In this document: in pieces, positions 1 through 64,000 of the stretch
Numbering within the stretch: position 1 is the stretch's first letter
Layout: each line of letters begins with the position of its first letter
Origin: Oscillospiraceae bacterium
GTDB lineage: Bacteria; Bacillota; Clostridia; Oscillospirales; Ruminococcaceae
Assembly (NCBI GenBank): GCA_016281125.1
Contig: JAEEIA010000061.1
Location: 1-64,000 of the forward strand
Direction of reading: 5' to 3'
Length of the DNA stretch: 64,000 bases
Notes under the pieces: model-generated
What the model saw: the letters and a program-made list of their open reading frames with translations, nothing else
Database searches by the model: none
Told to the model about the DNA's origin: nothing
Program-made: the position numbers and the translations under genes

Positions 1-201
1 GCGCTGCCCCATACCCCGCCAAAGGGACACTGTCCCTTTGGAATCACGAAATAAAAGTTTCGGTCAAGCCTTTTCAAAGGCTTGCGGGGTCGAGGGGCAG
101 AGCCCCGCGTCGCCCGCCGCTGCGGGCGAAATCCCCCTGCGTTCAGGAGCTCCGCAAGAGGGGACGCCCTGCGATAGAGGGCGTCCCCTTTTATACGGTA
201 T
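1..201 (+). repeat. Hairpin-rich dispersed intergenic repeat, truncated by the window start
   Basis: No convincing gene is present. The stretch is a chain of perfect or near-perfect hairpins: CCAAAGGGA/TCCCTTTGG near 18-42, AAGCCTTTT/AAAGGCTT near 67-83, GGGGCAGAGCCCC near 95-107, and GGGGACGCCCT/AGGGCGTCCCC near 159-188 followed by TTTT. About 52 bases near 49-100 recur almost unchanged on the opposite strand at about 30355-30407, so this is a dispersed element. Its left end lies outside the window. The last hairpin plus T run could also stop transcription. Confidence 0.75.
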
Positions 202-384
202 CTCCGATGGATCTATAATGGGGTGCCGCCCCAAACCCTGCCAAAGGGATAAAATCCCTTTGGAATCCCACAATATATGAAATGGACGAAAATACATCGT
301 TTTCATTATAATAGGATGCTTAAGGGACAATGGCAGCCCTTACGCAGAGTTGGGGACAGAGGCTCCAATTCTAATCCATCGGAG
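202..384 (+). repeat. Short related repeat bounded by inverted CTCCGATGGAT motifs
   Basis: CTCCGATGGAT at 202-212, followed by a TATAATGGGG-type head, opens a second element directly after the first. The inverse motif ATCCATCGGAG at 374-384 closes it, eight bases before the stop codon of the radical SAM gene. Inside are another CCAAAGGGAT/ATCCCTTTGG hairpin (about 241-262) and AT-rich sequence. The same head and end motifs bound the longer copy at 30152-30474. It looks like a non-autonomous, internally deleted relative. Confidence 0.6.
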
Positions 385-392
385 GTTCCTTT

Positions 393-998
393 TTACGAAT
401 CGTACTTCCGGACGCGGAGCGGGATGCCGAGGCGGTCGGCAACGGCCTGCGCGGCTTCGATCTCCGCCTGCGGAATCACGTCCACGACTGTGAACATCAC
501 CTTCGGGACATACTGTTTGCATTCCGATGCAAACTGCTGCATCGCCGCAAACGCATTGTCCCACTTCGGGCGCGTCACCGCCATGTATTCCGCCTCCGTT
601 CCGGCGTTCAGGCTGATCGAAACGGTGTCGATCACGCCCTTGAGCAGCGCCGCGGTCGGCTTGCCGTGAATCAGATCGGACAGGCCGTTCGTGTTCAGCC
701 GGATCGGCGGGCAGCCCGGCAGCGATTTCGCATAAACCGCAGTCATGAGCAGCAGCTCCAGCGCCTCGGTCGGCTCGCCGTATCCGCAGAATACCAGCTC
801 CGTGAATTCGGAGAGATTCCACTTTGCAAATGCCGCTTTGACCTCGTCAAAATCAGGCGCATGCTCCAGCCAGAGCGAATCCGAGCCGTATGCGCCGTCG
901 CCGTTCTGCCGGATGCAGAAGGTACACGCGCATGGACATTGATTTGTCAGGTTCACATAAAGATGCTGCCCGACAGGATAAAGAATCGTCATTGCCAT
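393..998 (-). CDS. Radical SAM protein, TatD-associated type
   Basis: A 201-residue radical SAM enzyme. C21, C25 and C28 form the CX3CX2C motif that would ligate a [4Fe-4S] cluster and split S-adenosylmethionine. The N-terminus (YPVGQ then LYVNLTNQCPC) and the short length match the small family often encoded beside TatD-type DNases; its substrate is unknown. The GYGEPT segment near residue 72 is the usual SAM-binding glycine/glutamate motif. I chose the first ATG because AAAGGA lies about eight bases upstream. No tatD gene is visible: the flanking DNA is repeat sequence on one side and the cobalamin operon on the other. It has its own promoter, divergent from cbiD. Family assignment is firm; function is not known. 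Confidence 0.8.
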   Translation of the reverse strand: MAMTILYPVGQHLYVNLTNQCPCACTFCIRQNGDGAYGSDSLWLEHAPDFDEVKAAFAKWNLSEFTELVFCGYGEPTEALELLLMTAVYAKSLPGCPPIRLNTNGLSDLIHGKPTAALLKGVIDTVSISLNAGTEAEYMAVTRPKWDNAFAAMQQFASECKQYVPKVMFTVVDVIPQAEIEAAQAVADRLGIPLRVRKYDS

Positions 999-1055
999 TT
1001 CAAATCATCCTTTCCGGTCTTTCGCTGCGGACGGACTGTCCGCGGGTTTGTCTTT

Positions 1056-1084
1056 ATTATATCACAGGATGCCGGAAAATGCAA
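1056..1084 (-). promoter_or_regulatory. Sigma-A-type promoter for the radical SAM gene
   Basis: On the minus strand TTGCAT (1084-1079) and a perfect TATAAT (1061-1056) are separated by 17 bases. The leader that follows holds a small GCGGAC/GTCCGC hairpin at about 1027-1043 before the ribosome binding site. Confidence 0.8.
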
Positions 1085-1136
1085 TGACTTTCCGCGCGGA
1101 TCTCCGCCGGAGGGGCACGGGATGTGCTGCACGCAC

Positions 1137-1165
1137 TTGCAATGCGCTCTGTTATATGGTATAAT
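1137..1165 (+). promoter_or_regulatory. Promoter of the cobalamin biosynthesis operon
   Basis: TTGCAA (1137-1142), a 17-base spacer and TATAAT (1160-1165) lie just upstream of cbiD, giving a leader of only about 30 bases. That is far too short for a cobalamin riboswitch, so the operon is not under direct riboswitch control at this promoter. The downstream AAAGGAG at 1186-1192 is the cbiD ribosome binding site. Confidence 0.8.
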
Positions 1166-1201
1166 ATTGCTGATACATGATACAGAAAGGAGCAAACCGC
1201 C

Positions 1202-2326
1202 ATGCTCTATACCTGCCGGAACGGGAAAATGCTTCGCTGCGGCTATACGACCGGTTCCTGTGCAGCAGGCGCGGCCAAAGCTGCGGCAGAGATGCTGCTT
1301 TCCGGGCAGTACACGGAACACACCGACCTGATGACGCCTGCGGGCGTGCTGCTGCATCTGGATATCCTCGACATCTGCATGAAGCCGGAGCAGGTATCCT
1401 GCGCCGTCCGCAAGGACAGCGGCGACGATCCCGACGCCACGCGCGGCATGCTGATTTATGCGGCGGTTTCCAAAACAGAAAGCGGCGTCCGGATCGAGGG
1501 CGGCTCCGGCATCGGCACCGTGACAAAACCGGGGCTCGACCAGCCGGTCGGTGCAGCGGCCATCAACTCCGCCCCGCGGAAAATGATCACGGAAGCAGTC
1601 ACGGAAATCGCACAGAAGCACGGCTATGCCGGCGGTTTCCGCATTGTGATCTCCGCGCCGGAGGGCGAGGCGGTCGCGGCAAAAACTTTCAATCCGCGCA
1701 TGGGCATCACCGGCGGCATCTCCGTCATCGGCACGACCGGCATCGTCGAACCGATGAGCAATGCGGCAGTCGTCGGGACAATCCGCGCAGAAGCGAATAT
1801 GCAAAAGGCTGCCGGTGCGGATACGCTGATTCTGACGGTCGGCAATTACAGCGAGCGGTTTATCCGGATGAATCTGCCCGATCTGACCGAACGCTGCGTC
1901 ATGTGCAGCAATTTCATCGGGGAGGCGCTGGATATCGGCGTTTCGCTCGGATTTGCGCGCATTCTGCTGATCGGGCATATCGGAAAGCTCGTGAAGCTCG
2001 GCTCCGGCATCATGCAGACGCACTCGTCCTTTGCGGACGGCAGAATGGAAACGCTCATCGCCTGCGGTGCGCTCGCGGGCATCCCGCGGGATATATTGGT
2101 GCAGCTGACAGACTGCGTCACGACCGACGCCGCACTGGAGATTCTGTATCAGCACAATGCCGCAGAACAAACGCTGGCCGTCCTGACGGAACGCATTGAC
2201 CGTTACCTTGCGGCGCGTGTCCGGAACGAGGCGGAAACCGGTGCGTTCATCTTTTCCGATCAGCATGCGCTGCTGCTGGAAACGCCCCGTGCAAGGGCGA
2301 TTTTACAGGCGGCGACGGAGGCTTAA
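1202..2326 (+). CDS. cbiD: Cobalt-precorrin-5B C1-methyltransferase CbiD
   Basis: CbiD methylates C1 of cobalt-precorrin-5B in the anaerobic (early cobalt insertion) cobalamin pathway, using S-adenosylmethionine in the cytoplasm. The 374-residue length is normal and the family signature GYTTGSCAAGAAKAA is at residues 14-28. Further CbiD-like segments follow, including a glycine-rich GITGGISVIGTTGIV near residues 180-195. The ATG at 1202 is preceded by AAAGGAG with a nine-base gap. It is the first gene of a 16-gene operon whose members overlap or abut, and it is followed by cbiF after a single base. Confidence 0.95.
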   Translation: MLYTCRNGKMLRCGYTTGSCAAGAAKAAAEMLLSGQYTEHTDLMTPAGVLLHLDILDICMKPEQVSCAVRKDSGDDPDATRGMLIYAAVSKTESGVRIEGGSGIGTVTKPGLDQPVGAAAINSAPRKMITEAVTEIAQKHGYAGGFRIVISAPEGEAVAAKTFNPRMGITGGISVIGTTGIVEPMSNAAVVGTIRAEANMQKAAGADTLILTVGNYSERFIRMNLPDLTERCVMCSNFIGEALDIGVSLGFARILLIGHIGKLVKLGSGIMQTHSSFADGRMETLIACGALAGIPRDILVQLTDCVTTDAALEILYQHNAAEQTLAVLTERIDRYLAARVRNEAETGAFIFSDQHALLLETPRARAILQAATEA

Positions 2327-2327
2327 T

Positions 2328-3083
2328 ATGGTTTATTTTGTCGGTGCCGGATGCGGCGCCCCCGATCTCATCACCGTCCGCGGACAGCGCCTGCTCTCCG
2401 AAGCAGACGTGATTATCTATGCGGGCTCTCTGGTCAATCCGGCGCTGCTTGCATATGCAAAACCGGATTGTCAGATTTATAACAGTGCGGAAATGACGCT
2501 GGACGCGGTGATTGCCGTCATCGAGCAGGCCGAGGCGAACCGTCAGACGACCGTGCGGCTGCACACCGGCGACCCCTGCCTCTACGGCGCAATCCGCGAG
2601 CAGATGGACAGGCTGACCGCACGCGGCATCGCATATGAAATCTGCCCGGGCGTCAGCTCGTTCTGCGGCGCGGCGGCGGCACTCAGAGCGGAATACACGC
2701 TGCCGGAGGTTTCGCAGACCGTCATCATCACACGCATGGCCGGGCGGACACCCGTTCCGGAACGCGAGGACATCCGCAGGCTCGCGGCGCATCAGGCGAC
2801 CATGGTGATCTTCCTCAGTACCGGAATGCTCCCGCAGCTTTCCGCAGAGCTCACCGCGGGCGGATACCGGAACGACACGCCCGCCGCGATTGTATACAAG
2901 GCTTCATGGCCGGACGAAAAGGTCTGCCGCTGCACGGTGGGGACACTGGCGGAAACTGCTGCGGCCAATCAGATCCGCAAGACCGCGCTGATCGTCGTCG
3001 GGGATTTTCTGGGGGATGATTATGCGCTGTCCAGGCTGTATGATCCCGCATTTGAAACAGAATTCAGGAGGGCGGAGCGATGA
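2328..3083 (+). CDS. cbiF: Cobalt-precorrin-4 C11-methyltransferase CbiF
   Basis: CbiF (CobM) transfers a methyl group from S-adenosylmethionine to C11 of cobalt-precorrin-4. The 251-residue product has the tetrapyrrole-methylase fold signatures: VGAGCGAPDL at residues 5-14, YAGSLV at 31-36 and GDPCLYG at 81-87. The open frame extends further upstream into cbiD, but the ATG at 2328 is chosen: it starts at the normal family N-terminus and GGAGG at 2317-2321 sits directly upstream. It overlaps cbiG by four bases (ATGA), indicating translational coupling. Confidence 0.95.
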   Translation: MVYFVGAGCGAPDLITVRGQRLLSEADVIIYAGSLVNPALLAYAKPDCQIYNSAEMTLDAVIAVIEQAEANRQTTVRLHTGDPCLYGAIREQMDRLTARGIAYEICPGVSSFCGAAAALRAEYTLPEVSQTVIITRMAGRTPVPEREDIRRLAAHQATMVIFLSTGMLPQLSAELTAGGYRNDTPAAIVYKASWPDEKVCRCTVGTLAETAAANQIRKTALIVVGDFLGDDYALSRLYDPAFETEFRRAER

Positions 3084-4117
3084 AGCGGCTCGCGTTCATC
3101 AGCCTGACGGCGCCGGGCAAAGCGCTTGCGGCCTCTGCGGCAGCCCGGCTGCCGGAATTGGAGATCCGGCAGTTCTGCTTCGCTGCCTACGCCGATGCGG
3201 AAACCGAAGCATTCGACAGTCTTGCGGCGCTGACGGCTGCGCTCTTTCCGGATTACGACGCGCTGGTATTTGTCTGCGCCTGCGGCATTGCCGTGCGAAT
3301 GATCGCACCGCATCTGCGCTCCAAGCAGACTGACCCGGCAGTTCTTTGCATGGATCAGAGCGGGAAATTCGTGATTCCGCTGCTTTCGGGGCATATCGGC
3401 GGCGCGAATGCGCTCGCGGAACGCATCGCCGCCGTCACCGGGGCCGTCCCGGTGATCACAACCGCGACCGATACCGGGGGGCTGTTCTCCCCGGACAGCT
3501 TTGCGGCGGCCAATCAGCTTGTCATCACCGACACAGACGCAGCCAAGGCGATTGCGGCGGCCGTCATTCAGGGCGGGGACATCGGCTTTCGCAGCGAACT
3601 CCCCCACCCTGCTCTCCCCAAACCGCTGACGGCAGAGGGCTGTCCGCGCTGCGGCATTGTCATTGCAAACGAATGCACGGAACCGCCGTTTCCGGTCACG
3701 CTGCATCTGATCCCGAAAAATCTTGTCATCGGCATCGGGTGCAGACGGGGCACATCCTGTCCGGAGATTGCGGCGGCCGTGCTGAACCGGCTCGCGGCAA
3801 ACGGGCTCGATCCCCGCAGAATCTGCGCAGCCGCGACGGTGGATCTGAAAGCGGACGAGCCCGGGCTGCTGGCATTCTGCAAGGCGCAGAAGCTGCCGCT
3901 GCACACCTATTCTGCGGAACAGCTGATGCAGGTCAGCGGGGATTTTACCGCATCCGCCTTTGTCAGCAGCATCACCGGTGCGGACAACATCTGCGAGCGC
4001 AGTGCCGTTCTTTGCAGCGGCGGAACGCTCGTCATGCGAAAGCAGGCGGCGGACGGCGTGACGGTCGCTGCTGCGGAAATGCCGCTGAGGCTCGATTTTG
4101 AAAGGAAACTGCTATGA
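3080..4117 (+). CDS. cbiG: Cobalt-precorrin-5A hydrolase CbiG
   Basis: CbiG opens the delta-lactone ring of cobalt-precorrin-5A, releasing the C20 fragment as acetaldehyde in the anaerobic pathway. The 345-residue protein has the usual architecture. The central part contains CACGIAVRMIAPHL (about residues 67-79) and LSGHIGGAN (102-110). A C-terminal domain begins near residue 214 with LVIGIGCRRGT. The start ATG overlaps the cbiF stop, and the end overlaps cbiH by four bases. The order cbiF-cbiG-cbiH-cbiJ matches consecutive steps of the pathway. Confidence 0.95.
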   Translation: MKRLAFISLTAPGKALAASAAARLPELEIRQFCFAAYADAETEAFDSLAALTAALFPDYDALVFVCACGIAVRMIAPHLRSKQTDPAVLCMDQSGKFVIPLLSGHIGGANALAERIAAVTGAVPVITTATDTGGLFSPDSFAAANQLVITDTDAAKAIAAAVIQGGDIGFRSELPHPALPKPLTAEGCPRCGIVIANECTEPPFPVTLHLIPKNLVIGIGCRRGTSCPEIAAAVLNRLAANGLDPRRICAAATVDLKADEPGLLAFCKAQKLPLHTYSAEQLMQVSGDFTASAFVSSITGADNICERSAVLCSGGTLVMRKQAADGVTVAAAEMPLRLDFERKLL

Positions 4118-4839
4118 TTTTATATGTTGTCGGATTCGGCAGCGGCAGCCGCGGCTGCATGACCGGGGACGCCGTGCAGGCGCTCTCGGACAGCGAACGG
4201 ATTGCCGGATACCAGACCTATATACAAATGATCCGGCCGTTTTTCCCGGAGAAGGAATACTGTTCGACCGGCATGCGGCAGGAAACCGAACGCGTCCGCG
4301 CGGCGCTGGAATCCGCGGAGCTGCGGAATACCGCGCTGGTTTGCAGCGGGGATCCGGAGCTTTACGGCATGGCCGGGCTTGCGTATCAGCTTCAGCCCGA
4401 TTATCCGGCCGCGGAAATCCGCGTCATTCCGGGTGTTTCCGCAGCATTCAGCTGCGGCGCACTGCTCGGCGCACCGCTGACGCATGATTTCGCTGTCATC
4501 AGCCTGTCGGATCTGCTGACGCCCGCCGAAAAGATTGAAAAGCGCCTTTCTCTGGCCGCAGAGGCGGATCTCGTGATCGTGCTGTACAATCCCGCGTCAA
4601 AGCACCGGCCGGATCACTTGAAACACGCCTGCGACCTGATTCTCCGGCACCGCCCGCCGGAAACCGTCTGCGGCTTTGTCCGGAATGCGGGACGGGACGG
4701 TCAGGAAAGCAAGGTGCTGACGCTCTCGGCGCTGCGCGATACCGCGGTGGACATGTTCACGACAGTCTTTATCGGAAATTCCGAAACGCAGGTCATCGGC
4801 GGGAAAATGGTCACGCCGCGGGGATACCGCGATGTCTGA
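4114..4839 (+). CDS. cbiH: Cobalt-precorrin-3 C17-methyltransferase CbiH
   Basis: CbiH (CobJ family) methylates C17 of cobalt-precorrin-3 and drives ring contraction to cobalt-precorrin-4. The 241-residue length is normal. The N-terminal VVGFGSGSRGCMTGDA and the CSGDPELYGMAG segment at residues 77-88 are the S-adenosylmethionine-binding signatures of the tetrapyrrole methylase family. The final bases overlap cbiJ by eight bases. It is the earliest pathway enzyme of the operon; cbiL, which would supply its substrate, is absent from the window. Confidence 0.94.
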   Translation: MILYVVGFGSGSRGCMTGDAVQALSDSERIAGYQTYIQMIRPFFPEKEYCSTGMRQETERVRAALESAELRNTALVCSGDPELYGMAGLAYQLQPDYPAAEIRVIPGVSAAFSCGALLGAPLTHDFAVISLSDLLTPAEKIEKRLSLAAEADLVIVLYNPASKHRPDHLKHACDLILRHRPPETVCGFVRNAGRDGQESKVLTLSALRDTAVDMFTTVFIGNSETQVIGGKMVTPRGYRDV

Positions 4840-5590
4840 TATTCTGATTTTCGGCGGCACGACAGAGGGACGCGAGCTTGCGGCATTCTGCGCGGCAAAC
4901 GGCATCTCCGCGGACGTATCCGCCGCAACGGAATACGGCGCGCAGCTGCTCCCGGAGCAGGTCGGCATTCTGACCGGAAAGCGCTCCGCGGAACAGATCG
5001 CGGCACTGCTCCGGACACACCGGTATGCGCTCGTCATTGACGCGACGCATCCGTATGCAAGAGAGGCATCGGAAAATATCCGCACGGCCTGTCAGCAGGA
5101 GCAGATTCCCTGCCGCCGTCTGCTGCGGAAGGCGCTGCCGGTCACCGGGGAACGCGTCAGCTCCGCTGCTGCGCTGACTGCACTGCTGAATCAGTGCAGC
5201 GGCGTGATTCTGAGTACGCTCGGCAGCAAATCTGCGGCTGCACTGACCGCCGTCCGGGATTTCCGTACACGCATCTGGCTCCGGCTGCTGCCGTCGGACA
5301 CCGTCACAGCGGAATGCGAACGCCTCGGCTTTGATCCGGATAAGCTGATTCTTGCGCAGGGGCCGTTTGATACGGCGCAGAATATTGCGCATATCACACA
5401 GACCGGCGCGCAGATCCTACTGACCAAGGAGAGCGGGACAATCGGAGGATACCCCGAAAAAGCGGAGGCGGCAAAGCGCTGCGGCATCCGGATGATCACC
5501 CTTTGCAGGCCGCCGGAACCCCTCGCCGGATATGATGAAACGGAAATCATGCAGCAGCTGCTGAAAATGAAGGAGAAGAATCTGCTATGA
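4832..5590 (+). CDS. cbiJ: Cobalt-precorrin-6A reductase CbiJ
   Basis: CbiJ (CobK family) reduces the macrocycle of cobalt-precorrin-6A with a nicotinamide nucleotide. The 252-residue protein opens with ILIFGGTTEGRELA, the expected nucleotide-binding loop. It also carries the family segment DATHPYAREAS near residues 70-80 and a C-terminal TKESGTIGGYPEK motif. It begins inside the cbiH reading frame and overlaps cbiET by four bases. Confidence 0.93.
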   Translation: MSDILIFGGTTEGRELAAFCAANGISADVSAATEYGAQLLPEQVGILTGKRSAEQIAALLRTHRYALVIDATHPYAREASENIRTACQQEQIPCRRLLRKALPVTGERVSSAAALTALLNQCSGVILSTLGSKSAAALTAVRDFRTRIWLRLLPSDTVTAECERLGFDPDKLILAQGPFDTAQNIAHITQTGAQILLTKESGTIGGYPEKAEAAKRCGIRMITLCRPPEPLAGYDETEIMQQLLKMKEKNLL

Positions 5591-6789
5591 AAATCTATCT
5601 GATCGGCACCGGAACGGAGGGCTGCCGGACACTGACAGCCGAAGCCGCCGATGCCGTCGCGTGCGCCGGTCTGCTGATCGGTGCGAAGCGGATGCTGGCG
5701 CCCTACCGGCTTTCGGGAAAGGATTGCGTCTGCGCCTATCAGCCGGAGGAAATCGCGGCGCTGCTGAAAAACAGCACACATCAGACGGCAGCCGTTCTGT
5801 TCTCCGGCGATACCGGCTTTTTCAGCGGCGCAAAGAAGCTGCTCCCGCTGCTGGACGGAGCGGACGTGACCGTGCTGCCGGGCATCTCCTCGGCAGCGGC
5901 ATTTTTCGCACTGCTCGGAAAATCGTATGAACAGGTCAGATATGTTTCTCTGCACGGCGCAAATGCAAGCATTGCAATTCACGCGGCGGCGAATCCGATC
6001 TGCTTCTTTCTGCTCGGCGGGGAGATGCGCGCTGCGGACGTCTGCAAGCGGCTGTGCGCATACGGACTCGGGGAGATTACCGTCCGCATCGGGCAGGATC
6101 TCGGGTATCCGTATGCAAAGCTGCACGAGGGCAAAGCCGCAGACTTCACCGGCTGCGACGACAGCACGCTGACCGTCCTGATGACGGAGAATCCGGACGC
6201 GCTCCGGTATCTGCCGTCTGCAATTCCGGATGACCGCTTTCAGCGCGGGCAGGTTCCGATGACAAAGGCACAGGTGCGCTGCTGCATCACGGCCTCGCTC
6301 AATATCCGGCGGGACGGCATCTGCTGGGATATCGGCTGCGGGACAGGCTCCGTATCGGTGGAAATGGCCTTCCGCTGCCCGGACGGTCTGGTCTATGCCT
6401 TTGACAGGGATCCGGAGGCCGTGCGGCTGACATTGGAGAACGCCGCGCGGTTCTGCTGCGACAATATCATTGCAGCGGAGGGCGTCTGTCCGGACTGCCT
6501 GCAAGACGCGCCCGCGCCGGATCATATTTTCATCGGCGGGAGCGGCGGAAATGCAGACGGGATTTTCGCGGCCGCCGCGGAGAAGAATCCTGCGGCAATC
6601 ATCACGGCGGCAGCGGTCACGCTGGAATCGCTGCACCGGTTTACGGAATGCTTCAAAGCATACGGTGCGCCGTATTCGGTCACGCAGATCGCAGTCACGG
6701 ATACCAGACAGATCGGCGGGTACACCATGCTGAACGCACAGAATCCGGTATTCCTGATCGGAGGGCAGCTGCTGTGCGGCGCGTCATGA
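5587..6789 (+). CDS. cbiET: Fused cobalt-precorrin-7 C5-methyltransferase / precorrin-6B C15-methyltransferase (decarboxylating) CbiET
   Basis: One 400-residue polypeptide joins two enzymes that are separate in some species. Residues about 1-205 are CbiE, a tetrapyrrole methylase acting at C5. Residues about 215-395 are CbiT, a Rossmann methyltransferase that methylates C15 and removes the C12 acetate carboxylate. CbiT is marked by the linker IPDDRFQRGQVPMTK and the SAM loop WDIGCGTGSVSVEMA. The same fusion is known as CobL. The start ATG overlaps the cbiJ stop and the last bases overlap cbiA (ATGA). Confidence 0.94.
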   Translation: MKIYLIGTGTEGCRTLTAEAADAVACAGLLIGAKRMLAPYRLSGKDCVCAYQPEEIAALLKNSTHQTAAVLFSGDTGFFSGAKKLLPLLDGADVTVLPGISSAAAFFALLGKSYEQVRYVSLHGANASIAIHAAANPICFFLLGGEMRAADVCKRLCAYGLGEITVRIGQDLGYPYAKLHEGKAADFTGCDDSTLTVLMTENPDALRYLPSAIPDDRFQRGQVPMTKAQVRCCITASLNIRRDGICWDIGCGTGSVSVEMAFRCPDGLVYAFDRDPEAVRLTLENAARFCCDNIIAAEGVCPDCLQDAPAPDHIFIGGSGGNADGIFAAAAEKNPAAIITAAAVTLESLHRFTECFKAYGAPYSVTQIAVTDTRQIGGYTMLNAQNPVFLIGGQLLCGAS

Positions 6790-8129
6790 TCGCAGGGACG
6801 GGCAGCGGATGCGGCAAGACGACCGTCACCTGCGCGCTGCTCGCCGCGCTGAAGCAAGCCGGAAAAAAGGCCGCGGCGTTCAAATGCGGCCCGGATTACA
6901 TCGACCCGATGTTTCACCGGGAGGTGCTCGGCACCCCTGCCTATAATCTCGACAGCTTTTTCTGCAATCGGGATACGCTCTGTGCGCTGCTGGCGCAGAA
7001 CGGCGCATCTGCGGAGATTGCCGTCATGGAGGGCGCAATGGGTTTCTATGACGGCGGCAGCGGTTCGGCTTATGCGCTCTCAGAGCTGACCGAAACGCCG
7101 GTCATTCCCGTCATCGACTGCAAGGGCATGCAGGACTCCATCGGTGCAGTAATGCAGGGCTTTTTGCAGTACAAAACGCCGAACCGCATCGCGGGCTTCA
7201 TCTTCAACCGGCTGCCGGAGCGGCTGATTCCGTTTGCAGAGCAGCTCTGCCGCGATCTGCACACACGGTATTTCGGCTGTCTGCCGCAGCAGAAGCAGAC
7301 AATCGGGAGCCGGCATCTCGGGCTGGTGACCGCAGCGGAAATCACGGATTTGCAGGCGCAGCTCGATGCGCTCGGACAGGCTGCGGCCGCTTCGCTCGAT
7401 CTTGCGGGCATACTGTCGCTGCCGGATCTGCCGCTGCCGGATTTCACCCCGCCTGTGATTCCAAAGCTCAAAAAGCGCGCGGTGATTGCCGTCGCAAGGG
7501 ACCGCGCATTCTGCTTTCAGTATACGGAAAACCTGAATCTGCTCTCGGAAATCGGATGCGAGCTCCGGTATTTTTCGCCGCTGCATGACGCGCATCTTCC
7601 GGCGGCGGACGGCCTGCTGCTCTGCGGCGGCTATCCGGAGCTGTATGCAGAGCAGCTTTCCGGGAATCAGATCATGCGCGCGGAAATCCGGGAGGCTGTC
7701 CGCGGCGGGATGCCGGTCATCGCGGAATGCGGCGGCTTTCTGTATCTGCACACGAAGCTGCGCACAGAATCCGGCACGGCATACCCGATGGCAGATGTGA
7801 TTCAAGGAGAGGCCTTCCCCGCAGGACGGCTGACGCGCTTCGGCTACATCACCATGACTGCGGCAGACGATCAGCTGCTCTGCGCGGCCGGACACGAAAT
7901 CCGTGCGCATGAATTCCACTACTGGGACAGCACCGCCTGCGGCGAAGGCTTTGCCGCGGTCAAGCCGGACGGCAGAAGCTGGCACTGCGCGCATGTCAGC
8001 AGGACAATGTACGCGGGATTCCCGCATCTTTATTTGTATTCGGATATTCCGGCTGCACTGCGCTTTGCGGAGGCGGCCGCACAGTACGGAGAACAGCATG
8101 GAACGCATCAGCAGAATCCTGCCGTCTGA
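6786..8129 (+). CDS. cbiA: Cobyrinate a,c-diamide synthase CbiA
   Basis: CbiA (CobB family) amidates the a and c side chains of cobyrinate using ATP and glutamine. The 447-residue product has an N-terminal P-loop, GTGSGCGKT at residues 4-12, and a dethiobiotin-synthetase-like domain. It ends in a class I glutamine amidotransferase domain whose nucleophile is C315 in AECGGFLYL; the HVSRTMYAGFPHLYL stretch near the end supplies the usual histidine. The frame is open 138 bases further upstream, but the ATG at 6786 overlaps the cbiET stop and puts the P-loop at the family position. Its 3' end overlaps cobT by 32 bases. Confidence 0.94.
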   Translation: MIAGTGSGCGKTTVTCALLAALKQAGKKAAAFKCGPDYIDPMFHREVLGTPAYNLDSFFCNRDTLCALLAQNGASAEIAVMEGAMGFYDGGSGSAYALSELTETPVIPVIDCKGMQDSIGAVMQGFLQYKTPNRIAGFIFNRLPERLIPFAEQLCRDLHTRYFGCLPQQKQTIGSRHLGLVTAAEITDLQAQLDALGQAAAASLDLAGILSLPDLPLPDFTPPVIPKLKKRAVIAVARDRAFCFQYTENLNLLSEIGCELRYFSPLHDAHLPAADGLLLCGGYPELYAEQLSGNQIMRAEIREAVRGGMPVIAECGGFLYLHTKLRTESGTAYPMADVIQGEAFPAGRLTRFGYITMTAADDQLLCAAGHEIRAHEFHYWDSTACGEGFAAVKPDGRSWHCAHVSRTMYAGFPHLYLYSDIPAALRFAEAAAQYGEQHGTHQQNPAV

Positions 8130-9147
8130 CCGCCTCGCCTATGACGCGGCAAAACGGCAGTGGGACAGCATCGCAAAGCCGCTCGGCAGCTTCGGCACAT
8201 TGGAACGGATGATCTGCAAAATTGCCGCCGTGCAGGGTACGCCGGAGGTTCACATTGACAGGCGAACCGCCGTTATTTTCTGCGGCGACCACGGCATCAC
8301 CGCGGAGGGCGTGACGCAGTGCGGCAGCGAGGTCACGGCGGTCTGCGCAAAAGAAATCGCGGAGGGGCGCTCCAATGTCAATGCACTCGCCGCAGCATAT
8401 CATGTGCAGGTCGCCGCGGTGGATACCGGCATCCGGGACGCGGTGCAGTCCACGGCTTTACTCCGCAGGCATATTGCGGACGGCACGCGGAACTTCACCC
8501 AGGAACCCGCCATGACCGAAGCACAGACCGTGCAGGCAATCCGCACCGGCATAGACCTTGCAGGAGATTATAAAGCGCAGGGCACGGACATTCTGATTGC
8601 CGGGGAAATGGGCATCGGCAACACGACAGCCGCCGCGGCACTCGCTGCCGTTCTGCTGGATCTGCCGCCGGAGGCCGTCACGGGCAGAGGCTCCGGACTC
8701 AGCAGCGAGGGGCTGCTGCGAAAAATCGAAACGGTGCGCCGCGGCATTGCACTGCACCGCCCGGAGAAACACAACCCGCTGCATCTGCTGCAAACGCTCG
8801 GCGGGCTGGAAATTGCGGGCATGACAGGGCTGTATCTCGGCGCGGCATATTATCAGCTGCCGGTCATTCTGGACGGCGTGATCTCCGCTGCGGCTGCCGC
8901 TGCCGCATATCAGATGAATCCGCGCTGCGGGGATTATATGCTGGCCAGCCACTGCTCGGAGGAGCCCGCCGCAAAGGGGCTGCTCCGGATGATGCAGCTT
9001 GAACCCGTCATTGACGCGGGACTGCGGCTCGGGGAGGGCACCGGCGCGATGCTGCTTCTGCCGCTGCTGGACGGCGCGCTGGCGCTGTACCGGAACGCGC
9101 ACCGCTTTGCGGAAACCGGCATAGAAAGGTATACGGAACAAATATGA
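8098..9147 (+). CDS. cobT: Nicotinate-nucleotide--dimethylbenzimidazole phosphoribosyltransferase CobT
   Basis: CobT moves the phosphoribosyl group of nicotinate mononucleotide onto the lower-ligand base to make an alpha-ribazole phosphate. The 349-residue protein begins at ATG 8098, inside cbiA, with GGAG just upstream. The family segments KPLGSFGTLE and FCGDHGITAEGV are near the N-terminus, and RLGEGTGA near the C-terminus holds the probable catalytic glutamate E313. Lower-ligand synthesis genes (bza, bluB) are not in the window, so the base used cannot be read from this sequence. Confidence 0.94.
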   Translation: MERISRILPSDRLAYDAAKRQWDSIAKPLGSFGTLERMICKIAAVQGTPEVHIDRRTAVIFCGDHGITAEGVTQCGSEVTAVCAKEIAEGRSNVNALAAAYHVQVAAVDTGIRDAVQSTALLRRHIADGTRNFTQEPAMTEAQTVQAIRTGIDLAGDYKAQGTDILIAGEMGIGNTTAAAALAAVLLDLPPEAVTGRGSGLSSEGLLRKIETVRRGIALHRPEKHNPLHLLQTLGGLEIAGMTGLYLGAAYYQLPVILDGVISAAAAAAAYQMNPRCGDYMLASHCSEEPAAKGLLRMMQLEPVIDAGLRLGEGTGAMLLLPLLDGALALYRNAHRFAETGIERYTEQI

Positions 9148-9665
9148 CGACGTTGATCACAGGGGGCTCCAAATGCGGAAAATCGCGGTTTGCGGAATCG
9201 CTTCTGCTGTCCCATTCCGGGCAGCGGCGCTATCTGGCAACGATGCAGCCGTTCGGCGCGGATGCGGAGCGGGCAATCGCACGGCACCGCGAAATGCGCG
9301 CAGGCAAAGGATTTTCCACAACCGAACAGTATACGGATCTGCACAGGCTGATGCTGCCCCCGCACTGCGGCGTGCTGCTGGAATGCCTCTGCAACCTCAC
9401 GGCGAATGAGATGTTCCGGGAAGATCCCGCGCCGGACGTCCTCCGCCATATCATGCGCGGCATCCGGCATTTGCAGTTGCAGGCGGAACAGCTTGTGATC
9501 GTGACCGGACAGGTCGGCAGTGACGGCATCCGGTATCCCGCAGAAACAGATGCATATATCGCACTGCTCGGTGCCGTCAGCCGGGAAACCGCCGCGCTTG
9601 CGGATGCTGTCTACGAATGCGTATACGGGATTCCCGTGCTGCTGAAAGGAGCCGCATCATGCTGA
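9144..9665 (+). CDS. cobU: Adenosylcobinamide kinase / adenosylcobinamide-phosphate guanylyltransferase CobU
   Basis: CobU phosphorylates adenosylcobinamide and then attaches GMP. The 173-residue length fits the family. Visible features are a P-loop, GGSKCGKS (7-14), the RHR triad at 47-49 whose H48 is the likely guanylated histidine, and the C-terminal VYGIPVLLKG. The segment expected to read NEVG is TGQVG here, a mild departure. It overlaps cobT by four bases and cobS by seven. A second, shorter CobU-like gene follows cobS. Confidence 0.9.
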   Translation: MTTLITGGSKCGKSRFAESLLLSHSGQRRYLATMQPFGADAERAIARHREMRAGKGFSTTEQYTDLHRLMLPPHCGVLLECLCNLTANEMFREDPAPDVLRHIMRGIRHLQLQAEQLVIVTGQVGSDGIRYPAETDAYIALLGAVSRETAALADAVYECVYGIPVLLKGAASC

Positions 9666-10429
9666 AATCAATGCTCTCGGCGTTTATGATGTACTCACGC
9701 ATCCCGGTGCCGCAGATCGCATGGAAGGAAGAAAACCGCCGCTATTCGCTCGGCTGGTTCCCGCTGATCGGCGCGGTCACGGGGCTGATGCTGCTGCTCT
9801 GGCGCCTGCTCTGCAATCTGCTGCATCTTCCGCAGATGCTGTTCGCAGCGGGCGCGGTCTGCCTGCCGGTCTGCGTCACAGGCGGCATTCATCTGGACGG
9901 CTACTGCGATGTCACCGACGCGCTGGCGTCCTGTGCCGACCGTGAGAAAAAGCTCGCAATTATGTCAGATCCGCATATCGGATCGTTTGCGGTCATCCGC
10001 GTCTGCCTGTATCTGATCGTGCAGACGGCGCTGCTGACGGAGCTTGGCACGCTGCGCGATGTCTGCCGGATCGGCTGCGGCCTGATCCTGTCCCGCGCGC
10101 TGAGCGGACTCTCCGCGGTCACGTTCCGCTGCGCGAAAAAGGACGGCACGCTTCAGAGCTTTGTTAAGCCCTCGCACCGCACCGTCACGACCGGCATGTG
10201 CATCGGCTGGATGCTCCTGTCCGGCTGCGGAATCTGCGCCTGCGGGCTGCTGCCCGGACTGCTGATGCTCGCCGCGGCTGCGGCTGTCTTTATCCATTAC
10301 CGCGCTGCTGCATACAAGCACTTCGGCGGCATCACGGGCGACCTCTGCGGCTGGTTTTTGCAGCGCTGCGAGCTCGCCGTGCTGACGGCCGCGGTGCTCG
10401 GACAATCCATCACGGAGGTGTTCGCATGA
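9659..10429 (+). CDS. cobS: Adenosylcobinamide-GDP ribazoletransferase CobS
   Basis: CobS is the membrane enzyme that joins adenosylcobinamide-GDP to alpha-ribazole (phosphate). The 256-residue protein has about six or seven hydrophobic helices. It shows the family motif GIHLDGYCDVTDAL (77-90) followed by KLAIMSDPHIGSFAV, whose acidic residues bind metal and substrate. FGGITGDLCGWFLQ near the C-terminus is the second conserved site. ATG 9659 is preferred over the upstream in-frame ATG inside cobU because it gives the normal N-terminus LKSMLSAFMMYSRIPVP. Confidence 0.93.
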   Translation: MLKSMLSAFMMYSRIPVPQIAWKEENRRYSLGWFPLIGAVTGLMLLLWRLLCNLLHLPQMLFAAGAVCLPVCVTGGIHLDGYCDVTDALASCADREKKLAIMSDPHIGSFAVIRVCLYLIVQTALLTELGTLRDVCRIGCGLILSRALSGLSAVTFRCAKKDGTLQSFVKPSHRTVTTGMCIGWMLLSGCGICACGLLPGLLMLAAAAAVFIHYRAAAYKHFGGITGDLCGWFLQRCELAVLTAAVLGQSITEVFA

Positions 10430-10812
10430 TGCTTCTGACCGGCGGTGCATACCAGGGAAAAACCGCCTATCTTCTGAAAAATTTGCCGGATATTGTCTGT
10501 ACGGACGGCGAAACATGCAGCTTTTCCGAAGCGGAGCACGCTCAATGCATCAATCATTATCACGCGCTGATCCGGCGGCTTTTTGAAGCGCAGGAGGATC
10601 CTGCCGCATGGACGGCGCGCTACTGTGACGCGCATCCGGACGGCATCATTCTGCTCAATGAAACCGGCTGCGGCATCATCCCGCTGGATTCTGCGGAACG
10701 GCGGCTCCGTGAGCTGACCGGCATCTGCGGCTGCATCGTTGCAGAACACGCGCAGACGGTCATCCGCATCACCTGCGGGATTCCTTCGGCAATCAAGGGT
10801 GATCTGCCGTGA
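10426..10812 (+). CDS. Second, shortened CobU-like P-loop protein
   Basis: A 128-residue paralogue-like protein. It has an N-terminal P-loop GGAYQGKT (6-13) and the CobU-type segment NETGCGIIPLDSAERRLREL. Its C-terminus, from about residue 99, also matches the end of CobU up to a GIP motif. It lacks the RHR triad that carries the guanylated histidine, and it is about 45 residues shorter than the CobU encoded at 9144. GGAGG lies upstream of ATG 10426, which overlaps the cobS stop; the gene ends four bases into cobC. It may be a kinase-only CobU, a partner subunit of the other CobU, or a degenerate copy that kept its frame. Confidence 0.75.
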   Translation: MMLLTGGAYQGKTAYLLKNLPDIVCTDGETCSFSEAEHAQCINHYHALIRRLFEAQEDPAAWTARYCDAHPDGIILLNETGCGIIPLDSAERRLRELTGICGCIVAEHAQTVIRITCGIPSAIKGDLP

Positions 10813-11369
10813 AGCTGCTGATGATCCGGCACGGGCTGACTGCCGGAAATCTCGAAAAACGCTACATCGGCACAACGGACGAACCGCTCTGCGAAGCGGG
10901 CATCCGGCAGCTCCGCAGCTGTTCGTATCCGATGAGCGAGGTGCTGCTGACCAGCCCCATGCAGCGCTGTATCCAGACCGCGGCCATCCTGTTTCCGGGG
11001 CAGGCCGCACAGACCGTCCCGGATTTCCGCGAGTGCGATTTCGGGGATTTTGAGGGCAAAAGCTATGCCGAACTGAACGGCGATCCACAGTATCAGGCTT
11101 GGATCGACAGCGGCGGGACTGCCCCGTTTCCGCACGGCGAATCGCCTGCTGCATTCCGGCAGCGCTGCTGTGATGCCTTCTCCGCCGCAATGAAACAATA
11201 TGCAGACGCAGAAAACATCTGCATGGTCGTACACGGCGGCACGATCATGTCCGTTCTGGCGGAATTTGCCCTGCCAAAGCGCAGCTATTACGACTGGATG
11301 ACGGAAAACGCACACGCCCGGTCTTGTGAATTTGACGGCCGGAATATTCGATTTTCGGAGAAGCTATGA
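10809..11369 (+). CDS. cobC: Alpha-ribazole phosphatase CobC (histidine phosphatase family)
   Basis: CobC removes the phosphate from alpha-ribazole 5'-phosphate or from adenosylcobalamin 5'-phosphate. The 186-residue protein has the phosphoglycerate-mutase-like signature MIRHGLTAGN with the phosphorylated histidine H8. The supporting catalytic residues follow: R53-type TSPMQRCIQTA, E75 in RECDFGDFEG and H142 in VVHGGT. The last four bases overlap cbiB. Family membership is certain; the specific substrate is inferred from its place among nucleotide-loop assembly genes. Confidence 0.9.
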   Translation: MKLLMIRHGLTAGNLEKRYIGTTDEPLCEAGIRQLRSCSYPMSEVLLTSPMQRCIQTAAILFPGQAAQTVPDFRECDFGDFEGKSYAELNGDPQYQAWIDSGGTAPFPHGESPAAFRQRCCDAFSAAMKQYADAENICMVVHGGTIMSVLAEFALPKRSYYDWMTENAHARSCEFDGRNIRFSEKL

Positions 11370-12334
11370 AACATTTTCTGCCTGCGGTTCCGATGCTGCT
11401 CGGCTTTCTGCTGGACGCGTGCATCGGGGATCCGCATGATTTCCCGCACCCGGTACGCTGGATCGGGAACCTGATTTCTGCACTGGAGGCCGTCGTCCGG
11501 CGGCGCATGAAAAACCTGCGCTGCGGCGGGGTGCTGCTGGTGATCACCGTGCTGCTCCTCTCCGCGGGACTGCCCGCGCTGCTGCTTCTGCTCTGCTACC
11601 GCCTGCATCTCCTTGCGGGCATCGCGGCGGAGAGCGTTCTGATCTGTTATCTGCTGGCCGCCCGGAGCCTGCGCGACGAGAGCATGGCGGTCTGCACAGC
11701 GGCGGAATCCGGCGACACCGAAGCTGCCCGCAAAGCAGTTTCCATGATTGTCGGGCGGGATACGGCGGTGCTTGACCGCGACGGCATCCTGCGTGCCGCG
11801 GTCGAAACCGTTGCGGAAAACACCTCGGACGGCGTGACCGCGCCTTTGTTTTATATTGCGCTCGGCGGTGCTGTCGGCGGCTTTTTTTACAAAGCAGCGA
11901 ACACCATGGATTCGATGCTCGGCTACAAAAACGAGAAATACGCAGACCTCGGGCGGTGCGCCGCAAAGCTCGACGATGTGCTGAATTATCTCCCGTCGCG
12001 GCTGACGGCGCTGCTGATGATCGCAGCATGCAGGCCGCTGCGCCTTGACGCCGGAAACGCCGCACGCATCTGGAAACGCGACCGCAGAAAGCACGCAAGT
12101 CCGAACTCTGCGCAGACGGAGTCCGTATGCGCGGGCGCGCTGCATCTGCGGCTGGCGGGCGATGCGCAGTATTTCGGAGAGCTGCATAAAAAGCCGTTTA
12201 TCGGGGACAATGACCGCGCAATCGAACCTGCGGATATCCGCAGGGCGAACCGGCTGATGTACGGTGCATCCCTGCTGATGCTGCTGCTCAGTGCGGTTGT
12301 CCGCTGCCTGCTGCTTTGGAGGATATTGCCATGA
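11366..12334 (+). CDS. cbiB: Adenosylcobinamide-phosphate synthase CbiB
   Basis: CbiB is a polytopic membrane protein that joins aminopropanol phosphate (or a related amine) to adenosylcobyric acid. The 322-residue length is normal. DACIGDPHDFPHPVRWIG (17-34) and the NTMDSMLGYKNEKYADLG segment near residue 180 are diagnostic. The gene overlaps cobC and cobD by four bases each. The neighbouring cobD supplies the aminopropanol phosphate from threonine phosphate. Confidence 0.94.
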   Translation: MKHFLPAVPMLLGFLLDACIGDPHDFPHPVRWIGNLISALEAVVRRRMKNLRCGGVLLVITVLLLSAGLPALLLLLCYRLHLLAGIAAESVLICYLLAARSLRDESMAVCTAAESGDTEAARKAVSMIVGRDTAVLDRDGILRAAVETVAENTSDGVTAPLFYIALGGAVGGFFYKAANTMDSMLGYKNEKYADLGRCAAKLDDVLNYLPSRLTALLMIAACRPLRLDAGNAARIWKRDRRKHASPNSAQTESVCAGALHLRLAGDAQYFGELHKKPFIGDNDRAIEPADIRRANRLMYGASLLMLLLSAVVRCLLLWRILP

Positions 12335-13362
12335 GAACGCACGGCGGAAATGTGTTACGTCACGCCGGAATGCTCGATTTTTCCGCAAATATCAGCCCGC
12401 TCGGGATGCCGGAGGCCGTGCGCAGAGCCGTCACGGAATCCGCCGCGGAATGCGCACAGTATCCCGATCCGCACTGCACCGCGCTGACAGCGGCGATTGC
12501 GGCGTTTGAAGCGTGCAGCCCCGCGCAGATTGTCTGCGGGAACGGTGCGGCCGATCTGATTTTCCGGATTGTCAGCGCGTTCCGGCCGCGCCATGCACTG
12601 CTCTGCGCGCCGACGTTTTCAGAGTACGCCCATGCGCTGATGCAAAACGGGTGCAGCATCACGGAATACCCGCTGGATGCATCGCAGAATTATCAGCTTG
12701 ATGCAGGATTTGCGGATGCGCTGACGGATGAATTGGATATTGTTTTTTTGTGTACGCCGAATAATCCGACCGGCCAGCTGATTGCCCCTGCACTGCTCCG
12801 TCGGATCGCAGAAAAATGCCGGAAATACAATATTTTGCTTGTTTGTGATGAATGCTTTCTGCGATTTTGTGCAGATGCAGCGTTATACAGTCTGCGGCCG
12901 TATCTGTATGAAAGCGGCATCATTCTGCACGCATTCACAAAGCTGTTTGCAATGCCGGGGCTGCGGCTCGGCTATGCGCTCTGCGGCAGCCCGGAAACAG
13001 CAGAAACGCTCCGCAATACCGGGCAGTTCTGGAGTGTATCCGTCCCCGCGCAGGCGGCGGGCATCGCGGCGCTGCAATGCACCGAACGCATCCCGCAGAC
13101 TGTGCAGTATATTGCGCAGGAGCGTGCATTTCTGGCTGACGGGCTGCGGGACGCCGGCATCCGCGTATTTCCCGGCGCGGCCAATTTCCTGCTGCTGACT
13201 GCACCGGCGGATTTCGCGGAACAGATGCAGCAGCGCGGTATCGTCGTGCGGAAATGCACGGATTTTCACGGTTTATCGGATTCGTTTTTCCGGATTGCCG
13301 TCCGCACGCAGGAAGAAAACGAAACGCTGCTCGCAGCGGTCAGGGAGGTGTACGGCGGATGA
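12331..13362 (+). CDS. cobD: L-threonine-O-3-phosphate decarboxylase CobD
   Basis: CobD is a PLP-dependent class I/II aminotransferase-fold enzyme that decarboxylates threonine phosphate to (R)-1-amino-2-propanol phosphate for the nucleotide loop. The 343-residue protein begins HGGNVLRHAGMLDFSANI, typical of the family. It has NNPTG at 144-148, D173 for the cofactor pyridine nitrogen and the Schiff-base lysine K204 in HAFTKLFAMPGLRLGY. ATG 12331 is chosen over an ATG 15 bases upstream because it follows GGAGG and overlaps the cbiB stop. The threonine kinase (PduX/BluE type) is not seen here. Confidence 0.92.
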   Translation: MRTHGGNVLRHAGMLDFSANISPLGMPEAVRRAVTESAAECAQYPDPHCTALTAAIAAFEACSPAQIVCGNGAADLIFRIVSAFRPRHALLCAPTFSEYAHALMQNGCSITEYPLDASQNYQLDAGFADALTDELDIVFLCTPNNPTGQLIAPALLRRIAEKCRKYNILLVCDECFLRFCADAALYSLRPYLYESGIILHAFTKLFAMPGLRLGYALCGSPETAETLRNTGQFWSVSVPAQAAGIAALQCTERIPQTVQYIAQERAFLADGLRDAGIRVFPGAANFLLLTAPADFAEQMQQRGIVVRKCTDFHGLSDSFFRIAVRTQEENETLLAAVREVYGG

Positions 13363-14825
13363 AAGCGATTATGATTCAGGGCACGATGTCCGGTGTCGGA
13401 AAAAGCCTGCTGACAGCGGCGCTCTGCCGCATTTTCCGGCAGGACGGGTACCGTGTTGCGCCGTTCAAATCGCAGAACATGGCGCTCAATTCGTATATCA
13501 CGCCGGACGGTCTGGAGATCGGGCGCGCACAGGCATTGCAGGCGGAAGCCGCAGGCATCGAGCCCTCCGCGCTGATGAACCCGGTGCTGCTCAAGCCGAC
13601 CACTGACCTCGGCTCGCAGGTCATCGTCAACGGCAGAGTGCGCGGCCATATGCGCGCGGCGGAGTATTTCCGGCGCAAAACCGGGCTGCTCCCGGATATC
13701 CGGCAGGCATTTGAAACGCTCGCGGCACAGTATGACATCATCGTTGTGGAGGGCGCGGGCAGTCCTGCGGAGCTCAATCTGAAACGGGACGACATCGTCA
13801 ACATGGGGCTCGCGGAAATGCTGCGGATTCCCGTGCTGCTCGCCGGAAACATCGACTGCGGCGGCGTTTTTGCGCAGCTGCTCGGCACATACGCGCTACT
13901 GGAGCCGCAGGAGCAGGCGCTCGTCAGGGGGCTGATTGTCAATCAGTTCCGCGGCGACCGCAGGCTTTTCCAGGACGGCGTTGCGATTCTGGAGCAAAAA
14001 AGCGGGCTGCCGGTGCTCGGCGTCGTGCCGTATTTCAGGCATGATCTGGAGGACGAGGACAGCCTCTCGAACCGCCTCGCAAAAACGCAGAATACCGGCA
14101 TCATCGACATTGCGGTGATCCGGCTCCCGCGCATCTCCAACTTTTCGGATATGGACGTATTTTCGCAGTTTTCCGGTGTATCAGTCCGCTATGTATCCAA
14201 ACCGGAACAGCTCGGAAATCCGGATCTGCTGATATTGCCCGGCACAAAAAGTACGATTTCGGATATGCAGTGGATGCAGGAAACCGGCATAGACCGCGCG
14301 GTTACCGCATATGCAAAGCGCGGATTCCCGGTATTCGGCATCTGCGGCGGCTACCAGATGCTCGGCACGGAGATTGCCGACCCTGACGGAACGGAAAGCG
14401 GCGGCACGGTATCCGGGCTCGGACTGCTCCCCTGCCGGACGGTCTTTCAAGCGCAGAAAACACAGACACGCACAGAAGGACAATTCAACGAAATACCGGG
14501 CTTTTTCTCCTGTCTTTCTCATGTGCAGTTTTACGGCTATGAAGTGCATATGGGCGTGACAGAAACCGAATCTTCGCCGCTGACCGACTGCGGCGGCGCA
14601 TACACCGGCAATATTGCCGGATGCTATATTCACGGCGTATTTGACAGTGCGGCGGTTTCCGGTACGCTGATACAAGCGCTGTACCAGGCAAAGGGGCTGC
14701 GGTATCAGGGCGAGATAACAGACCGCAGGCAGCACCGTGAACAGCAGCTTGATATCCTTGCGGACACCGTCCGAAACAGCCTTGATATGCAGAAAATCTA
14801 TCAGATCACGGAGGAAGGCGTATGA
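13359..14825 (+). CDS. cbiP: Adenosylcobyric acid synthase CbiP
   Basis: CbiP (CobQ) amidates the b, d, e and g side chains of adenosylcobyrinate a,c-diamide with ATP and glutamine. The 488-residue protein has P-loop GTMSGVGKS (8-16) followed by FKSQNMALNSY. A C-terminal class I glutaminase domain carries nucleophile C329 in GICGGYQMLG and H425 in CYIHGVFDS. The frame is open 105 bases upstream, but ATG 13359 overlaps the cobD stop and gives the normal start. It overlaps cbiC by four bases. Confidence 0.95.
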   Translation: MKAIMIQGTMSGVGKSLLTAALCRIFRQDGYRVAPFKSQNMALNSYITPDGLEIGRAQALQAEAAGIEPSALMNPVLLKPTTDLGSQVIVNGRVRGHMRAAEYFRRKTGLLPDIRQAFETLAAQYDIIVVEGAGSPAELNLKRDDIVNMGLAEMLRIPVLLAGNIDCGGVFAQLLGTYALLEPQEQALVRGLIVNQFRGDRRLFQDGVAILEQKSGLPVLGVVPYFRHDLEDEDSLSNRLAKTQNTGIIDIAVIRLPRISNFSDMDVFSQFSGVSVRYVSKPEQLGNPDLLILPGTKSTISDMQWMQETGIDRAVTAYAKRGFPVFGICGGYQMLGTEIADPDGTESGGTVSGLGLLPCRTVFQAQKTQTRTEGQFNEIPGFFSCLSHVQFYGYEVHMGVTETESSPLTDCGGAYTGNIAGCYIHGVFDSAAVSGTLIQALYQAKGLRYQGEITDRRQHREQQLDILADTVRNSLDMQKIYQITEEGV

Positions 14826-15451
14826 AGCTCGAATATGTGCTGCCTGCCGAGATTGAGCAGCGCAGCTTTGCCATCATCGAATCAGAGCTTGACCGTGAAA
14901 TCCCGCAGGAAATCAAACCGGTTGTCATGCGCGTCATTCATACGACCGCGGATTTTGACTATCTGGACAGTCTTTATTTTTCACCGGATGTCATGGACAT
15001 TGCCATGCGGACGATTGAAAACGGCGCGGTCTTTGTGACGGATACGAATATGGCAAAGGCAGGCATCAACAAGGCAGCGCTTGCACGGCACGGCTGCACC
15101 TGCGAATGCTTCATGGCAGAACCGGAAATCGCTGCCGCCGCAAAGCAGAACGGTACCACCAGAGCGACAGCTTCCGTGGACAAAGCCGCCGCACTCGGAA
15201 AGCCTGTCATATATGCGGCCGGCAATGCCCCGACGGCGCTGATCCGGCTGACGGAGCTGCTGGAACAGGGCATCTTCCGGCCGGAGCTGGTGATCGGCGT
15301 GCCGGTCGGGTTTGTCAATGTTGTGCAGTCCAAAGAAATGCTGATTGCATCCGGCATTCCGTGCATTGCCGCACGCGGACGGAAGGGCGGCAGCAATGTT
15401 GCCGCGGCAATCTGCAATGCACTGCTTTATCTTGCAGACAAAAAATTGTAA
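14822..15451 (+). CDS. cbiC: Cobalt-precorrin-8 methylmutase CbiC
   Basis: CbiC moves the C11 methyl group to C12, converting cobalt-precorrin-8 to cobyrinate. The 209-residue length is normal; the catalytic histidine is H40 in RVIHTTADFDY. The AGNAPTAL and VPVGFVNV(V)QSKE segments that line the active site are present. It is the last gene of the operon. I see no clear intrinsic terminator after its stop, and the riboswitch unit begins only 27 bases further on with its own promoter. Confidence 0.95.
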   Translation: MKLEYVLPAEIEQRSFAIIESELDREIPQEIKPVVMRVIHTTADFDYLDSLYFSPDVMDIAMRTIENGAVFVTDTNMAKAGINKAALARHGCTCECFMAEPEIAAAAKQNGTTRATASVDKAAALGKPVIYAAGNAPTALIRLTELLEQGIFRPELVIGVPVGFVNVVQSKEMLIASGIPCIAARGRKGGSNVAAAICNALLYLADKKL

Positions 15452-15477
15452 AAACTGCGGGAAAAGCGGCCGGGGGC

Positions 15478-15506
15478 TTGCATTTCAGCGTTATTTGCGC
15501 TATAAT
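15478..15506 (+). promoter_or_regulatory. Promoter of the riboswitch-led chelatase/importer unit
   Basis: TTGCAT (15478-15483), 17 bases and TATAAT (15501-15506). The sequence from the -10 box onward (TATAATATTGCTG then a CATGA) is nearly the same as that at the cbiD promoter (1160-1180). Confidence 0.8.
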
Positions 15507-15534
15507 ATTGCTGTTCATGAACAAAACTGAATAA

Positions 15535-15725
15535 GTGCAGACGGTGCGGCTGATTGCGGAACACGATGCAGCCGGTAAAAGGGAAGCAGGTCAGAATCCT
15601 GCACGATCTCGTCACTGTATTTGCGGAGCGGTATGCCGTTTCCGGCGCATCCGGAAAGGTCACTGGGAAACCGGGAAGGCCTGACATACCGTGCTGATGC
15701 ATAAGCCAGGAAACCTGCCGTTTTG
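15535..15725 (+). promoter_or_regulatory. Cobalamin riboswitch aptamer
   Basis: The conserved core of the cobalamin riboswitch is readable: CGGCTG/CAGCCG pairing near 15547-15574, AAAGGGAA at about 15578-15585, a GCAGG/CCTGC stem holding AGAATCC, then CGTCACTGTA. Further on is CACTGGGAAACCGGGAAGGC. The classic B12 box GCCAGGAAACCTGCC is at 15705-15719. It binds adenosylcobalamin or a related corrinoid in the nascent RNA. An intrinsic terminator follows at 15810, so the expected logic is premature termination when corrinoid is plentiful. Confidence 0.93.
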
Positions 15726-15809
15726 CCGGTACAGAGCCGGAAGGCTCAGATCACGAGGGATTGATCGTACTGTTGGCAGGCTCTCCGGCAGCGGAAGGGT
15801 CTGTTTGCG

Positions 15810-15845
15810 ATGCTTTCTTTCCTGACGGAGAGGAAGCATTTTTTG
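15810..15845 (+). terminator. Riboswitch expression-platform terminator
   Basis: A 13-pair stem (15810-15822 with 15827-15839, two G-U pairs) around a TGAC loop is followed by a run of T, 40 bases before the cbiK start. An upstream stretch, GGCAGGCTCTCCGGCAGCGG at about 15775-15794, can pair with CCTGCCG next to the B12 box and may act in switching. The terminator is read directly; the switching partner is inferred. Confidence 0.8.
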
Positions 15846-15884
15846 CGACCCATGCCCCCTTTTGTTTGAAAGGATGTATCAATC

Positions 15885-16937
15885 ATGAAAAGGAAACTTG
15901 CTGTCATTATGAGTATTGCAATGCTGGCTGCACTGACCGGCTGCGGCGAAACGGCCGCTCCGGCGGACAGCACCGCTGAGAGCAGCGCCGCTGAAACCAC
16001 CGCGCCGGAGGAAACCGAAGCAGAAGCAGAAACAACCGCACCGGAGGAATCCTCTGAGGAGGAGGCACCGGCCGAAGAAGAAGAGGACGAGGAAAACTAC
16101 GAAACCGGCGATGCGTCCCTTGATAACGTCCGCAATCAGGACGAGATCGGTGAAAAGGAACTGCTGGTTCTGAGCTTCGGCACGAGCTACAATGACAGCC
16201 GCCGCCTGACGATCGGCGCCATCGAGGATGCGCTGGACAAGGCATTCCCGGATTACAGCGTGCGCCGCGGCTTTACCGCAAATATCATCATCGACCACGT
16301 CAACCGCCGCGACGGCATCCTGATCGACGATGTGGACGCTGCATTGCAGAGAGCCATCGACAACAACGTGAAAACGCTGGTCGTGCAGCCGACGCATCTG
16401 ATGCACGGTCTGGAATACAACGATCTGCTTGAACAGGTCGGCGCAAAGGCCGATGCCTTTGACAAGGTCGTGTTCGGTGAGCCGCTGCTCAATACCGATG
16501 ACGATTTCAAGCGCGTGGAAACCGCGATCACTGACTGGACGAAGGAATATGACGACGGCAAAACCGCGATCTGCTTTATGGGACACGGCACCGAGGCCGA
16601 TTCCAATTCCGTCTATCAGAAGATGCAGGATCTGCTGACCGCAGACGGCTTCCAGAACTACTTTGTCGGCACGGTCGAGGCAACGCCGTCCGTTGACGAT
16701 GTGCTTGCAAAGGTACAGGCCGGCGACTATGAGCGCGTCGTGCTGGAGCCGCTGATGGTCGTCGCAGGCGATCACGCAAACAACGACATGGCAGGCGACG
16801 AGGAGGATTCCTGGAAATCCGTGTTCGAGGGCGCAGGCTATGAAGTCAAGTGTCTGGTGCGCGGACTCGGTGAGAACGAGGCGATCCGTCAGATCTACAT
16901 TGACCACGCGAAGGCAGCGATTGATTCCATTCAGTAA
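15885..16937 (+). CDS. cbiK: Lipoprotein-type sirohydrochlorin cobaltochelatase CbiK
   Basis: The mature part (residues about 88-350) is a CbiK-family class II chelatase. VLSFGTSYNDS opens the fold, and candidate metal ligands lie in QPTHLMHGLEY (H171, H174), GHGT (H234) and VVAGDHANNDMAGD (H297). In the cytoplasmic relatives the enzyme inserts Co2+ into sirohydrochlorin. Here it is preceded by a signal peptide with a lipobox ending at C20 (LAALTGC) and a 55-residue acidic Glu/Ala/Thr linker, so it should be anchored outside the membrane. A periplasmic CbiK is known in Desulfovibrio vulgaris, where a role in haem or metal handling was proposed. Strong AAAGGATG-type ribosome site upstream. It is the first gene after the cobalamin riboswitch. 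It could be a biosynthetic chelatase, but its location argues for capture or metal handling. Confidence 0.88.
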   Translation: MKRKLAVIMSIAMLAALTGCGETAAPADSTAESSAAETTAPEETEAEAETTAPEESSEEEAPAEEEEDEENYETGDASLDNVRNQDEIGEKELLVLSFGTSYNDSRRLTIGAIEDALDKAFPDYSVRRGFTANIIIDHVNRRDGILIDDVDAALQRAIDNNVKTLVVQPTHLMHGLEYNDLLEQVGAKADAFDKVVFGEPLLNTDDDFKRVETAITDWTKEYDDGKTAICFMGHGTEADSNSVYQKMQDLLTADGFQNYFVGTVEATPSVDDVLAKVQAGDYERVVLEPLMVVAGDHANNDMAGDEEDSWKSVFEGAGYEVKCLVRGLGENEAIRQIYIDHAKAAIDSIQ

Positions 16938-16947
16938 CATATTACAG

Positions 16948-16971
16948 TCCGGGCAGCTTTTGCTGTCCGGA
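16948..16971 (+). other. Intercistronic hairpin between cbiK and the next lipoprotein gene
   Basis: TCCGGGCAGC (16948-16957) pairs with GCTGTCCGGA (16962-16971) around TTTT, with one G-U pair. Only a weak T-containing stretch follows, so it is more likely an RNA-stability or attenuating hairpin than a full terminator. Confidence 0.5.
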
Positions 16972-16991
16972 TTCTGTATCGGGAGGAAACC

Positions 16992-17942
16992 ATGAAACAG
17001 AAATTCTTAGCACTGACAGCCCTCTGCGCGCTGCTGCTGACCGGCTGCGGACAGACCGCAGCACCTGCGGCGGATTCCGCACAGACGGAAACAACGGCAG
17101 CCGCAGAGCAGACAACCGAATCCGCGCCGGAAACCACCGCGCCGGAGGACAGCGCCGCGGATGAATCCTCGCTCGCGGTCGCATCCGGCGATGACGTCAT
17201 TGAAGCCAATGCCGTCGGCTACGAGGGAATGGAGCCGGTTCCAGCGGAATCTGTCAGGGACGGAGAATATGAGATTTCTGTCGATTCCAGCTCCGCAATG
17301 TTCAAGATCGCATCCTGTAAGCTGACCGTCGCAGACGGAAAAATGACCGCTGCACTGACGATCAACAGCAAGAGCTACGAGGCGCTCTTTGCCGGTACGG
17401 CAGAGGAGGCGGCAAAGGCCGATGCCGCGGATTACATTGCACCCGAAGAGGCAGACGGCGTCAGCGTGTTCACATTCCCGGTCGAAGCACTGGATCAGGA
17501 AATCCCCTGCGCCGCCCTCAGCCGGAAAAAGCAGCTCTGGTATGACCGCCTGCTTGTGTTCCGTGCGGATTCGCTCCCCGAGGATGCGCTGCCGGAGCGG
17601 GAAAAGGTCACTGCGGAATCGCTTGCGCTTGAGGACGGCGAATATACCGTAAATGTTGAGCTTGAGGGCGGCTCCGGCCGTGCAAGCGTGCAGTCACCGG
17701 CAAAGCTGACGGTTTCCGGCGGCAGGGCGACCGCCGAGATTGTCTGGAGCAGCAACAAATATGATTACATGCTGGTGGACGGCGAAAAGTACGAGCCGGT
17801 CAGCACGGAGGAATACTCTGTGTTTGAAATCCCGGTTTCCGAATTTGACCGGGCACTGAAAATCGCCGCAGATACGACCGCGATGAGCACCCCGCACGAG
17901 ATCGAATACACGCTGTATTTTGAGGCGGCGTCCGTCGCATGA
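16992..17942 (+). CDS. Two-domain lipoprotein, possibly haem/tetrapyrrole-binding (Shp/NEAT-like)
   Basis: A 316-residue lipoprotein: lipobox LLLTGC with C19, a Thr/Ala/Glu linker to about residue 88, then two related beta-rich domains (about 90-195 and 214-312). Both domains start DGEYxxxV, have a glycine-rich turn before an alternating strand, and end with a conserved F-x-x-PV then a F/D segment. Notable residues are M103 in SAMFK, Y258-M260 in YDYM and M298 in ADTTAMS; methionine and tyrosine are typical axial haem ligands in Shp and NEAT proteins. The pattern resembles Shp-type haem-binding lipoproteins, but I cannot prove homology by eye. It lies between cbiK and the importer binding protein, with which it overlaps by four bases, so it is probably a relay or receptor for the imported compound. 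Confidence 0.6.
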   Translation: MKQKFLALTALCALLLTGCGQTAAPAADSAQTETTAAAEQTTESAPETTAPEDSAADESSLAVASGDDVIEANAVGYEGMEPVPAESVRDGEYEISVDSSSAMFKIASCKLTVADGKMTAALTINSKSYEALFAGTAEEAAKADAADYIAPEEADGVSVFTFPVEALDQEIPCAALSRKKQLWYDRLLVFRADSLPEDALPEREKVTAESLALEDGEYTVNVELEGGSGRASVQSPAKLTVSGGRATAEIVWSSNKYDYMLVDGEKYEPVSTEEYSVFEIPVSEFDRALKIAADTTAMSTPHEIEYTLYFEAASVA

Positions 17943-19060
17943 ACCGGCGTCTGCTGCTGATTCCGGCAGTCTGGATCCTGCTGACCGGATGCGCCGGAAC
18001 CGCCCCGGCACAGACTGTTTCCGGTCTGAACGTCACGGGGCAGATGCCGCTCTCCTACGCGGCGGAGTTTTCCGTGGATTACTGTGAAAACGGCTATGCC
18101 TGCATCCATACCGGCACGGAGGCGCATCTTCTGGTGCCGGAGGGAATGCCGGTGCCGGAGGGCAATCAGCTCCCCGTGATACAGCAGCCCGTTTCGCATA
18201 TCTATGCAGCGTCGTCCGCAGTCATGGATCTGTTTGATGCGCTCGGCGCCCTCGGTGCCGTGGAGATGACCTCGACCGATCTGAACAGCTGGACGCTCCC
18301 GCATGTGCAGGACGCGATGCAGCGCGGCGATCTGACCTATATCGGCAAATACAGCACGCCGGATTATGAAGCCCTGCTGGAAACCGACTGCGGGCTGGTC
18401 ATCGAAAATACCATGATTCTGCATTCGCCTGCCGTCCGGGAGCAGATCATCTCCCTCGGAATCCCCGTCATCACGGAGCGCTCCAGCTATGAGGCGCACC
18501 CGCTCGGGCGCATGGAATGGATCAAACTCTACGGTCTGCTGCTCGGCAAAACGGAGGAAGCGGAGCGCTTTTTTGCGGAAAAGGCCGCAGAGGTGCAGGC
18601 ACTGCCGCAGTCATCCCTGCCGGAGGAACAGCGCCCGACAGCAGCCTTTTTCAGCATCACCGCGAACGGCAGCGTCAACATCCGCAAGCCCGGCGACTAT
18701 ATCTCGCAGATGATCGGCATGGCGGGAGGACGCTACATTTTCAGCGCCGCCGATCTGCACATTGACGAAAATGCACTTTCGACGATGAATATTCAGATGG
18801 AAACCTTCTATGAAACCGCCCGGGACGCCGACGTGCTGATCTATAACAGCACGATTGAAGGCAAGCCGGAATCGCTGGATGCGCTGCTGAAAAAAAGCAC
18901 GCTGCTCCGCGACTTCCGCGCGGTCAAAGCGCAGAACGTCTGGTGTACTGAGCTGAACACGTTTCAGCAGACGACCGGCGCTGCGGATATGATTGCGGAT
19001 CTGCACCGCATTTTCAGCGGTGAGCCCGGCGAACTGACCTATCTTGCGCGGCTGCAATAA
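17939..19060 (+). CDS. ABC importer substrate-binding lipoprotein, BtuF/FhuD type
   Basis: A 373-residue extracellular lipoprotein with lipobox ILLTGC (C18). After a short variable region it has the class III binding-protein layout: an N-lobe with AASSAVMDLFDALGALGAVEMTST, a long connecting helix near ERSSYEAHPLGRMEWIKLYG, and a C-lobe ending QQTTGAADMIADLHRIF. This class binds cobalamin, haem or ferric siderophores. Its place behind a cobalamin riboswitch favours a corrinoid or cobalt tetrapyrrole. It overlaps the preceding gene by four bases and precedes the permease by 16. Confidence 0.82.
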   Translation: MNRRLLLIPAVWILLTGCAGTAPAQTVSGLNVTGQMPLSYAAEFSVDYCENGYACIHTGTEAHLLVPEGMPVPEGNQLPVIQQPVSHIYAASSAVMDLFDALGALGAVEMTSTDLNSWTLPHVQDAMQRGDLTYIGKYSTPDYEALLETDCGLVIENTMILHSPAVREQIISLGIPVITERSSYEAHPLGRMEWIKLYGLLLGKTEEAERFFAEKAAEVQALPQSSLPEEQRPTAAFFSITANGSVNIRKPGDYISQMIGMAGGRYIFSAADLHIDENALSTMNIQMETFYETARDADVLIYNSTIEGKPESLDALLKKSTLLRDFRAVKAQNVWCTELNTFQQTTGAADMIADLHRIFSGEPGELTYLARLQ

Positions 19061-19076
19061 ACAGAAAGGAAACGCG

Positions 19077-20096
19077 ATGATGTCAACACGCACGGTACGC
19101 ACCGCCGCAGGATTTCTGATTCTGATTCTGCTGGCCGCGGTGCTGTTCTGCCTGAGCCTGACAACCGGCACCGGCAGAATCTCCGCATCCGAAGCAATCC
19201 GCATTCTGATGCAGGGCAGAACGGACTCTCCCTCCGCCCGCATCATCTTTGATATCCGGATGCCGCGTACACTCTCTGCGATGCTGCTCGGCGGTGCGCT
19301 GGCAGTCGCGGGCTTTCTGCTCCAGAGCTTCTTCCGCAACCCGATTGCCGGGCCGTTCGTACTCGGCATCTCGTCCGGCGCCAAGCTCTGCGTCGCGCTC
19401 GTGATGATCGCTGCGATGCAGCAGGGAATGCTGCTGCATTCGGGAATTCTGGTCGCGGCGGCCTTTGCCGGTGCGCTGCTCTGTATGCTGGCTGTCCTGC
19501 TGTTTGCAGGCAAAGTCCGGCAAATGGCGCAGCTCATCATCAGCGGCGTCATGATCGGTTATATTTGCAGCGCCCTGACGGATCTCGCCGTCACCTTTGC
19601 CGATGACGCCAACATTGTCAATCTGCACAACTGGTCGCGCGGCAGCTTTTCCGGCACCGGCTGGACGGATGTCCGCGATATGGCCGTCATCATCGCCGCC
19701 GCGATGGCAGGCGCCGTGCTGATTTCCAAGCCGATTGCCGCGTATCAGCTCGGAGAGGAATACGCCCGAAGCATGGGCGTCCGGATTCTGCCGTTCCGCA
19801 TCGGGCTGATTCTGCTTTCCAGCCTGCTGGCGGCCTGCGTCACGGCCTTTGCAGGGCCTGTTTCCTTTGTGGGCATCGCGGTGCCGCACCTCGTCAGGAG
19901 CCTGTTCCGCACCGCCAGACCGCTGATTATCATTCCGGCGGCATTTCTCGGCGGCAGCGTATTCTGCATGGGCTGCGACCTGCTCGCGCGGATGCTGTTT
20001 GCACCGCAGGAGCTGAGTGTCAGCACGGTGACCGCCGTATTCGGCGCGCCGGTCGTGCTCTGGGTGATGCTCCGCCGGGAAAGGGGGCGCAGTTGA
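19077..20096 (+). CDS. ABC importer permease, FecCD/BtuC family
   Basis: A 339-residue integral membrane protein with about nine or ten predicted helices. It contains the BtuC-family motif GALAVAGFLLQSFFRNPIAGPFVLGISSGA near residues 79-108 (an unbroken hallmark across this family) and the C-terminal coupling region FAGPVSFVGIAVPHLVR. It would form a homodimeric channel taking substrate from the binding protein at 17939. ATG 19077 is used rather than the in-frame start 33 bases upstream, because AAAGGAAACGCG lies directly before it. It overlaps the ATPase gene by four bases. Confidence 0.88.
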   Translation: MMSTRTVRTAAGFLILILLAAVLFCLSLTTGTGRISASEAIRILMQGRTDSPSARIIFDIRMPRTLSAMLLGGALAVAGFLLQSFFRNPIAGPFVLGISSGAKLCVALVMIAAMQQGMLLHSGILVAAAFAGALLCMLAVLLFAGKVRQMAQLIISGVMIGYICSALTDLAVTFADDANIVNLHNWSRGSFSGTGWTDVRDMAVIIAAAMAGAVLISKPIAAYQLGEEYARSMGVRILPFRIGLILLSSLLAACVTAFAGPVSFVGIAVPHLVRSLFRTARPLIIIPAAFLGGSVFCMGCDLLARMLFAPQELSVSTVTAVFGAPVVLWVMLRRERGRS

Positions 20097-21202
20097 TGGA
20101 CAGGCCGCCTTTGCTTGAAACCAAAGACCTTGCCGCCGGATACCGGAAAAAGGTTATCGCGGACGGCATCTGCTTTACGGTGCGCGCCGGTGAAATTCTG
20201 ACGCTGATCGGCCCGAACGGCGCGGGAAAATCCACGATTCTGAAAACGGTTGCCGCACAGCTCGAAAGCATCTCCGGAGAGGTTGCACTGTGCGGAAAAC
20301 CGCTTGACAGTCTGCATGAAAAGGACATCGCAAAGCAGCTTTCGATCCTGTTCACCGCGCGGATCACCGCAGAACGGCTGACCTGCTTTGATGCTGCCGC
20401 TGCGGGGCGATATCCCTACACGGGAATGCTCGGGCTGCTTTCGGAAAAAGACCGCGCGATTGTCACGGAAGCACTGGAAATGACCGGCGCTGCGGAACTT
20501 GCGGAGCAGGAATTCCGCGAGATCAGCGACGGTCAGCGGCAGAGCGTCATGCTGGCCAGAGCCATTGCGCAGGAGCCGCGTGTGCTGCTGCTCGATGAGC
20601 CGACCTCCTATCTCGACATCAGCCGCAAGCTGGAGCTGCTGACACTGCTGCGGCGTCTTGCAAAGGAACGCGGCATCGCTGTGGTCATGTCACTGCATGA
20701 GCTCGACCTTGCACAGAAGTTTTCGGATCAGGTGCTCTGCATCAGCAGCGGCAGGGCGCAGCGCATCGGCACGCCGGAGGAGATTTTCCGCGGGGATTAC
20801 ATCTCGGAGCTGTACGGCATCCGCAGCGGCCGGTACGATCCGCTGTACGGCACCGCAGAGCCCGCGCCCCCTGCCGGGGATCCGCAGGTCTTTGTGATCG
20901 GCGGCGGCGGCACGGCAATTCCGGTCTGCCGCAGACTGTTCCGTGCAGGCATCCCGTTTGCGGCAGGCGTCATTCACGAAAACGATCTGGATTATCCGGT
21001 GCTGGCTGCGCTGAGCACGAAGCTCATCACCGCGCCCCCCTTTGAACCGATCCCGGAGGATGCCTTCGCAGCAGCGCGCAACTGCATGACACAGTGCCGC
21101 TCCGTGATCTGCACCGTACAGACCTTCGGCACGCTCAACCGGCAGAATGAAGCCCTCCGTACACTGGCAGAAGCCGCCGGAACGCTCCGGACAGAGATCT
21201 GA
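20093..21202 (+). CDS. ABC importer ATPase, BtuD/FhuC type, with extra C-terminal domain
   Basis: A 369-residue cytoplasmic ATPase. Walker A is GPNGAGKST (40-48), the signature is the variant ISDGQ (144-148), Walker B is VLLLDEP (164-170) and the switch histidine is H202. The nucleotide-binding domain ends near residue 245. Residues about 264-369 form a separate alpha/beta domain opening with VFVIGGGGTAIPVCRRL, a glycine-rich loop like that of nucleotide-binding folds, and containing conserved-looking AGVIHENDLDYPV. Similar extensions occur in some BtuD-like ATPases of archaea and clostridia; their role is not known to me. A sensor of nucleotide or corrinoid is possible but unproven. It is the last gene of the riboswitch unit. 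Confidence 0.87.
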   Translation: MMDRPPLLETKDLAAGYRKKVIADGICFTVRAGEILTLIGPNGAGKSTILKTVAAQLESISGEVALCGKPLDSLHEKDIAKQLSILFTARITAERLTCFDAAAAGRYPYTGMLGLLSEKDRAIVTEALEMTGAAELAEQEFREISDGQRQSVMLARAIAQEPRVLLLDEPTSYLDISRKLELLTLLRRLAKERGIAVVMSLHELDLAQKFSDQVLCISSGRAQRIGTPEEIFRGDYISELYGIRSGRYDPLYGTAEPAPPAGDPQVFVIGGGGTAIPVCRRLFRAGIPFAAGVIHENDLDYPVLAALSTKLITAPPFEPIPEDAFAAARNCMTQCRSVICTVQTFGTLNRQNEALRTLAEAAGTLRTEI

Positions 21203-21295
21203 CGGCGTCCGCCGAAAAAAGTTTACATTTTCCGGATCCGCAGAAAAGGTGCCCGTAAAACACACGCATCTGCGGCGATTTCAGACCGCTCTCCC

Positions 21296-21320
21296 GCCGG
21301 TAGAGCCCGACTCTACCGGC
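21296..21320. other. Perfect 10-bp palindrome downstream of the importer
   Basis: GCCGGTAGAG and CTCTACCGGC are perfect inverse arms around CCCGA. There is no T run, so this is either a factor-dependent terminator, an RNA-stabilising hairpin or an operator. It lies 94 bases after the ATPase stop in the 240-base gap before the degV-type gene. Confidence 0.5.
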
Positions 21321-21346
21321 AATTCTCTGCGCAGTTTCCGGCAAAG

Positions 21347-21388
21347 CGGCAAAAAGTCCGTGACTTTTTGCCGAAAATGCGGTACAAT
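21347..21388 (+). promoter_or_regulatory. Perfect 12-bp hairpin overlapping a probable promoter for the DegV gene
   Basis: CGGCAAAAAGTC (21347-21358) and GACTTTTTGCCG (21362-21373) form a perfect palindrome around CGT. The T run within the right arm and the position after the importer could give termination. The right arm also overlaps GTGACT (21360-21365), which is 17 bases from TACAAT (21383-21388), a plausible promoter for the next gene. A protein binding the palindrome would cover the -35 box. Confidence 0.5.
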
Positions 21389-21442
21389 AGAGAAAGCGGA
21401 ATCACCGCGCGCACCAAAACAAAGAAAGTGAGTGACAACCAT

Positions 21443-22315
21443 ATGAATCCGAATGAAAGCTATGTACTGATCACAGACAGCGCCGCAGATCTCTCTGAGC
21501 AGATGCTGCACGGCATGGGCGTTCTGTCCATCCCGCTGAATGTGTTTATGAAGGATCACCCGGCACAGCCCTGCACTCTGCGCGGCGCTGATTTTTACGA
21601 TGCCCTGAAAAACGGTCAGATCGCATGTACCTCCGCCGCCAATCTCTCCGCATTCCGGGAAACCTTCGGCGAGGTGCTCAAAGAGGGGAAGGATATCCTC
21701 TATCTGGCATTTTCCTCCCCGCTGAGCTGCATGTGCGCAACGGCGCGCATCGCGGCGGACGAGCTGCAAGACGAATACCCGGACCGCCGGATCATCATTG
21801 TGGATACGCTCTGCGCATCGCTCGGACAGGGACTGCTCGTCTATCACTGCGCCGAGCAGCAGGCACGCGGCATGTCACTGGACGAGCTTGCCGCATATGC
21901 TGAAGAAACACGCCTCAAGATCATGCACTGGTTTACGGTCGATGATCTGCTCTTTCTGAAGCGCGGCGGCAGAGTCGGCGCAGTGTCTGCATATGCGGGC
22001 ACACTGCTCGGCATCAAGCCGGTGCTGCATGTCAGCGACGAGGGCAAGCTGATCCCGAAGCAGAAGCTCCGCGGCAGAAAAAATGCCGTTCTGGAGCTCG
22101 GTAAGCATTTTGACGCCGAATGTACGGATAAGGAATCCACGGTGTTCATTGCGCATGCAAACGCCCTGGATTTCGCAGAGCTGCTCAAGGAGGAGCTCAT
22201 CAAGCAGTTCGGCGCCAAAACGGTACACATCGGGGAGATCGGCCCTGTGATTGGCGCACATGCAGGCCCCGGCACCATTGCGCTGTTCTATCTCGGTCAA
22301 TCGCGTGAGGGCTGA
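21443..22315 (+). CDS. DegV family fatty-acid-binding protein
   Basis: A 290-residue DegV-fold protein, related to FakB proteins that hold a fatty acid for phosphorylation by the kinase FakA. Family hallmarks are the N-terminal ITDSAADLSEQM, the serine-rich lipid-head loop CTSAANLSAF, and FSSPLSCMCATA. The TVDDLLFLKRGGRV segment near residue 175 and C-terminal GEIGPVIGAHAGPGT are also typical. The ATG at 21443 is preferred to an in-frame ATG 75 bases upstream that would overlap the -10 box. No fakA-like kinase is nearby, so its partner and ligand are not given by the sequence. Confidence 0.88.
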   Translation: MNPNESYVLITDSAADLSEQMLHGMGVLSIPLNVFMKDHPAQPCTLRGADFYDALKNGQIACTSAANLSAFRETFGEVLKEGKDILYLAFSSPLSCMCATARIAADELQDEYPDRRIIIVDTLCASLGQGLLVYHCAEQQARGMSLDELAAYAEETRLKIMHWFTVDDLLFLKRGGRVGAVSAYAGTLLGIKPVLHVSDEGKLIPKQKLRGRKNAVLELGKHFDAECTDKESTVFIAHANALDFAELLKEELIKQFGAKTVHIGEIGPVIGAHAGPGTIALFYLGQSREG

Positions 22316-22394
22316 GCGGCAGACAGCTCCGGAATCCTGACGGAGCCGCTGCCGGATGCTCCGGCGGCGTGCTGCGCGAGGAAAGGAGTGATCC

Positions 22395-23528
22395 TTGGCA
22401 ACTCTGCTGCTTGCCGTGATCTATCTGTCGTATATCAGTCTTGGGCTGCCGGATTCCCTGCTTGGTGCCGCGTGGCCCGCGATGCATCCGCAGCTGCATG
22501 TTCCGGTATCCTGCGCGGGCATTCTCTCCGCGATTATCTCCTGCGGAACGGTGATTTCCAGCCTGTTTTCCGGCAGACTGCTCCGGCGGCTGAAAACGGG
22601 GACGGTCGCATTCGGCAGCGTCCTGATGACCGCCGCGGCGCTCCTCGGCTTCTCCGTTTCGGGGCGGTTTTCTGCGCTGTGCATCTGTGCGGTGCCTTAC
22701 GGCCTCGGTGCGGGCGCCGTGGACGCGGCGCTCAATCATTATGTCGCGGTGCATTATCCCGCGCGGCATATGAACTGGCTGCACAGCTTCTGGGGCATCG
22801 GCTGTATGCTCAGCCCGTACATCATCAGCATCCGCCTGCAAAACGGCTGGCAAAGCGGCTACCGGACGGTCGCCGTTCTCCAGCTGATTCTGACGGCGCT
22901 GCTGTTTCTTTCGCTGCCGCTTTGGCAGCAGACCGAACAGGCGGCGCCCGGACAGCCCGCGTCCAGCCGGCTTCTGCCGCTCCTGCGAAAAAGGGGGATG
23001 CTCCGCTCGCTGGGCGGTTTTTTCAGCGAATGCGCATTGGAGAGCACCGCCGGACTCTGGGCAAGCAGCTATCTGGCGGCGCACCGGAGCATCTCCGTGC
23101 AGACGGCCGCGGGTGCCGGTGCTTTGTTTTATCTCGGCATCACGCTCGGGCGGCTGACTGCGGGCTGTTTAGCGGAGCGCCTCGATGACCGGAAAATGAT
23201 CGGCACAGGGCTCTGCATTGCGGCAGCGGGGATTCTGCTGCTGCCGGTTTCCGCATATGCTGCGGTCTGCGGCTTTTTCGTGATCGGCTTCGGCTGTGCG
23301 CCGGTTTATCCGTGCCAGATTCACGAGGCGGCCGACCGGTTCCGCGATACGGATACACAGACACTGCTCGGCGTGCAGATGGCCTGCGCCTATCTCGGTA
23401 CAACGCTGATGCCGCCGCTGTTCGGAATGCTCGCAGAATACACAGGCTTTTCCCTGCTGCCGCTTTTTCTGCTCTGCTTTCTGCGCGGCGCTTATCAGAA
23501 CACACATGAGGAAACCAATGATCATTGA
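22395..23528 (+). CDS. Major facilitator superfamily transporter
   Basis: A 377-residue protein with about twelve hydrophobic helices. The first helix carries LGLPDSLLGAAWP, a motif common in fucose-permease-like MFS members, and short basic loops such as GRLLRRLKTG follow helix 2. TTG at 22395 is the predicted start because AAAGGAG lies six bases upstream and no suitable ATG exists. The 79-base gap after the DegV gene contains GCTCCG/CGGAGC and GCGGCAG-type inverted repeats, a possible attenuator. The substrate cannot be read from the sequence. It overlaps the next gene by 11 bases. Confidence 0.8.
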   Translation: MATLLLAVIYLSYISLGLPDSLLGAAWPAMHPQLHVPVSCAGILSAIISCGTVISSLFSGRLLRRLKTGTVAFGSVLMTAAALLGFSVSGRFSALCICAVPYGLGAGAVDAALNHYVAVHYPARHMNWLHSFWGIGCMLSPYIISIRLQNGWQSGYRTVAVLQLILTALLFLSLPLWQQTEQAAPGQPASSRLLPLLRKRGMLRSLGGFFSECALESTAGLWASSYLAAHRSISVQTAAGAGALFYLGITLGRLTAGCLAERLDDRKMIGTGLCIAAAGILLLPVSAYAAVCGFFVIGFGCAPVYPCQIHEAADRFRDTDTQTLLGVQMACAYLGTTLMPPLFGMLAEYTGFSLLPLFLLCFLRGAYQNTHEETNDH

Positions 23529-24060
23529 AACAGAAAGACTGTATCTCCGGGCATATTCGCCGGAGGATTTTGAAGCGGCTTTTGCGGTGTTTTCCGATCC
23601 GGAAACGATGCAGCATTACCCCGCCCCGTTTGATGCGGAGCGGGTACGCGGCTGGATTAAGTGGAATCAGGAGAATTACCGCAGATACGGCTTCGGACTG
23701 TGGGCGGTCGTCCTGAAAGAAACCGGCGCGTTCATCGGGGACTGCGGCATCACCATGCAGCAGATTGACGGTGAAACGCTGCCGGAGATCGGCTATCATA
23801 TCGCAAAACAGCACTGGCGGCGCGGCTATGCAAAGGAGGCAGCCGCTGCTGTCCGGGACTGGTTTTTCCGACACACGGAATATGACGCGGTCTGCGCCTG
23901 CATGAAGCATACCAATACGGCATCTTACCGCACGGCGCTGGCCATCGGCATGAAGAAGCAAAAAGCATTTCCGGATCCGAACAACGGCATTTCGGTGCTG
24001 TGCATGATCGACCGGAAGACCGCACAGGCTCTGTTTGAACCCGGAACTGATAATACATAG
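23518..24060 (+). CDS. GNAT family N-acetyltransferase
   Basis: A 180-residue GNAT enzyme. It opens IIETERLYLRAYSPEDFEAAF as in the RimJ/RimL-like group and carries the acetyl-CoA loop region YHIAKQHWRRGYAKEA near residues 95-110. The RWRRGYAKEA-like stretch supplies the Q/RxxGxA pyrophosphate-binding motif. ATG 23518 is chosen because GAGGAAACC just upstream, inside the MFS gene, fits a ribosome site. The acceptor is unknown; proteins or small amines are both possible. It is translationally coupled to the MFS gene. Confidence 0.82.
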   Translation: MIIETERLYLRAYSPEDFEAAFAVFSDPETMQHYPAPFDAERVRGWIKWNQENYRRYGFGLWAVVLKETGAFIGDCGITMQQIDGETLPEIGYHIAKQHWRRGYAKEAAAAVRDWFFRHTEYDAVCACMKHTNTASYRTALAIGMKKQKAFPDPNNGISVLCMIDRKTAQALFEPGTDNT

Positions 24061-24073
24061 GGAGATTTTCACA

Positions 24074-24754
24074 ATGTCAACCATTCTGGAACAGTTGCAC
24101 GCAATATCTGATCCTGCCAATGCCGCTTTTGTCAGCAAACTGCTGCCGGATACACCGCAGGAGCAGATTCTCGGCTGCCGCACACCCCAGCTGCGGGCGC
24201 TCGCCAAATCTCTTGATCTGAAAAATGCAGAGGTATGCGATTTCCTGCACACGCTGCCGCATGGATATTTCGACGAAAACCAGCTCCACGCGTTTCTGAT
24301 TGCGCGGATTCGTCCGTTTGAAGACTGTCTGGGCGCTGTGGAGGCGTTTTTGCCGTATGTGGATAACTGGGCAACCTGCGACCAGCTCTCCCCTGCGGTA
24401 TTCCGCAGAGAGGCGGAGCAACTGCTGCCCGCGATTAGTCGCTGGCTTCGGAGTACGCATCCCTATACGGTGCGGTTCGGCATCGGGATGCTGATGCAGC
24501 ATTTTCTGGACGCGCGCTTTCAGCCGGAATACGCAGAGCAGGTCGCCGCGATCCGTTCGGACATGTACTATATCAACATGGAAATTGCGTGGTATTTTGC
24601 GACGGCACTTGCCAAGCAGCCGGAAACCATCCTCCCGTATCTGACGGAGCGCCGCCTGCCGGAATGGGTACACCGCAAGACAATTCAGAAGGCAATCGAA
24701 AGCCGCCGCATCCCGGAAGAAACCAAGGAGCTGCTCCGAACGCTCAGAAAATAA
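24074..24754 (+). CDS. DNA alkylation repair protein (AlkD-like HEAT-repeat family)
   Basis: A 226-residue all-helical protein of the AlkC/AlkD family, whose members remove positively charged alkylated bases by wrapping DNA in HEAT repeats. The diagnostic stretch is VEAFLPYVDNWATCDQLSP near residues 95-113, followed by the helix RFGIGMLMQHFLD and EIAWYFATALAKQPE. The start at 24074 follows GGAGATTTTCACA. Some members act on other substrates or lack activity, so catalysis is inferred from the family. It converges on putP across a shared terminator. Confidence 0.85.
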   Translation: MSTILEQLHAISDPANAAFVSKLLPDTPQEQILGCRTPQLRALAKSLDLKNAEVCDFLHTLPHGYFDENQLHAFLIARIRPFEDCLGAVEAFLPYVDNWATCDQLSPAVFRREAEQLLPAISRWLRSTHPYTVRFGIGMLMQHFLDARFQPEYAEQVAAIRSDMYYINMEIAWYFATALAKQPETILPYLTERRLPEWVHRKTIQKAIESRRIPEETKELLRTLRK

Positions 24755-24755
24755 C

Positions 24756-24788
24756 AAAAATCCCGCAGTCATTTCGGCTGCGGGATTT
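24756..24788. terminator. Bidirectional intrinsic terminator between convergent genes
   Basis: AAATCCCGCAG (24758-24768) pairs with CTGCGGGATTT (24778-24788) around a nine-base loop. Read on the minus strand it is followed by ATTTTTGTTATTTT, a good T tract for ending the fhs-putP transcript. Read on the plus strand a weaker TTTCAG follows. No further gene is visible up to putP at 24870. Confidence 0.85.
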
Positions 24789-24869
24789 CAGTTTGTTGAG
24801 AAAGGGATCGCTGCGCGATGATTGATAACGGGCTCCGCCCGTTTCAGATGAGTTTGTTCCGAAGCTGCC

Positions 24870-26426
24870 TTATGCGTTCAGCATCTTTGTAACCTCGTCA
24901 TATTCATCCTGCACAGCCTTTTCCGGCTCCGCAGTGAAGAGCGAAACCACAACAATCGCAATCAGTGCGCAGATGAATGCAGGCAGCAGCTCGTAAATGT
25001 TCCATGCGCCGCCGAGCGGACGAATCAGGAACTTCCAGACGAAGATCATCACGCCGCCGACAATCATACCAGCCGCTGCGCCCGCCTTCGTCGAGCGTTT
25101 CCAGAACAGTGCGGTCAGCATAACCGGGCCGAAGGTCGCGCCGAAGCCCGCCCATGCAAACGAAACAACGCGGAAAACGGAGCTGTCCGGATCCCATGCG
25201 AGGATGACGCCGAGCACTGCGATCACAAACAGGACAGCACGCGCTGCCAGCATGGACTGCTTCTCGTTCAGCTTCATCTTGAACACGCCCTTCATGATGT
25301 TCTCGGACATCGAGGAGGACGCTGCCAGGAGCTGGGAATCGGAGGTGGACATCGTACATGCCAGAATGCCCGCGAAAATCAGACCTGCGACAATCGCAGC
25401 GAAAAAGCTGTGCTGGGAGAGCAGCTTGGCAATCTCCATGACAACCGTTTCGGAACTGTCGGTGCCTGCGCCGAACAGAGTCGGCAGCTTGCCGTTTGCA
25501 GAGAGCTGATTGCCGATAAAGCCGATAATGATTGCAACGGTCATTGCAATGACAACCCAGATGCTTGCGATGCGGCGGGAGAGCCGGATCTTCTTCTCGT
25601 CCTCAATCGCCATGAAGCGAAGCAGGATGTGCGGCATACCGAAGTAGCCGAGGCCCCATGCCATTGTGGAAACGATCGGGAGGAAGCCATAGCCGGTCTG
25701 CGAGAAGCTGCCGTCCTTGTTCAGGGAACGGGTGACGGTCAGGTGCAGATAATCCGGCAGTGCCTTTGCGTTGTTCATAACGGCATCCCAGCCGCCTGCA
25801 TTGCTGACGCCGAAGCCGACAATAATGACCAGCGCAGTCGTCATGATGATGCTCTGGATCAGGTCGGTGAAGCTCGCTGCGAGGAATCCGCCCATGCTTG
25901 TGTACGCGATGATGATGACTGCCGCGAGGATCATGGCGGTGTGGTATTCCATGCCGAACAGGGTGCCGAACAGCTTGCCGCAGGCGGAGAAGCCCGATGC
26001 GGTATACGGCACGAAGAAGATCAGGATAATGACAGCCGCCACGCCGGAAAGCAGGTGCTTGTCATCGTGATAACGGTCGGAGAAAAAGTCCGGGATCGTG
26101 ATGGAGCCGGTCTTCTGCGAGTACACACGCAGACGCTTTGCAACGAACAGCCAGTTCAGGTATGTACCGATTGCAAGGCCGATGGCCGTCCAGCCCGCTT
26201 CTGCAAGGCCGCAGAGGTATGCGACACCCGGCAGGCCGAGCAGCAGCCAGGAGCTCATATCGGATGCCTCTGCGCTCATTGCGGAAACCAGCGGGCCGAG
26301 CTTTCTGCCGCCGAGATAGAAGTCGCTGACGTCCTTGTTTTTCTTTGAGAACACAGCGCCGATCAGGATCATGCCGATGAGATAGACGATAATCGTCACG
26401 AGAATACCGATAATATTGCTTTCCAT
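24870..26426 (-). CDS. putP: Sodium/proline symporter PutP
   Basis: A 518-residue sodium:solute symporter of the PutP type with about thirteen transmembrane helices. Early residues VSDFYLGGRKLGPLVSAMSAEASDMSSWLLLGLPG show the conserved Na+/proline-site serine-rich segment (given here as two short motifs: FYLGGRKLG and SAEASDMSSW). SMGGFLAASFTDLIQ and TMSTSDSQLL mark later family sites. GGAGG upstream fits the start ATG. It lies 40 bases after fhs with no terminator between, so the two are probably co-transcribed. Import of L-proline with Na+ is the family role; other substrates are possible. Confidence 0.9.
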   Translation of the reverse strand: MESNIIGILVTIIVYLIGMILIGAVFSKKNKDVSDFYLGGRKLGPLVSAMSAEASDMSSWLLLGLPGVAYLCGLAEAGWTAIGLAIGTYLNWLFVAKRLRVYSQKTGSITIPDFFSDRYHDDKHLLSGVAAVIILIFFVPYTASGFSACGKLFGTLFGMEYHTAMILAAVIIIAYTSMGGFLAASFTDLIQSIIMTTALVIIVGFGVSNAGGWDAVMNNAKALPDYLHLTVTRSLNKDGSFSQTGYGFLPIVSTMAWGLGYFGMPHILLRFMAIEDEKKIRLSRRIASIWVVIAMTVAIIIGFIGNQLSANGKLPTLFGAGTDSSETVVMEIAKLLSQHSFFAAIVAGLIFAGILACTMSTSDSQLLAASSSMSENIMKGVFKMKLNEKQSMLAARAVLFVIAVLGVILAWDPDSSVFRVVSFAWAGFGATFGPVMLTALFWKRSTKAGAAAGMIVGGVMIFVWKFLIRPLGGAWNIYELLPAFICALIAIVVVSLFTAEPEKAVQDEYDEVTKMLNA

Positions 26427-26466
26427 GAGTTTGTAAACCTCCCTTTTTTCAAGTCTTTTTTCTATT

Positions 26467-28134
26467 TCAGAACAGCCCTGAGATTCTGCCGTCAGCGTCT
26501 ACGTCGATATTTTCCGCAGCAGGCTTTTTCGGCAGACCGGGCATGGTCATGATATCGCCGGTCAGCGCGACAATGAAGCCCGCGCCTGCGGAAACCTTGA
26601 CATTGCGGATTGTGACGGTGAAGCCCTCCGGCGCACCGAGCACATCCTTGTCATCGGTGAAGCTGTACTGCGTTTTTGCCATGCAGACCGGCAGCTTGTC
26701 GAAGCCGAGCGCCGTGAGCTGGGCAATCTGCTTCTGTGCGGCCGGAAGAATATTGATGCCGTCGCCGTGATACACCCGTCTGACAATCGCTTCGATCTTC
26801 TCCGCAATCGGGCTGTCCAGCTCGTAGGAGAACGAGAAATCGCCCTGTTCCTCCTCACAGAGGCGGACAACCTCGCGGGCAAGCTCCTCGCCGCCCTTTC
26901 CGCCCTCTGCCCAGACAGTCGAGAGCTTCACATTCACGCCGAGTTCTTTGCACTTCTCGATAATCAGTGCGATTTCCGCATCGGTATCGGTCGGGAAGCG
27001 GTTGATTGCCACAACGGACGGCAGCTTGTAGACCTCCTTGATATTGGAAACATGCCGCAGCAGATTCGGCAGACCTGCCTCCAGTGCTGCAAGGTTTTCC
27101 GTGCCGAGCTCGGTCTTTGCAAGGCCGCCGTGGAGCTTCAGTGCGCGCACCGTTGCAACAATGACAACAGCCGAAGGCGTCAGCCCGGCCATGCGGCACT
27201 TGATGTCGAGGAATTTCTCCGCGCCGAGGTCTGCGCCGAAGCCGGCCTCCGTGATCGCGTAATCCCCGAGCTGCAATGCGGTTTTTGTCGCAAGCACGGA
27301 GTTGCAGCCGTGCGCGATATTCGCAAACGGGCCGCCGTGGACGAGCGCGGGCGTCCCCTCAAGCGTCTGCACAAGGTTCGGCTTCAGCGCGTCCTTGAGC
27401 AGTGCGGTCATGGCGCCGACAGCGTTCAGGTCGCCTGCCGTAACCGGCTTTTCGTCGTATGTATACGCAACAACGATGCGGGACAGGCGCTCTTTCAGAT
27501 CGGTAACAGAGTTTGCGAGGCAGAATACTGCCATGATCTCCGAGGCGACGGTGATGTCATAGCCGTCCTCCCGCGGAACGCCGTTGATTCTGCCGCCCAG
27601 ACCGTCCGTGATGAAGCGGAGCTGGCGGTCGTTCATATCGACACAGCGCTTCCATGTGATGCGGCGCGGGTCGATGTTCAGCGCATTGCCCTGATAGATG
27701 TGATTGTCAAGCATGGCTGCGAGCAGATTGTTTGCAGCGCCGATTGCGTGGAAGTCACCGGTGAAATGAAGATTGATGTCCTCCATCGGGACGACCTGCG
27801 CGTAGCCGCCGCCTGCCGCACCGCCCTTGATGCCGAACACCGGGCCGAGGGACGGCTCCCGCAGCGCGACCATGACGTTCTTGCCGATGCGGCGCATGCC
27901 GTCTGCAAGGCCGATTGTGGTCGTGGTCTTGCCCTCACCGGCTGCCGTCGGGTTGATCGCAGTCACAAGCACCAGCTTGCCCTGCTTTTCAGCGGGTTTC
28001 AGCTTGCCGAGGTCGATCTTCGCCTTGTAGCGGCCGTACTGCTCCAGTGCCTCATCCGGGATCCCGGCGGTCTTGGCGATCTCCGTGATCGGGTGCATGG
28101 GAATGGATTGCGCGATTTCAATGTCTGTAAGCAT
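26467..28134 (-). CDS. fhs: Formate--tetrahydrofolate ligase
   Basis: Fhs makes 10-formyltetrahydrofolate from formate, tetrahydrofolate and ATP, feeding one-carbon metabolism and purine synthesis. The 555-residue length is normal. [19 protein letters not shown] near residues 65-83 is the ATP-binding P-loop of the family. [12 protein letters not shown]-like [10 protein letters not shown] and the C-terminal [20 protein letters not shown] (ending the protein) are diagnostic. The frame is open 75 bases further upstream; the chosen ATG follows AGGAGGAACGCAT. The promoter is at 28180-28209. Confidence 0.95.
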
Positions 28135-28179
28135 ATGCGTTCCTCCTGCACATAGATTTGCATGATATGCAATAAATAA

Positions 28180-28209
28180 AGTATAACACAGAATATGCTC
28201 GTTTGTCAA
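28180..28209 (-). promoter_or_regulatory. Promoter for fhs-putP
   Basis: On the minus strand a perfect TTGACA (28209-28204) is 18 bases from TATACT (28185-28180). Start of transcription would fall near 28173, about 40 bases before the fhs ATG. Confidence 0.8.
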
Positions 28210-28286
28210 TTCTAACTTGTCTTTTTTCTGTGATTTTTCTGAATGAAGCGTAACTGCATTGTAATGAATTATTCACCGCCCTGTTG

Positions 28287-28315
28287 TTGTAATACGCTGC
28301 GGTTTATGATACAAT
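28287..28315 (+). promoter_or_regulatory. Promoter for the VWA lipoprotein gene
   Basis: TTGTAA (28287-28292), 17 bases and TACAAT (28310-28315). It is divergent from the fhs promoter; the 75 bases between them are AT-rich and hold no gene. Confidence 0.7.
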
Positions 28316-28334
28316 AAGTGCAAGAAAGGAAGAG

Positions 28335-28395
28335 GCACCGTACAGAGCCGGCAGCGCAGCAGTGCTGTCAGGCCGGAAGGCGCTTTGTACGGTGC
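28335..28395 (+). promoter_or_regulatory. Structured 5' leader of the VWA lipoprotein gene
   Basis: A perfect 10-bp closing stem, GCACCGTACA (28335-28344) with TGTACGGTGC (28386-28395), encloses about 41 bases. Inside, CAGC(A)/GCTG and AGCG/CGCT pairings are possible, so the RNA can fold into a closed multi-stem unit before the ribosome site at about 28430. I do not recognise a known riboswitch class. A cis-regulatory RNA or a protein-binding leader is inferred. Confidence 0.5.
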
Positions 28396-28440
28396 GGTTT
28401 CCGGAGTCTGTTCCGTGTATGCCGTGAAAGGAGGCCAAAG

Positions 28441-29772
28441 ATGCGCAACAGTGCAAAAGTATTACTCGCAGCTTCATTGCTGCCCGCCGTGCTGTTTTGC
28501 AGCTGCGGCTCCGATGCGGCATCTGTCATGGATGTGCCGAAGGAGGCTGCTCCTGCTGCGGTGCATGCAGAGGGCAGCGCATCCGCGGATGCGGCACCTG
28601 TAAGAGAGGAAGCAGCACCGGCAGATCATGCAGCGGATGCGGTATTCCTCGCGGACAAAGCCGGTATGCCGGAGGCGGAGGGAGTTGCGCCCCCGGAAGG
28701 CGAAATTCCGGAATCGCAGACCGAATCGGTCACGGAGCCGCCGCCCGATGACGGTTCTCAGCCGTTTGTGCTGACCGCGGGCGAATGGAACGACAACGAA
28801 AACTGGGGCTTCTTTACGAATCTTGTCCACACCGGACGGATCAGCTTTCCATCCTACGGGCTGGATCCGGTACACAGGATCCTGGTGACGGTCGGCAATG
28901 CAGCAGGCCCCACTGCCAATCAGACAGTCACGCTGCTGGACGGTGAAAACACAGTCTGGACGGCAAAAACCGATAAAAACGGCAATGCATATCTGTTCTA
29001 TCCGGCGGACAAAACCGCAAAGACATATGTGCTCCGGACAGCGGGCGCAGCAGACACGGTCTGCGAGGTGCCTGCGGATACGGAGGCACAGCAGGGCGGC
29101 ATCAGCGTGCCGCAGCTGAGCTACACGGTCGATACCGAAAACGCTTCCGTGAGCTATCAGAAAACTGAGGTCATGTTCATTCTGGACACGACCGGCTCCA
29201 TGGGTGATGAAATCAGCTATCTGCAAAAGGACTTCGCCGCCATTGCTGGCGAGGTTGCAGATGAAAATATGACATTCTCGGTCAACTTCTACAAGGACGC
29301 GGGCGATACCTACGTCACGCGGTGCAATCCGTTCACCGACGATCTCACGGCGGTGCAGAGCACCCTGAACCAGGAATACGCGGACGGCGGCGGCGATACG
29401 CCGGAGGCTGTCGCGGAAATTCTGGACGAAGTGATCACGCAGGGCAGCTGGAGCGCGGACACCAACAAGATCGCATTCCTGATCTTTGACGCGCCGCCGC
29501 ATTCCGGCACGGAGAATGAGGAAAAGCTGAAAGCGGCTGCTGCATCGGCAGCAGAGCAGGGCATCCGGCTGGTGCCGGTGGTCGCCTCGAATGCAGAGCG
29601 CGAAACGGAGCTGTTCGGACGGGCGCTCGCAATTATGACCAACAGCAATTATGTATTTCTGACGGATGATTCCGGCATCGGAGATTCGCATCTCGAGCCG
29701 ATCATCGGGGATTATAAAGTCGAGCTTCTGCATGATATCATCGTGCGGAACATAAGGGGGATTGCATCATGA
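28441..29772 (+). CDS. Von Willebrand factor A domain lipoprotein
   Basis: A 443-residue exported protein. The signal peptide has two candidate lipobox cysteines, C20 and C22 (LFCSCG), followed by a low-complexity Ala/Glu/Pro linker to about residue 105. A carboxypeptidase-regulatory-like beta domain may span about 115-215 (LLDGENTVWTAKTDKNGNAYLFYP fits such a fold). Residues about 240-440 are a VWA domain with the metal-site motif DTTGSMGDE (D249, T251, S253) and later GGGDTPEAV and FLIFDAPPH. Such proteins bind partners through a divalent ion at the cell surface. ATG 28441 follows GAAAGGAGG. The stop overlaps the next small gene by four bases. Confidence 0.82.
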   Translation: MRNSAKVLLAASLLPAVLFCSCGSDAASVMDVPKEAAPAAVHAEGSASADAAPVREEAAPADHAADAVFLADKAGMPEAEGVAPPEGEIPESQTESVTEPPPDDGSQPFVLTAGEWNDNENWGFFTNLVHTGRISFPSYGLDPVHRILVTVGNAAGPTANQTVTLLDGENTVWTAKTDKNGNAYLFYPADKTAKTYVLRTAGAADTVCEVPADTEAQQGGISVPQLSYTVDTENASVSYQKTEVMFILDTTGSMGDEISYLQKDFAAIAGEVADENMTFSVNFYKDAGDTYVTRCNPFTDDLTAVQSTLNQEYADGGGDTPEAVAEILDEVITQGSWSADTNKIAFLIFDAPPHSGTENEEKLKAAAASAAEQGIRLVPVVASNAERETELFGRALAIMTNSNYVFLTDDSGIGDSHLEPIIGDYKVELLHDIIVRNIRGIAS

Positions 29773-29918
29773 GAAACCGTACACCTGCCGCTGTAACGGC
29801 CAATAAGATTATTCAGGCGGTGCTGTTTGTAATCCTTTGCTGCTCGGCACTGACAATCCCGGTTTATGCGGACGCACAGCCGGCCGCAGATGCCGCTTAC
29901 GGTATGACAGCTGAATGA
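29769..29918 (+). CDS. Small 49-residue secreted or membrane peptide
   Basis: An open frame starts at the ATG overlapping the VWA stop (ATGA) and encodes 49 residues. It has a basic N-terminus (MRNRTPAAVTANK), a 17-residue hydrophobic core (IIQAVLFVILCCSALTI) and a likely signal-peptidase site after PVYA, leaving a 15-residue mature tail DAQPAADAAYGMTAE. The coupling to the VWA gene and the signal-peptide pattern support it as a real gene. It could also be a single-pass membrane peptide. No family is recognised. Confidence 0.6.
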   Translation: MRNRTPAAVTANKIIQAVLFVILCCSALTIPVYADAQPAADAAYGMTAE

Positions 29919-29947
29919 ACCCTTCACTTCCTTTCATAAACAGCAGA

Positions 29948-29980
29948 GCAGCCGGTGCGCAGTCGTGTACCGGCTGCTTT
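29948..29980 (+). terminator. Intrinsic terminator after the VWA/small peptide genes
   Basis: GCAGCCGGT (29948-29956) pairs with ACCGGCTGC (29969-29977) around a 12-base loop and is followed by TTT. The T tract is short, so strength is moderate. From here to 30151 there is AT-rich DNA with a promoter-like TTACAATATAAT at about 30047-30058 but no gene I can support. Confidence 0.65.
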
Positions 29981-30151
29981 GCGCATTATGAAGATTTATT
30001 GAAGTTTCCGTGAAAATTGCGGTTCTTTCACATTGCTTTCACACGGTTACAATATAATAACAGCAACACCCGCATTGAACCGTGCGCGAGATTCGCGTGC
30101 AGAATAAGGTTCGCTGCGGGCGTTGTCAATTCAGAGAGAAATCAGAAGTGC

Positions 30152-30474
30152 CTCCGGCGGATTTATAATGGGGCGCTGCCCCAATACAATACCAGCAACT
30201 TAAGGACGTGGGGCGTTCTGTGAATCGCTGCACGATTCACTTAGGGACGCCCTCTATCGCAGGGCGTCCCCTCTTGCCGCTTTGCGGCAATTCACCCCTT
30301 GCGGAGCTCTTGAACGCAAAAGTGTTTCGCTCACTGCGGTGAGCGACGGGGGCGCTGCCCCTCGACCCCGCAAGCCTTTGAAAAGGCTTGACCGAAACTT
30401 TTATTTCGAGATTCCAAAGGGATTTATCCCTTTGGCGGGGGTTGGGGCAGAGCCCCATTATAAATCCATCGGAG
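30152..30474 (-). repeat. Complete 323-bp hairpin-rich element with inverted terminal repeats
   Basis: The ends are imperfect inverted copies. The left end CTCCGGCGGATTTATAATGG runs on to GGGCGCTGCCCC, and the right end, read inward on the other strand, is CTCCGATGGATTTATAATGG then GGCTCTGCCCC. Inside are hairpins AGGGACGCCCT/AGGGCGTCCCC-type, TTGCCGCTTTGCGGCAA, CTCACTGCGGTGAG, AAGCCTTTGAAAAGGCTT and CCAAAGGGAT/ATCCCTTTGG. The core at 30355-30407 is the inverse of about 49-100. No protein is encoded. The structure suggests a non-autonomous mobile element. I see no obvious target-site duplication. Confidence 0.75.
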
Positions 30475-30497
30475 ATCCCTCTATATCAACACGCCGA

Positions 30498-30531
30498 AGG
30501 GCGCTGACCGGAACCGGTCAGCGCCCTTTTT
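30498..30531 (+). terminator. Strong intrinsic terminator-like hairpin beside the repeat
   Basis: AGGGCGCTGACCGG (30498-30511) and CCGGTCAGCGCCCT (30514-30527) are perfect inverse arms followed by TTTTC. The T tract faces the plus direction, although the nearest plus-strand gene ended at 29918. The same hairpin lies downstream of the minus-strand operon ending at 30592, where it has no T tract. Confidence 0.6.
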
Positions 30532-30591
30532 CATATGATTTTGGTCAGGTTCGGACTGAAAGCCCGTTTGGAATCATCGCCGGGAGAAGCC

Positions 30592-30876
30592 TCATGCTGA
30601 CCGTTCGGTGGATTTGAGCCATGCGGCTGCAAGCTCCAGCGCCTCGTAGAGCGTCGCGCGAACCGCCGTCTTGGCAATGGCCTCGATCGGGTTCAGATTC
30701 TTGTCGGTCTTCATGAGATAGCACTTGATCTCGGAAGCGGTCGCCACCGGTTCGGTCTGCTCCTCCTTGGTGACGTTCATCATCACGACATAGGGCTTGG
30801 CCATGCTGCCGTAATAGATCGTTTTGCCGCTGCGGACAACAGGGCGTGATTTATAGGTAAAGTAGCTTTCGCTCAC
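30592..30876 (-). CDS. Conserved-looking small protein at the end of the Gld-type ABC operon
   Basis: A 94-residue soluble protein of unknown function. The start is GTG at 30876, preceded by GGGAGG at the right distance. It has a beta-rich first half (SYFTYKSRPVVRSGKTIYYG, then KPYVVMMNV) and a helical C-terminus rich in alanine. Composition and spacing suggest a small cytoplasmic partner. It is the fifth gene of the ABC operon, 33 bases after the DUF4340 gene. I do not recognise a family. Confidence 0.65.
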   Translation of the reverse strand: MSESYFTYKSRPVVRSGKTIYYGSMAKPYVVMMNVTKEEQTEPVATASEIKCYLMKTDKNLNPIEAIAKTAVRATLYEALELAAAWLKSTERSA

Positions 30877-30909
30877 AGTAAAACCTCCCTTTCTTCTGCG
30901 GAATCCCGA

Positions 30910-32415
30910 TCACCACGTCATCGTAAATTCCTTGTCAGTGTCATCAAAGATCTTGATATTGGAGATCAGCGTTTCAACATACGACTTGCGGCAGCGGAAC
31001 CGTACCTCACCGTTCACCATGATATACGCCTTCATATCGCCTGCGTCGTAATACTTGAGTTCGTAGCCGTGCTGGCCGTCCTGCCGTTTCAAAGAAACCT
31101 CTGCCATCGGCTGATCCGGCAGCTCCACATCTTCGTAGACAATTTCCTCGGCCTTGGTCTGGAGCAGATACGTGTACAGCACGCGGTAGCGCTCGCGCAT
31201 GTCATCATCCTGCTTCGCGCCCTTATAAGTGAGCACATAGTCGGACTTATCCGAACCGACGCCGGAGAACTCCAGCTTCGTGCCGTCTGCCTTGTAGGTC
31301 AGTGAACCGATATCCCACACAAACGTATCCAGGACGTTTCTGGAAATCACATCCTCCGCAATCACATTATCATAGATGATTGCGTCATCCCGGAACCCGT
31401 AGATGCAGTTGATGCCGTCCAGCATACCGTAATGGCACTTGTCGCCGTCCTCGGTTTCATAGGAATCGCCGAGATAGAACAGCCATTTGTCACCGGCATC
31501 GGTCTTGGTCGTGACGGTCACATACGGATCGTCGAAGCCGTACTTTTTCAGATCAGCCTCCGTCGGATGCGGCAGCTTTACCTCCGAAGCAGTCAGGCCG
31601 TACATGCCGTGTGTCGCCTCCGAAGACTTGTCGCCGTTCAGCAGCGAATAGACCGGCTCCTTCATAACGTGCAGCGCCATCGAACCGCCGTTGCTGTTCT
31701 CGGAATAATACGGATCATACTCAAAGAACAGATCATAATCCAGATCCTTCCGCTCAATGCGGACGGTCTTAATGATGGTCTTGTCGTCCTCGGCCTGCTC
31801 CGCTTTCAGCTCCGTTCCGAGGTAATATTCCTCGTCCTCAAGGAACGGATCCATTGCGGTGCCGTTGACCGTATAGACCGTATCAGAGCCCTCCATACAG
31901 AGGTAGCGCTGGCTGTCAATCGGAATCTTGCCGCCGATCAGGAACACGATATCATCGTTCTTGTCCACGGAGAAGGTCACCTTCACAGGCTGATCCAGTC
32001 CGAAGCGCTTCATATCATCCGCAGTGGCATGCTCCAGCACCGTATCGATCGAAGCGAGATCCGGCGCACGGGTTGCGAGGGTGCGGATGAGTGTGACATT
32101 CATCGGCAGATCCTCCAGCCCCTCCAGATAATAGTTTGCGACCTCCTCCTCAACCGAATTGCCGTCGGCATCGGTCGTGACGACCTTTTCCTTTTTCCGG
32201 TTGGCGACATAGGAGGTACCGTCCGGCTTTTCCACTTTAATCCGGTTGATGTCATCGGCGTGTGCATGCCAGAGCGGTGTTTCCACGGCATTGTCCAGGG
32301 TTGAGGAGCTCTCCGCGCCGCTGTCCGGATCGGTCTGCTTCAGAAATACGAGCACACCGCCGAGAGCTGCGAGCAGCACCGTGCCGCCGATAATCCCTTT
32401 CAGGGTCTTGTTCAT
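30910..32415 (-). CDS. DUF4340 domain membrane-anchored protein
   Basis: A 501-residue protein with an N-terminal transmembrane anchor (residues about 8-26) and a large extracellular part. It carries DUF4340-type repeats: segments around LDQPVKVTFSVDKNDDIVFLIGG and FDDPYVTVTTKTDAGDKWLFYLGD (about 140-165 and 295-320) are similar to each other and typical of the family. Such proteins are usually encoded beside GldG-type ABC subunits, as here. It overlaps the gldG-like gene by four bases. The function of the family is not known; an extracytoplasmic partner of the ABC complex is inferred. Confidence 0.82.
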   Translation of the reverse strand: MNKTLKGIIGGTVLLAALGGVLVFLKQTDPDSGAESSSTLDNAVETPLWHAHADDINRIKVEKPDGTSYVANRKKEKVVTTDADGNSVEEEVANYYLEGLEDLPMNVTLIRTLATRAPDLASIDTVLEHATADDMKRFGLDQPVKVTFSVDKNDDIVFLIGGKIPIDSQRYLCMEGSDTVYTVNGTAMDPFLEDEEYYLGTELKAEQAEDDKTIIKTVRIERKDLDYDLFFEYDPYYSENSNGGSMALHVMKEPVYSLLNGDKSSEATHGMYGLTASEVKLPHPTEADLKKYGFDDPYVTVTTKTDAGDKWLFYLGDSYETEDGDKCHYGMLDGINCIYGFRDDAIIYDNVIAEDVISRNVLDTFVWDIGSLTYKADGTKLEFSGVGSDKSDYVLTYKGAKQDDDMRERYRVLYTYLLQTKAEEIVYEDVELPDQPMAEVSLKRQDGQHGYELKYYDAGDMKAYIMVNGEVRFRCRKSYVETLISNIKIFDDTDKEFTMTW

Positions 32416-34307
32416 CTGTTTCTTCTCCTTACATACACAAGAATGCCGATCAGGGCGACCGCAGGCGGAATCACAAAGACGATCACATTGCGGATCGTTT
32501 TGGCCTGCGCCTCGGTAATCGTGATCTTCGTCTGATCCAGCGATTTGCTTGCGACAGTGATCACGTTATCCTTGCCGGAAAGGCTGTTCATCATTGTGAT
32601 GAAGTAGTTGGAATTGTCATAGTTGGTTGCGCTGGCGCCGATGAAGTAATCAACGAACAGCGGGGAACCGAATGCGATCAGACGGCTCTTGAACGTTTCG
32701 CCGCCGGCGATATAGTTGTGCTCTGCCTGCACCGCGATATTGCGGACGTCCTTTTCCGCCTTCTTCACGTCAAAGTTCTCAGCGGGCTCATCCAGCGGGT
32801 AAATCACCGCACTGTCAGAGGTGACGAGCAGCGGGTAGGTGTTTCTGCCTGCGCTGTCCTCAAACAGCGTCCGGATCGGGGAATGATACGGTGCAACGAT
32901 CGGCACATTGCCGCCCTTGTAATTGGCATTGAGCGGTGCATCCGGATCCGCATTGACAATCGGCACGCCGGTCAGCGGGAGCTGACGGAGCGAGGTGTTC
33001 ACGATCTGGCCTCTGTTCTCGTCGCCCTCCATGACGACAGCGTTGTCAATGACAAGGCCCCATTCTGCCAGGAAGTTGTTGAGGTTTTTCAGCTCGTTCA
33101 TTCTGATCAGCGTCGAGAAGTAAATCAGGTTTTTGCCGCACTTGCCGTCGTTGTTCAGATAATCGCTGAGCTTCTTGACCTGCGCTTCGGTCAGGTCGCT
33201 GCACGGTGCGCAGAGGATCATCAGATCATAGTCCGACGAGAGCTCATCGGTTGCAATGTCGAGCTCCTGCGTCGAGAAGTTGTTCTTCGTCAGCAGCTCA
33301 TTCAGTCTTGTAAAGCAATACTGCACGCTGCTGTCATAGATCGGCTGGCCGTTGTTCAGGCTGATCACGCCGACCGTAACCGGGTGCAGATCCGTCACGC
33401 CGATGATCGCGGAAATCAGCGACTGCTCGCCAACGAAGTTGTTCTCACTGGTCTGCATGCCGGTGGTGTAGTCGTAATTTGTTTCCGTAGAAATAAGATC
33501 GGTGTACGGAATCACGCGGGTGAGGTCGCCGCAGGAAACGATGACGCTCCATCTTGCGACGGATTCATTCGTGTCCTTCAGATAAAGGGTTTCCACCTCC
33601 GGGTGGCTGGTCGGATCAATGTATTCCACGGAGATTTTGCCGCTGGATTCGGATTCAAAGCGCTTCAGGGTTTCTGCCAGCACCTTCAGCTCCATATAGT
33701 CGTCAAACTGTGCCTCATCCGCAAGGACAATCAGCTTGATGTCGTCCTTGAGCTGATGCAGATAATCCGCGGTCTGCTCATCAATCTGATACATGCCCTT
33801 GGAAGTCAGGTCAATGCTCCAGTCGCAGCGCTTATCCAGCATCCGGACGATAATATTGACCATCACAACTGCTGCCATGAAAACGATTGTAATTACAGTT
33901 GCCAGCGCGCCGTATTTCAGCTTCTTGCGGCGCTTGACCTTGTTCAGCGCGCGCTTACGCTCCGCCTCCGGCGTCCGCTGTGCCTTTTTCTTCGCTTTCT
34001 TTGCGGCTTTTTCCGCATCCTCTGCGAGATTCTCTGCCGCATCTCCGGCAGCCTCAGCAGCGTCCTCGGCCTTATCCGTTACGGTGTCAGCAATATCCTC
34101 CGCCTTGTCCTTTACGGCATCGGCAATATCCTCCGCCTTGTCCTTTACGGCATCGGCAATATCCTCTGCCTTGTCCTTTACGGCTTCCGCGATATCCTCT
34201 GCCTTGTCACTGACTGCATCGAGGACATCCTCCGCCTTCTTGCCTGCCGCCTCCGCAGCAGCCTTGGCGGATCCGAGATTCTTCTTGTTTTCGTCTTTCT
34301 TGCCCAT
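32412..34307 (-). CDS. GldG-type ABC transporter auxiliary protein with N-terminal 11-mer repeats
   Basis: A 631-residue protein. Residues 1-130 are cytoplasmic and highly charged, with six consecutive 11-residue repeats of AVKDKAEDIAD type at 31-96. A transmembrane helix spans about 133-155, then comes the extracellular GldG/IFT52-like region with LTSKGMYQIDEQT near residue 168. A C-terminal helix (VIVFVIPPAVALIGILVYV) ends RRRNR. In gliding Bacteroidetes GldG works with GldA and GldF; in Firmicutes the role is unknown. ATG 34307 follows AAGGAGGGATCCAAC and is better than an upstream in-frame ATG. The 11-mer domain is not part of the usual family. Confidence 0.82.
   Translation of the reverse strand: MGKKDENKKNLGSAKAAAEAAGKKAEDVLDAVSDKAEDIAEAVKDKAEDIADAVKDKAEDIADAVKDKAEDIADTVTDKAEDAAEAAGDAAENLAEDAEKAAKKAKKKAQRTPEAERKRALNKVKRRKKLKYGALATVITIVFMAAVVMVNIIVRMLDKRCDWSIDLTSKGMYQIDEQTADYLHQLKDDIKLIVLADEAQFDDYMELKVLAETLKRFESESSGKISVEYIDPTSHPEVETLYLKDTNESVARWSVIVSCGDLTRVIPYTDLISTETNYDYTTGMQTSENNFVGEQSLISAIIGVTDLHPVTVGVISLNNGQPIYDSSVQYCFTRLNELLTKNNFSTQELDIATDELSSDYDLMILCAPCSDLTEAQVKKLSDYLNNDGKCGKNLIYFSTLIRMNELKNLNNFLAEWGLVIDNAVVMEGDENRGQIVNTSLRQLPLTGVPIVNADPDAPLNANYKGGNVPIVAPYHSPIRTLFEDSAGRNTYPLLVTSDSAVIYPLDEPAENFDVKKAEKDVRNIAVQAEHNYIAGGETFKSRLIAFGSPLFVDYFIGASATNYDNSNYFITMMNSLSGKDNVITVASKSLDQTKITITEAQAKTIRNVIVFVIPPAVALIGILVYVRRRNR
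34020..34217 (-). repeat. Six tandem 33-bp units coding for 11-residue amphipathic repeats
   Basis: Six units of 33 bp encode AVSDKAEDIAE, AVKDKAEDIAD (three times), TVTDKAEDAAE and AAGDAAENLAE. The three central units are almost identical in DNA, pointing to recent slippage or unequal exchange. Eleven-residue periodicity is that of amphipathic helices in apolipoproteins, LEA proteins and synuclein, which lie on membrane surfaces. Confidence 0.9.
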
Positions 34308-34320
34308 GTTGGATCCCTCC

Positions 34321-35025
34321 TTAGCTCCAGCGTCTGCGCTCAAACACGCGGATCGTCAGGTAATTAAAAACAACTGCAAAGCTGAGATAAAAAACGATGG
34401 TCGAAACATTGAACACGCCGTAGGTAATCGCGTAATACTTGCGCATGAAGGAAAGCTCCTGCACAATGTTCTTGAGCGTGCCGTCCTTCATGACACCCGT
34501 GATCGTATCGACCAGATACAGCATCATGAATGCGACAAACGCCATGACTGCCGCAGCAATCTGATTTTCCGTCAGTGCGGAAACCAGTCCGCCGACCGCG
34601 ATAAACGCGGCGCCCATCAGAAACAGCGCAAGGAAGTTCGCAAAGACCATGCCCCATTCCACAACGCCGAACTTGCTGAGAATCAGCGCATAGACAAACG
34701 GCATCAGCAGTGCGATGGTGTAAAGCGCCAGAGCGGCAAAGTATTTGCCGAAGACAATCTCGCCGAGGCTGACCGGTGCGGTCAGGAGCCCCTGCTCGGT
34801 TTTCTGCTTCTTCTCCTCGCTGAACAGACGCATCGTCAGCAGCGGAATCAGGAACACGAAGATCAGGAACAGGGTCTGGAACATGCCGGACATATCCGTG
34901 GTCGCCGTGACAAGACATGTGTAATAGAAGAACATGCCGGTGAAAATCCATGAAACTGCAAGGAAAATATATGCGATGCTCGATGTGAAATACGCACCGA
35001 TTTCGCGTCTGAATATTGCGCCCAT
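34321..35025 (-). CDS. ABC-2 type permease, GldF-like
   Basis: A 234-residue membrane protein with about six transmembrane helices. The N-terminus IFRREIGAYFTSSIAYIFLAVS and the MRLFSEEKKQKTEQGLLTAPVS segment (about 65-87) are typical of GldF/NosY-like ABC-2 permeases. It overlaps the ATPase stop by a single base (TAATG) and precedes the gldG-like gene. Together they should form a membrane complex powered by the ATPase at 35025; the cargo is unknown. Confidence 0.87.
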   Translation of the reverse strand: MGAIFRREIGAYFTSSIAYIFLAVSWIFTGMFFYYTCLVTATTDMSGMFQTLFLIFVFLIPLLTMRLFSEEKKQKTEQGLLTAPVSLGEIVFGKYFAALALYTIALLMPFVYALILSKFGVVEWGMVFANFLALFLMGAAFIAVGGLVSALTENQIAAAVMAFVAFMMLYLVDTITGVMKDGTLKNIVQELSFMRKYYAITYGVFNVSTIVFYLSFAVVFNYLTIRVFERRRWS

Positions 35026-36011
35026 TATGCCTTCTCTCCTTTCTGCTCCGCCTTGTCATCAGCGTTTTCAATGACAATGCCCTCGCCCATCGTGATCTTG
35101 AGGAACAGATCCTCCAGCGTCATCTCTGCGGAGCGGACGGCCAGCAGCGGCCAGTTGTGCTCGCAGGCAACGCGGAACAGATCGCGGCGGATATCCTTGC
35201 CAGGAACAGCCTCCATCTCATATTCATAGATCCCCGGCTCGCGCTCCATATCGGCACGGCAGTACTTGATGCCGTCGATGTTGCGCACAGCCTTGATAAT
35301 CTCATCGCGCGGACCCTCGATGCGTGCCACGATGCGGTGATCGGTGGATACATTTCTGGAGAGGTTCTCGGCCGTATCATGCGCGGCGATGATGCCGTGA
35401 TTGATGATGATGATGCGGTCGCAGACAGCCTGAATCTCGCTCAGGATATGCGAGGAAAGGATGACCGTGTGGTTCTTGCCGAGCTTCTTGATCAGCGTGC
35501 GGATCTCAAGGATCTGCTTCGGATCCAGACCGACCGTCGGCTCGTCAAGGATCAGAACCGGCGGATTGCCGATCAGCGCCTGCGCCACGCCGACACGCTG
35601 CTTATAACCTTTGGACAGGTTCTTGATCAGTCTGTCCTGCACGTCGTTGACCTTCGTCAGGGACATGACCTCGTTCAGGTGCGCTCTGCGGGGCAGCTTG
35701 CACTTTTTCAGGTCATAGATATACTGGAGATAGCTCTTGACCGTCATATCGACATAGAGCGGCGGAATTTCCGGCAGATAGCCGATATAGGATTTCGCCT
35801 TGATCGGATCCTCCAGAATATCTACGCCGTTGATCAGCGCCTGGCCGGAGGTCGAGGAGATATAACCGGTCAGCATATTCATGGTTGTGGATTTTCCGGC
35901 GCCGTTCGGCCCGAGAAATCCGAGGATTTCACCGTCCTCAACGGTGAAGCTGATGTCATTGACGGCGTGCTTGTCGCCGTAATGCTTTGTCAGATTTCGC
36001 ACTTCAATCAT
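35025..36011 (-). CDS. ABC transporter ATPase, GldA/NosF-like
   Basis: A 328-residue ATPase: Walker A GPNGAGKST at 38-46, signature LSKGYKQR (a common LSGGQ variant in this subfamily), Walker B VLILDEP and a switch histidine in SSHILSE. A C-terminal regulatory extension from about 225 ends in a charged tail. It opens the five-gene minus-strand operon. The 120 bases upstream contain TACAAT and TATAGT boxes but no convincing -35, so transcription might also continue from ribF, on the same strand, whose stop lies 120 bases upstream. Confidence 0.9.
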   Translation of the reverse strand: MIEVRNLTKHYGDKHAVNDISFTVEDGEILGFLGPNGAGKSTTMNMLTGYISSTSGQALINGVDILEDPIKAKSYIGYLPEIPPLYVDMTVKSYLQYIYDLKKCKLPRRAHLNEVMSLTKVNDVQDRLIKNLSKGYKQRVGVAQALIGNPPVLILDEPTVGLDPKQILEIRTLIKKLGKNHTVILSSHILSEIQAVCDRIIIINHGIIAAHDTAENLSRNVSTDHRIVARIEGPRDEIIKAVRNIDGIKYCRADMEREPGIYEYEMEAVPGKDIRRDLFRVACEHNWPLLAVRSAEMTLEDLFLKITMGEGIVIENADDKAEQKGEKA

Positions 36012-36131
36012 TGATGATGCTCATTCCCTTCATTGCATTTTCGCATGCCGTGCGCAGGCATACGTTTCAGACTATAACAATATTGTAGATTTCCCGTGTG
36101 ATAATTCCGTGTCAGTACCTTGAAAGTTCAT

Positions 36132-37070
36132 TCACGGCGCACCGGGCATTCCCTCCGCGGGCAGCAGGTGCATCCGCGCACGGATGTCACGCTGCATCTG
36201 GACGGCAAGTGCCTCCAGCGAATCAAAATGGCGCTCCGGCCGGATAAATTTGCAGAGTGTGACCGGCAGCAGCGTGCCGACAAGCTCACCGCTCCAGTTG
36301 ATCAAATGCGTTTCTGCAATCGGTGCAGCGTCGCCGCCTGTGACAGTCGGCCGCACGCCGATATTCGTGATCGCAGGCACCCAGATGTCATTGATCTCTG
36401 CAAAGGAGGCGTAAACGCCCCTGTGCGGCACGCACTGCCACGGCTCAAACGGCTGATTCGCCGTCGGACAGCCGAGCACGGTGCTGCCTAAGTGATTGCC
36501 GGTGATCACATGCGCAAGAATCTGGTAATCCGCACCGAGCAGCCGGTTCGCCTTTGTAACCTGTCCGCTTTCCAGCAGAAACCGGATATGGCTGGACGAA
36601 ACCGCAAGCCCGTCACTGTCCCGCACCTGCGGCACAAGATGCACGGAGAAATTATACTTTCTGCCGAAACGCTGAAGATCCGCAGGCGTACAGGACGCGC
36701 CCCTGCCGAAGCGGAAATCCTCTCCCGCCACGACATGATCCACCTGGAGCCGCTCCCGCAGAATTTCCTTGCAGTAGCGTTCGCCGTCAAGCTCTGCAAG
36801 TTCCCCGAACGGGAGCGCAAAGACGGCATCTGCGCCGCAGGTTGTCAGCAGGCGGCGCTTCTGTTCATCGTGATAGATATATTGCAGCGGGCGGCCGCGC
36901 TTCTGCGGCATGGTTTCCGAAGCGAACGTCACCACATGGCACGCGCCCAGGGAAACCGCCTGTGTCAGCACCCGCCTGTGTCCGAGATGTACACCGTCAA
37001 ACAGCCCGAGTGCCGCCGCAATCGGGCGCCGTTCGGGATTCGGTGCAGCACAGAATTCCGGCTGCCTCAT
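36132..37070 (-). CDS. ribF: Bifunctional riboflavin kinase / FAD synthetase RibF
   Basis: RibF phosphorylates riboflavin to FMN and adenylylates it to FAD. The 312-residue protein has the N-terminal nucleotidyltransferase signature GLFDGVHLGH (22-31) and VSSSHIRFLLESG, then the kinase domain from about residue 180 with ITNIGVRPTV. The kinase phosphate-binding stretch reads GNHLGSTVLGCPTAN. Compared with the usual GxxxGxxxGFPTAN this has one extra residue and Cys for Phe. GAGGAG lies upstream. It is the last gene of the nusA operon, 14 bases after truB, the classic Firmicutes order. Confidence 0.93.
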   Translation of the reverse strand: MRQPEFCAAPNPERRPIAAALGLFDGVHLGHRRVLTQAVSLGACHVVTFASETMPQKRGRPLQYIYHDEQKRRLLTTCGADAVFALPFGELAELDGERYCKEILRERLQVDHVVAGEDFRFGRGASCTPADLQRFGRKYNFSVHLVPQVRDSDGLAVSSSHIRFLLESGQVTKANRLLGADYQILAHVITGNHLGSTVLGCPTANQPFEPWQCVPHRGVYASFAEINDIWVPAITNIGVRPTVTGGDAAPIAETHLINWSGELVGTLLPVTLCKFIRPERHFDSLEALAVQMQRDIRARMHLLPAEGMPGAP

Positions 37071-37084
37071 GAACGATCATCTCC

Positions 37085-37981
37085 TCACAGATTTTTGAAT
37101 ACGCGCAGGCAGCCTTCCTCCCGGTCGGCATCCGCCAGTCCGAGAAATGCGCCGTCCGCACCGTAAACGCGGTACCGTGACGCTTCTGCGGAAATGCCCC
37201 GCACCCGCATCAGGTCGAGCCGCACGCCGTTTTTGTAGAGCTTTGACTGCGCCTCGCTGAGCCTGACCGCAGGCAGTACGGAAAACAGCCTGTCCGTCGG
37301 GACAATCAGCGTTTCCAGCGTATTGCTGTCCGCCGCCTGCTGTACTTCCTCAAATGTGTGCGCTTCCCCGAGCGTGAACCCGCAGGCCGCCGTCCGGATC
37401 AGCGATGTCATACATCCGCCGCAGCCGAGCGCTTTGCCGATGTCATGGATGATCGTGCGGACGTAAGTACCCTTTCCGCAGACAATCTCCAGCACGCCGC
37501 AGCCTGACGCCGCATCGTATTCTGTCAATGTGATGCCTGTGACAAATGCAGGCCGCGCAGGACGTTCCACCTCCATGCCGCCGCGCGCGAGCTCATAGAG
37601 CCGTTTGCCGTTGATCTGCACGGCGGAATACATCGGCGGGATCTGCATGATCTCTCCGGTAAACTGCGGAATGACTTCCCGCAGCGCCGTTTCCGTCACC
37701 TGCACGGCATTTGTTTCAAGCACCGTCCCGGTTATGTCCTGGGTATCCGTCACCGTGCCGAGCCGGAAGCCCGCACGGTATGCTTTGGTTTCATCCGGCA
37801 GAATGTCGCACGCCCTGGCCGCGGTGCCGATCAGCACGGGCAGAACGCCCTCCGCCATCGGATCCAGCGTGCCGGTGTGCCCCAGCCGCCTGATTTTCAG
37901 GATGCCGCGCAGCTTTCCGATCACATCAAAGGACGTGAAGCCCTGCGGCTTGTTCATCACTAAGATTCCGCGTTCGATCAT
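37085..37981 (-). CDS. truB: tRNA pseudouridine-55 synthase TruB
   Basis: TruB converts U55 of the tRNA T-loop to pseudouridine. The 298-residue length is normal. It has LVMNKPQGFTSFDV at the N-terminus and the catalytic GHTGTLDPMAEGVLPV with nucleophile D40. A C-terminal PUA-like region covers about 240-298. It overlaps nrnA by four bases, supporting translational coupling. Confidence 0.96.
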   Translation of the reverse strand: MIERGILVMNKPQGFTSFDVIGKLRGILKIRRLGHTGTLDPMAEGVLPVLIGTAARACDILPDETKAYRAGFRLGTVTDTQDITGTVLETNAVQVTETALREVIPQFTGEIMQIPPMYSAVQINGKRLYELARGGMEVERPARPAFVTGITLTEYDAASGCGVLEIVCGKGTYVRTIIHDIGKALGCGGCMTSLIRTAACGFTLGEAHTFEEVQQAADSNTLETLIVPTDRLFSVLPAVRLSEAQSKLYKNGVRLDLMRVRGISAEASRYRVYGADGAFLGLADADREEGCLRVFKNL

Positions 37982-38964
37982 GCTGTCAGCGATGCCTCCG
38001 CGGTTTCCATCAGCTTCCGGCAGATCTCCGCCGGTTCTCCCTCATGGAACGAACAGCCGCTCGCCTTCACATGGCCGCCGCCGCCGAACTGCCTGCACAC
38101 CGCGGAAACATCGGCGTGCTCGCCGCCGCGCATCGAAACGCGGAAGCTGCCGTCAGACTGCTGCTTGCATGTGATGCCGATTTCGACGCCGAGAATCTGC
38201 ATCGGCAGATTCGCAACGCCGTCCACCTCATCGGCCGAAACCTTCAACTCAGTCATCCAGCTGTAAGGCAGATAAATCAGCGCAACCTTTCCGTTCTCCG
38301 AAAGCCGGATATTCTGCATCAGGCGCGTATCGAGCCGGATCCTTCCCTCGGATTTCAGCACGAAGAGCTCACGGTTCAGCCTTGCATAGGGCAGATCGGG
38401 ATACATGCGCTTGATCGCACTGACGGCGGCAAACGTATCTGCACCCGCATTGCTGAACTGGAAGCATCCTGTGTCGGTCGAAATGCCGACATACAGGCAT
38501 CTTGCGATTTCTCTTGTAATCGGGATCGCGTTGTCCTGCATCATCCAGAAAAGCACCTCGCAGGCAGCCGAGGAATTCGGATCCCATAACAGCTGCTTTG
38601 CATAATGCGTATTGGAAACATGGTGGTCGATACAGAGCAGAACCTCTGCATCCAGATCCGCCTGCGGGAGATTTCCGAACAGCTTTTTATCCGCAACATC
38701 GACGGAAATGCGCATTTTCGGCTCAAAATCCTCAAACACGACGCCCTGCGTGATCTCGTCGAACATCGCGGGGATCGGATCCGCGCAGCAGACGCGGGAA
38801 CGGATCCCGAGCGATTTCAGGATATAATAGACCGCATAGCCGCCGCCGACGCAGTCACCGTCCGGTGAGCGGTGGATCAGGATATGCACATCCTCCAGCG
38901 AGCGCAGCACCGCATATGCCGCCTCACTGCTCAGCTCCGTACAGCCATGACTGTTCTGCTCCAT
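37978..38964 (-). CDS. nrnA: DHH-family phosphoesterase NrnA (oligoribonuclease/pAp phosphatase)
   Basis: NrnA degrades nano-RNAs and in several Firmicutes also removes the 3' phosphate from pAp. The 328-residue protein has the DHH metal motifs HRSPDGDCVG (D35, D37) and CIDHHVSN (113-115), and the DHHA1 motif FGGGGHVKASG near residue 292. The ATG at 38964 is chosen over one 18 bases upstream that would lie inside the GGGAGGTG ribosome site. Its place between rbfA and truB is the standard one. Confidence 0.92.
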   Translation of the reverse strand: MEQNSHGCTELSSEAAYAVLRSLEDVHILIHRSPDGDCVGGGYAVYYILKSLGIRSRVCCADPIPAMFDEITQGVVFEDFEPKMRISVDVADKKLFGNLPQADLDAEVLLCIDHHVSNTHYAKQLLWDPNSSAACEVLFWMMQDNAIPITREIARCLYVGISTDTGCFQFSNAGADTFAAVSAIKRMYPDLPYARLNRELFVLKSEGRIRLDTRLMQNIRLSENGKVALIYLPYSWMTELKVSADEVDGVANLPMQILGVEIGITCKQQSDGSFRVSMRGGEHADVSAVCRQFGGGGHVKASGCSFHEGEPAEICRKLMETAEASLTA

Positions 38965-39003
38965 AGGAACACCTCCCTGCAAAATTCCGCCCTCCGGCGG
39001 GGA

Positions 39004-39402
39004 TTATTCTTCGGTACCGGTGAACTGCTCCGGCTCTGCGGCATCGCTGCCGAGCCCGCCGGTCAGTCCGAGATTGCTGAGCTTTTCGCTGATGTCCGAT
39101 GCATATTCAATCGAATCGTCAGCGACGAAATGCAGCTCCGGCGACTTGCGCAGGTCGAGTCTGCGGAACAGCTCTCTGCGGATAAAGCCGGAAGCCTTTG
39201 TCAGAACTCTGCACGCTTCCTTTGCGTGATTCAGACCGGACAGGCTGGAAACATACGCCTTGCAGTGTCCCATATCGCCGGAAAGCTCCGCGCGCACGAT
39301 GGTCAGATCCGGCGTAATACGCGGATCCTTCAGCTCGCGCATGATCGCGGTCAGCTCCCGGAGCATATCCTCCTGCACCCGGCCGATTTTGAAGCTTGCC
39401 AT
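39004..39402 (-). CDS. rbfA: 30S ribosome-binding factor RbfA
   Basis: RbfA is a KH-fold assembly factor for the 30S subunit, needed for 16S rRNA 5'-end maturation and cold adaptation. The 132-residue protein begins FKIGRVQEDMLREL and carries the core ELKDPRITPDLTIVRAELSGD, and the later segment RRLDLRKSPELHFVADDSIEYA, both typical. AAAGGA lies before the ATG. It sits between the 82-residue unknown gene and nrnA. Confidence 0.95.
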   Translation of the reverse strand: MASFKIGRVQEDMLRELTAIMRELKDPRITPDLTIVRAELSGDMGHCKAYVSSLSGLNHAKEACRVLTKASGFIRRELFRRLDLRKSPELHFVADDSIEYASDISEKLSNLGLTGGLGSDAAEPEQFTGTEE

Positions 39403-39437
39403 AATAAAACGTAATTCCTTTCCGTGACGTTCAGGGT

Positions 39438-39686
39438 TCAGAGCTTGATCGAGCCGTCCGGTTCGGGATTGTAATAATTCCCCGATGTTTCGGACTCCTC
39501 AAAAAAGCCCTCCTCGTCAAAGATCGCATCCTGATATTCCACAGCCTCCACGGGGCTGACCTCTCCGAGCAGAATGCGCTTGACTGTTTCAAAAAACAGC
39601 GTGTCAATCGGACCGAAATCCGGCCACGCGAGTGCTTCATTACAGTACTGGAGCATATCTTCATTGCTCATTCTCTGAAATTCCAT
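39438..39686 (-). CDS. Unknown 82-residue acidic protein between infB and rbfA
   Basis: A small acidic protein (many Glu/Asp, C-terminal YYNPEPDGSIKL) starting at an ATG with GGAGGGAAGAG upstream. It has one likely helix with WPDFGPIDTLFFETVKRIL and no membrane segment or metal-binding motif. It is not part of the standard nusA operon of Bacillus, where infB is followed directly by rbfA. A role linked to translation or ribosome assembly is suggested only by position. I recognise no family. Confidence 0.7.
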   Translation of the reverse strand: MEFQRMSNEDMLQYCNEALAWPDFGPIDTLFFETVKRILLGEVSPVEAVEYQDAIFDEEGFFEESETSGNYYNPEPDGSIKL

Positions 39687-39714
39687 ACTCTTCCCTCCGT
39701 CTGCCGCTTCATCC

Positions 39715-39738
39715 GCCTGTACGGCAGCCCGTACAGGC
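39715..39738 (-). other. Perfect hairpin between infB and the 82-residue gene
   Basis: GCCTGTACGG and CCGTACAGGC are perfect 10-base arms around a four-base loop, eight bases after the infB stop codon in the transcript. There is no T tract, so it is more likely an RNA-processing or stability hairpin than a terminator. Confidence 0.5.
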
Positions 39739-39746
39739 AGCGAATC

Positions 39747-42632
39747 TTATTCGTCGCGGTATTCCTCCACGATAAAGCCTTCCAGAATGTCGCCTTCCTT
39801 GATGTCCGCGAAGCGCTCCAGCGAAATGCCGCACTCGTAGCCCGTTGCGACTTCCTTCACGTCATCCTTGAAGCGGCGCAGCGAGTCGATCTTATCCTCC
39901 GCCACAACGATGCCGTCACGCACAACGCGGATCTGGCACTGGCGGGTGATCTTGCCGTCGGTGACATAGCAGCCGGAAACTGTGCCGACGCTGGAAATAT
40001 GATAGACCTGGCGAACCTCCGCACGGCCCATTTCGACATCGCGGTACTTCGGCGCAAGCATACCCTTCATTGCCGTGGAAATCTCCTCGATTGCATCGTA
40101 GATGATGCGGTACAGGCGGATATCAACACCGTCCCTTGCAGCGGCATCGGCAGCCACCGGCATCGGACGGACATTGAAGCCGACGATGATCGCGTTGGAT
40201 GCGGATGCCAGCATCACGTCATTCTCGGAAACCGCACCGACTGCGCCGTGAATGACCTTGACGCGGACTTCTTCATTCGTGAGCTTTTCAAGCGACTGCG
40301 TAACCGCTTCGACGGAGCCCTGCACGTCTGCCTTGACGATCAGCGGCAGCTCCTTCATCTCGCCCTCGGCGATCTGCGAGAACAGGTTGTCGAGCGTCAC
40401 CTTGCGGTAAGCCTTGAACTGCTCTTCCTTCGCCTCGTGCTTTCTCTGCTCGACAAGCTCCTTTGCCAGACGCTCATCCTCAACCGCATTGAAGGTATCG
40501 CCCGCGCTCGGAACCTCTGCCAGACCGGTGATCTCGACCGGAACAGACGGGCCTGCCTCCTTGACAACCTTGCCCTTGTAATTCGTCATGACGCGGACTC
40601 TGCCGACTGCCGTACCCGCGATGATGACATCGCCGGTGTGAAGCGTACCGTTCTGCACCAGAATCGTTGCAATCGGGCCGCGTCCCTTGTCCAGACGCGC
40701 CTCAATGACGGTACCCTTTGCTCTGCGGTTCGGGTTCGCCTTCAGCTCGCGCACTTCCGCAACGAGCAGGATGTTTTCAAGCAGATCCTCAATGCCCTCG
40801 CCGGTCTTTGCAGAAACCGGCACGCAAATCGTATCGCCGCCCCACTCCTCGCAGACGAGCTCATGCTCAGTGAGCTGCTGCTTGACGCGCTCGGGGTTTG
40901 CGCCTTCCTTATCCATCTTGTTGATTGCAACAATGATTGAAACACCGGCCGCCTTTGCGTGGTGGATCGACTCAATCGTCTGCGGCATGATGCCGTCGTC
41001 CGCTGCAACAACGAGAATTGCAATATCCGTGATATTCGCGCCGCGGGCACGCATCGAGGTGAATGCCTCGTGTCCGGGCGTATCGAGGAAGGTGATGACC
41101 TTGCCGTCATGCTTGACCTGATATGCACCGATGTGCTGCGTAATGCCGCCCGCCTCGGTGTCCGTGACATGCGCATTGCGGATGCGGTCAAGGATCGAAG
41201 TCTTGCCGTGGTCAACGTGACCCATGACAACAACGACAGGGCAGCGCTCCTCCAGGGACTCCTCCGGATCCTCCTCATCGGTGATGAGGCGCTCCTCAAT
41301 CGTGACAATGACCTCGTGCTCGACCTTTGCACCCAGCTCCTCTGCGACCAGAGATGCGGTGTCAAAGTCGATTTCCTCGTTGATATTCGCCATGACGCCG
41401 AGTCCCATCAGCTTCTTGATGACGTCGCGCACCTGCACCTTCAGACGGGTTGCAAGCTCGCTGACGACGATGCTGTCCGGAATCATGACCTTGAGCTGCT
41501 GCTTTCTTGCGCGCTCCAGCTCAAGACGGCGCAGCTTCTCCGCCTCGGTTTCTCTGGCCTTACCGGATTTTGCCTGCTGCTTTCTCTGCTGGGACTTCTG
41601 GTTGATCTTCTGCTTCTTCGCAACCAGGTTGTCGTTCTTGCCGCCTCTGCCCTGCGGAGCGATCTGCTCGTAGCGCTCATTGTACTTGTCGAGATCGACA
41701 TAGGTACCGCGGGTATCGACCGTGTGGCGCTGCTGGCTCGGCTGCACCTCGGTCGCGGTTGCAAAGCCGCCCTCCATCTTGACCATCTCGCCGCGCTCCT
41801 GTGCCTTTGCGGGCTTCTTCGGGGTTTTCTGGATATTCCGCGGCTGCGGCTGCTTCTTCTGTGCAGATGCAGCCGGAGCAGTGCTCTGCGGCTTATCCTG
41901 TGCGGCAGCCTTCTGCTCGGCAGCACGCTTTTCGGCAGCAGCCTTCTGCTCTGCGGCAGCCTTGGCAGCAGCCTCTGCCTGCTTTCTCTGCTGTGCCTGC
42001 TGCTGAATCTTCTGATTGCGCTCACGGCGCGCAGCCTTTTCTGCCTGCTGCTTCTCATACATCGCGGCGCGCTCTCTTGCACGGCGCTCGGTTTCGGCAG
42101 CGGTCAGCACGCGCGGCCCTGCCGGTGCGGCATTCTCAGCTGCGGGTGCAGCAGCATCGGATACGGGCGCGGCAGGTGCCTCGGCGGGCGCCGCCGGTGC
42201 AGCGGTCTGCACGGGCTGTGCAGGCATTGCAGCAGCCTCCGGCTGAACGGCAGCTTCCGGCGCTGCGGGCCGTGCAGTCTGCTCGGCCGGCTTCTGCTTC
42301 TGCGGCTTTTCAGCCTTTGCAGGCTTCTTCACGTCCTTCGCATCCGTCTTCTTCGGACGCGCAACCGGCTCCGGCTTTGCGGCGCGGGTCGGCTTCTTGG
42401 CAGTCTGCTGCGGCTGTGCCGTTTCCGTGCGGTCGGCATAATACGCATCAAAATTCTTGACCTGATTTTCCTGCGTATAGCTTTCCAGCAGATAGTTCAG
42501 TTCGGCGTCCGTCAGCGCGGATGTCGGCTTTTTGGGCTTATCATCCAGCGCCGCGAGCCGGTCAATGATCTCCTGCGCGGGGCGATCCAGATCGGCAGCG
42601 AAGTCACTCAGCTTGATCTTATTTGTTGGCAT
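39747..42632 (-). CDS. infB: Translation initiation factor IF-2
   Basis: IF-2 brings initiator tRNA to the ribosome with GTP. The 961-residue protein has an N-terminal IF2N helix bundle ([20 protein letters not shown]) and a long Ala/Gln/Lys/Pro-rich low-complexity linker to about 320. A second IF2N-like module near 385-440 precedes the GTPase domain with G1 GHVDHGKTS at about 470-478, followed by the DTPGHEAF switch and NKMD. Beta-barrel and C-terminal tRNA-binding domains follow. I prefer ATG 42632 over 42638, as AGGGGGT is eight bases from the former and only two from the latter. Confidence 0.95.
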
Positions 42633-42725
42633 AGGCATGTACCCCCTATCGGTTTCCGGCGGTCTATGCGGGACCGCGACTGGGCTTTCGGCATATCCGC
42701 ACTGCGCAGCACGGATATGCATTTG

Positions 42726-43049
42726 TTACTTCAAGTCATCGGATTCCGGCAGCAGCGAAATCAGCTTTGCCGCGAATCCGTCCTCACACACGCCGAAAAC
42801 GGCTGTCCGTTTCCGGAAATAGCATTTCAGCGTGTCCATATCAAACGGGAGCTTCCTGACGGGAAGCGTCCCTGCAAAATAGCGAACTTCCTTTTCCGTC
42901 TTTTCCGAGGCATCCGATGCAAGCAGAAACAGCTTCACGCTGCCCTGCTTCGCGGCCTCCGTGACTGCATCGAATCCGAGCAGCAGCTTTCCGGCCTTTC
43001 TGCACATCGTCAGGCTTGCGGTCAGACGGTTTTCCGCAGCATCAGGCAT
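42726..43049 (-). CDS. ylxQ: L7Ae-family RNA-binding protein YlxQ
   Basis: A 107-residue L7Ae/L30e/Gadd45-fold protein of the YlxQ type, always found between ylxR and infB in Firmicutes; the RNA target is uncertain. LTMCRKAGKLLLGFDAVTEA is the family start and VKLFLLASDASEKTEKEV the central strand-helix. AGGAGGGG precedes the ATG, which overlaps the ylxR end by eight bases. Confidence 0.9.
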   Translation of the reverse strand: MPDAAENRLTASLTMCRKAGKLLLGFDAVTEAAKQGSVKLFLLASDASEKTEKEVRYFAGTLPVRKLPFDMDTLKCYFRKRTAVFGVCEDGFAAKLISLLPESDDLK

Positions 43050-43341
43050 GACCGTTCCCCTCCTGCTGCGTCTGCTCCGCCGTCAGCATGGAAGCCTCCA
43101 GCGCAGCGTAAATCTCATCCGTAATGCGGCACGAGAACGCCTTTTCCAGCCTTCTCGCCTTGCGTGCGGCTTTGAGGCAGCTCATCTGCGGACAGATATA
43201 TGCGCCGCGCCCTGCCTGCTTGCCGGTCGCATCCAGCAGGATCGTTCCGTCCTTCTGATGCACCACGCGGATCAGCTCGCGCTTCGGCTTCATCTCATTG
43301 CAGCCGAGGCACATCCGCATCGGTGTTTTCTTCGGCAGCAT
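43042..43341 (-). CDS. ylxR: YlxR family (DUF448) nucleic-acid-binding protein
   Basis: A 99-residue protein with the family signature MRMCLGCNEMKPKRELIRVV and later GRGAYICPQMSCLKAARK, which build a small basic RNA-binding fold. Reports in Firmicutes link YlxR to control of gene expression and to RNase P; the role here is not shown. ATG 43341 is used because it follows GAGG and directly abuts the nusA end; the frame's earlier ATG lies inside nusA. Confidence 0.9.
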   Translation of the reverse strand: MLPKKTPMRMCLGCNEMKPKRELIRVVHQKDGTILLDATGKQAGRGAYICPQMSCLKAARKARRLEKAFSCRITDEIYAALEASMLTAEQTQQEGNGHA

Positions 43342-43345
43342 CGCC

Positions 43346-44521
43346 TCAGACCTCTGCGCCGCCGTCGAGCTGATCGAGCTCCGCAGCGTCCTCCATGATC
43401 TCATAGCCCTCGGCATCCGCGTCCTCGGATTCCGGCTCCGGATCCGGATACTGCGGCTTGATGTCGATCTTGTACTTGGTCAGCTTGGCAGCCAGCTTTG
43501 CATTCTGACCCTTGTTGCCGATGGCCAGCGAGAGCTGATCGTTCGGAACGATGACAGTCGCCGCATGGTTCTCCTCATCCTCAATCGTGGTGGAGATGAC
43601 GGTCGCCGGTGCCAGTGCGCTGGTGATGAACTTCTCCGGATCCTCGGAATACGGAATGATGTCGATTTTCTCACCGTGGAGCTCGCTCAGCACCGCATTG
43701 ATACGGGAGCTGTGCGGTCCGATGCAGGTGCCGATGGCATCGACGTTCGGATCATTGGAGCTGACCGCAATCTTGGAGCGGAAGCCGGCCTCGCGGGAAA
43801 CCGCGTGGATCGTGACGGTGCCGTCCGCGATTTCCGGAATCGCTGCCTCAAACAGCTTCTCGACAAAGCCCTTATCGACGCGGGAGATGCGGACAATCGG
43901 GCGCTTTTCGCGGTTTGCAATCGTGGTGACATACACCTTGATCAGCTGGCCCTCTTTCAGCGGCTCGTAAACGCGGGTGGGCTTGCCGTCCACCATGGTT
44001 TCCGTAAAGAGCTGCTCATTGCGGGAGAGGTACAGCTCGGTATGCTCGTACTCGACCGTGACCGTGCCGCGGAGCGGGTCAATCTGCGTGACCTTGACCG
44101 TGATGATCTCGTGCTCCTTGGATTCAAACTTTTCCATCATCTGCTGACGGTTGATCGAGCGCAGATCCGTGCGGATGCTCTGCTTTGCGAACTGCGCGAT
44201 GCTTCTGCCGAACTTCACCGGATCCAGCAGACATTCCACCAGATCGCCGAGCTCGCAGTTCGGATCGTAGAGCTTCGCCTGTTCGTAGCTGACCTCGTAA
44301 TCCGTTTTCGGTTCGCCCTCCACAACGCTCTTCTTCATGTAAATGTCGAAGCGGTGGGTGGCGGGGTCGATCTCCACGCGGATGTCATCGTCCTCCGCAT
44401 AGGGATACGCCTTCTGCGCGGCCTTCAGCATTGCGGCTTCGATCTTCTCGACCAGCAGTGCCTGCTCGACGCTGTTCTCGCTGCCGAGCGCGGACAGTGC
44501 CTCAAAGAACCCTTCATTCAT
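43346..44521 (-). CDS. nusA: Transcription termination/antitermination factor NusA
   Basis: NusA binds RNA polymerase and modulates pausing and intrinsic termination. The 391-residue protein has the N-terminal polymerase-binding domain (1-125) and an S1 domain (about 130-200). Two KH domains follow, with AIGTCIGPHSSRI and LAIGNKGQNAKLAAKL motifs. An acidic tail ends it, and no extra C-terminal AR repeats are present, as is normal for Firmicutes. The ATG at 44521 follows AGGAGG with a ten-base gap. It follows rimP by 75 bases. Confidence 0.95.
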   Translation of the reverse strand: MNEGFFEALSALGSENSVEQALLVEKIEAAMLKAAQKAYPYAEDDDIRVEIDPATHRFDIYMKKSVVEGEPKTDYEVSYEQAKLYDPNCELGDLVECLLDPVKFGRSIAQFAKQSIRTDLRSINRQQMMEKFESKEHEIITVKVTQIDPLRGTVTVEYEHTELYLSRNEQLFTETMVDGKPTRVYEPLKEGQLIKVYVTTIANREKRPIVRISRVDKGFVEKLFEAAIPEIADGTVTIHAVSREAGFRSKIAVSSNDPNVDAIGTCIGPHSSRINAVLSELHGEKIDIIPYSEDPEKFITSALAPATVISTTIEDEENHAATVIVPNDQLSLAIGNKGQNAKLAAKLTKYKIDIKPQYPDPEPESEDADAEGYEIMEDAAELDQLDGGAEV

Positions 44522-44596
44522 GGCATATTTTCCTCCTAATAATCTTGCAGGCTTCATATTCTCAATGAAGCTGAGTTACCGTTTTCGGATGCGGCA

Positions 44597-45100
44597 TCAT
44601 TCAGCCGCGCGTTTGATCTCATCCTCCGCCAGATCGTCCAGACGGACATACGCGATGCCGGCCAGCGGCAGCGTCAGCGTTCCGGCTTCGGTTTCCAGCG
44701 TGAGATTTTCCTTGTCGCAGGATCTGAGCGTCCCGTTCAGGTCGCGGGCGCCATCCTCGGTCGGGCGGATCATGCGGACACGCACTCTGCTGCCCTCGCA
44801 CGCATCGAAATGCGTCGAACGGATCAGCTCGCGCTCCAGCCCCGCAGAGCCGACCTCCAGCGTATAGGACTGCGGGATCGGATCCAGCTCGTCAAGGAGC
44901 TTGTTGAGCGGACGTGTCACGTTTTCGCAGTCCGTGATGTTGACCGGACGCTCCATATGATCGAGGAACACGCGCAGATACCACATTGCGCCCTCCTTCT
45001 CAAACCGGACGTCCCAGACGATCAGCCCCTGCTCCTCCGCAATGGGCTGCACCAGCTCGTAGATACGGCTTTCCGTACCGCCGAATTTTCTGATCTTCAT
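44597..45100 (-). CDS. rimP: Ribosome maturation factor RimP
   Basis: RimP assists 30S subunit assembly. The 167-residue protein has the N-terminal domain with GLIVWDVRFEKEG and the family motif YTLEVGSAGLERELI, followed by an SH3-like barrel. ATG 45100 follows GGGAGTATGGG; earlier in-frame codons lie close to the leader hairpin. It opens the nine-gene nusA-infB operon plus the inserted 82-residue gene. Confidence 0.93.
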   Translation of the reverse strand: MKIRKFGGTESRIYELVQPIAEEQGLIVWDVRFEKEGAMWYLRVFLDHMERPVNITDCENVTRPLNKLLDELDPIPQSYTLEVGSAGLERELIRSTHFDACEGSRVRVRMIRPTEDGARDLNGTLRSCDKENLTLETEAGTLTLPLAGIAYVRLDDLAEDEIKRAAE

Positions 45101-45146
45101 AGCATTCCCATACTCCCTGACAATTTCAGATTCCGTGTGACGGTGC

Positions 45147-45189
45147 CGAAACATAAAACAAAGACCGGAATTGGATTTCCGGTCTTTGT
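45147..45189 (-). terminator. Leader hairpin of the nusA operon, probable attenuator
   Basis: In the minus-strand transcript a perfect 13-bp stem (arms at 45189-45177 and 45170-45158, six-base loop) is followed by TTTTATGTTT, an interrupted T tract. It lies between the promoter at 45213-45241 and rimP. Bacillus subtilis nusA is known to limit its own operon through a NusA-dependent weak terminator in the same leader position, and this hairpin has the expected shape. That it works this way here is inferred. Confidence 0.7.
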
Positions 45190-45212
45190 CATCTCACTGT
45201 TACACTATCGCT

Positions 45213-45241
45213 ATCATACCACTTTTCCGCGAAAAATGCAA
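45213..45241 (-). promoter_or_regulatory. Promoter of the rimP-nusA-infB operon
   Basis: On the minus strand TTGCAT (45241-45236), 17 bases and TATGAT (45218-45213). From 45242 to 45398 the DNA is unusually AT-rich and holds the palindrome AAAATTCAAATTTT at 45331-45344, with no gene visible. Confidence 0.75.
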
Positions 45242-45398
45242 GCAATTTTGCGTTTTTTCAGGCGCTTTTCTATTTTCCGCACAATTATATATATAGATTG
45301 AATAATATTTTCGTGATATTGACAAGCAATAAAATTCAAATTTTGTTGCATATACTCCTTTTGTGATGCCTGTGAACAGCGCGGCTCTTTCCCGCCGG

Positions 45399-45427
45399 TT
45401 GACTTTTGCGGCATTTCATGGTACAAT
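45399..45427 (+). promoter_or_regulatory. Promoter for the SGNH hydrolase gene
   Basis: TTGACT (45399-45404), 17 bases and TACAAT (45422-45427), divergent from the nusA operon promoter. Confidence 0.75.
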
Positions 45428-45478
45428 AGTGTGAAACTTTTCATTATCCCGGAGATACGGAGAAAGCGGTGAATCAGC

Positions 45479-46486
45479 TTGCACCAGCGACAGCAGATGT
45501 TCCAGAATATCATACTTCCGGCAGCAGCCGCTCTGATTACGGTATGCTGTCTGTACCGCTGCGGCAGCAATACCGACCGCAATGATCCGGTGCAGACGGC
45601 GCTGCTTTCCGCGGCGGACACAACCGCTGCGGATACAACAACCCGCCCGGTCACGACGGCCGTGACCACTACGACAGCGACAACCACCACAACCGCCACA
45701 ACCACGACCACAACCGTCACAACAACCACCACGGCAACAACGACAACGCTCACGACCACGACGACCGCCACCACGGCGGCAGTCACGGAAATCACCATCG
45801 GGGAGATTCCGGCGTTCACGACCGAGTATCACAGCCCGGAGCCGGACGCACACGGCCTGACCGCACAGGACTACGCGTTTCTCAGCGACACCGTGTTCGT
45901 CGGGGACAGCATTTGCAGCGGCCTGCGCGTATACAAGATTCTGCCCGATGACAATGTAGTCGCAAAGGGCTGCGTCGGCGCACGCAATATCTTTGATTAT
46001 ACATTCCCGGTGCGCGGGAAGGAATTCGGCGTAACCTATTCCCTTTCTTTGCTGAAGCCGAAGTATGTCGTCTTTTCCATGGGCATGAACGACGTCAATA
46101 TGACATCAGCGGAAAAATACTGCGAAAACTACGATTTTCTGCTGAAAACGCTGCATACTGTTCTGCCGGAATCCAAGTTCTTCGTCGCGTCCGTCACGCC
46201 GATTGCCGCAGACTGCACATTCAGCACCAATGCCAAAATCAATGCGCTGAACGCAGCGATGCAGGAGCATCTCAAGGACAGCGACGATACCTATGTCGAT
46301 ATTGCGGAAGGGCTGAAAATCTGGGACGGCTCTCTGCGTTCAACGTACAGCGGCGGCGACGGCATCCACCTCGCGCCGGATGCATATTATATCCTGCTCA
46401 ATTCGCTCTGCGACGAGCTCGTTGACACCAAGGTCGTCGGCGGATGGAAAAACGGCGTCGCCTACGGCTGGGCAAAAAAGAAATGA
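45479..46486 (+). CDS. Secreted SGNH/GDSL-family hydrolase with threonine-rich linker
   Basis: A 335-residue exported enzyme. A hydrophobic segment (residues 11-26) targets it out of the cell. Residues 48-103 are an almost pure Thr/Ala linker, likely glycosylated or a wall-spanning spacer. The catalytic domain (about 125-335) has GDSICSG with nucleophile S144, the oxyanion-hole motif GMNDVN, and D294/H297 in DGIHL. Such enzymes deacetylate or de-esterify sugars, peptidoglycan or lipids; the substrate is unknown. TTG 45479 is the predicted start, with only a weak GGTG site upstream; ATG 45497 is an alternative. Confidence 0.78.
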   Translation: MHQRQQMFQNIILPAAAALITVCCLYRCGSNTDRNDPVQTALLSAADTTAADTTTRPVTTAVTTTTATTTTTATTTTTTVTTTTTATTTTLTTTTTATTAAVTEITIGEIPAFTTEYHSPEPDAHGLTAQDYAFLSDTVFVGDSICSGLRVYKILPDDNVVAKGCVGARNIFDYTFPVRGKEFGVTYSLSLLKPKYVVFSMGMNDVNMTSAEKYCENYDFLLKTLHTVLPESKFFVASVTPIAADCTFSTNAKINALNAAMQEHLKDSDDTYVDIAEGLKIWDGSLRSTYSGGDGIHLAPDAYYILLNSLCDELVDTKVVGGWKNGVAYGWAKKK

Positions 46487-46503
46487 AAGATCAAAAACTG
46501 CGT

Positions 46504-46520
46504 GCCGGCTTTTTGCCGGC
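46504..46520 (+). other. GCCGGC hairpin after the SGNH gene
   Basis: GCCGGC-TTTTT-GCCGGC, 17 bases after the stop. The stem is short and the T run is weak (CTTTATC), so termination is uncertain. It begins the 243-base gap before the activase gene. Confidence 0.4.
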
Positions 46521-46611
46521 GCTCGCTTTATCGCAGAATTTGACAGGAACCGCAATATCTGCATATGAAAGCCCTGTTATGCACAATATATTTTCTTCGC
46601 ACCTGCTGTCT

Positions 46612-46641
46612 TTTCATGAAACGTATGAACATTTCATGAAA
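46612..46641. promoter_or_regulatory. Pair of TTTCATGAAA palindromes spaced 20 bp, candidate operator
   Basis: Two perfect copies of the 10-bp palindrome TTTCATGAAA lie at 46612-46621 and 46632-46641. Their centres are exactly 20 bp apart, about two helical turns, so two dimers would bind the same face. They sit about 55 and 75 bases upstream of the predicted start site of the next promoter, a typical activator position. Confidence 0.6.
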
Positions 46642-46676
46642 TCGGGACGGCAGGGCTTTCTTTTTTTCCTGTTTTG

Positions 46677-46685
46677 TGCTATAAT
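46677..46685 (+). promoter_or_regulatory. Extended -10 promoter for the activase gene
   Basis: TGC followed by a perfect TATAAT (46680-46685) is an extended -10 element. The -35 region at 46657-46662 is TTTCTT, a poor match, consistent with a need for an activator at the upstream palindromes. Transcription should start near 46691. Confidence 0.65.
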
Positions 46686-46713
46686 AGTAGGGTATCATGC
46701 CGTACTATACGGC

Positions 46714-46721
46714 AAAGGAGG
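46714..46721 (+). promoter_or_regulatory. Ribosome binding site that fixes the activase start
   Basis: AAAGGAGG lies eight bases before TTG 46730. An in-frame ATG at 46697 would lie upstream of it and only about six bases from the predicted transcription start. Confidence 0.75.
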
Positions 46722-46729
46722 TCAAAGAG

Positions 46730-49708
46730 TTGGATCAGCCCGTATATGCACTCGGCATTGACGTCGGATCAACGACTGTCAAGACCGTAGTGATCGACGA
46801 TAACAAGCAGATTCTGTCCCATTGCTACCAGCGCCACATGTCCCGCGTCCGTGAAACCGTCGCGGAGCAGATTGCAGCACTGCAAAAGCAGTTCCCGGAT
46901 GCACTGTTCCGGATCTGCATTACCGGCTCCGCAGGACTCGGTCTTGCACAGAGCGCGGATATTCCCTTTGTGCAGGAGGTTCACGCTGCATTCCTCGCGG
47001 TCAAATCCGATTATCCGGATGCCGATGTTGTCATTGAGCTCGGCGGAGAGGACGCGAAGATGATCTTCCTGACCGGCGGCGTGGAGCAGCGCATGAACGG
47101 CTCCTGCGCAGGCGGCACCGGCGCGTTCATCGACCAGATGGCGACGCTGCTCGGCATCACCGCGGACGAGCTCGACAGAATCTCGCTCCAGGCGGAGAAG
47201 CGCTACCCGATTGCATCGCGCTGCGGCGTGTTCGCAAAGTCTGATATTCAGCCGCTGCTCAATCAGGGCGCAAGACGTGAGGACATTGCGGCCAGCATCT
47301 TCCAGGCCGTTGTCGATCAGACCGTTTCCGGCCTGGCACAGGGCAGAACGATTGAAGGCACCGTGCTGTTCCTCGGCGGCCCGCTCTCCTTCCTCAAGGG
47401 GCTGCGGCAGGCCTTTGTCCGGACGCTCAAGCTCGATGACGAACACGCGATCTTCCCGGAGAACGCCCCCGTTTTCGTCGCCTACGGCTGCGCGATGTAC
47501 GCGGCACAGTCCTGCGCGCCCGCCGCGCTCGCGGAAACCATGGAGAAAATCGAACATGCGGAGGCAGGCGGCAATACCGTCACAAGCGAGCCGCTGTTCC
47601 GCTCCCGCAAGGAATATGAACAGTTCATCGAACGGCACAAGGCGCATGACCTGCCCTTTGCCGATCTGCGCACGGCGACCGGCAATGCCTATCTCGGCAT
47701 CGACGCCGGTTCCACGACCACCAAGCTCGTGCTGATTACCGAAAACGGCGACCTGCTGTATCAGTATTACGCCGCAAACCGCGGACAGCCCCTTGACCGC
47801 ATCGTCAAGCAGCTGAAAAAGATCTACGCCGACAAGAATCCCGATCTGCATATCCGTGCATCGGCGGTCACCGGCTACGGCGAGGACTTTATCCGCGCCG
47901 GTCTTGGCATTGACTTCGGCATTGTGGAAACCGTCGCGCATTTCAAGGCCGCATCTTACTTCTGCCCGGACGTCGATTTTATCATGGATATCGGCGGGCA
48001 GGACATCAAATGCTTCAAGATCCGAAATCACAGCATTGACAGCATCATGCTGAACGAGGCATGCTCCTCCGGCTGCGGCTCGTTTATCCAGAGCTTTGCG
48101 CAGGCACTCGGCTATGAAATCGCGGATTTCTCCGAGCTCGGCCTGTTCGCGGCGCATCCGGTCGATCTCGGCTCCCGCTGCACCGTGTTCATGAACAGCT
48201 CTGTCAAGCAGGCGCAGAAGGACGGCGCCACCGTCGAGGACATCTCCGCGGGTCTGTCGTCCTCCATCATCAAGAACGCCGTTTACAAGGTCATCCGTGC
48301 AAAATCCGTGGAGGAGCTCGGCGAAAATATTGTCGTGCAGGGCGGCACCTTCCTGAACGACGCGGTGCTGCGCTCGTTTGAGATGGAACTCGGCCGCGAC
48401 GTCATCCGTCCGGCAATCTCCGGTCTGATGGGCGCATTCGGTGCGGCGCTCTACGCAAAGGAACACGCGCCTGCAGAAACCAGAACCATTTCTGCGGAAA
48501 GTCTGACGGATTTCAGCTACCAGACCAGAAGCGCGAAATGCGGCGGCTGTACCGCGCACTGTGCGCTGAACGTCGTCATTTTCCCGGACGGCAGCCGCTA
48601 TATCTCCGGCAACCGCTGCGAAAAGGGCGCAGGCAAAGCGAAATCCGATGAGATTCCGTCGCTGTATGATTATAAATACAACCTGATTCTTGAACAGGCG
48701 AACCGCCCTGTCCGCGGCGAAAAGCCGGTTGCTGCGGTCGGACTGCCGCTGGCGCTCTCGTTCTACGAGCAGATGCCGTTCTGGACGGCGCTGTTCACGG
48801 AGCTTGGCTTTGCCGTAAAGCTCTCTCACGAAAGTGACCGCGAGATGTATTACAAGGGACAGCATACGATTCCCTCGGATACGGTCTGCTATCCCGCCAA
48901 ACTGGCGCACGGACATATCGAGGATCTGCTTGAACAGGGCGTTGATTTCATCTTCTGGCCTTGCATGAGCTACAACTTCGACGAGGGCAAGAGCGATAAC
49001 CACTACAACTGCCCGGTCGTTGCATATTATCCGGAGCTGCTCCGCGCAAACAACAGCCGTCTGACAGAGGAAAACTTCATCACGCCGTATATGGATCTGA
49101 ACCGCAAAAAGGGCGTGTGCCTTGCAATGAAGCATGCGCTCGCAAAATACCGGATTCCGGCGGGCAGGCTGAAAGCGGCGCTGGATGCGGCATATACTGC
49201 ACAGGAACAGTACCGCAGATCCATTGCAGATGAGGCGCAGCGGATCATTGACACGGCGCGCGCAGAGGGCAGAAAAATCATTGTTCTGGCGGGCAGACCG
49301 TACCACATCGACAAAGAAATCAACCACGGCATTCACAAGCTGATTGCAAGCCTCGGCATGGCGGTCATCACAGAGGATTCCGTCGCGGCGCTCGCGGATC
49401 CGGGCAAGCTCGGCGTCCTGAACCAATGGACATACCATTCCCGCCTGTACCGCGCGGCGAATTACGTCACCGGGCAGCCGGATATGCAGCTGGTACAGCT
49501 GGTATCGTTCGGCTGCGGCATCGACGCTGTCACAACGGATGAGGTGCGCACAATTCTGGAGCGCGGCGGCAAGCTGTATACGCAGCTGAAAATCGATGAG
49601 ATCAACAACCTCGGTGCGGCAAAGATCCGTCTGCGGTCGCTGGTCGCGGCGATGGAGGAAAGCCCTGCGCCCGTACAGCAGCCTGCACCCGAGCCCGTTC
49701 CCGTCTGA
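46730..49708 (+). CDS. Acyl-CoA-dehydratase-type activase with two ATPase modules and a DUF2229 domain
   Basis: A 992-residue cytoplasmic protein related to the ATP-dependent activators of 2-hydroxyacyl-CoA dehydratase and benzoyl-CoA reductase. Module one (about 5-260) has GIDVGSTTVKTV and cluster cysteines C126 (GSCAGGTGAF) and C165 (SRCGVF). Module two (about 315-580) has GIDAGSTTTKLV with EACSSGCGSF and SRCTVF. A cysteine-rich stretch (KCGGCTAHCALN, NRCEKGAG) follows, then a DUF2229 domain to the C-terminus. Many clostridial relatives are about 1400 residues, with an added dehydratase-like domain that is missing here. The physiological electron acceptor is unknown. Start TTG is set by AAAGGAGG. 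The promoter has two upstream palindromes. Confidence 0.88.
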   Translation: MDQPVYALGIDVGSTTVKTVVIDDNKQILSHCYQRHMSRVRETVAEQIAALQKQFPDALFRICITGSAGLGLAQSADIPFVQEVHAAFLAVKSDYPDADVVIELGGEDAKMIFLTGGVEQRMNGSCAGGTGAFIDQMATLLGITADELDRISLQAEKRYPIASRCGVFAKSDIQPLLNQGARREDIAASIFQAVVDQTVSGLAQGRTIEGTVLFLGGPLSFLKGLRQAFVRTLKLDDEHAIFPENAPVFVAYGCAMYAAQSCAPAALAETMEKIEHAEAGGNTVTSEPLFRSRKEYEQFIERHKAHDLPFADLRTATGNAYLGIDAGSTTTKLVLITENGDLLYQYYAANRGQPLDRIVKQLKKIYADKNPDLHIRASAVTGYGEDFIRAGLGIDFGIVETVAHFKAASYFCPDVDFIMDIGGQDIKCFKIRNHSIDSIMLNEACSSGCGSFIQSFAQALGYEIADFSELGLFAAHPVDLGSRCTVFMNSSVKQAQKDGATVEDISAGLSSSIIKNAVYKVIRAKSVEELGENIVVQGGTFLNDAVLRSFEMELGRDVIRPAISGLMGAFGAALYAKEHAPAETRTISAESLTDFSYQTRSAKCGGCTAHCALNVVIFPDGSRYISGNRCEKGAGKAKSDEIPSLYDYKYNLILEQANRPVRGEKPVAAVGLPLALSFYEQMPFWTALFTELGFAVKLSHESDREMYYKGQHTIPSDTVCYPAKLAHGHIEDLLEQGVDFIFWPCMSYNFDEGKSDNHYNCPVVAYYPELLRANNSRLTEENFITPYMDLNRKKGVCLAMKHALAKYRIPAGRLKAALDAAYTAQEQYRRSIADEAQRIIDTARAEGRKIIVLAGRPYHIDKEINHGIHKLIASLGMAVITEDSVAALADPGKLGVLNQWTYHSRLYRAANYVTGQPDMQLVQLVSFGCGIDAVTTDEVRTILERGGKLYTQLKIDEINNLGAAKIRLRSLVAAMEESPAPVQQPAPEPVPV

Positions 49709-49725
49709 ACCCTTACGGAGGCTGT

Positions 49726-50565
49726 ATGCGCTTTTGCTCCGAACTGAAAAAATACCTGCTCCGGGCAGCCGCCGCAGTCTGCGGCAGCGTGTTCGGCTGG
49801 GCAGTGATTGAAAACACCGCGCTGCTCTGTGTCAGCAGATATACCGCAGATATTCCCGGACTGCCCCGCATCGTCCAGATCTCCGATCTGCACAAGCGGC
49901 AGTTCGGCAGGCACCAGAAGCGCCTGATCCGCAGGGTCAGGTCGCTGAATCCGGAGATCATCGTCATCACCGGCGATCTGGTTTCCCGTGACGTCACGGA
50001 TTTCACCGGCACGGAACAGCTGCTCCGGCAGCTGTCGGCCATTGCGCCCGTCATCACGGCAAACGGCAACCATGAGGGCGACCTGACGCCGGAGAACTAT
50101 GCAGCATTCTGCCGTGCGGTGCGCCGCGGCGGCGCCGTGCTGCTCGAAAACGAAGCCGTCACATGCAAGGGCATCCGCTTTGCCGGACTGTTTCTGCCGC
50201 GTCCCTATTTCCGCGGCGGCGGCCTGCTCGGCTTTTCCGGCGAGAAGGACTGCACCGCTGCGGATGTCACAGAGCTGCTCGGCCCTTGTACGGAACAGAC
50301 CGTGCTGCTTGCACACAATCCGCTGTTCTTCCCCGCATATGCGGAATGGGGCGCTGCCCTGACGCTTTCGGGGCATATTCACGGCGGCGCTGTCAGACTG
50401 CCCGGCATCGGCGGACTGCTTTCCCCGGCGCGGAAATTCATGCCGCGCTACGACAAGGGCTGCTTCCGCATCGGCGAACAGCAGATGATCGTCAGCGGCG
50501 GGCTCGGCAAGCTGCGGCTGTTCAATCCGCCGGAGCTCTGTCTGATCACCGAAAAAACGACCTGA
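49726..50565 (+). CDS. Membrane-anchored metallophosphoesterase (YaeI/YkuE-like)
   Basis: A 279-residue calcineurin-like phosphoesterase with an N-terminal membrane anchor (residues about 11-35). Metal-binding motifs are complete: QISDLHKRQFG (D54, H56), ITGDLV (D84), NGNHEG (N115, H116), AHNP and GHIHGG. Close relatives include lipid A precursor or UDP-sugar-linked pyrophosphatases, but the anchored outer-face group in Firmicutes has no settled substrate. GGAGG precedes the ATG. It follows the activase by 17 bases and precedes the polysaccharide locus by 138 bases, which contain no recognisable gene. Confidence 0.85.
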   Translation: MRFCSELKKYLLRAAAAVCGSVFGWAVIENTALLCVSRYTADIPGLPRIVQISDLHKRQFGRHQKRLIRRVRSLNPEIIVITGDLVSRDVTDFTGTEQLLRQLSAIAPVITANGNHEGDLTPENYAAFCRAVRRGGAVLLENEAVTCKGIRFAGLFLPRPYFRGGGLLGFSGEKDCTAADVTELLGPCTEQTVLLAHNPLFFPAYAEWGAALTLSGHIHGGAVRLPGIGGLLSPARKFMPRYDKGCFRIGEQQMIVSGGLGKLRLFNPPELCLITEKTT

Positions 50566-50703
50566 TTCCGGCATTTCCGGCAACGGTGATGCAGAAAGCG
50601 CTGAAACATGCGGAATCTGCGTATCACCCGCCGTCATCCGGGGCATGCTCTCCCTGCAAAGACTGACCGCAGGCTCCCGGCCTGAAAGGATACAAGAATA
50701 AGA

Positions 50704-52092
50704 ATGATAGAACGCAGAAAATACCGGCACCTGTTCTCGACCATCTGCGGGATCCTGCTGCTCGGCATTCTGACACTCTGGTTTGCCGTGACATGGGACC
50801 GGAACTACGCGGATGTCATCATCGCGCCGTTCTTCCGGCGCGGCAACTGGGTCGTTGTCCTGATCTACACGTTCCTGACAGCGATTGTCTACAAAGCCTA
50901 CCGATGTACGCGCTTCGGTTATCTCAAGCGCAGCGATCTGATCTATTACCAGCTGATCGGCACCGCGATTGTCAATTTTATCACCTATTTTCAGATCAGC
51001 GTCATCGGCCGCCGGTTTCTGGCAGTTGCGCCGATCCTGCGGATGACGCTCGCGGATTTCATCACGATCATCAGCGCTGCATTTCTCATCAGCAGACTGT
51101 ATTTCCGGCTCTACCCCCCGCGCAGGCTCGTGGTCGTGTACGGCTCTCACAGGGCAGAGGAGCTTGTGCTGAAAATGAGCACCCGCGTGGATAAATATAT
51201 GATCTGCGAAAGCATCAGCTGCACGGAGGGACTGAAAGCCATCACCGCAAAGCTGAGCGGCTTTGACGGCGCAATCCTCTGCGATATTCCCGCAGAACTG
51301 CGCAATGATCTGCTGAAATACTGCTGCGGACACCGGATCCGCGCCTACACGGCGCCGAAGATCTCAGATATTCTGATGCGCGGCGGCGACGAGCTCCGCC
51401 TGTTCGATACGCCGCTGATTCTCTGCCGCAACGAGGGACTGACGCCGGAGCAGCGCTTTTTCAAGCGCATCTTCGATGTCATTGTTTCGGCGGTCTGCCT
51501 CCTGCTGTTCTCGCCGGTCATGCTGGCCTGTGCGGCAGCGATCCGTCTGGAGGACGGCGGCCCGGTTCTTTACCGGCAGCGGCGTCTGACAAGGGACGGC
51601 GCCGTCTTTGACGTGCTGAAATTCCGCAGCATGATTCCGAATGCAGAAGCGGACGGAGAAGCCGTCCTCGCTGCGGACGACGACAAACGCATCACCAAGG
51701 TCGGCAAAGTCCTCCGGCGGTTCCGTCTGGATGAACTGCCGCAGCTGATCAATATTCTGCGCGGCGAGATGTCGCTGGTCGGCCCGCGTCCGGAACGTCC
51801 GGAGCTGACCGCCGCCTATACCGCACAGTATCCCGAATTCCCCTACCGCTTACAGGTCAAGGCCGGGCTGACCGGCTATGCGCAGGTCATCGGCACCTAC
51901 GATACGGAGCCGATTGACAAGCTGAAAATGGATCTGATCTATATTGAGCAGTATTCGCTGCTCATGGACATTCAGATTCTGCTGATGACCTTCAAAACCG
52001 CGCTGTTCCCGCCGCGCACGAACGCAGCGGAGCTCGCTGCCCTGCAAAAGACTGAGAACGGCACGGAATCATCCCCGAACAATAAGGAGTAA
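50704..52092 (+). CDS. Polyprenyl-phosphate sugar-1-phosphate transferase (initiating enzyme)
   Basis: A 462-residue membrane enzyme of the WbaP/CpsE type that places the first sugar phosphate on undecaprenyl phosphate. Four N-terminal helices (about 10-145) and a CoA-binding-like loop precede a fifth helix in RIFDVIVSAVCLLLFSP. The cytoplasmic catalytic domain (about 260-450) has KFRSM, DELPQLINILRGEMSLVGPRP and the C-terminal VKAGLTGYAQV. It is the first gene of the locus and starts the lipid-linked chain. The sugar is not read from sequence; galactose or glucose are common. Confidence 0.9.
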   Translation: MIERRKYRHLFSTICGILLLGILTLWFAVTWDRNYADVIIAPFFRRGNWVVVLIYTFLTAIVYKAYRCTRFGYLKRSDLIYYQLIGTAIVNFITYFQISVIGRRFLAVAPILRMTLADFITIISAAFLISRLYFRLYPPRRLVVVYGSHRAEELVLKMSTRVDKYMICESISCTEGLKAITAKLSGFDGAILCDIPAELRNDLLKYCCGHRIRAYTAPKISDILMRGGDELRLFDTPLILCRNEGLTPEQRFFKRIFDVIVSAVCLLLFSPVMLACAAAIRLEDGGPVLYRQRRLTRDGAVFDVLKFRSMIPNAEADGEAVLAADDDKRITKVGKVLRRFRLDELPQLINILRGEMSLVGPRPERPELTAAYTAQYPEFPYRLQVKAGLTGYAQVIGTYDTEPIDKLKMDLIYIEQYSLLMDIQILLMTFKTALFPPRTNAAELAALQKTENGTESSPNNKE

Positions 52093-52099
52093 ACCGCAC

Positions 52100-53191
52100 A
52101 TGCAACAACAAACCAGACTGCCGGTTGCCGCCGTCATTATGGCGGGCGGAAAGGGCGAACGCTTCTGGCCGAAAAGCCGCGTGCAGTGTCCGAAGCAGTT
52201 TCTCGCGCTGACCGGCGACGGCGAAACCATGCTGCAAAAAACCTTCCGGCGCATCCGCAGCATCGTTCCGCCAGAGAAGATCTATGTCGTCACAAACGGC
52301 GAATATATGACGCTTGTTCAGGAACAGCTGCCGGAGGTTCCGACGGAAAATCTGCTCAGAGAACCCGCCGCACGCAATACGGCACCGTGCATCGCGCTGG
52401 CTGCCGCCGTGATCCGGAAGCGCCTCGGTGACGCAGTCATGCTGGTGCTCCCGGCGGATCACCTCGTCCGGCACACCTCGCTCTGCACCGACGTCCTCTG
52501 CCGTGCGGCATCCGCAGCGGAGGAAACCGGCGCACTCATCACCATCGGCATTACGCCGTCCTACCCGGAAACGGGATACGGCTATATTGCATTTTCCCGC
52601 GCCGATGACGCCCCAGCGGGCGTCTACCGCGCAGACAGCTTCCGGGAAAAGCCCGATGCCGAAACCGCAAGGGCATATGTCGAATCCGGCAGCTACCTCT
52701 GGAACAGCGGCATGTTCGCGTGGAAAGCAAGCACGTATCTTGACGCGCTGAAAACGCATCTGCCCGCAGCCGCAGACATTGCGGATACGCTCAGCGAAGC
52801 CTGTGACACGCCGGATTTTTCCGCCGTACTCGCAGAGCAATTCCCGAAGATGCCCTCAATCTCAGTCGATTTCGGCATTCTGGAAAAGGCAGAGCGGATC
52901 TACACGATCCCCGGCACCTTCGGCTGGGACGATGTCGGCAGCTGGCCGGCACTCCGGCGCGTCGCAAAGACCGATACCAACGGCAATTACCGTGACGGAG
53001 ATATCCTCACGGTCGGCACGGCAAACTGTGTGTTTTCCGGCGGCAAAAAACTGATCGCGGCAGTCGGGCTGCATGAGATCATCGTGGTCGATACCGACGA
53101 CGCCCTGCTTGTCTGCGACATGGACGCTGCACAGAACATCAAAAAGATCACCGAAATGCTCAGGGAGCAGGGCCGAGGCGAGCTGCTGTAA
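52100..53191 (+). CDS. manC: Mannose-1-phosphate guanylyltransferase
   Basis: This enzyme makes GDP-mannose from GTP and mannose 1-phosphate. The 363-residue protein has the nucleotidyl-transferase signature MAGGKGERFWPKSR (14-27), then CPKQFL, PADHLV and SFREKPDAETA, and EYNDVGSW-like GWDDVGSW near 281. There is no C-terminal isomerase domain, so it is the monofunctional type. AAGGAGT upstream. With Gmd and the reductase at 58357 it supplies the GDP-deoxysugar. Confidence 0.92.
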   Translation: MQQQTRLPVAAVIMAGGKGERFWPKSRVQCPKQFLALTGDGETMLQKTFRRIRSIVPPEKIYVVTNGEYMTLVQEQLPEVPTENLLREPAARNTAPCIALAAAVIRKRLGDAVMLVLPADHLVRHTSLCTDVLCRAASAAEETGALITIGITPSYPETGYGYIAFSRADDAPAGVYRADSFREKPDAETARAYVESGSYLWNSGMFAWKASTYLDALKTHLPAAADIADTLSEACDTPDFSAVLAEQFPKMPSISVDFGILEKAERIYTIPGTFGWDDVGSWPALRRVAKTDTNGNYRDGDILTVGTANCVFSGGKKLIAAVGLHEIIVVDTDDALLVCDMDAAQNIKKITEMLREQGRGELL

Positions 53192-53230
53192 GCAGAAACG
53201 CCGCAGGAAGAAAAAACGGAGGATACGGAT

Positions 53231-53917
53231 ATGGAAGAACTGAACGGCGAGCTGATTCTTCATCAGCTCAGAAAAAGCTACACGCCGGCACTGATCGGCC
53301 TAGCTGTGCTCTTCACCGCAGCAGGATGCTGCACGGCAATCTCCGCTGTCAAGCGCGGCATTCCCGATATTGTGACCGTGATCCTCGCCGCAGCCGCTGC
53401 GGTGCTGCTGATCCTTCTGCTGGTCATCCTGTTCAAGTGGATCTTCATCTCAAAACACAAGGTATTAAAGCCGTTCGGCAATGCAATCGCCATGGCGGGC
53501 TGCATCCGTGCGGGCGGCACCTTTGCAATCTGGAAGACCCCGCCCTACCGCAAATATCCGCTGATTATCACGGAGGAGTATATTGTCTGCCCGGCGCGGG
53601 TGCAGAGCTACCTGCCGCTGAGCGAGATTTCGTCCGTGCAGCGCTGCGTCCTGAACAACGCAGGCGTTCTGCGCTGTCTGCTGAAAGCACACAGCCGCTA
53701 TGCAGCTGCCGCAGCGCTCTCCGTATCCCGCAAGGACCGCGCCTATCACAAGCGGCATCCGCTGCCCGATACCGAAATATTTGACATGCTGATCCTGCGG
53801 GATCAGAAAAAGAAACAGCATCATTATGCGGTTTCCGCCGCAGATTTCCATGATGTACTCGCATTCATCCGCGAATACCAGCCGGAGGCGGTATTCAGGC
53901 CGGATAAAACCGTTTAA
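53231..53917 (+). CDS. Unknown membrane protein with PH-like cytoplasmic domain
   Basis: A 228-residue protein with two adjacent N-terminal helices (about 18-40 and 48-70) and a soluble region of alternating beta strands. The pattern YPLIITEEYIVCP...YLPLSEISSVQRCVLNN resembles bacterial PH-like domains found in YcxB/DUF-type proteins. No catalytic motif is seen. It lies between manC and gmd, so it may be a regulator or scaffold of the polysaccharide system, or a passenger. Similarity to PH-like folds is by pattern only. Confidence 0.65.
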   Translation: MEELNGELILHQLRKSYTPALIGLAVLFTAAGCCTAISAVKRGIPDIVTVILAAAAAVLLILLLVILFKWIFISKHKVLKPFGNAIAMAGCIRAGGTFAIWKTPPYRKYPLIITEEYIVCPARVQSYLPLSEISSVQRCVLNNAGVLRCLLKAHSRYAAAAALSVSRKDRAYHKRHPLPDTEIFDMLILRDQKKKQHHYAVSAADFHDVLAFIREYQPEAVFRPDKTV

Positions 53918-53929
53918 GGAGATTCTTGA

Positions 53930-54961
<1,032 letters not shown>

Positions 54962-54973
54962 GAGGCTGCGCCC

Positions 54974-56119
54974 ATGAACATTGCATTTGACGCAAGCCCG
55001 CTGACCGGCGACCTGATCTCCGGTGTCGGCTGGTGCGAAGCGTATCTCACGGAGGCGCTTTCACGGCTGCATCCGGAGCAAAGTTATCGCTTTGAATATT
55101 TCACGCTGCGTTCGCCGGAAGAAAAGGTTCGGCGGATGCAGCCGTTTGTGCGGGAGAATATCCCGCTGCATCCGGCAACATGCTCCCCGCTGCTCTACCG
55201 GATGCTGACCAATTTTATCCCTGTGCCGTACCGCGCCTTTCAGGGGAAATGGGCAGATATTACGCATTTTTTCAATTATATCGTTCCGCCCGGAGTACAC
55301 GGGAAAACCGTCGTCACCGTGCATGACATGGTGCTGCGCGCCTATCCGGAAACGATGCGCACCCGCACCAGAATCCTGCTGGAAACCGGCCTGAAGCGCT
55401 CAATGAAGCGCGCCGACCGCATTGTCACGGACAGCGAATTCTCCCGCAGAGAAATCATAAAATATTATCCGGAATTTGCAGAGAAGATCCGCGTGGTTCC
55501 GTGCGGCGTGGATACAAAGCGGTTCGCACCGGCTTCCGATGCGGAAATTGCCCGCGTCAAAAAGGCGCACAGCCTGCCGGACAAATACTTTCTGTATCTC
55601 GGCACGCTGGAGCCGCGCAAAAATCTTGTGCGGCTGATCGAGGGCTACGGTATTCTCAGAAAGCGTCTGCCCGATGCACCGGAGCTGGTGCTCGCAGGCG
55701 GCAAGGGCTGGCATTACGAGGAAATCTTTGCTGCGGCGGAACAGCCGGCTGTCAGAGGGCATGTGCATTTTCCGTCGTATATCCCGTCCGGCGACATGGC
55801 AGCGCTCTATTCCGGTGCAGTCGGATTTGTGTTTCCGTCGCTGTATGAGGGCTTCGGTATGCCGCCGCTTGAGGCAATGGCATGCGGCTGCCCGGTGCTC
55901 TGCTCCAAGGCTGCGTCGCTGCCGGAGGCAGTCGGAAATGCAGCGCTGCTCTGCGACCCGATGAAGCCGGACATGATCGCATCCGGCTTGCAGCTGATGA
56001 TCAGGCCGGAGGCTGCGCGGCAGAAGATGCGGGAATTCGGCTTTGCAAGAGCCGCCGAAATGAGCTGGGATACCGCCGCAGAAAAGCTGTTCGCGGTTTA
56101 TCGGGAGCTTGGCGCATGA
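54974..56119 (+). CDS. GT4 family glycosyltransferase
   Basis: A 381-residue GT-B glycosyltransferase. The N-domain runs from [15 protein letters not shown], and the C-terminal nucleotide-sugar domain has [26 protein letters not shown] and the GT4 motif [21 protein letters not shown]. Enzymes of this type often use GDP-mannose or GDP-rhamnose; that agrees with the GDP-sugar genes nearby but is not proof. It overlaps the next gene by four bases. Confidence 0.88.
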
Positions 56120-56643
56120 AGCTATACAAAATCAGAAAAACCGCTGTCATCCTTGCAGCCGTCGTTCTTTCCAGTCTGGTGATTGCAAATCTGTTTGCAT
56201 ATCTGCTGTTTGACGGACAGGCGGTCAACCGGGTGCATCTGGCAAGCCATGCCGCCCGGGATGTTTTCGGCAATCTTGAATCCGCTGCGGAACAGTTCGA
56301 TCTGCCGGAACACGGTACTGTTTTCATATCCGGGCGCTGCGCGGACAGACATGCGATTGCATGGCTCTGTGCAGATACGGAATCCGGCGAACAGATCCTT
56401 CTGGACGGCAGCAGAGCCGGAGCGGAAACGGATTACTGGACAGCGGAGATCAAAGACGGAAAAATTCAGCAGGTCTGGTATGCGTATCACCCGCTGACGG
56501 AGAGCGATCTGCATCCGTATACATGGGAGATGCAGCGGGCATCCGTCCGGTTTGAGATTTTTCCGCTGCATATCCGTGATGCGTGGGTAAACGACCGCGG
56601 CCTGATCGGATACTGGGCAAAAGGAGAAGCAAATGGATCATAA
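56116..56643 (+). CDS. Unknown membrane-anchored protein in the polysaccharide locus
   Basis: A 175-residue protein with a short basic N-terminus and one transmembrane helix (about 11-31). An extracellular domain of about 140 residues follows, containing PEHGTVFISGRCADRHAIAW and a beta-rich remainder. No motif is recognised. The frame is open well upstream through the glycosyltransferase gene, but ATG 56116 overlaps that gene's stop (ATGA) and places the hydrophobic helix correctly. It overlaps the GNAT gene by eleven bases. Confidence 0.65.
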   Translation: MKLYKIRKTAVILAAVVLSSLVIANLFAYLLFDGQAVNRVHLASHAARDVFGNLESAAEQFDLPEHGTVFISGRCADRHAIAWLCADTESGEQILLDGSRAGAETDYWTAEIKDGKIQQVWYAYHPLTESDLHPYTWEMQRASVRFEIFPLHIRDAWVNDRGLIGYWAKGEANGS

Positions 56644-57199
56644 GGGCACCGTCACGCTGGAAACAGAACGGCTCATCCTGCGGCGCTTTGCCGTATCGGA
56701 TGCAGCAGATATGTACCGGAACTGGGCATCCTCAGCAGAGGTTGCGCGCTATCTGACATGGGAACCGCATCCGTCGGAAGAGGCAACCGCGGAGCTGCTG
56801 GCGGAATGGGTGAAAGAATACGAAAAGCCGGAAACCTATAACTGGGTACTTGTGCTGAAAGAATCGAATATGCCGGTCGGGAATATCAGCGTGGTCAATA
56901 TCAGTGAGAATACAGCCTGCGCATCGCTCGGCTGGTGCCTCGGAACGGCATGGTGGGGACAGGGCTATATGCCCGAAGCCGGAAACGCCGTCCTCAGATT
57001 CCTGTTTGAATCGGTCGGCTTCCGCCGCGTCTGGGCCAATCACGATGCGGACAACGCGAAGTCCGGGCGCGTGATGCAGAAAATCGGCATGCAGAAAGAA
57101 GGCGTGCTCCGGCAGCACGGCTTTGCAAAAGGCAGAATTTTTGACGATGTCCGGTACGGCATCCTTGCAGAAGAATATCGGAGCATGCTGCATGAATGA
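56633..57199 (+). CDS. GNAT family N-acetyltransferase, RimJ/RimL-like
   Basis: A 188-residue acetyltransferase: ETERLILRRFAVSDAADMYRNWASS opens it, and GTAWWGQGYMPEAGNAVLRFLF is the acetyl-CoA-binding loop and helix. RVWANHDADNAKSGRVMQKIGM completes the core. AAAGGAG precedes the ATG. In this locus an acetyl group could be added to an amino sugar, but the sequence group is closer to ribosomal-protein-type acetyltransferases and no amino-sugar aminotransferase is present. Target unknown. Confidence 0.82.
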   Translation: MDHKGTVTLETERLILRRFAVSDAADMYRNWASSAEVARYLTWEPHPSEEATAELLAEWVKEYEKPETYNWVLVLKESNMPVGNISVVNISENTACASLGWCLGTAWWGQGYMPEAGNAVLRFLFESVGFRRVWANHDADNAKSGRVMQKIGMQKEGVLRQHGFAKGRIFDDVRYGILAEEYRSMLHE

Positions 57200-58352
57200 A
57201 CAGAAGAACCGTCCGCGGCTGCTGATTACGGGCAAGGCCTACGATCCGCACATCGGCGGAATCGAAACCGTCATGCAGCAGACCGCTGAATTTATGCGCA
57301 AATACGCGAAAACAAAAGTGCTCTGCTGCCGCGATAACCCCGGCATGACCAAAAAAGACCGCATCCGCCGTGTTCCCGTGACTTATTCCGGCAGCTTCGG
57401 AACGGTCGCATCCTGCCCGGTGTCACTCTCCTATATCGGTGATTTCCGGCGAAAGGTCATGCTCGCGGATACCGTGGAGCTGCACCTGCCGTTTCCGCTT
57501 GCAGACCTCGCGCTGCTGCTTTCAGGCTACAAGGGACGCGTGGTCGTGGCCTGGCACAGTGACGTGGTGCGCCAGAAGCTGATGCTCCGGCTTTACAAGC
57601 CGCTGATGAAATGGCTCTTAAAGCGTGCGGATGCGATTCTGGTCGCTACGCAGGCTCATATCGACAGCTCGCCGTATCTGCGGGACTTCCGCGAAAAATG
57701 CGTGATCGTCCCCTACGGCATTGACCCCGCTGTATACGAACAGCGGCCGCATCTGACGCCGCTGCAAAATCATCTGCATGACAAAACCGCAAAGAAGATT
57801 CTGTTCACCGGCAGGCTGGTCTATTACAAGGGCGCGGACGTTCTGCTGGAGGCATTTGCCCAAACCCGCGAAAATGCGGAGCTGTTTCTCGCAGGCAGCG
57901 GCGTGCTCGAACAGGAACTGAAAGAACGTGCCGCAGCACTCGGCATTGCGGCGCGCGTGCATTTTCTCGGACGGCGCATGACGCCGGAGCTCCGTGATAT
58001 GTTCGCGGACTGCGATCTCTTCGTGCTGCCGTCCGTCGCAAACAGCGAAGCGTTCGGCATTGTGCAGCTGGAGGCGATGGTCTACGGCAAGCCTGTAATC
58101 AATACCGCGCTGCCGACCGGCGTGCCGCTGGTCAGCATCCACGGCGAAACCGGCCTGACCGTCCCGCCTGCGGATCCCGAAGCGCTTGCGCAGGCGATGG
58201 ACACGCTGCTTTCCGACGACGCACTCCGGGCGCAATACGGAAACGCAGCAAGAGAACGTGTCCTCCGCGCGTTTTCGCTGGAAACAGTCATGCGAAAAAC
58301 ACGGGCAGTGCTGCTGCCCAATGACACGCGGAAACAACCGAAACGGCGGTGA
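57192..58352 (+). CDS. GT4 family glycosyltransferase
   Basis: A 386-residue GT-B enzyme. The N-domain begins LLITGKAYDPHIGGIETVMQQ, a typical GT4 acceptor loop. The C-domain has KILFTGRLVYYKGADVLLEAF, GSGVLEQEL, FLGRRM and PSVANSEAFGIVQLEAMVYGKPV. Members with this pattern are often mannosyl- or rhamnosyltransferases. ATG 57192 overlaps the GNAT stop by eight bases. With the enzyme at 54974 it should extend the repeat unit. Confidence 0.88.
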   Translation: MNEQKNRPRLLITGKAYDPHIGGIETVMQQTAEFMRKYAKTKVLCCRDNPGMTKKDRIRRVPVTYSGSFGTVASCPVSLSYIGDFRRKVMLADTVELHLPFPLADLALLLSGYKGRVVVAWHSDVVRQKLMLRLYKPLMKWLLKRADAILVATQAHIDSSPYLRDFREKCVIVPYGIDPAVYEQRPHLTPLQNHLHDKTAKKILFTGRLVYYKGADVLLEAFAQTRENAELFLAGSGVLEQELKERAAALGIAARVHFLGRRMTPELRDMFADCDLFVLPSVANSEAFGIVQLEAMVYGKPVINTALPTGVPLVSIHGETGLTVPPADPEALAQAMDTLLSDDALRAQYGNAARERVLRAFSLETVMRKTRAVLLPNDTRKQPKRR

Positions 58353-58356
58353 TACA

Positions 58357-59313
58357 ATGAAATCTCTGATTCTCGGTGCAGCGGGCTTTGTCGGCGCTTA
58401 TGCGATCCGGCAGCTTGCGGCAGACGGCATGACCGTCCATGCGGCAAAGCTCCCGGCAGAGCAGATCGCACAGGATTGCGAAGCGCTCTGCACCGTGCAT
58501 GATCTTGATATTCTCGACGCAGACGCGACAGAAGCGCTGCTTCGGGATGTGCAGCCGGACTGCATTCTGCATCTCGCGGCACAGAGCTCGGTTGCGCTCT
58601 CATGGAAAAAGCCGCAGCTGACGGCCGACATCAACATCAAAGGCACGGTCAATCTGCAGGAGGCCGCCAGAACACTGCCGCAGCAGCCGCGCATTCTGCT
58701 GATCGGCTCCGGCGAGGAATACGGCGCACTGAAGCCGGAACAGATCCCCGTCAAAGAGGATACCCCCCTGCACCCTGCCAATGTCTACGCAGCGACCAAA
58801 GCAGCCGCGGAACAGTTCGCACAGCTTTACGTCCGCGCATACGGCATGAACATTGTGCTGGTGCGGGCGTTCAATCATTTCGGCCCCGGACAGCGGCCGG
58901 ATTTTGTCGCCGCGGATTTCTGCAGGCAGGCCGCAGAGATTGAATGCGGACTGCATGAACCGGTCATCCGGACAGGCAATCTCTCTGCAAAGCGCGATTT
59001 CACCGACGTCCGCGACATTGTGCGCGCCTACGCGCTGCTGCTGCAATCCGGCAAAGCAGGAACCGTTTACAACGTCGGCAGCGGCAGAGCAATCGCTGTT
59101 TCGGAGATTCTGGATATGATCCGTTCACAGTGCCGCGTCCCCTTTGCCGTGGAAACCGATCCCGCAAAGCTGCGGCCGGTCGATGTACCGGTCATCGCGG
59201 CGGACATTTCCAGGCTGACGGCGGATACCGGCTGGTTTCCGCAGATTCCGCCCGCGCAGACGGTTTCCGATATGCTGGAATCGGCGCGCAGGCTTTTGAA
59301 GGAGCAGGCATGA
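58357..59313 (+). CDS. NAD(P)-dependent epimerase/reductase, probable GDP-6-deoxy-D-mannose reductase
   Basis: A 318-residue extended short-chain dehydrogenase. It has GAAGFVG (7-13), GSGEEYG (117-123) and the catalytic Y144/K148. Segments such as HLAAQSSVALSW, FNHFGPGQRPDF and KRDFTDVRDIVRAY are close to those of Rmd, which reduces GDP-4-keto-6-deoxymannose to GDP-D-rhamnose. Next to manC and gmd this is the likely step. Other GDP-6-deoxy sugars (talose, fucose) are less likely, as their enzymes have different signatures. ATG 58357 is four bases after the preceding stop. Confidence 0.8.
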   Translation: MKSLILGAAGFVGAYAIRQLAADGMTVHAAKLPAEQIAQDCEALCTVHDLDILDADATEALLRDVQPDCILHLAAQSSVALSWKKPQLTADINIKGTVNLQEAARTLPQQPRILLIGSGEEYGALKPEQIPVKEDTPLHPANVYAATKAAAEQFAQLYVRAYGMNIVLVRAFNHFGPGQRPDFVAADFCRQAAEIECGLHEPVIRTGNLSAKRDFTDVRDIVRAYALLLQSGKAGTVYNVGSGRAIAVSEILDMIRSQCRVPFAVETDPAKLRPVDVPVIAADISRLTADTGWFPQIPPAQTVSDMLESARRLLKEQA

Positions 59314-60089
59314 TACAAAAACTGCACGAACTCTACCAATACCGCGAAATGATCGCAAGCCTTGTCCGGAAGGATCTGAAAGGGCGCTACAAGGGCAGCG
59401 TGCTCGGCTTTCTCTGGACGTTCATCAACCCGCTCTTGCAGCTTCTGGTCTATACGCTGGTCTTTTCGGAGATTCTGAAAAGCGGCATCCCGAATTATTA
59501 TCTGCATCTGTTTGTTGCGCTGGTACCGTGGATCTTTTTTGCATCCTCGCTGACGACCGGTGCCAAGCTCGTGCTCGACCAGAAGAACATGATCCGGAAA
59601 ATATATTTCCCGCGGGAGGTGCTGCCGGTCGCCTATACGGTCAGCAGCTTCTGCAATATGCTGTTTTCGTTCATTATCGTATTCGCAGTGATTGCGGTCA
59701 CGGGATACGGCATCAGCTTTGCCGCGCTGCCGTGGCTGATTCCGGTGATGGCCATTCAGTTTCTGCTGGTGCTCGGCATCAATCTGATTACCTCGTCTGT
59801 CACGGTCTATATCCGCGATCTGGAGCATATCATGGGCGTGCTGAGCATGGCATGGATGTATCTGTCACCGGTTGTGTACGGCATCGACTTTCTGACGGAG
59901 AGATGGAAGCGGCTGTATCTCCTCAACCCGATGGCTCCGCTGATTCTTTCCTACCGCGATATTCTATATTATAAACGCGCGCCGCAGCCGCATCTTCTGG
60001 GGCTTGCACTGGCAGTCACGCTGCCGGTGCTTGCAGCGGGAATCCTGATCTTCTCCCGTCTGCAAAGGCGCTTTGCTGAGGAACTCTGA
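59310..60089 (+). CDS. wzm: Polysaccharide ABC exporter permease Wzm
   Basis: A 259-residue ABC-2 permease with about six helices. It starts with the amphipathic helix ELYQYREMIASLVRKDLKGRYKGS and has GFLWTFINPLLQLLVYTLVFS and KIYFPREVLPVAY, all usual for Wzm/TagG. It forms the channel that moves lipid-linked polysaccharide across the membrane. It overlaps the preceding gene by four bases and the next by one. Confidence 0.92.
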   Translation: MIQKLHELYQYREMIASLVRKDLKGRYKGSVLGFLWTFINPLLQLLVYTLVFSEILKSGIPNYYLHLFVALVPWIFFASSLTTGAKLVLDQKNMIRKIYFPREVLPVAYTVSSFCNMLFSFIIVFAVIAVTGYGISFAALPWLIPVMAIQFLLVLGINLITSSVTVYIRDLEHIMGVLSMAWMYLSPVVYGIDFLTERWKRLYLLNPMAPLILSYRDILYYKRAPQPHLLGLALAVTLPVLAAGILIFSRLQRRFAEEL

Positions 60090-61762
60090 TGGAAAAACTG
60101 ACAAAGAATCTTCGCAGATATCTCCCGCTGATTGCGTGTGCGGCAGCGCTGCTCTGGCTGTTTTACCAGATCTATCCGCTGCTGTTTGCCATACATGACG
60201 ATCTGCGCAATTATACGCTGGTGCGCCGCGGCATCCTCGCGGAAAACGCGCTGCACTCTGCAAAGCAGGGCAGGATTTCGCATCTGTGGAATCATTTTCT
60301 GCTCGGCTTTCCGTTTCTGCTCAATAAGGCATGGTTTTATAAGCTGGTACAGTACGGCACGCTGCTGTTTGACCTCGCGGCGCTGTACCTGCTGCTGAAA
60401 CAGGAAGCAGGCCGCAGATTTGCCGCACTGAGCGTGATGCTGACGACCTCATGGTTCTGCATCAACGCGAACCACAATCTGCTGATCGCCTATGCCTTCT
60501 GTCATCAGCTGCCGGTCGGCCTGCTGCTCCTGTCGCTGTATTTCTTCGGAAAGCGGCTCAGGAGCGGGAAAAAGGCACATACCGTCATAAGCTGCCTGTT
60601 TCTGCTGCTGAGCTGCATGATTTATGAGGCGTTCGTCGCGGCACTGCTGATCTTCGCGGTCTGGGCGCTGACGGTCACAGAGCAGGATACCGGCTGGTTT
60701 GCCTATCTGCGGAATGCCTCCGGACGGATGCTCCCGCAGACCGGTACCGCGTTTGCATACTGCATTGTCTATTTCAGCTGGCAGTATGTGTATCCCTCCG
60801 CTTACGACGGCACCGCGCTGATGCTGAAACAACCGTTTGTCAGCCTGTCCGCGCTCACCACATACAGCGCATCCATGCTCCCGGTTTCGGAGCTCATGCG
60901 CATGGGACGCGACGGCATCATGACCGTCGGCGGGTTTCTGACACATCTGACGCACCCCGCGCCGTGGATCTGTGCGATTCTGACCGCATCGGCGGTCTGT
61001 CTGCTGCTCCCCGACCTGAAAACGGACACGAAAACGCTCCGGCGGATGCTGCTGATCACCGGCATCGGAACATTTGTCCCCTGCATCATGATCAGCTTCA
61101 GCGAAAAATATATCGAATGGCACCGCCGCGGTACAACGGGCTATGTCCCGAGCTTTTACAGCTATTTCTTTCTTGTGGCCGCGATTGCTGCTGTCGGCAT
61201 TCTGCTGTACCGGACAGCGGCTGCCCGTCCGCAGAAGCAGACCGTCCGCGTCATCCTGACCGCCTCGGTTTTCTGCATGACGCTTTCTGCGGGCTGCGTC
61301 AATGACATCTGGAAAGAGCATTTCTCAAACCAGCTCCGGCATTTCCGCAGCTTTGACCAGTCGATCTCCGCGGCGCCGTTCACCGAATGCGACAGCAGCT
61401 GGCAGCTGTTCGCACCGGAGCATGAGGGCATTCACCGCGCCGCAAATTATACGCAGGATTACATGAAGATCTATAATCCTGCGGACATCGCGTTCGTCAA
61501 CAGGCAGGATGCGCTCGATCCGGACAAGCGGATCCTCTGTATCCGTTCCGCGGAAGCAGACAGCTATACGGTCATCAGCGAAACCGACGCGCAGTTCCTG
61601 ACCGGTTCCGTTACCGTCCGCACGCTGCACACCGGTTCGCTGACCGTGGATCTCACAGATCAGGACGGCAATCCTCTGAAATATGAAAACGTGCGCGACG
61701 GCGACCTGCTCACGGCGCCGGACGGCGCGCAGTTCGATCTGCTGCACAGCTTCCCGCTGTGA
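60089..61762 (+). CDS. Unknown polytopic membrane protein, possible GT-C-type enzyme
   Basis: A 557-residue protein with about ten helices, then an extracellular C-terminal domain of about 130 residues (from about 425). Segment AIHDDLRNYTLVRRG after the first helix has the paired acidic residues in the first loop that GT-C glycosyltransferases often show. The overall layout is that of EpsG-/GT-C-like or polymer-modifying membrane enzymes. I cannot name a family. Its place between wzm and wzt suggests a role in modifying or finishing the glycan. Confidence 0.6.
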   Translation: MEKLTKNLRRYLPLIACAAALLWLFYQIYPLLFAIHDDLRNYTLVRRGILAENALHSAKQGRISHLWNHFLLGFPFLLNKAWFYKLVQYGTLLFDLAALYLLLKQEAGRRFAALSVMLTTSWFCINANHNLLIAYAFCHQLPVGLLLLSLYFFGKRLRSGKKAHTVISCLFLLLSCMIYEAFVAALLIFAVWALTVTEQDTGWFAYLRNASGRMLPQTGTAFAYCIVYFSWQYVYPSAYDGTALMLKQPFVSLSALTTYSASMLPVSELMRMGRDGIMTVGGFLTHLTHPAPWICAILTASAVCLLLPDLKTDTKTLRRMLLITGIGTFVPCIMISFSEKYIEWHRRGTTGYVPSFYSYFFLVAAIAAVGILLYRTAAARPQKQTVRVILTASVFCMTLSAGCVNDIWKEHFSNQLRHFRSFDQSISAAPFTECDSSWQLFAPEHEGIHRAANYTQDYMKIYNPADIAFVNRQDALDPDKRILCIRSAEADSYTVISETDAQFLTGSVTVRTLHTGSLTVDLTDQDGNPLKYENVRDGDLLTAPDGAQFDLLHSFPL

Positions 61763-61845
61763 CGGCAGCATACAGAACAGTACCGGAAATCCAATCATGC
61801 AGAACGGGAACAGCGCAGACAGCCAATGAAACGGAGGGACATCGC

Positions 61846-63042
61846 TTGCACGCGATCGAGATACAGAATCTGACCAAAAAATTCCGCATTTACGCCGATC
61901 AGGGGCAGTCGCTCAAGGAGAAGCTCCTCTCGAAAAAGCGGCGGAAATACGAGGAACGCACCGTACTCGACGGCATTTCCCTGACCGTGGAGCCGGGCGA
62001 GGCCATCGGACTGGTCGGAAAAAACGGCAGCGGCAAATCCACGCTTTTGAAGCTGATGAGCCGTATTCTATATCCGGACGGGGGCAGCGTGAAGCTGAAC
62101 GGCAGAGTTTCCTCTCTGATCGAGCTCGGCGCCGGATTCCACCCGGATATGACAGGACGGGAAAACATCTTCACCAACGCCTCAATCTTCGGGCTGACGC
62201 ATAAGGAAATCGAAGCACGGCTGGACGAAATCATCGAATTTTCGGAGATGCAGGAGTTCATTGACAACCCTGTCCGGACGTATTCCTCCGGCATGTATAT
62301 GCGGCTGGCGTTTTCGGTCGCAATTCACGTCGGCGCGGACATTCTGCTGATCGACGAGATTCTGGCCGTCGGCGATGCGGCATTTCAGGCCAAATGCTTT
62401 GAGCGCCTCATGGAGATCAAGGCAGCCGGCACGACAATCGTCATTGTTTCGCACAGCATGGCGCAGCTGGAACGCATCTGCGACCGCACCGTCTGGATCG
62501 ACGGCGGAAAGCTCCGCATGGAGGGAGCGCCGAACGAGGTGCATCCTGCATATCTGGACTTTATGGGGCAGCGCAGACAGCTCAGCGCGCCGGTCAAAGC
62601 CGCGGAACAGACCGAAAAAGCCGAAACCCCGGCAAGGTGGACGGACATCTGCCTGCTGAACGAGCAGGGCGAGCGCATCACGCAGTTCCGCACCGGCGAT
62701 ACCGTCACATTGCAGATGACCTATGAAGCGGATCCGGAGCAGGCGGAGGCTGCGCTGATCGGACTGGCGCTGTACCGCGCGGACAAGGCGCTCTGCTACG
62801 GCACCAACACGCAGCGCGAACGGATGCAGCCGCTGAAGCTGAAAGCACGCGGCACGGTTCGCTGCACCTTTTCCCCGATGAACCTGATCGCAGGCACGTA
62901 CTGGTTTGACGTCGGCCTGCGGAGAATGGATATGTTCGCATATGACTATGCGGCGCAGGCCGTCCGGTTTACGGTCTACAACACCATCGACGAAACCGGC
63001 GTCGCAAGACTCGCGCACCAATGGCAGACAGACACGGACTAA
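61846..63042 (+). CDS. wzt: Polysaccharide ABC exporter ATPase Wzt with C-terminal glycan-recognition-type domain
   Basis: A 398-residue ATPase. The nucleotide-binding domain has Walker A GKNGSGKST (about 57-65), signature YSSGMYMR, Walker B ILLIDEILAVGD and the switch SHSM. A linker leads to a beta-sandwich domain (about 262-398; RWTDICLLNEQGERI..., FDVGLRRMDMFAYDYA) of the Wzt C-terminal type that in D-rhamnan/mannan exporters binds the capped end of the glycan. Start is TTG 61846 with GGAGGG seven bases upstream; the frame is open further upstream without a ribosome site. Confidence 0.9.
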   Translation: MHAIEIQNLTKKFRIYADQGQSLKEKLLSKKRRKYEERTVLDGISLTVEPGEAIGLVGKNGSGKSTLLKLMSRILYPDGGSVKLNGRVSSLIELGAGFHPDMTGRENIFTNASIFGLTHKEIEARLDEIIEFSEMQEFIDNPVRTYSSGMYMRLAFSVAIHVGADILLIDEILAVGDAAFQAKCFERLMEIKAAGTTIVIVSHSMAQLERICDRTVWIDGGKLRMEGAPNEVHPAYLDFMGQRRQLSAPVKAAEQTEKAETPARWTDICLLNEQGERITQFRTGDTVTLQMTYEADPEQAEAALIGLALYRADKALCYGTNTQRERMQPLKLKARGTVRCTFSPMNLIAGTYWFDVGLRRMDMFAYDYAAQAVRFTVYNTIDETGVARLAHQWQTDTD

Positions 63043-63070
63043 CCTCCGGACGTTGCGAAAGGAGCGGAAA

Positions 63071-64000
63071 ATGAATCAGGAAGAAAGAGAAAAACAACTG
63101 CGCGCTGTCCAGAAAGCGAAGGACAGCTTTGTCGTCGCACCGGCACCGAACGGAAAGTTCAAGCTGGCAAAGCGCCTCGGCAGAAAGCTGACGTTCTGGT
63201 ATGTCCAGCCGTTCGGCGGCAAGCAAAATATCTTCAACGAGGAAGCTGCCGTGATGCTGGACGCGCTCAATGAGAGCGTCAACGCACTGGAGGCACATTT
63301 CTCCGCACTAACGGCGATCACGGAGCACAGCCTCACCGAGCTGCGCAAGCAGCAGCGCGCGGTCATCGCCAGAAATTACGCGGAGCATAAAGAGCAGCTC
63401 CAGGAGCTCTCCGACCGCGTAGACCGCAGCCTGATGATCGCTGCGCCGGAAAGCCGGATCGACGCGGGGCTCGAACCGCTGACTGCCCTGCCGGTGATCG
63501 GCACGGAGGCACTGTTCCAGGAATTCCGCAATGTGCAGAACGCCGCCAGCGAGGAGGGCGAGGAAAAGGCGCTCGCCAAGCTCGGCGCGGATTACCGCAA
63601 TCTGCTCGCGGAATCCGTCCGCACGCTGACAGAACCGGCGCAGTGCAAGCCGATTGCACTGGTCTGCGCCAGTTTCGGCAGTGCCGTCGGCATGGAGGCA
63701 ATCCGCAATGAGGTCTGGGATCTGTACCGCCTGATGCAGCGCGGCAGCCGCTATCCGGTCTGCATTGTTTCGATTGAACCGAAGGGCTCAGAGCCTGCGC
63801 GCAGCGGCGACGTCTATTCGGTGCCGGAGGATCAGCTGGCCGCATGGATGCGCGAGCATGATCCTGCCCTGCTGATCTTCTGTGAGAGCACGACCGCAAT
63901 CATCACCGCAGGCGACCACTGTATGCTCCTGCGCAATGCGATTGTGCGCGCAAGCGGTCAGAATCCCGCCAGAACGCTCGGCGGCAGCGCCATGCAGGAG
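63071..64000 (+). CDS. Probable glycosyltransferase-associated large protein, truncated by the window end
   Basis: The frame runs 310 codons without a stop to the window edge. The start ATG has GGAG a few bases upstream, and the gene lies 28 bases after wzt. Residues 1-110 have the WYVQPFGGKQNIFNEE pattern and following helical, probably coiled-coil, region common in front of polysaccharide glycosyltransferase or methyltransferase modules in ABC-export loci. Residues about 195-310 start a Rossmann-like domain (IALVCASFGSAVGMEAIRNEVW) that could be the N-domain of a GT-B enzyme. The function cannot be fixed from this part. Confidence 0.65.
   Translation, partial: MNQEEREKQLRAVQKAKDSFVVAPAPNGKFKLAKRLGRKLTFWYVQPFGGKQNIFNEEAAVMLDALNESVNALEAHFSALTAITEHSLTELRKQQRAVIARNYAEHKEQLQELSDRVDRSLMIAAPESRIDAGLEPLTALPVIGTEALFQEFRNVQNAASEEGEEKALAKLGADYRNLLAESVRTLTEPAQCKPIALVCASFGSAVGMEAIRNEVWDLYRLMQRGSRYPVCIVSIEPKGSEPARSGDVYSVPEDQLAAWMREHDPALLIFCESTTAIITAGDHCMLLRNAIVRASGQNPARTLGGSAMQE

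What the first reader, a model, noticed from the sequence alone, without database searches (positions are those of the whole stretch)
15478..21202. Surface chelatase plus tetrapyrrole-type ABC importer under a cobalamin riboswitch
Seen: promoter, complete cobalamin riboswitch with terminator, then CbiK with signal peptide and lipobox, a two-domain lipoprotein, a class III binding protein, a BtuC-type permease and an ATPase, all overlapping or closely spaced. Known: CbiK normally acts in the cytoplasm on sirohydrochlorin; a periplasmic form exists in Desulfovibrio. Inference: a Gram-positive outside-facing system that captures a corrinoid, cobalt or a metal-free tetrapyrrole, perhaps loads or removes metal at the surface, and imports the product when B12 is low.
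Basis: partly seen in the sequence, partly recalled or inferred. Interest (0 to 1): 0.72.

Follow-up and report, generated by a model that had tools for sequence, protein, structure and literature searches.

The report
Surface chelatase feeding truncated B12 pathway
Gut bacteria related to Ruminococcus make vitamin B12 with a pathway whose first half appears to be missing, and a B12-controlled set of surface proteins looks built to catch a half-made B12 ring outside the cell, probably load it with cobalt, and import it.

Summary
In detail: a cobalamin riboswitch with terminator precedes a lipoprotein CbiK, a two-domain NEAT-type lipoprotein, and an SBP-permease-ATPase importer. The unit follows the genome's late cobamide operon, and in this 95.5%-complete draft genome the surface CbiK is the only CbiK/CbiX-type chelatase found, with no SUMT, CbiL, HemB or CbiM. 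Eleven of 13 same-genus CbiK genomes show the same methyltransferase set. CbiK stands directly before NEAT in 73 of 80 loci looked at, and a riboswitch precedes 44 of 47 surface-CbiK units scanned. HemB is absent in 19 of 28 surface-CbiK genomes against 7 of 52 with cytoplasmic CbiK only, though a descent-corrected test has too few pairs. One lipoprotein fuses a NEAT-type domain to CbiK. Best reading: an import route for an early pre-corrin tetrapyrrole (sirohydrochlorin or factor III level), cobalt-loaded at the surface, that replaces the lost front half of cobamide synthesis. Substrate and chemistry are inferred; Iht-like heme/iron uptake is the main rival.

The parts
1202..15451 (+). Late cobamide operon: cbiD, cbiF, cbiG, cbiH, cbiJ, cbiET, cbiA, cobT, cobU, cobS, short cobU-like gene, cobC, cbiB, cobD, cbiP, cbiC. 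No cbiL, SUMT, cbiX or second cbiK in it.
   Evidence: NCBIfam over cut-off for CbiD, CbiF, CbiH, CbiJ (barely), CbiA/CobB, CobT, CbiB, CobD, CbiP; best NCBIfam models below cut-off for CbiG, the CbiT part of cbiET, CobS, CobC and CbiC, CbiC also by Pfam; TP_methylase match for the CbiE part; short cobU-like gene by Pfam. The gene at 9144-9665 had no NCBIfam match at 1e-30; cobU is my reading.
15478..15506 (+). Promoter-like TTGCAT-17-TATAAT
   Evidence: Seen by eye; not over the scan's threshold.
15525..15736 (+). Cobalamin riboswitch aptamer
   Evidence: RF00174, 78.6 bits.
15810..15844 (+). Terminator-like hairpin and T run, probable expression platform of the riboswitch
   Evidence: RNA fold z -5.0; not listed by the consensus scan.
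15885..16937 (+). Surface lipoprotein CbiK-type class II chelatase (350 aa; lipobox LTGC, acidic linker, chelatase domain 91-346)
   Evidence: PF06180 4e-81; the three solved matches are FetB (9b86), cobalt chelatase 1qgo and a putative chelatase 2xvx (their organisms recalled: P. gingivalis, Salmonella, D. vulgaris); E177, H234, H297 kept.
16992..17942 (+). Lipoprotein with two NEAT-type domains (316 aa)
17939..19060 (+). Class III substrate-binding lipoprotein (BtuF/FepB-like, 373 aa)
   Evidence: PF01497 3.4e-28; profile matches Lmo2184 1.4e-8, YfmC 1.7e-4, IsdE 0.004; fold tied between siderophore and heme binders.
19077..20096 (+). FecCD/BtuC-type permease
   Evidence: PF01032 1.6e-77; top NCBIfam model BtuC, 194 bits, below its 334 cut-off, siderophore permeases next at 172.
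20093..21202 (+). ABC ATPase with a C-terminal extension of about 112 aa
   Evidence: PF00005 2.8e-29; top NCBIfam model corrinoid ABC transporter ATPase NF007082 over residues 5-364, 227 bits, below its 537 cut-off.

Best explanation
A B12-repressed acquisition system for an early, pre-corrin tetrapyrrole that replaces the missing front half of cobamide synthesis. When B12 is low the riboswitch lets the unit be made. The two-domain NEAT lipoprotein catches a sirohydrochlorin-type ring (factor II, or in this genus factor III) at the cell surface. The lipoprotein CbiK puts Co2+ into it outside the membrane. The binding lipoprotein and the BtuCD-type transporter import the cobalt form. Inside, CbiL (where kept, as in R. 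flavefaciens 007c) or directly CbiH (in the window's genus) continues to cobamide. Shown by sequence: genes, order, riboswitch, lipoboxes, intact catalytic residues, early genes not found in the searched assemblies, recurrence, a NEAT-CbiK fusion. Inferred: substrate, direction of the metal reaction, order of hand-over, repression by B12.
For: (1) Own genome: one CbiK, the lipoprotein; the CbiX search finds only that same gene; four TP_methylases, CbiF, CbiH, CbiE and RsmI, so no SUMT or CbiL; no HemB; no CbiM. The same families were found in 14 (TP_methylase), 11 (HemB) and 3 (CbiM) of 14 control genomes. (2) Unlikely an assembly gap: of 13 same-genus CbiK genomes 11 have exactly four TP_methylases, two have fewer; HemB in 0 of 17 same-genus genomes tested; the 4 CbiK-less same-genus genomes tested (of 17) have one TP_methylase each. 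(3) All 12 same-genus CbiK loci fetched carry cob genes beside cbiK-neat-btuF-btuC-btuD. (4) Riboswitch on the same strand ahead of the surface-CbiK unit in 44 of 47 relatives' loci, none near cbiD in the 4 loci checked. (5) NEAT-type domain fused to CbiK in one lipoprotein, L242. (6) Catalytic Glu and two His: 75 of 75 NEAT-selected CbiKs; 99 and 100 of 100 in the class set, which mixes surface and cytoplasmic. (7) HemB absent in 19 of 28 surface-CbiK genomes against 7 of 52 cytoplasmic-only; Fisher p 1.9e-6, within-family permutation p 3.5e-4. (8) Four surface CbiKs without NEAT (L171, L173, L175, L181) lie among cytoplasmic CbiKs in the tree; three of these genomes lack HemB and the fourth has a second, cytoplasmic CbiK.
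Against: HemB is present in 12 of 50 NEAT-selected genomes and in 9 of 28 surface-CbiK genomes of the class sample, so the unit also occurs beside a front end; only 4 of those 50 and 5 of those 9 have a second CbiK. Two more surface CbiKs without NEAT (L206, L210) have no riboswitch within 5 kb, and one of their genomes, G326, has HemB and one CbiK. On the CbiK gene tree only 2 supported independent pairs exist (5 in all), so the association is not significant after correction for descent. CbiM reaches its cut-off weakly in one same-genus CbiK genome, G028. The nearest solved CbiK relative, FetB, is filed as heme-binding. NEAT domains are known as heme binders (recalled). The SBP fold does not choose between siderophores and heme, and its second profile hit is YfmC, named iron-citrate-binding. 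Loss of CbiL in this genus forces a factor III-level import, a stronger assumption than sirohydrochlorin. CobN, CysG-type chelatase, NiCoT/CorA cobalt import, HemA/C/D and B12-dependent enzymes were not searched.
Confidence: 0.5

Rival explanations
1. Heme or iron uptake of the Iht/Isd kind: NEAT catches heme, CbiK works backwards as a surface dechelatase, the ABC system imports iron, or porphyrin.
For: Best solved CbiK match is FetB, named heme-binding; IhtB, a CbiK homologue, is thought to take iron from heme (PMC10913741, passages); NEAT fold; SBP profile hits Lmo2184, YfmC and IsdE.
Against: A cobalamin riboswitch ahead of 44 of 47 units; setting beside the late cob operon; in the genus it goes with the late pathway as far as tested. 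The heme-type YxxxY motif is in 7 of 46 second NEAT domains and 0 of 46 first ones.
Confidence: 0.17
2. An ordinary importer of finished B12 or cobinamide; CbiK and NEAT are accessory or bind corrinoids.
For: Cobalamin riboswitch; BtuC and corrinoid-ATPase models rank first for permease and ATPase, both below cut-off.
Against: Established chemistry (recalled): cobalt in finished corrins is not exchanged by class II chelatases, so a CbiK with a conserved active site has no task; NEAT-CbiK fusion; surface CbiK linked with absence of HemB.
Confidence: 0.14
3. Cobalt scavenging: surface CbiK and NEAT concentrate cobalt or a cobalt complex and the ABC system imports it in place of CbiM.
For: CbiM not found in the own genome and reaching the cut-off, weakly, in 1 of 13 same-genus CbiK genomes (G028, 6e-7).
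Against: Cobalt alone would not mend the missing SUMT, CbiL and HemB; class III SBPs of this fold take chelates rather than bare ions as a rule (recalled).
Confidence: 0.07
4. The cell makes the early ring by diverged enzymes that the searches missed, and the unit is a redundant salvage route.
For: 12 of 50 NEAT-selected genomes keep HemB and 12 of 50 have six TP_methylases.
Against: The same families are found in the related genomes G034, G035, G048 and in controls; a CbiL profile of my own finds only CbiF, CbiE and CbiH in the window and 20 fetched loci.
Confidence: 0.07

Closest known systems
IhtABCDE (FetB/IhtB; identity of the two names recalled) of Porphyromonas gingivalis
   Same: CbiK-like lipoprotein with SBP, permease and ATPase (PMC10913741, passages); FetB is the best solved match to this CbiK. 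P. gingivalis is also reported to lack the steps to precorrin-2 (PMC6461909, passages).
   Different: Iht has a TonB-dependent receptor and is read as heme/iron uptake; here there are NEAT domains, no such receptor in the unit, and a cobalamin riboswitch. Whether iht has a riboswitch was not tested.
Periplasmic CbiK of Desulfovibrio vulgaris (2xvx; organism and location recalled)
   Same: CbiK outside the cytoplasm; third solved match.
   Different: Not known to me as part of a NEAT and importer unit (recalled).
Isd/Hbp/IsdX NEAT hemophore systems
   Same: NEAT fold in a surface protein beside an ABC importer.
   Different: Chelatase partner, cobalamin riboswitch, YxxxY mostly absent.
BtuFCD cobalamin importers
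   Same: Permease and ATPase rank first with BtuC and corrinoid-ATPase models; cobalamin riboswitch.
   Different: Model cut-offs not met; surface chelatase and NEAT added.
Tetrapyrrole precursor salvagers (Shelton et al., PMC6461909)
   Same: Late cobamide pathway without precursor synthesis (passages and section 13).
   Different: Defined there by complete corrin ring synthesis; here CbiL and an internal CbiK/CbiX are missing too. The passages I saw name no importer.

Membership tests
CbiK class II cobaltochelatase | Pfam CbiK domain over its cut-off | tested here: met
   272.6 bits against 26.2
CbiK class II cobaltochelatase | NCBIfam equivalog sirohydrochlorin cobaltochelatase NF047852 over cut-off | tested here: not met
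   229.8 bits against 400; so filed as CbiK-type chelatase, not as this equivalog
CbiK class II cobaltochelatase | Catalytic His145, His207 (and Glu89) of Salmonella CbiK | tested here: met
   H234, H297, E177 by alignment; the two His are named in PMC7689651 (passages), Glu89 recalled
CbiK class II cobaltochelatase | Cytoplasmic enzyme | tested here: not met
   Signal peptide and lipobox read in the sequence; lipobox pattern in 70 of 73 relatives with a readable start
CbiK class II cobaltochelatase | Cobalt insertion into sirohydrochlorin | not testable with these tools
   needs an enzyme assay
NEAT domain proteins | PF05031 over cut-off | tested here: met
   35.7 bits against 32.8
NEAT domain proteins | NEAT fold, second domain | tested here: met
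NEAT domain proteins | NEAT fold, first domain | tested here: inconclusive
   Modelled with high confidence but barely covered by the structure rows
NEAT domain proteins | YxxxY heme-ligand motif (recalled) | tested here: not met
   7 of 46 second domains and 0 of 46 first domains; the window protein has H302 and Y306 in the last strand
Cobalamin riboswitch | RF00174 over gathering score | tested here: met
   78.6 against 31.5 bits
BtuFCD B12 importer | NCBIfam BtuC and corrinoid ATPase models over cut-off | tested here: not met
   194 against 334 and 227 against 537 bits
IhtABCDE | TonB-dependent receptor in the unit | tested here: not met
   The five genes between 15451 and 21368 are accounted for otherwise
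IhtABCDE | Lipoprotein CbiK with SBP, permease, ATPase | tested here: met
Tetrapyrrole precursor salvager | Precursor genes missing | tested here: met
   HemB not found; HemA, HemC, HemD not searched
Tetrapyrrole precursor salvager | Corrin ring pathway complete | tested here: not met
   CbiL not found

The most novel reading that the evidence does not exclude
The first metal step of B12 synthesis takes place outside the cell. These bacteria gave up the front half of the pathway and take an early ring (sirohydrochlorin or factor III) shed by neighbours, load cobalt on their surface with a relocated CbiK helped by a NEAT protein that has changed its ligand from heme to an isobacteriochlorin, and import the cobalt ring. 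This would be a cross-feeding trade in a vitamin precursor earlier than any corrinoid, perhaps in hundreds of gut species (340 NEAT matches in one-genome-per-species records, 80 of them looked at), and it would invite a second look at Iht of P. gingivalis.
Probability: 0.4. Interest if true: 0.87.

Novelty: new variant of a known kind. Interest (0 to 1): 0.75.

Why it matters
Genome surveys know bacteria that keep late B12 genes without the early ones, but in the passages I read no uptake route is named. This unit is a concrete, widespread candidate with a clear prediction of cargo, regulation and chemistry. If right, pre-corrin tetrapyrroles are traded in the gut and rumen, some bacteria scored as B12 makers or cobinamide salvagers are neither, and a chelatase works as part of a nutrient importer.

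Tried and rejected
Assembly gap as the cause of missing early genes: judged unlikely because 11 of 13 same-genus CbiK genomes agree and the other two have fewer hits, and two R. flavefaciens records titled as strains (YL228, MA2007; L138 and L152, genomes G090 and G100) also have four TP_methylases, with no CbiL beside cbiD in L296 and L297.

A hidden CbiL upstream of cbiD: a profile of 11 CbiL-type sequences from relatives (six of them scanned with NCBIfam and over the TIGR01467 cut-off) matched only CbiF, CbiH and CbiE genes in the window and loci L286-L305.

Phylogenetic test: independent pairs on the CbiK tree were too few (2 supported, 5 in all) and gave no significance; I report the raw and within-family tests with that limit. 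HemB was tested in 80 of 98 CbiK genomes: 5 with weak, unfetched CbiK and 13 same-genus duplicates were dropped, the duplicates all cytoplasmic. Surface or cytoplasmic was judged by me from the N-termini printed; G000, G048, G049 and G059. Two of the 28 counted as surface, G477 and G193, show a signal peptide but no lipobox by my pattern; one has HemB, one has not.

Solved relatives of the NEAT protein by single sequence: none up to E 1; by profile: four weak ones, best IsdX1 at E 0.074. Of the SBP by single sequence: none up to E 0.001. Fold comparison of the SBP did not decide the ligand. No paper in the held library has both 'NEAT domain' and 'CbiK'; the rows listed show no paper on such a unit, judged from titles and abstract starts only; longer lists were cut.


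Full report
What is there. The window is the start of contig C81 (70,279 bp) of a 3.9-Mb draft genome in 98 contigs, 95.5% complete and 3.9% contaminated. On the + strand 1202-15451 carries a run of late cobamide genes, cbiD through cbiC. It is followed by a cobalamin riboswitch at 15525-15736, a terminator hairpin, and five genes: lipoprotein CbiK, a lipoprotein with two NEAT-type domains, a class III SBP lipoprotein, a FecCD permease and an ATPase. Its promoter is visible but below the scan's threshold. The riboswitch belongs to the importer unit: none was found near the window's cbiD or in four relatives' loci that hold cbiD and its upstream region (L286, L287, L293, L296).

What is missing. 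Family searches of the own genome found one CbiK, this lipoprotein; one CbiX-type match, the same gene; and four TP_methylases: CbiF, CbiH and CbiE in the window and RsmI on contig C50. SUMT and CbiL belong to that family and should have been seen. HemB was not found, nor CbiM. Of 13 same-genus genomes with CbiK (own included), 11 have exactly four TP_methylases, G025 three and G009 one; four CbiK-less same-genus genomes (of 17) have one each. HemB was found in 0 of 17 same-genus genomes and in 5 of the 9 more distant ones of the same call. CbiM reached the cut-off in one same-genus genome, G028, with a weak partial match. So in this genus the inside pathway appears to start at CbiH, and the only CbiK/CbiX-type chelatase found is outside.

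How common. Of 61 genomes (own and relatives) 22 have CbiK, one each. Around 20 of these loci (all but G036 of the 21 outside the own genome) the order late cob genes, cbiK, neat, btuF, btuC, btuD is kept in 12 of 12 same-genus loci; the eight more distant ones show variants, four of them without NEAT or a nearby importer of this type. Among the 80, blastp against the window's proteins recovered NEAT in 78, CbiK in 75 and CbiK directly ahead of NEAT in 73; all five gene types on one strand in 60; late cob genes within the fetched DNA in 45; a lipobox pattern in 70 of 73 CbiKs with a readable start, the three misses having signal-like starts. Of the five loci without CbiK, four have NEAT within about 300 bases of a contig end; L129 has over 7 kb ahead of it and still none. 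The record titles include Ruminococcus flavefaciens strains, Clostridium clostridioforme, Agathobaculum, Fusibacillus, Lawsonibacter and many MAGs named Lachnospiraceae or Oscillospiraceae.

Which early genes the carriers have. Of these genomes 18 have four or fewer TP_methylases, 20 five and 12 six. Fetched examples show that the fifth is CbiL in several (NCBIfam TIGR01467 over cut-off for R. flavefaciens 007c and SAb67, Agathobaculum and others) and SUMT in G077. HemB is present in 12 of 50, three of the matched pieces being partial. All 50 have CbiK; four have two copies, G078, G084, G101, G104, and all four have HemB. So the unit occurs with no front end found, with CbiL only, and in a minority beside a front end.

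Association test. In a class-wide sample of 393 genomes 98 have CbiK. I fetched surroundings of 100 CbiK loci and judged location from N-termini. Of 80 genomes tested for HemB, 28 have a surface CbiK, and HemB is absent in 19; 52 have only cytoplasmic CbiK, and HemB is absent in 7. Fisher p 1.9e-6; collapsed to genera 1.7e-4; to families 0.023; permutation within families 3.5e-4. A second cytoplasmic CbiK is present in 5 of 9 HemB-positive and 2 of 19 HemB-negative surface-CbiK genomes, p 0.02. Against this, the CbiK tree puts 22 surface CbiKs, the window's among them, in one clade (SH-aLRT 97), the label changes five times, and only two supported independent pairs exist, so descent-corrected significance is not reached. 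The clade spans six families. Four surface CbiKs without NEAT (L171, L173, L175, L181) sit among cytoplasmic ones; three of their genomes lack HemB, the fourth has a second cytoplasmic CbiK. Two more without NEAT, L206 and L210, join a cytoplasmic one; one of their genomes has HemB and one has not.

Regulation. Riboswitch matches precede surface-CbiK units in 13 of 13, 7 of 7, 13 of 14 (not L252) and 11 of 13 (not L206, L210) loci, together 44 of 47, on the unit's strand; for 13 short loci and L246 I read this from coordinates.

Mechanism. The simplest reading that uses all parts: at low B12 the cell displays NEAT, CbiK and SBP, takes an early ring from outside, inserts cobalt there, and imports the product to the first internal enzyme that it still has. 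Where CbiL is kept this is cobalt-sirohydrochlorin, CbiK's normal product; in the window's genus it must be one methylation further, cobalt-factor III. That factors II and III are released by cobalt-starved B12 producers is recalled, not from a call. The reverse, removal of iron or nickel from a ring before cobalt is added, is also possible.

Compared with what is known. Iht of P. [quoted passage not shown] The same species is reported to lack the steps to precorrin-2 (PMC6461909, passages), so both share the odd pair of a truncated pathway and an outward CbiK. Shelton et al. define precursor salvagers and verified dependence on ALA in three species (PMC6461909, passages and section 13); the passages seen name no importer. 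A rumen study scored an organism with 8 of 10 corrin steps and 0 of 5 precursor steps as a cobinamide salvager (PMC12654859, passages). No held paper has both 'NEAT domain' and 'CbiK'. I therefore rate it a new variant of a known kind.

Noticed in passing
window 10426-10812: A short gene (128 aa) between cobS and cobC matches only the C-terminal part of CobU (PF02283 positions 115-167); a homologue is kept at this place in the same-genus loci that reach it, beside another cobU-like gene.
   Followed up: partly
window 20864-21199: The ATPase has a C-terminal extension of about 112 aa without a Pfam match, yet the corrinoid ATPase model NF007082 runs over it.
   Followed up: partly
L235, L237, L240-L243, L245, L246, L251, L252: Surface CbiKs of another family group carry an extra segment of roughly 70 residues between the N-terminal signal region and the chelatase domain, ending in DPDYFGRDTGDAS or similar.
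   Followed up: no
L267, L270 against L296, L297: Within records titled R. flavefaciens, 007c and SAb67 keep cbiL ahead of cbiD while in YL228 and MA2007 none was found: a natural pair for telling which ring is imported.
   Followed up: partly
L044, G059: A genome with cytoplasmic CbiK, CbiL and CbiM but no HemB: a second kind of precursor-dependent cobamide maker without the surface chelatase.
   Followed up: no
G088, G095, G109: Genomes with a long TP_methylase frame of the size of a fused SUMT but no HemB match.
   Followed up: no
window 46697-49705: A 1003-aa protein of the CoA-enzyme activase kind (BcrAD_BadFG and DUF2229).
   Followed up: no
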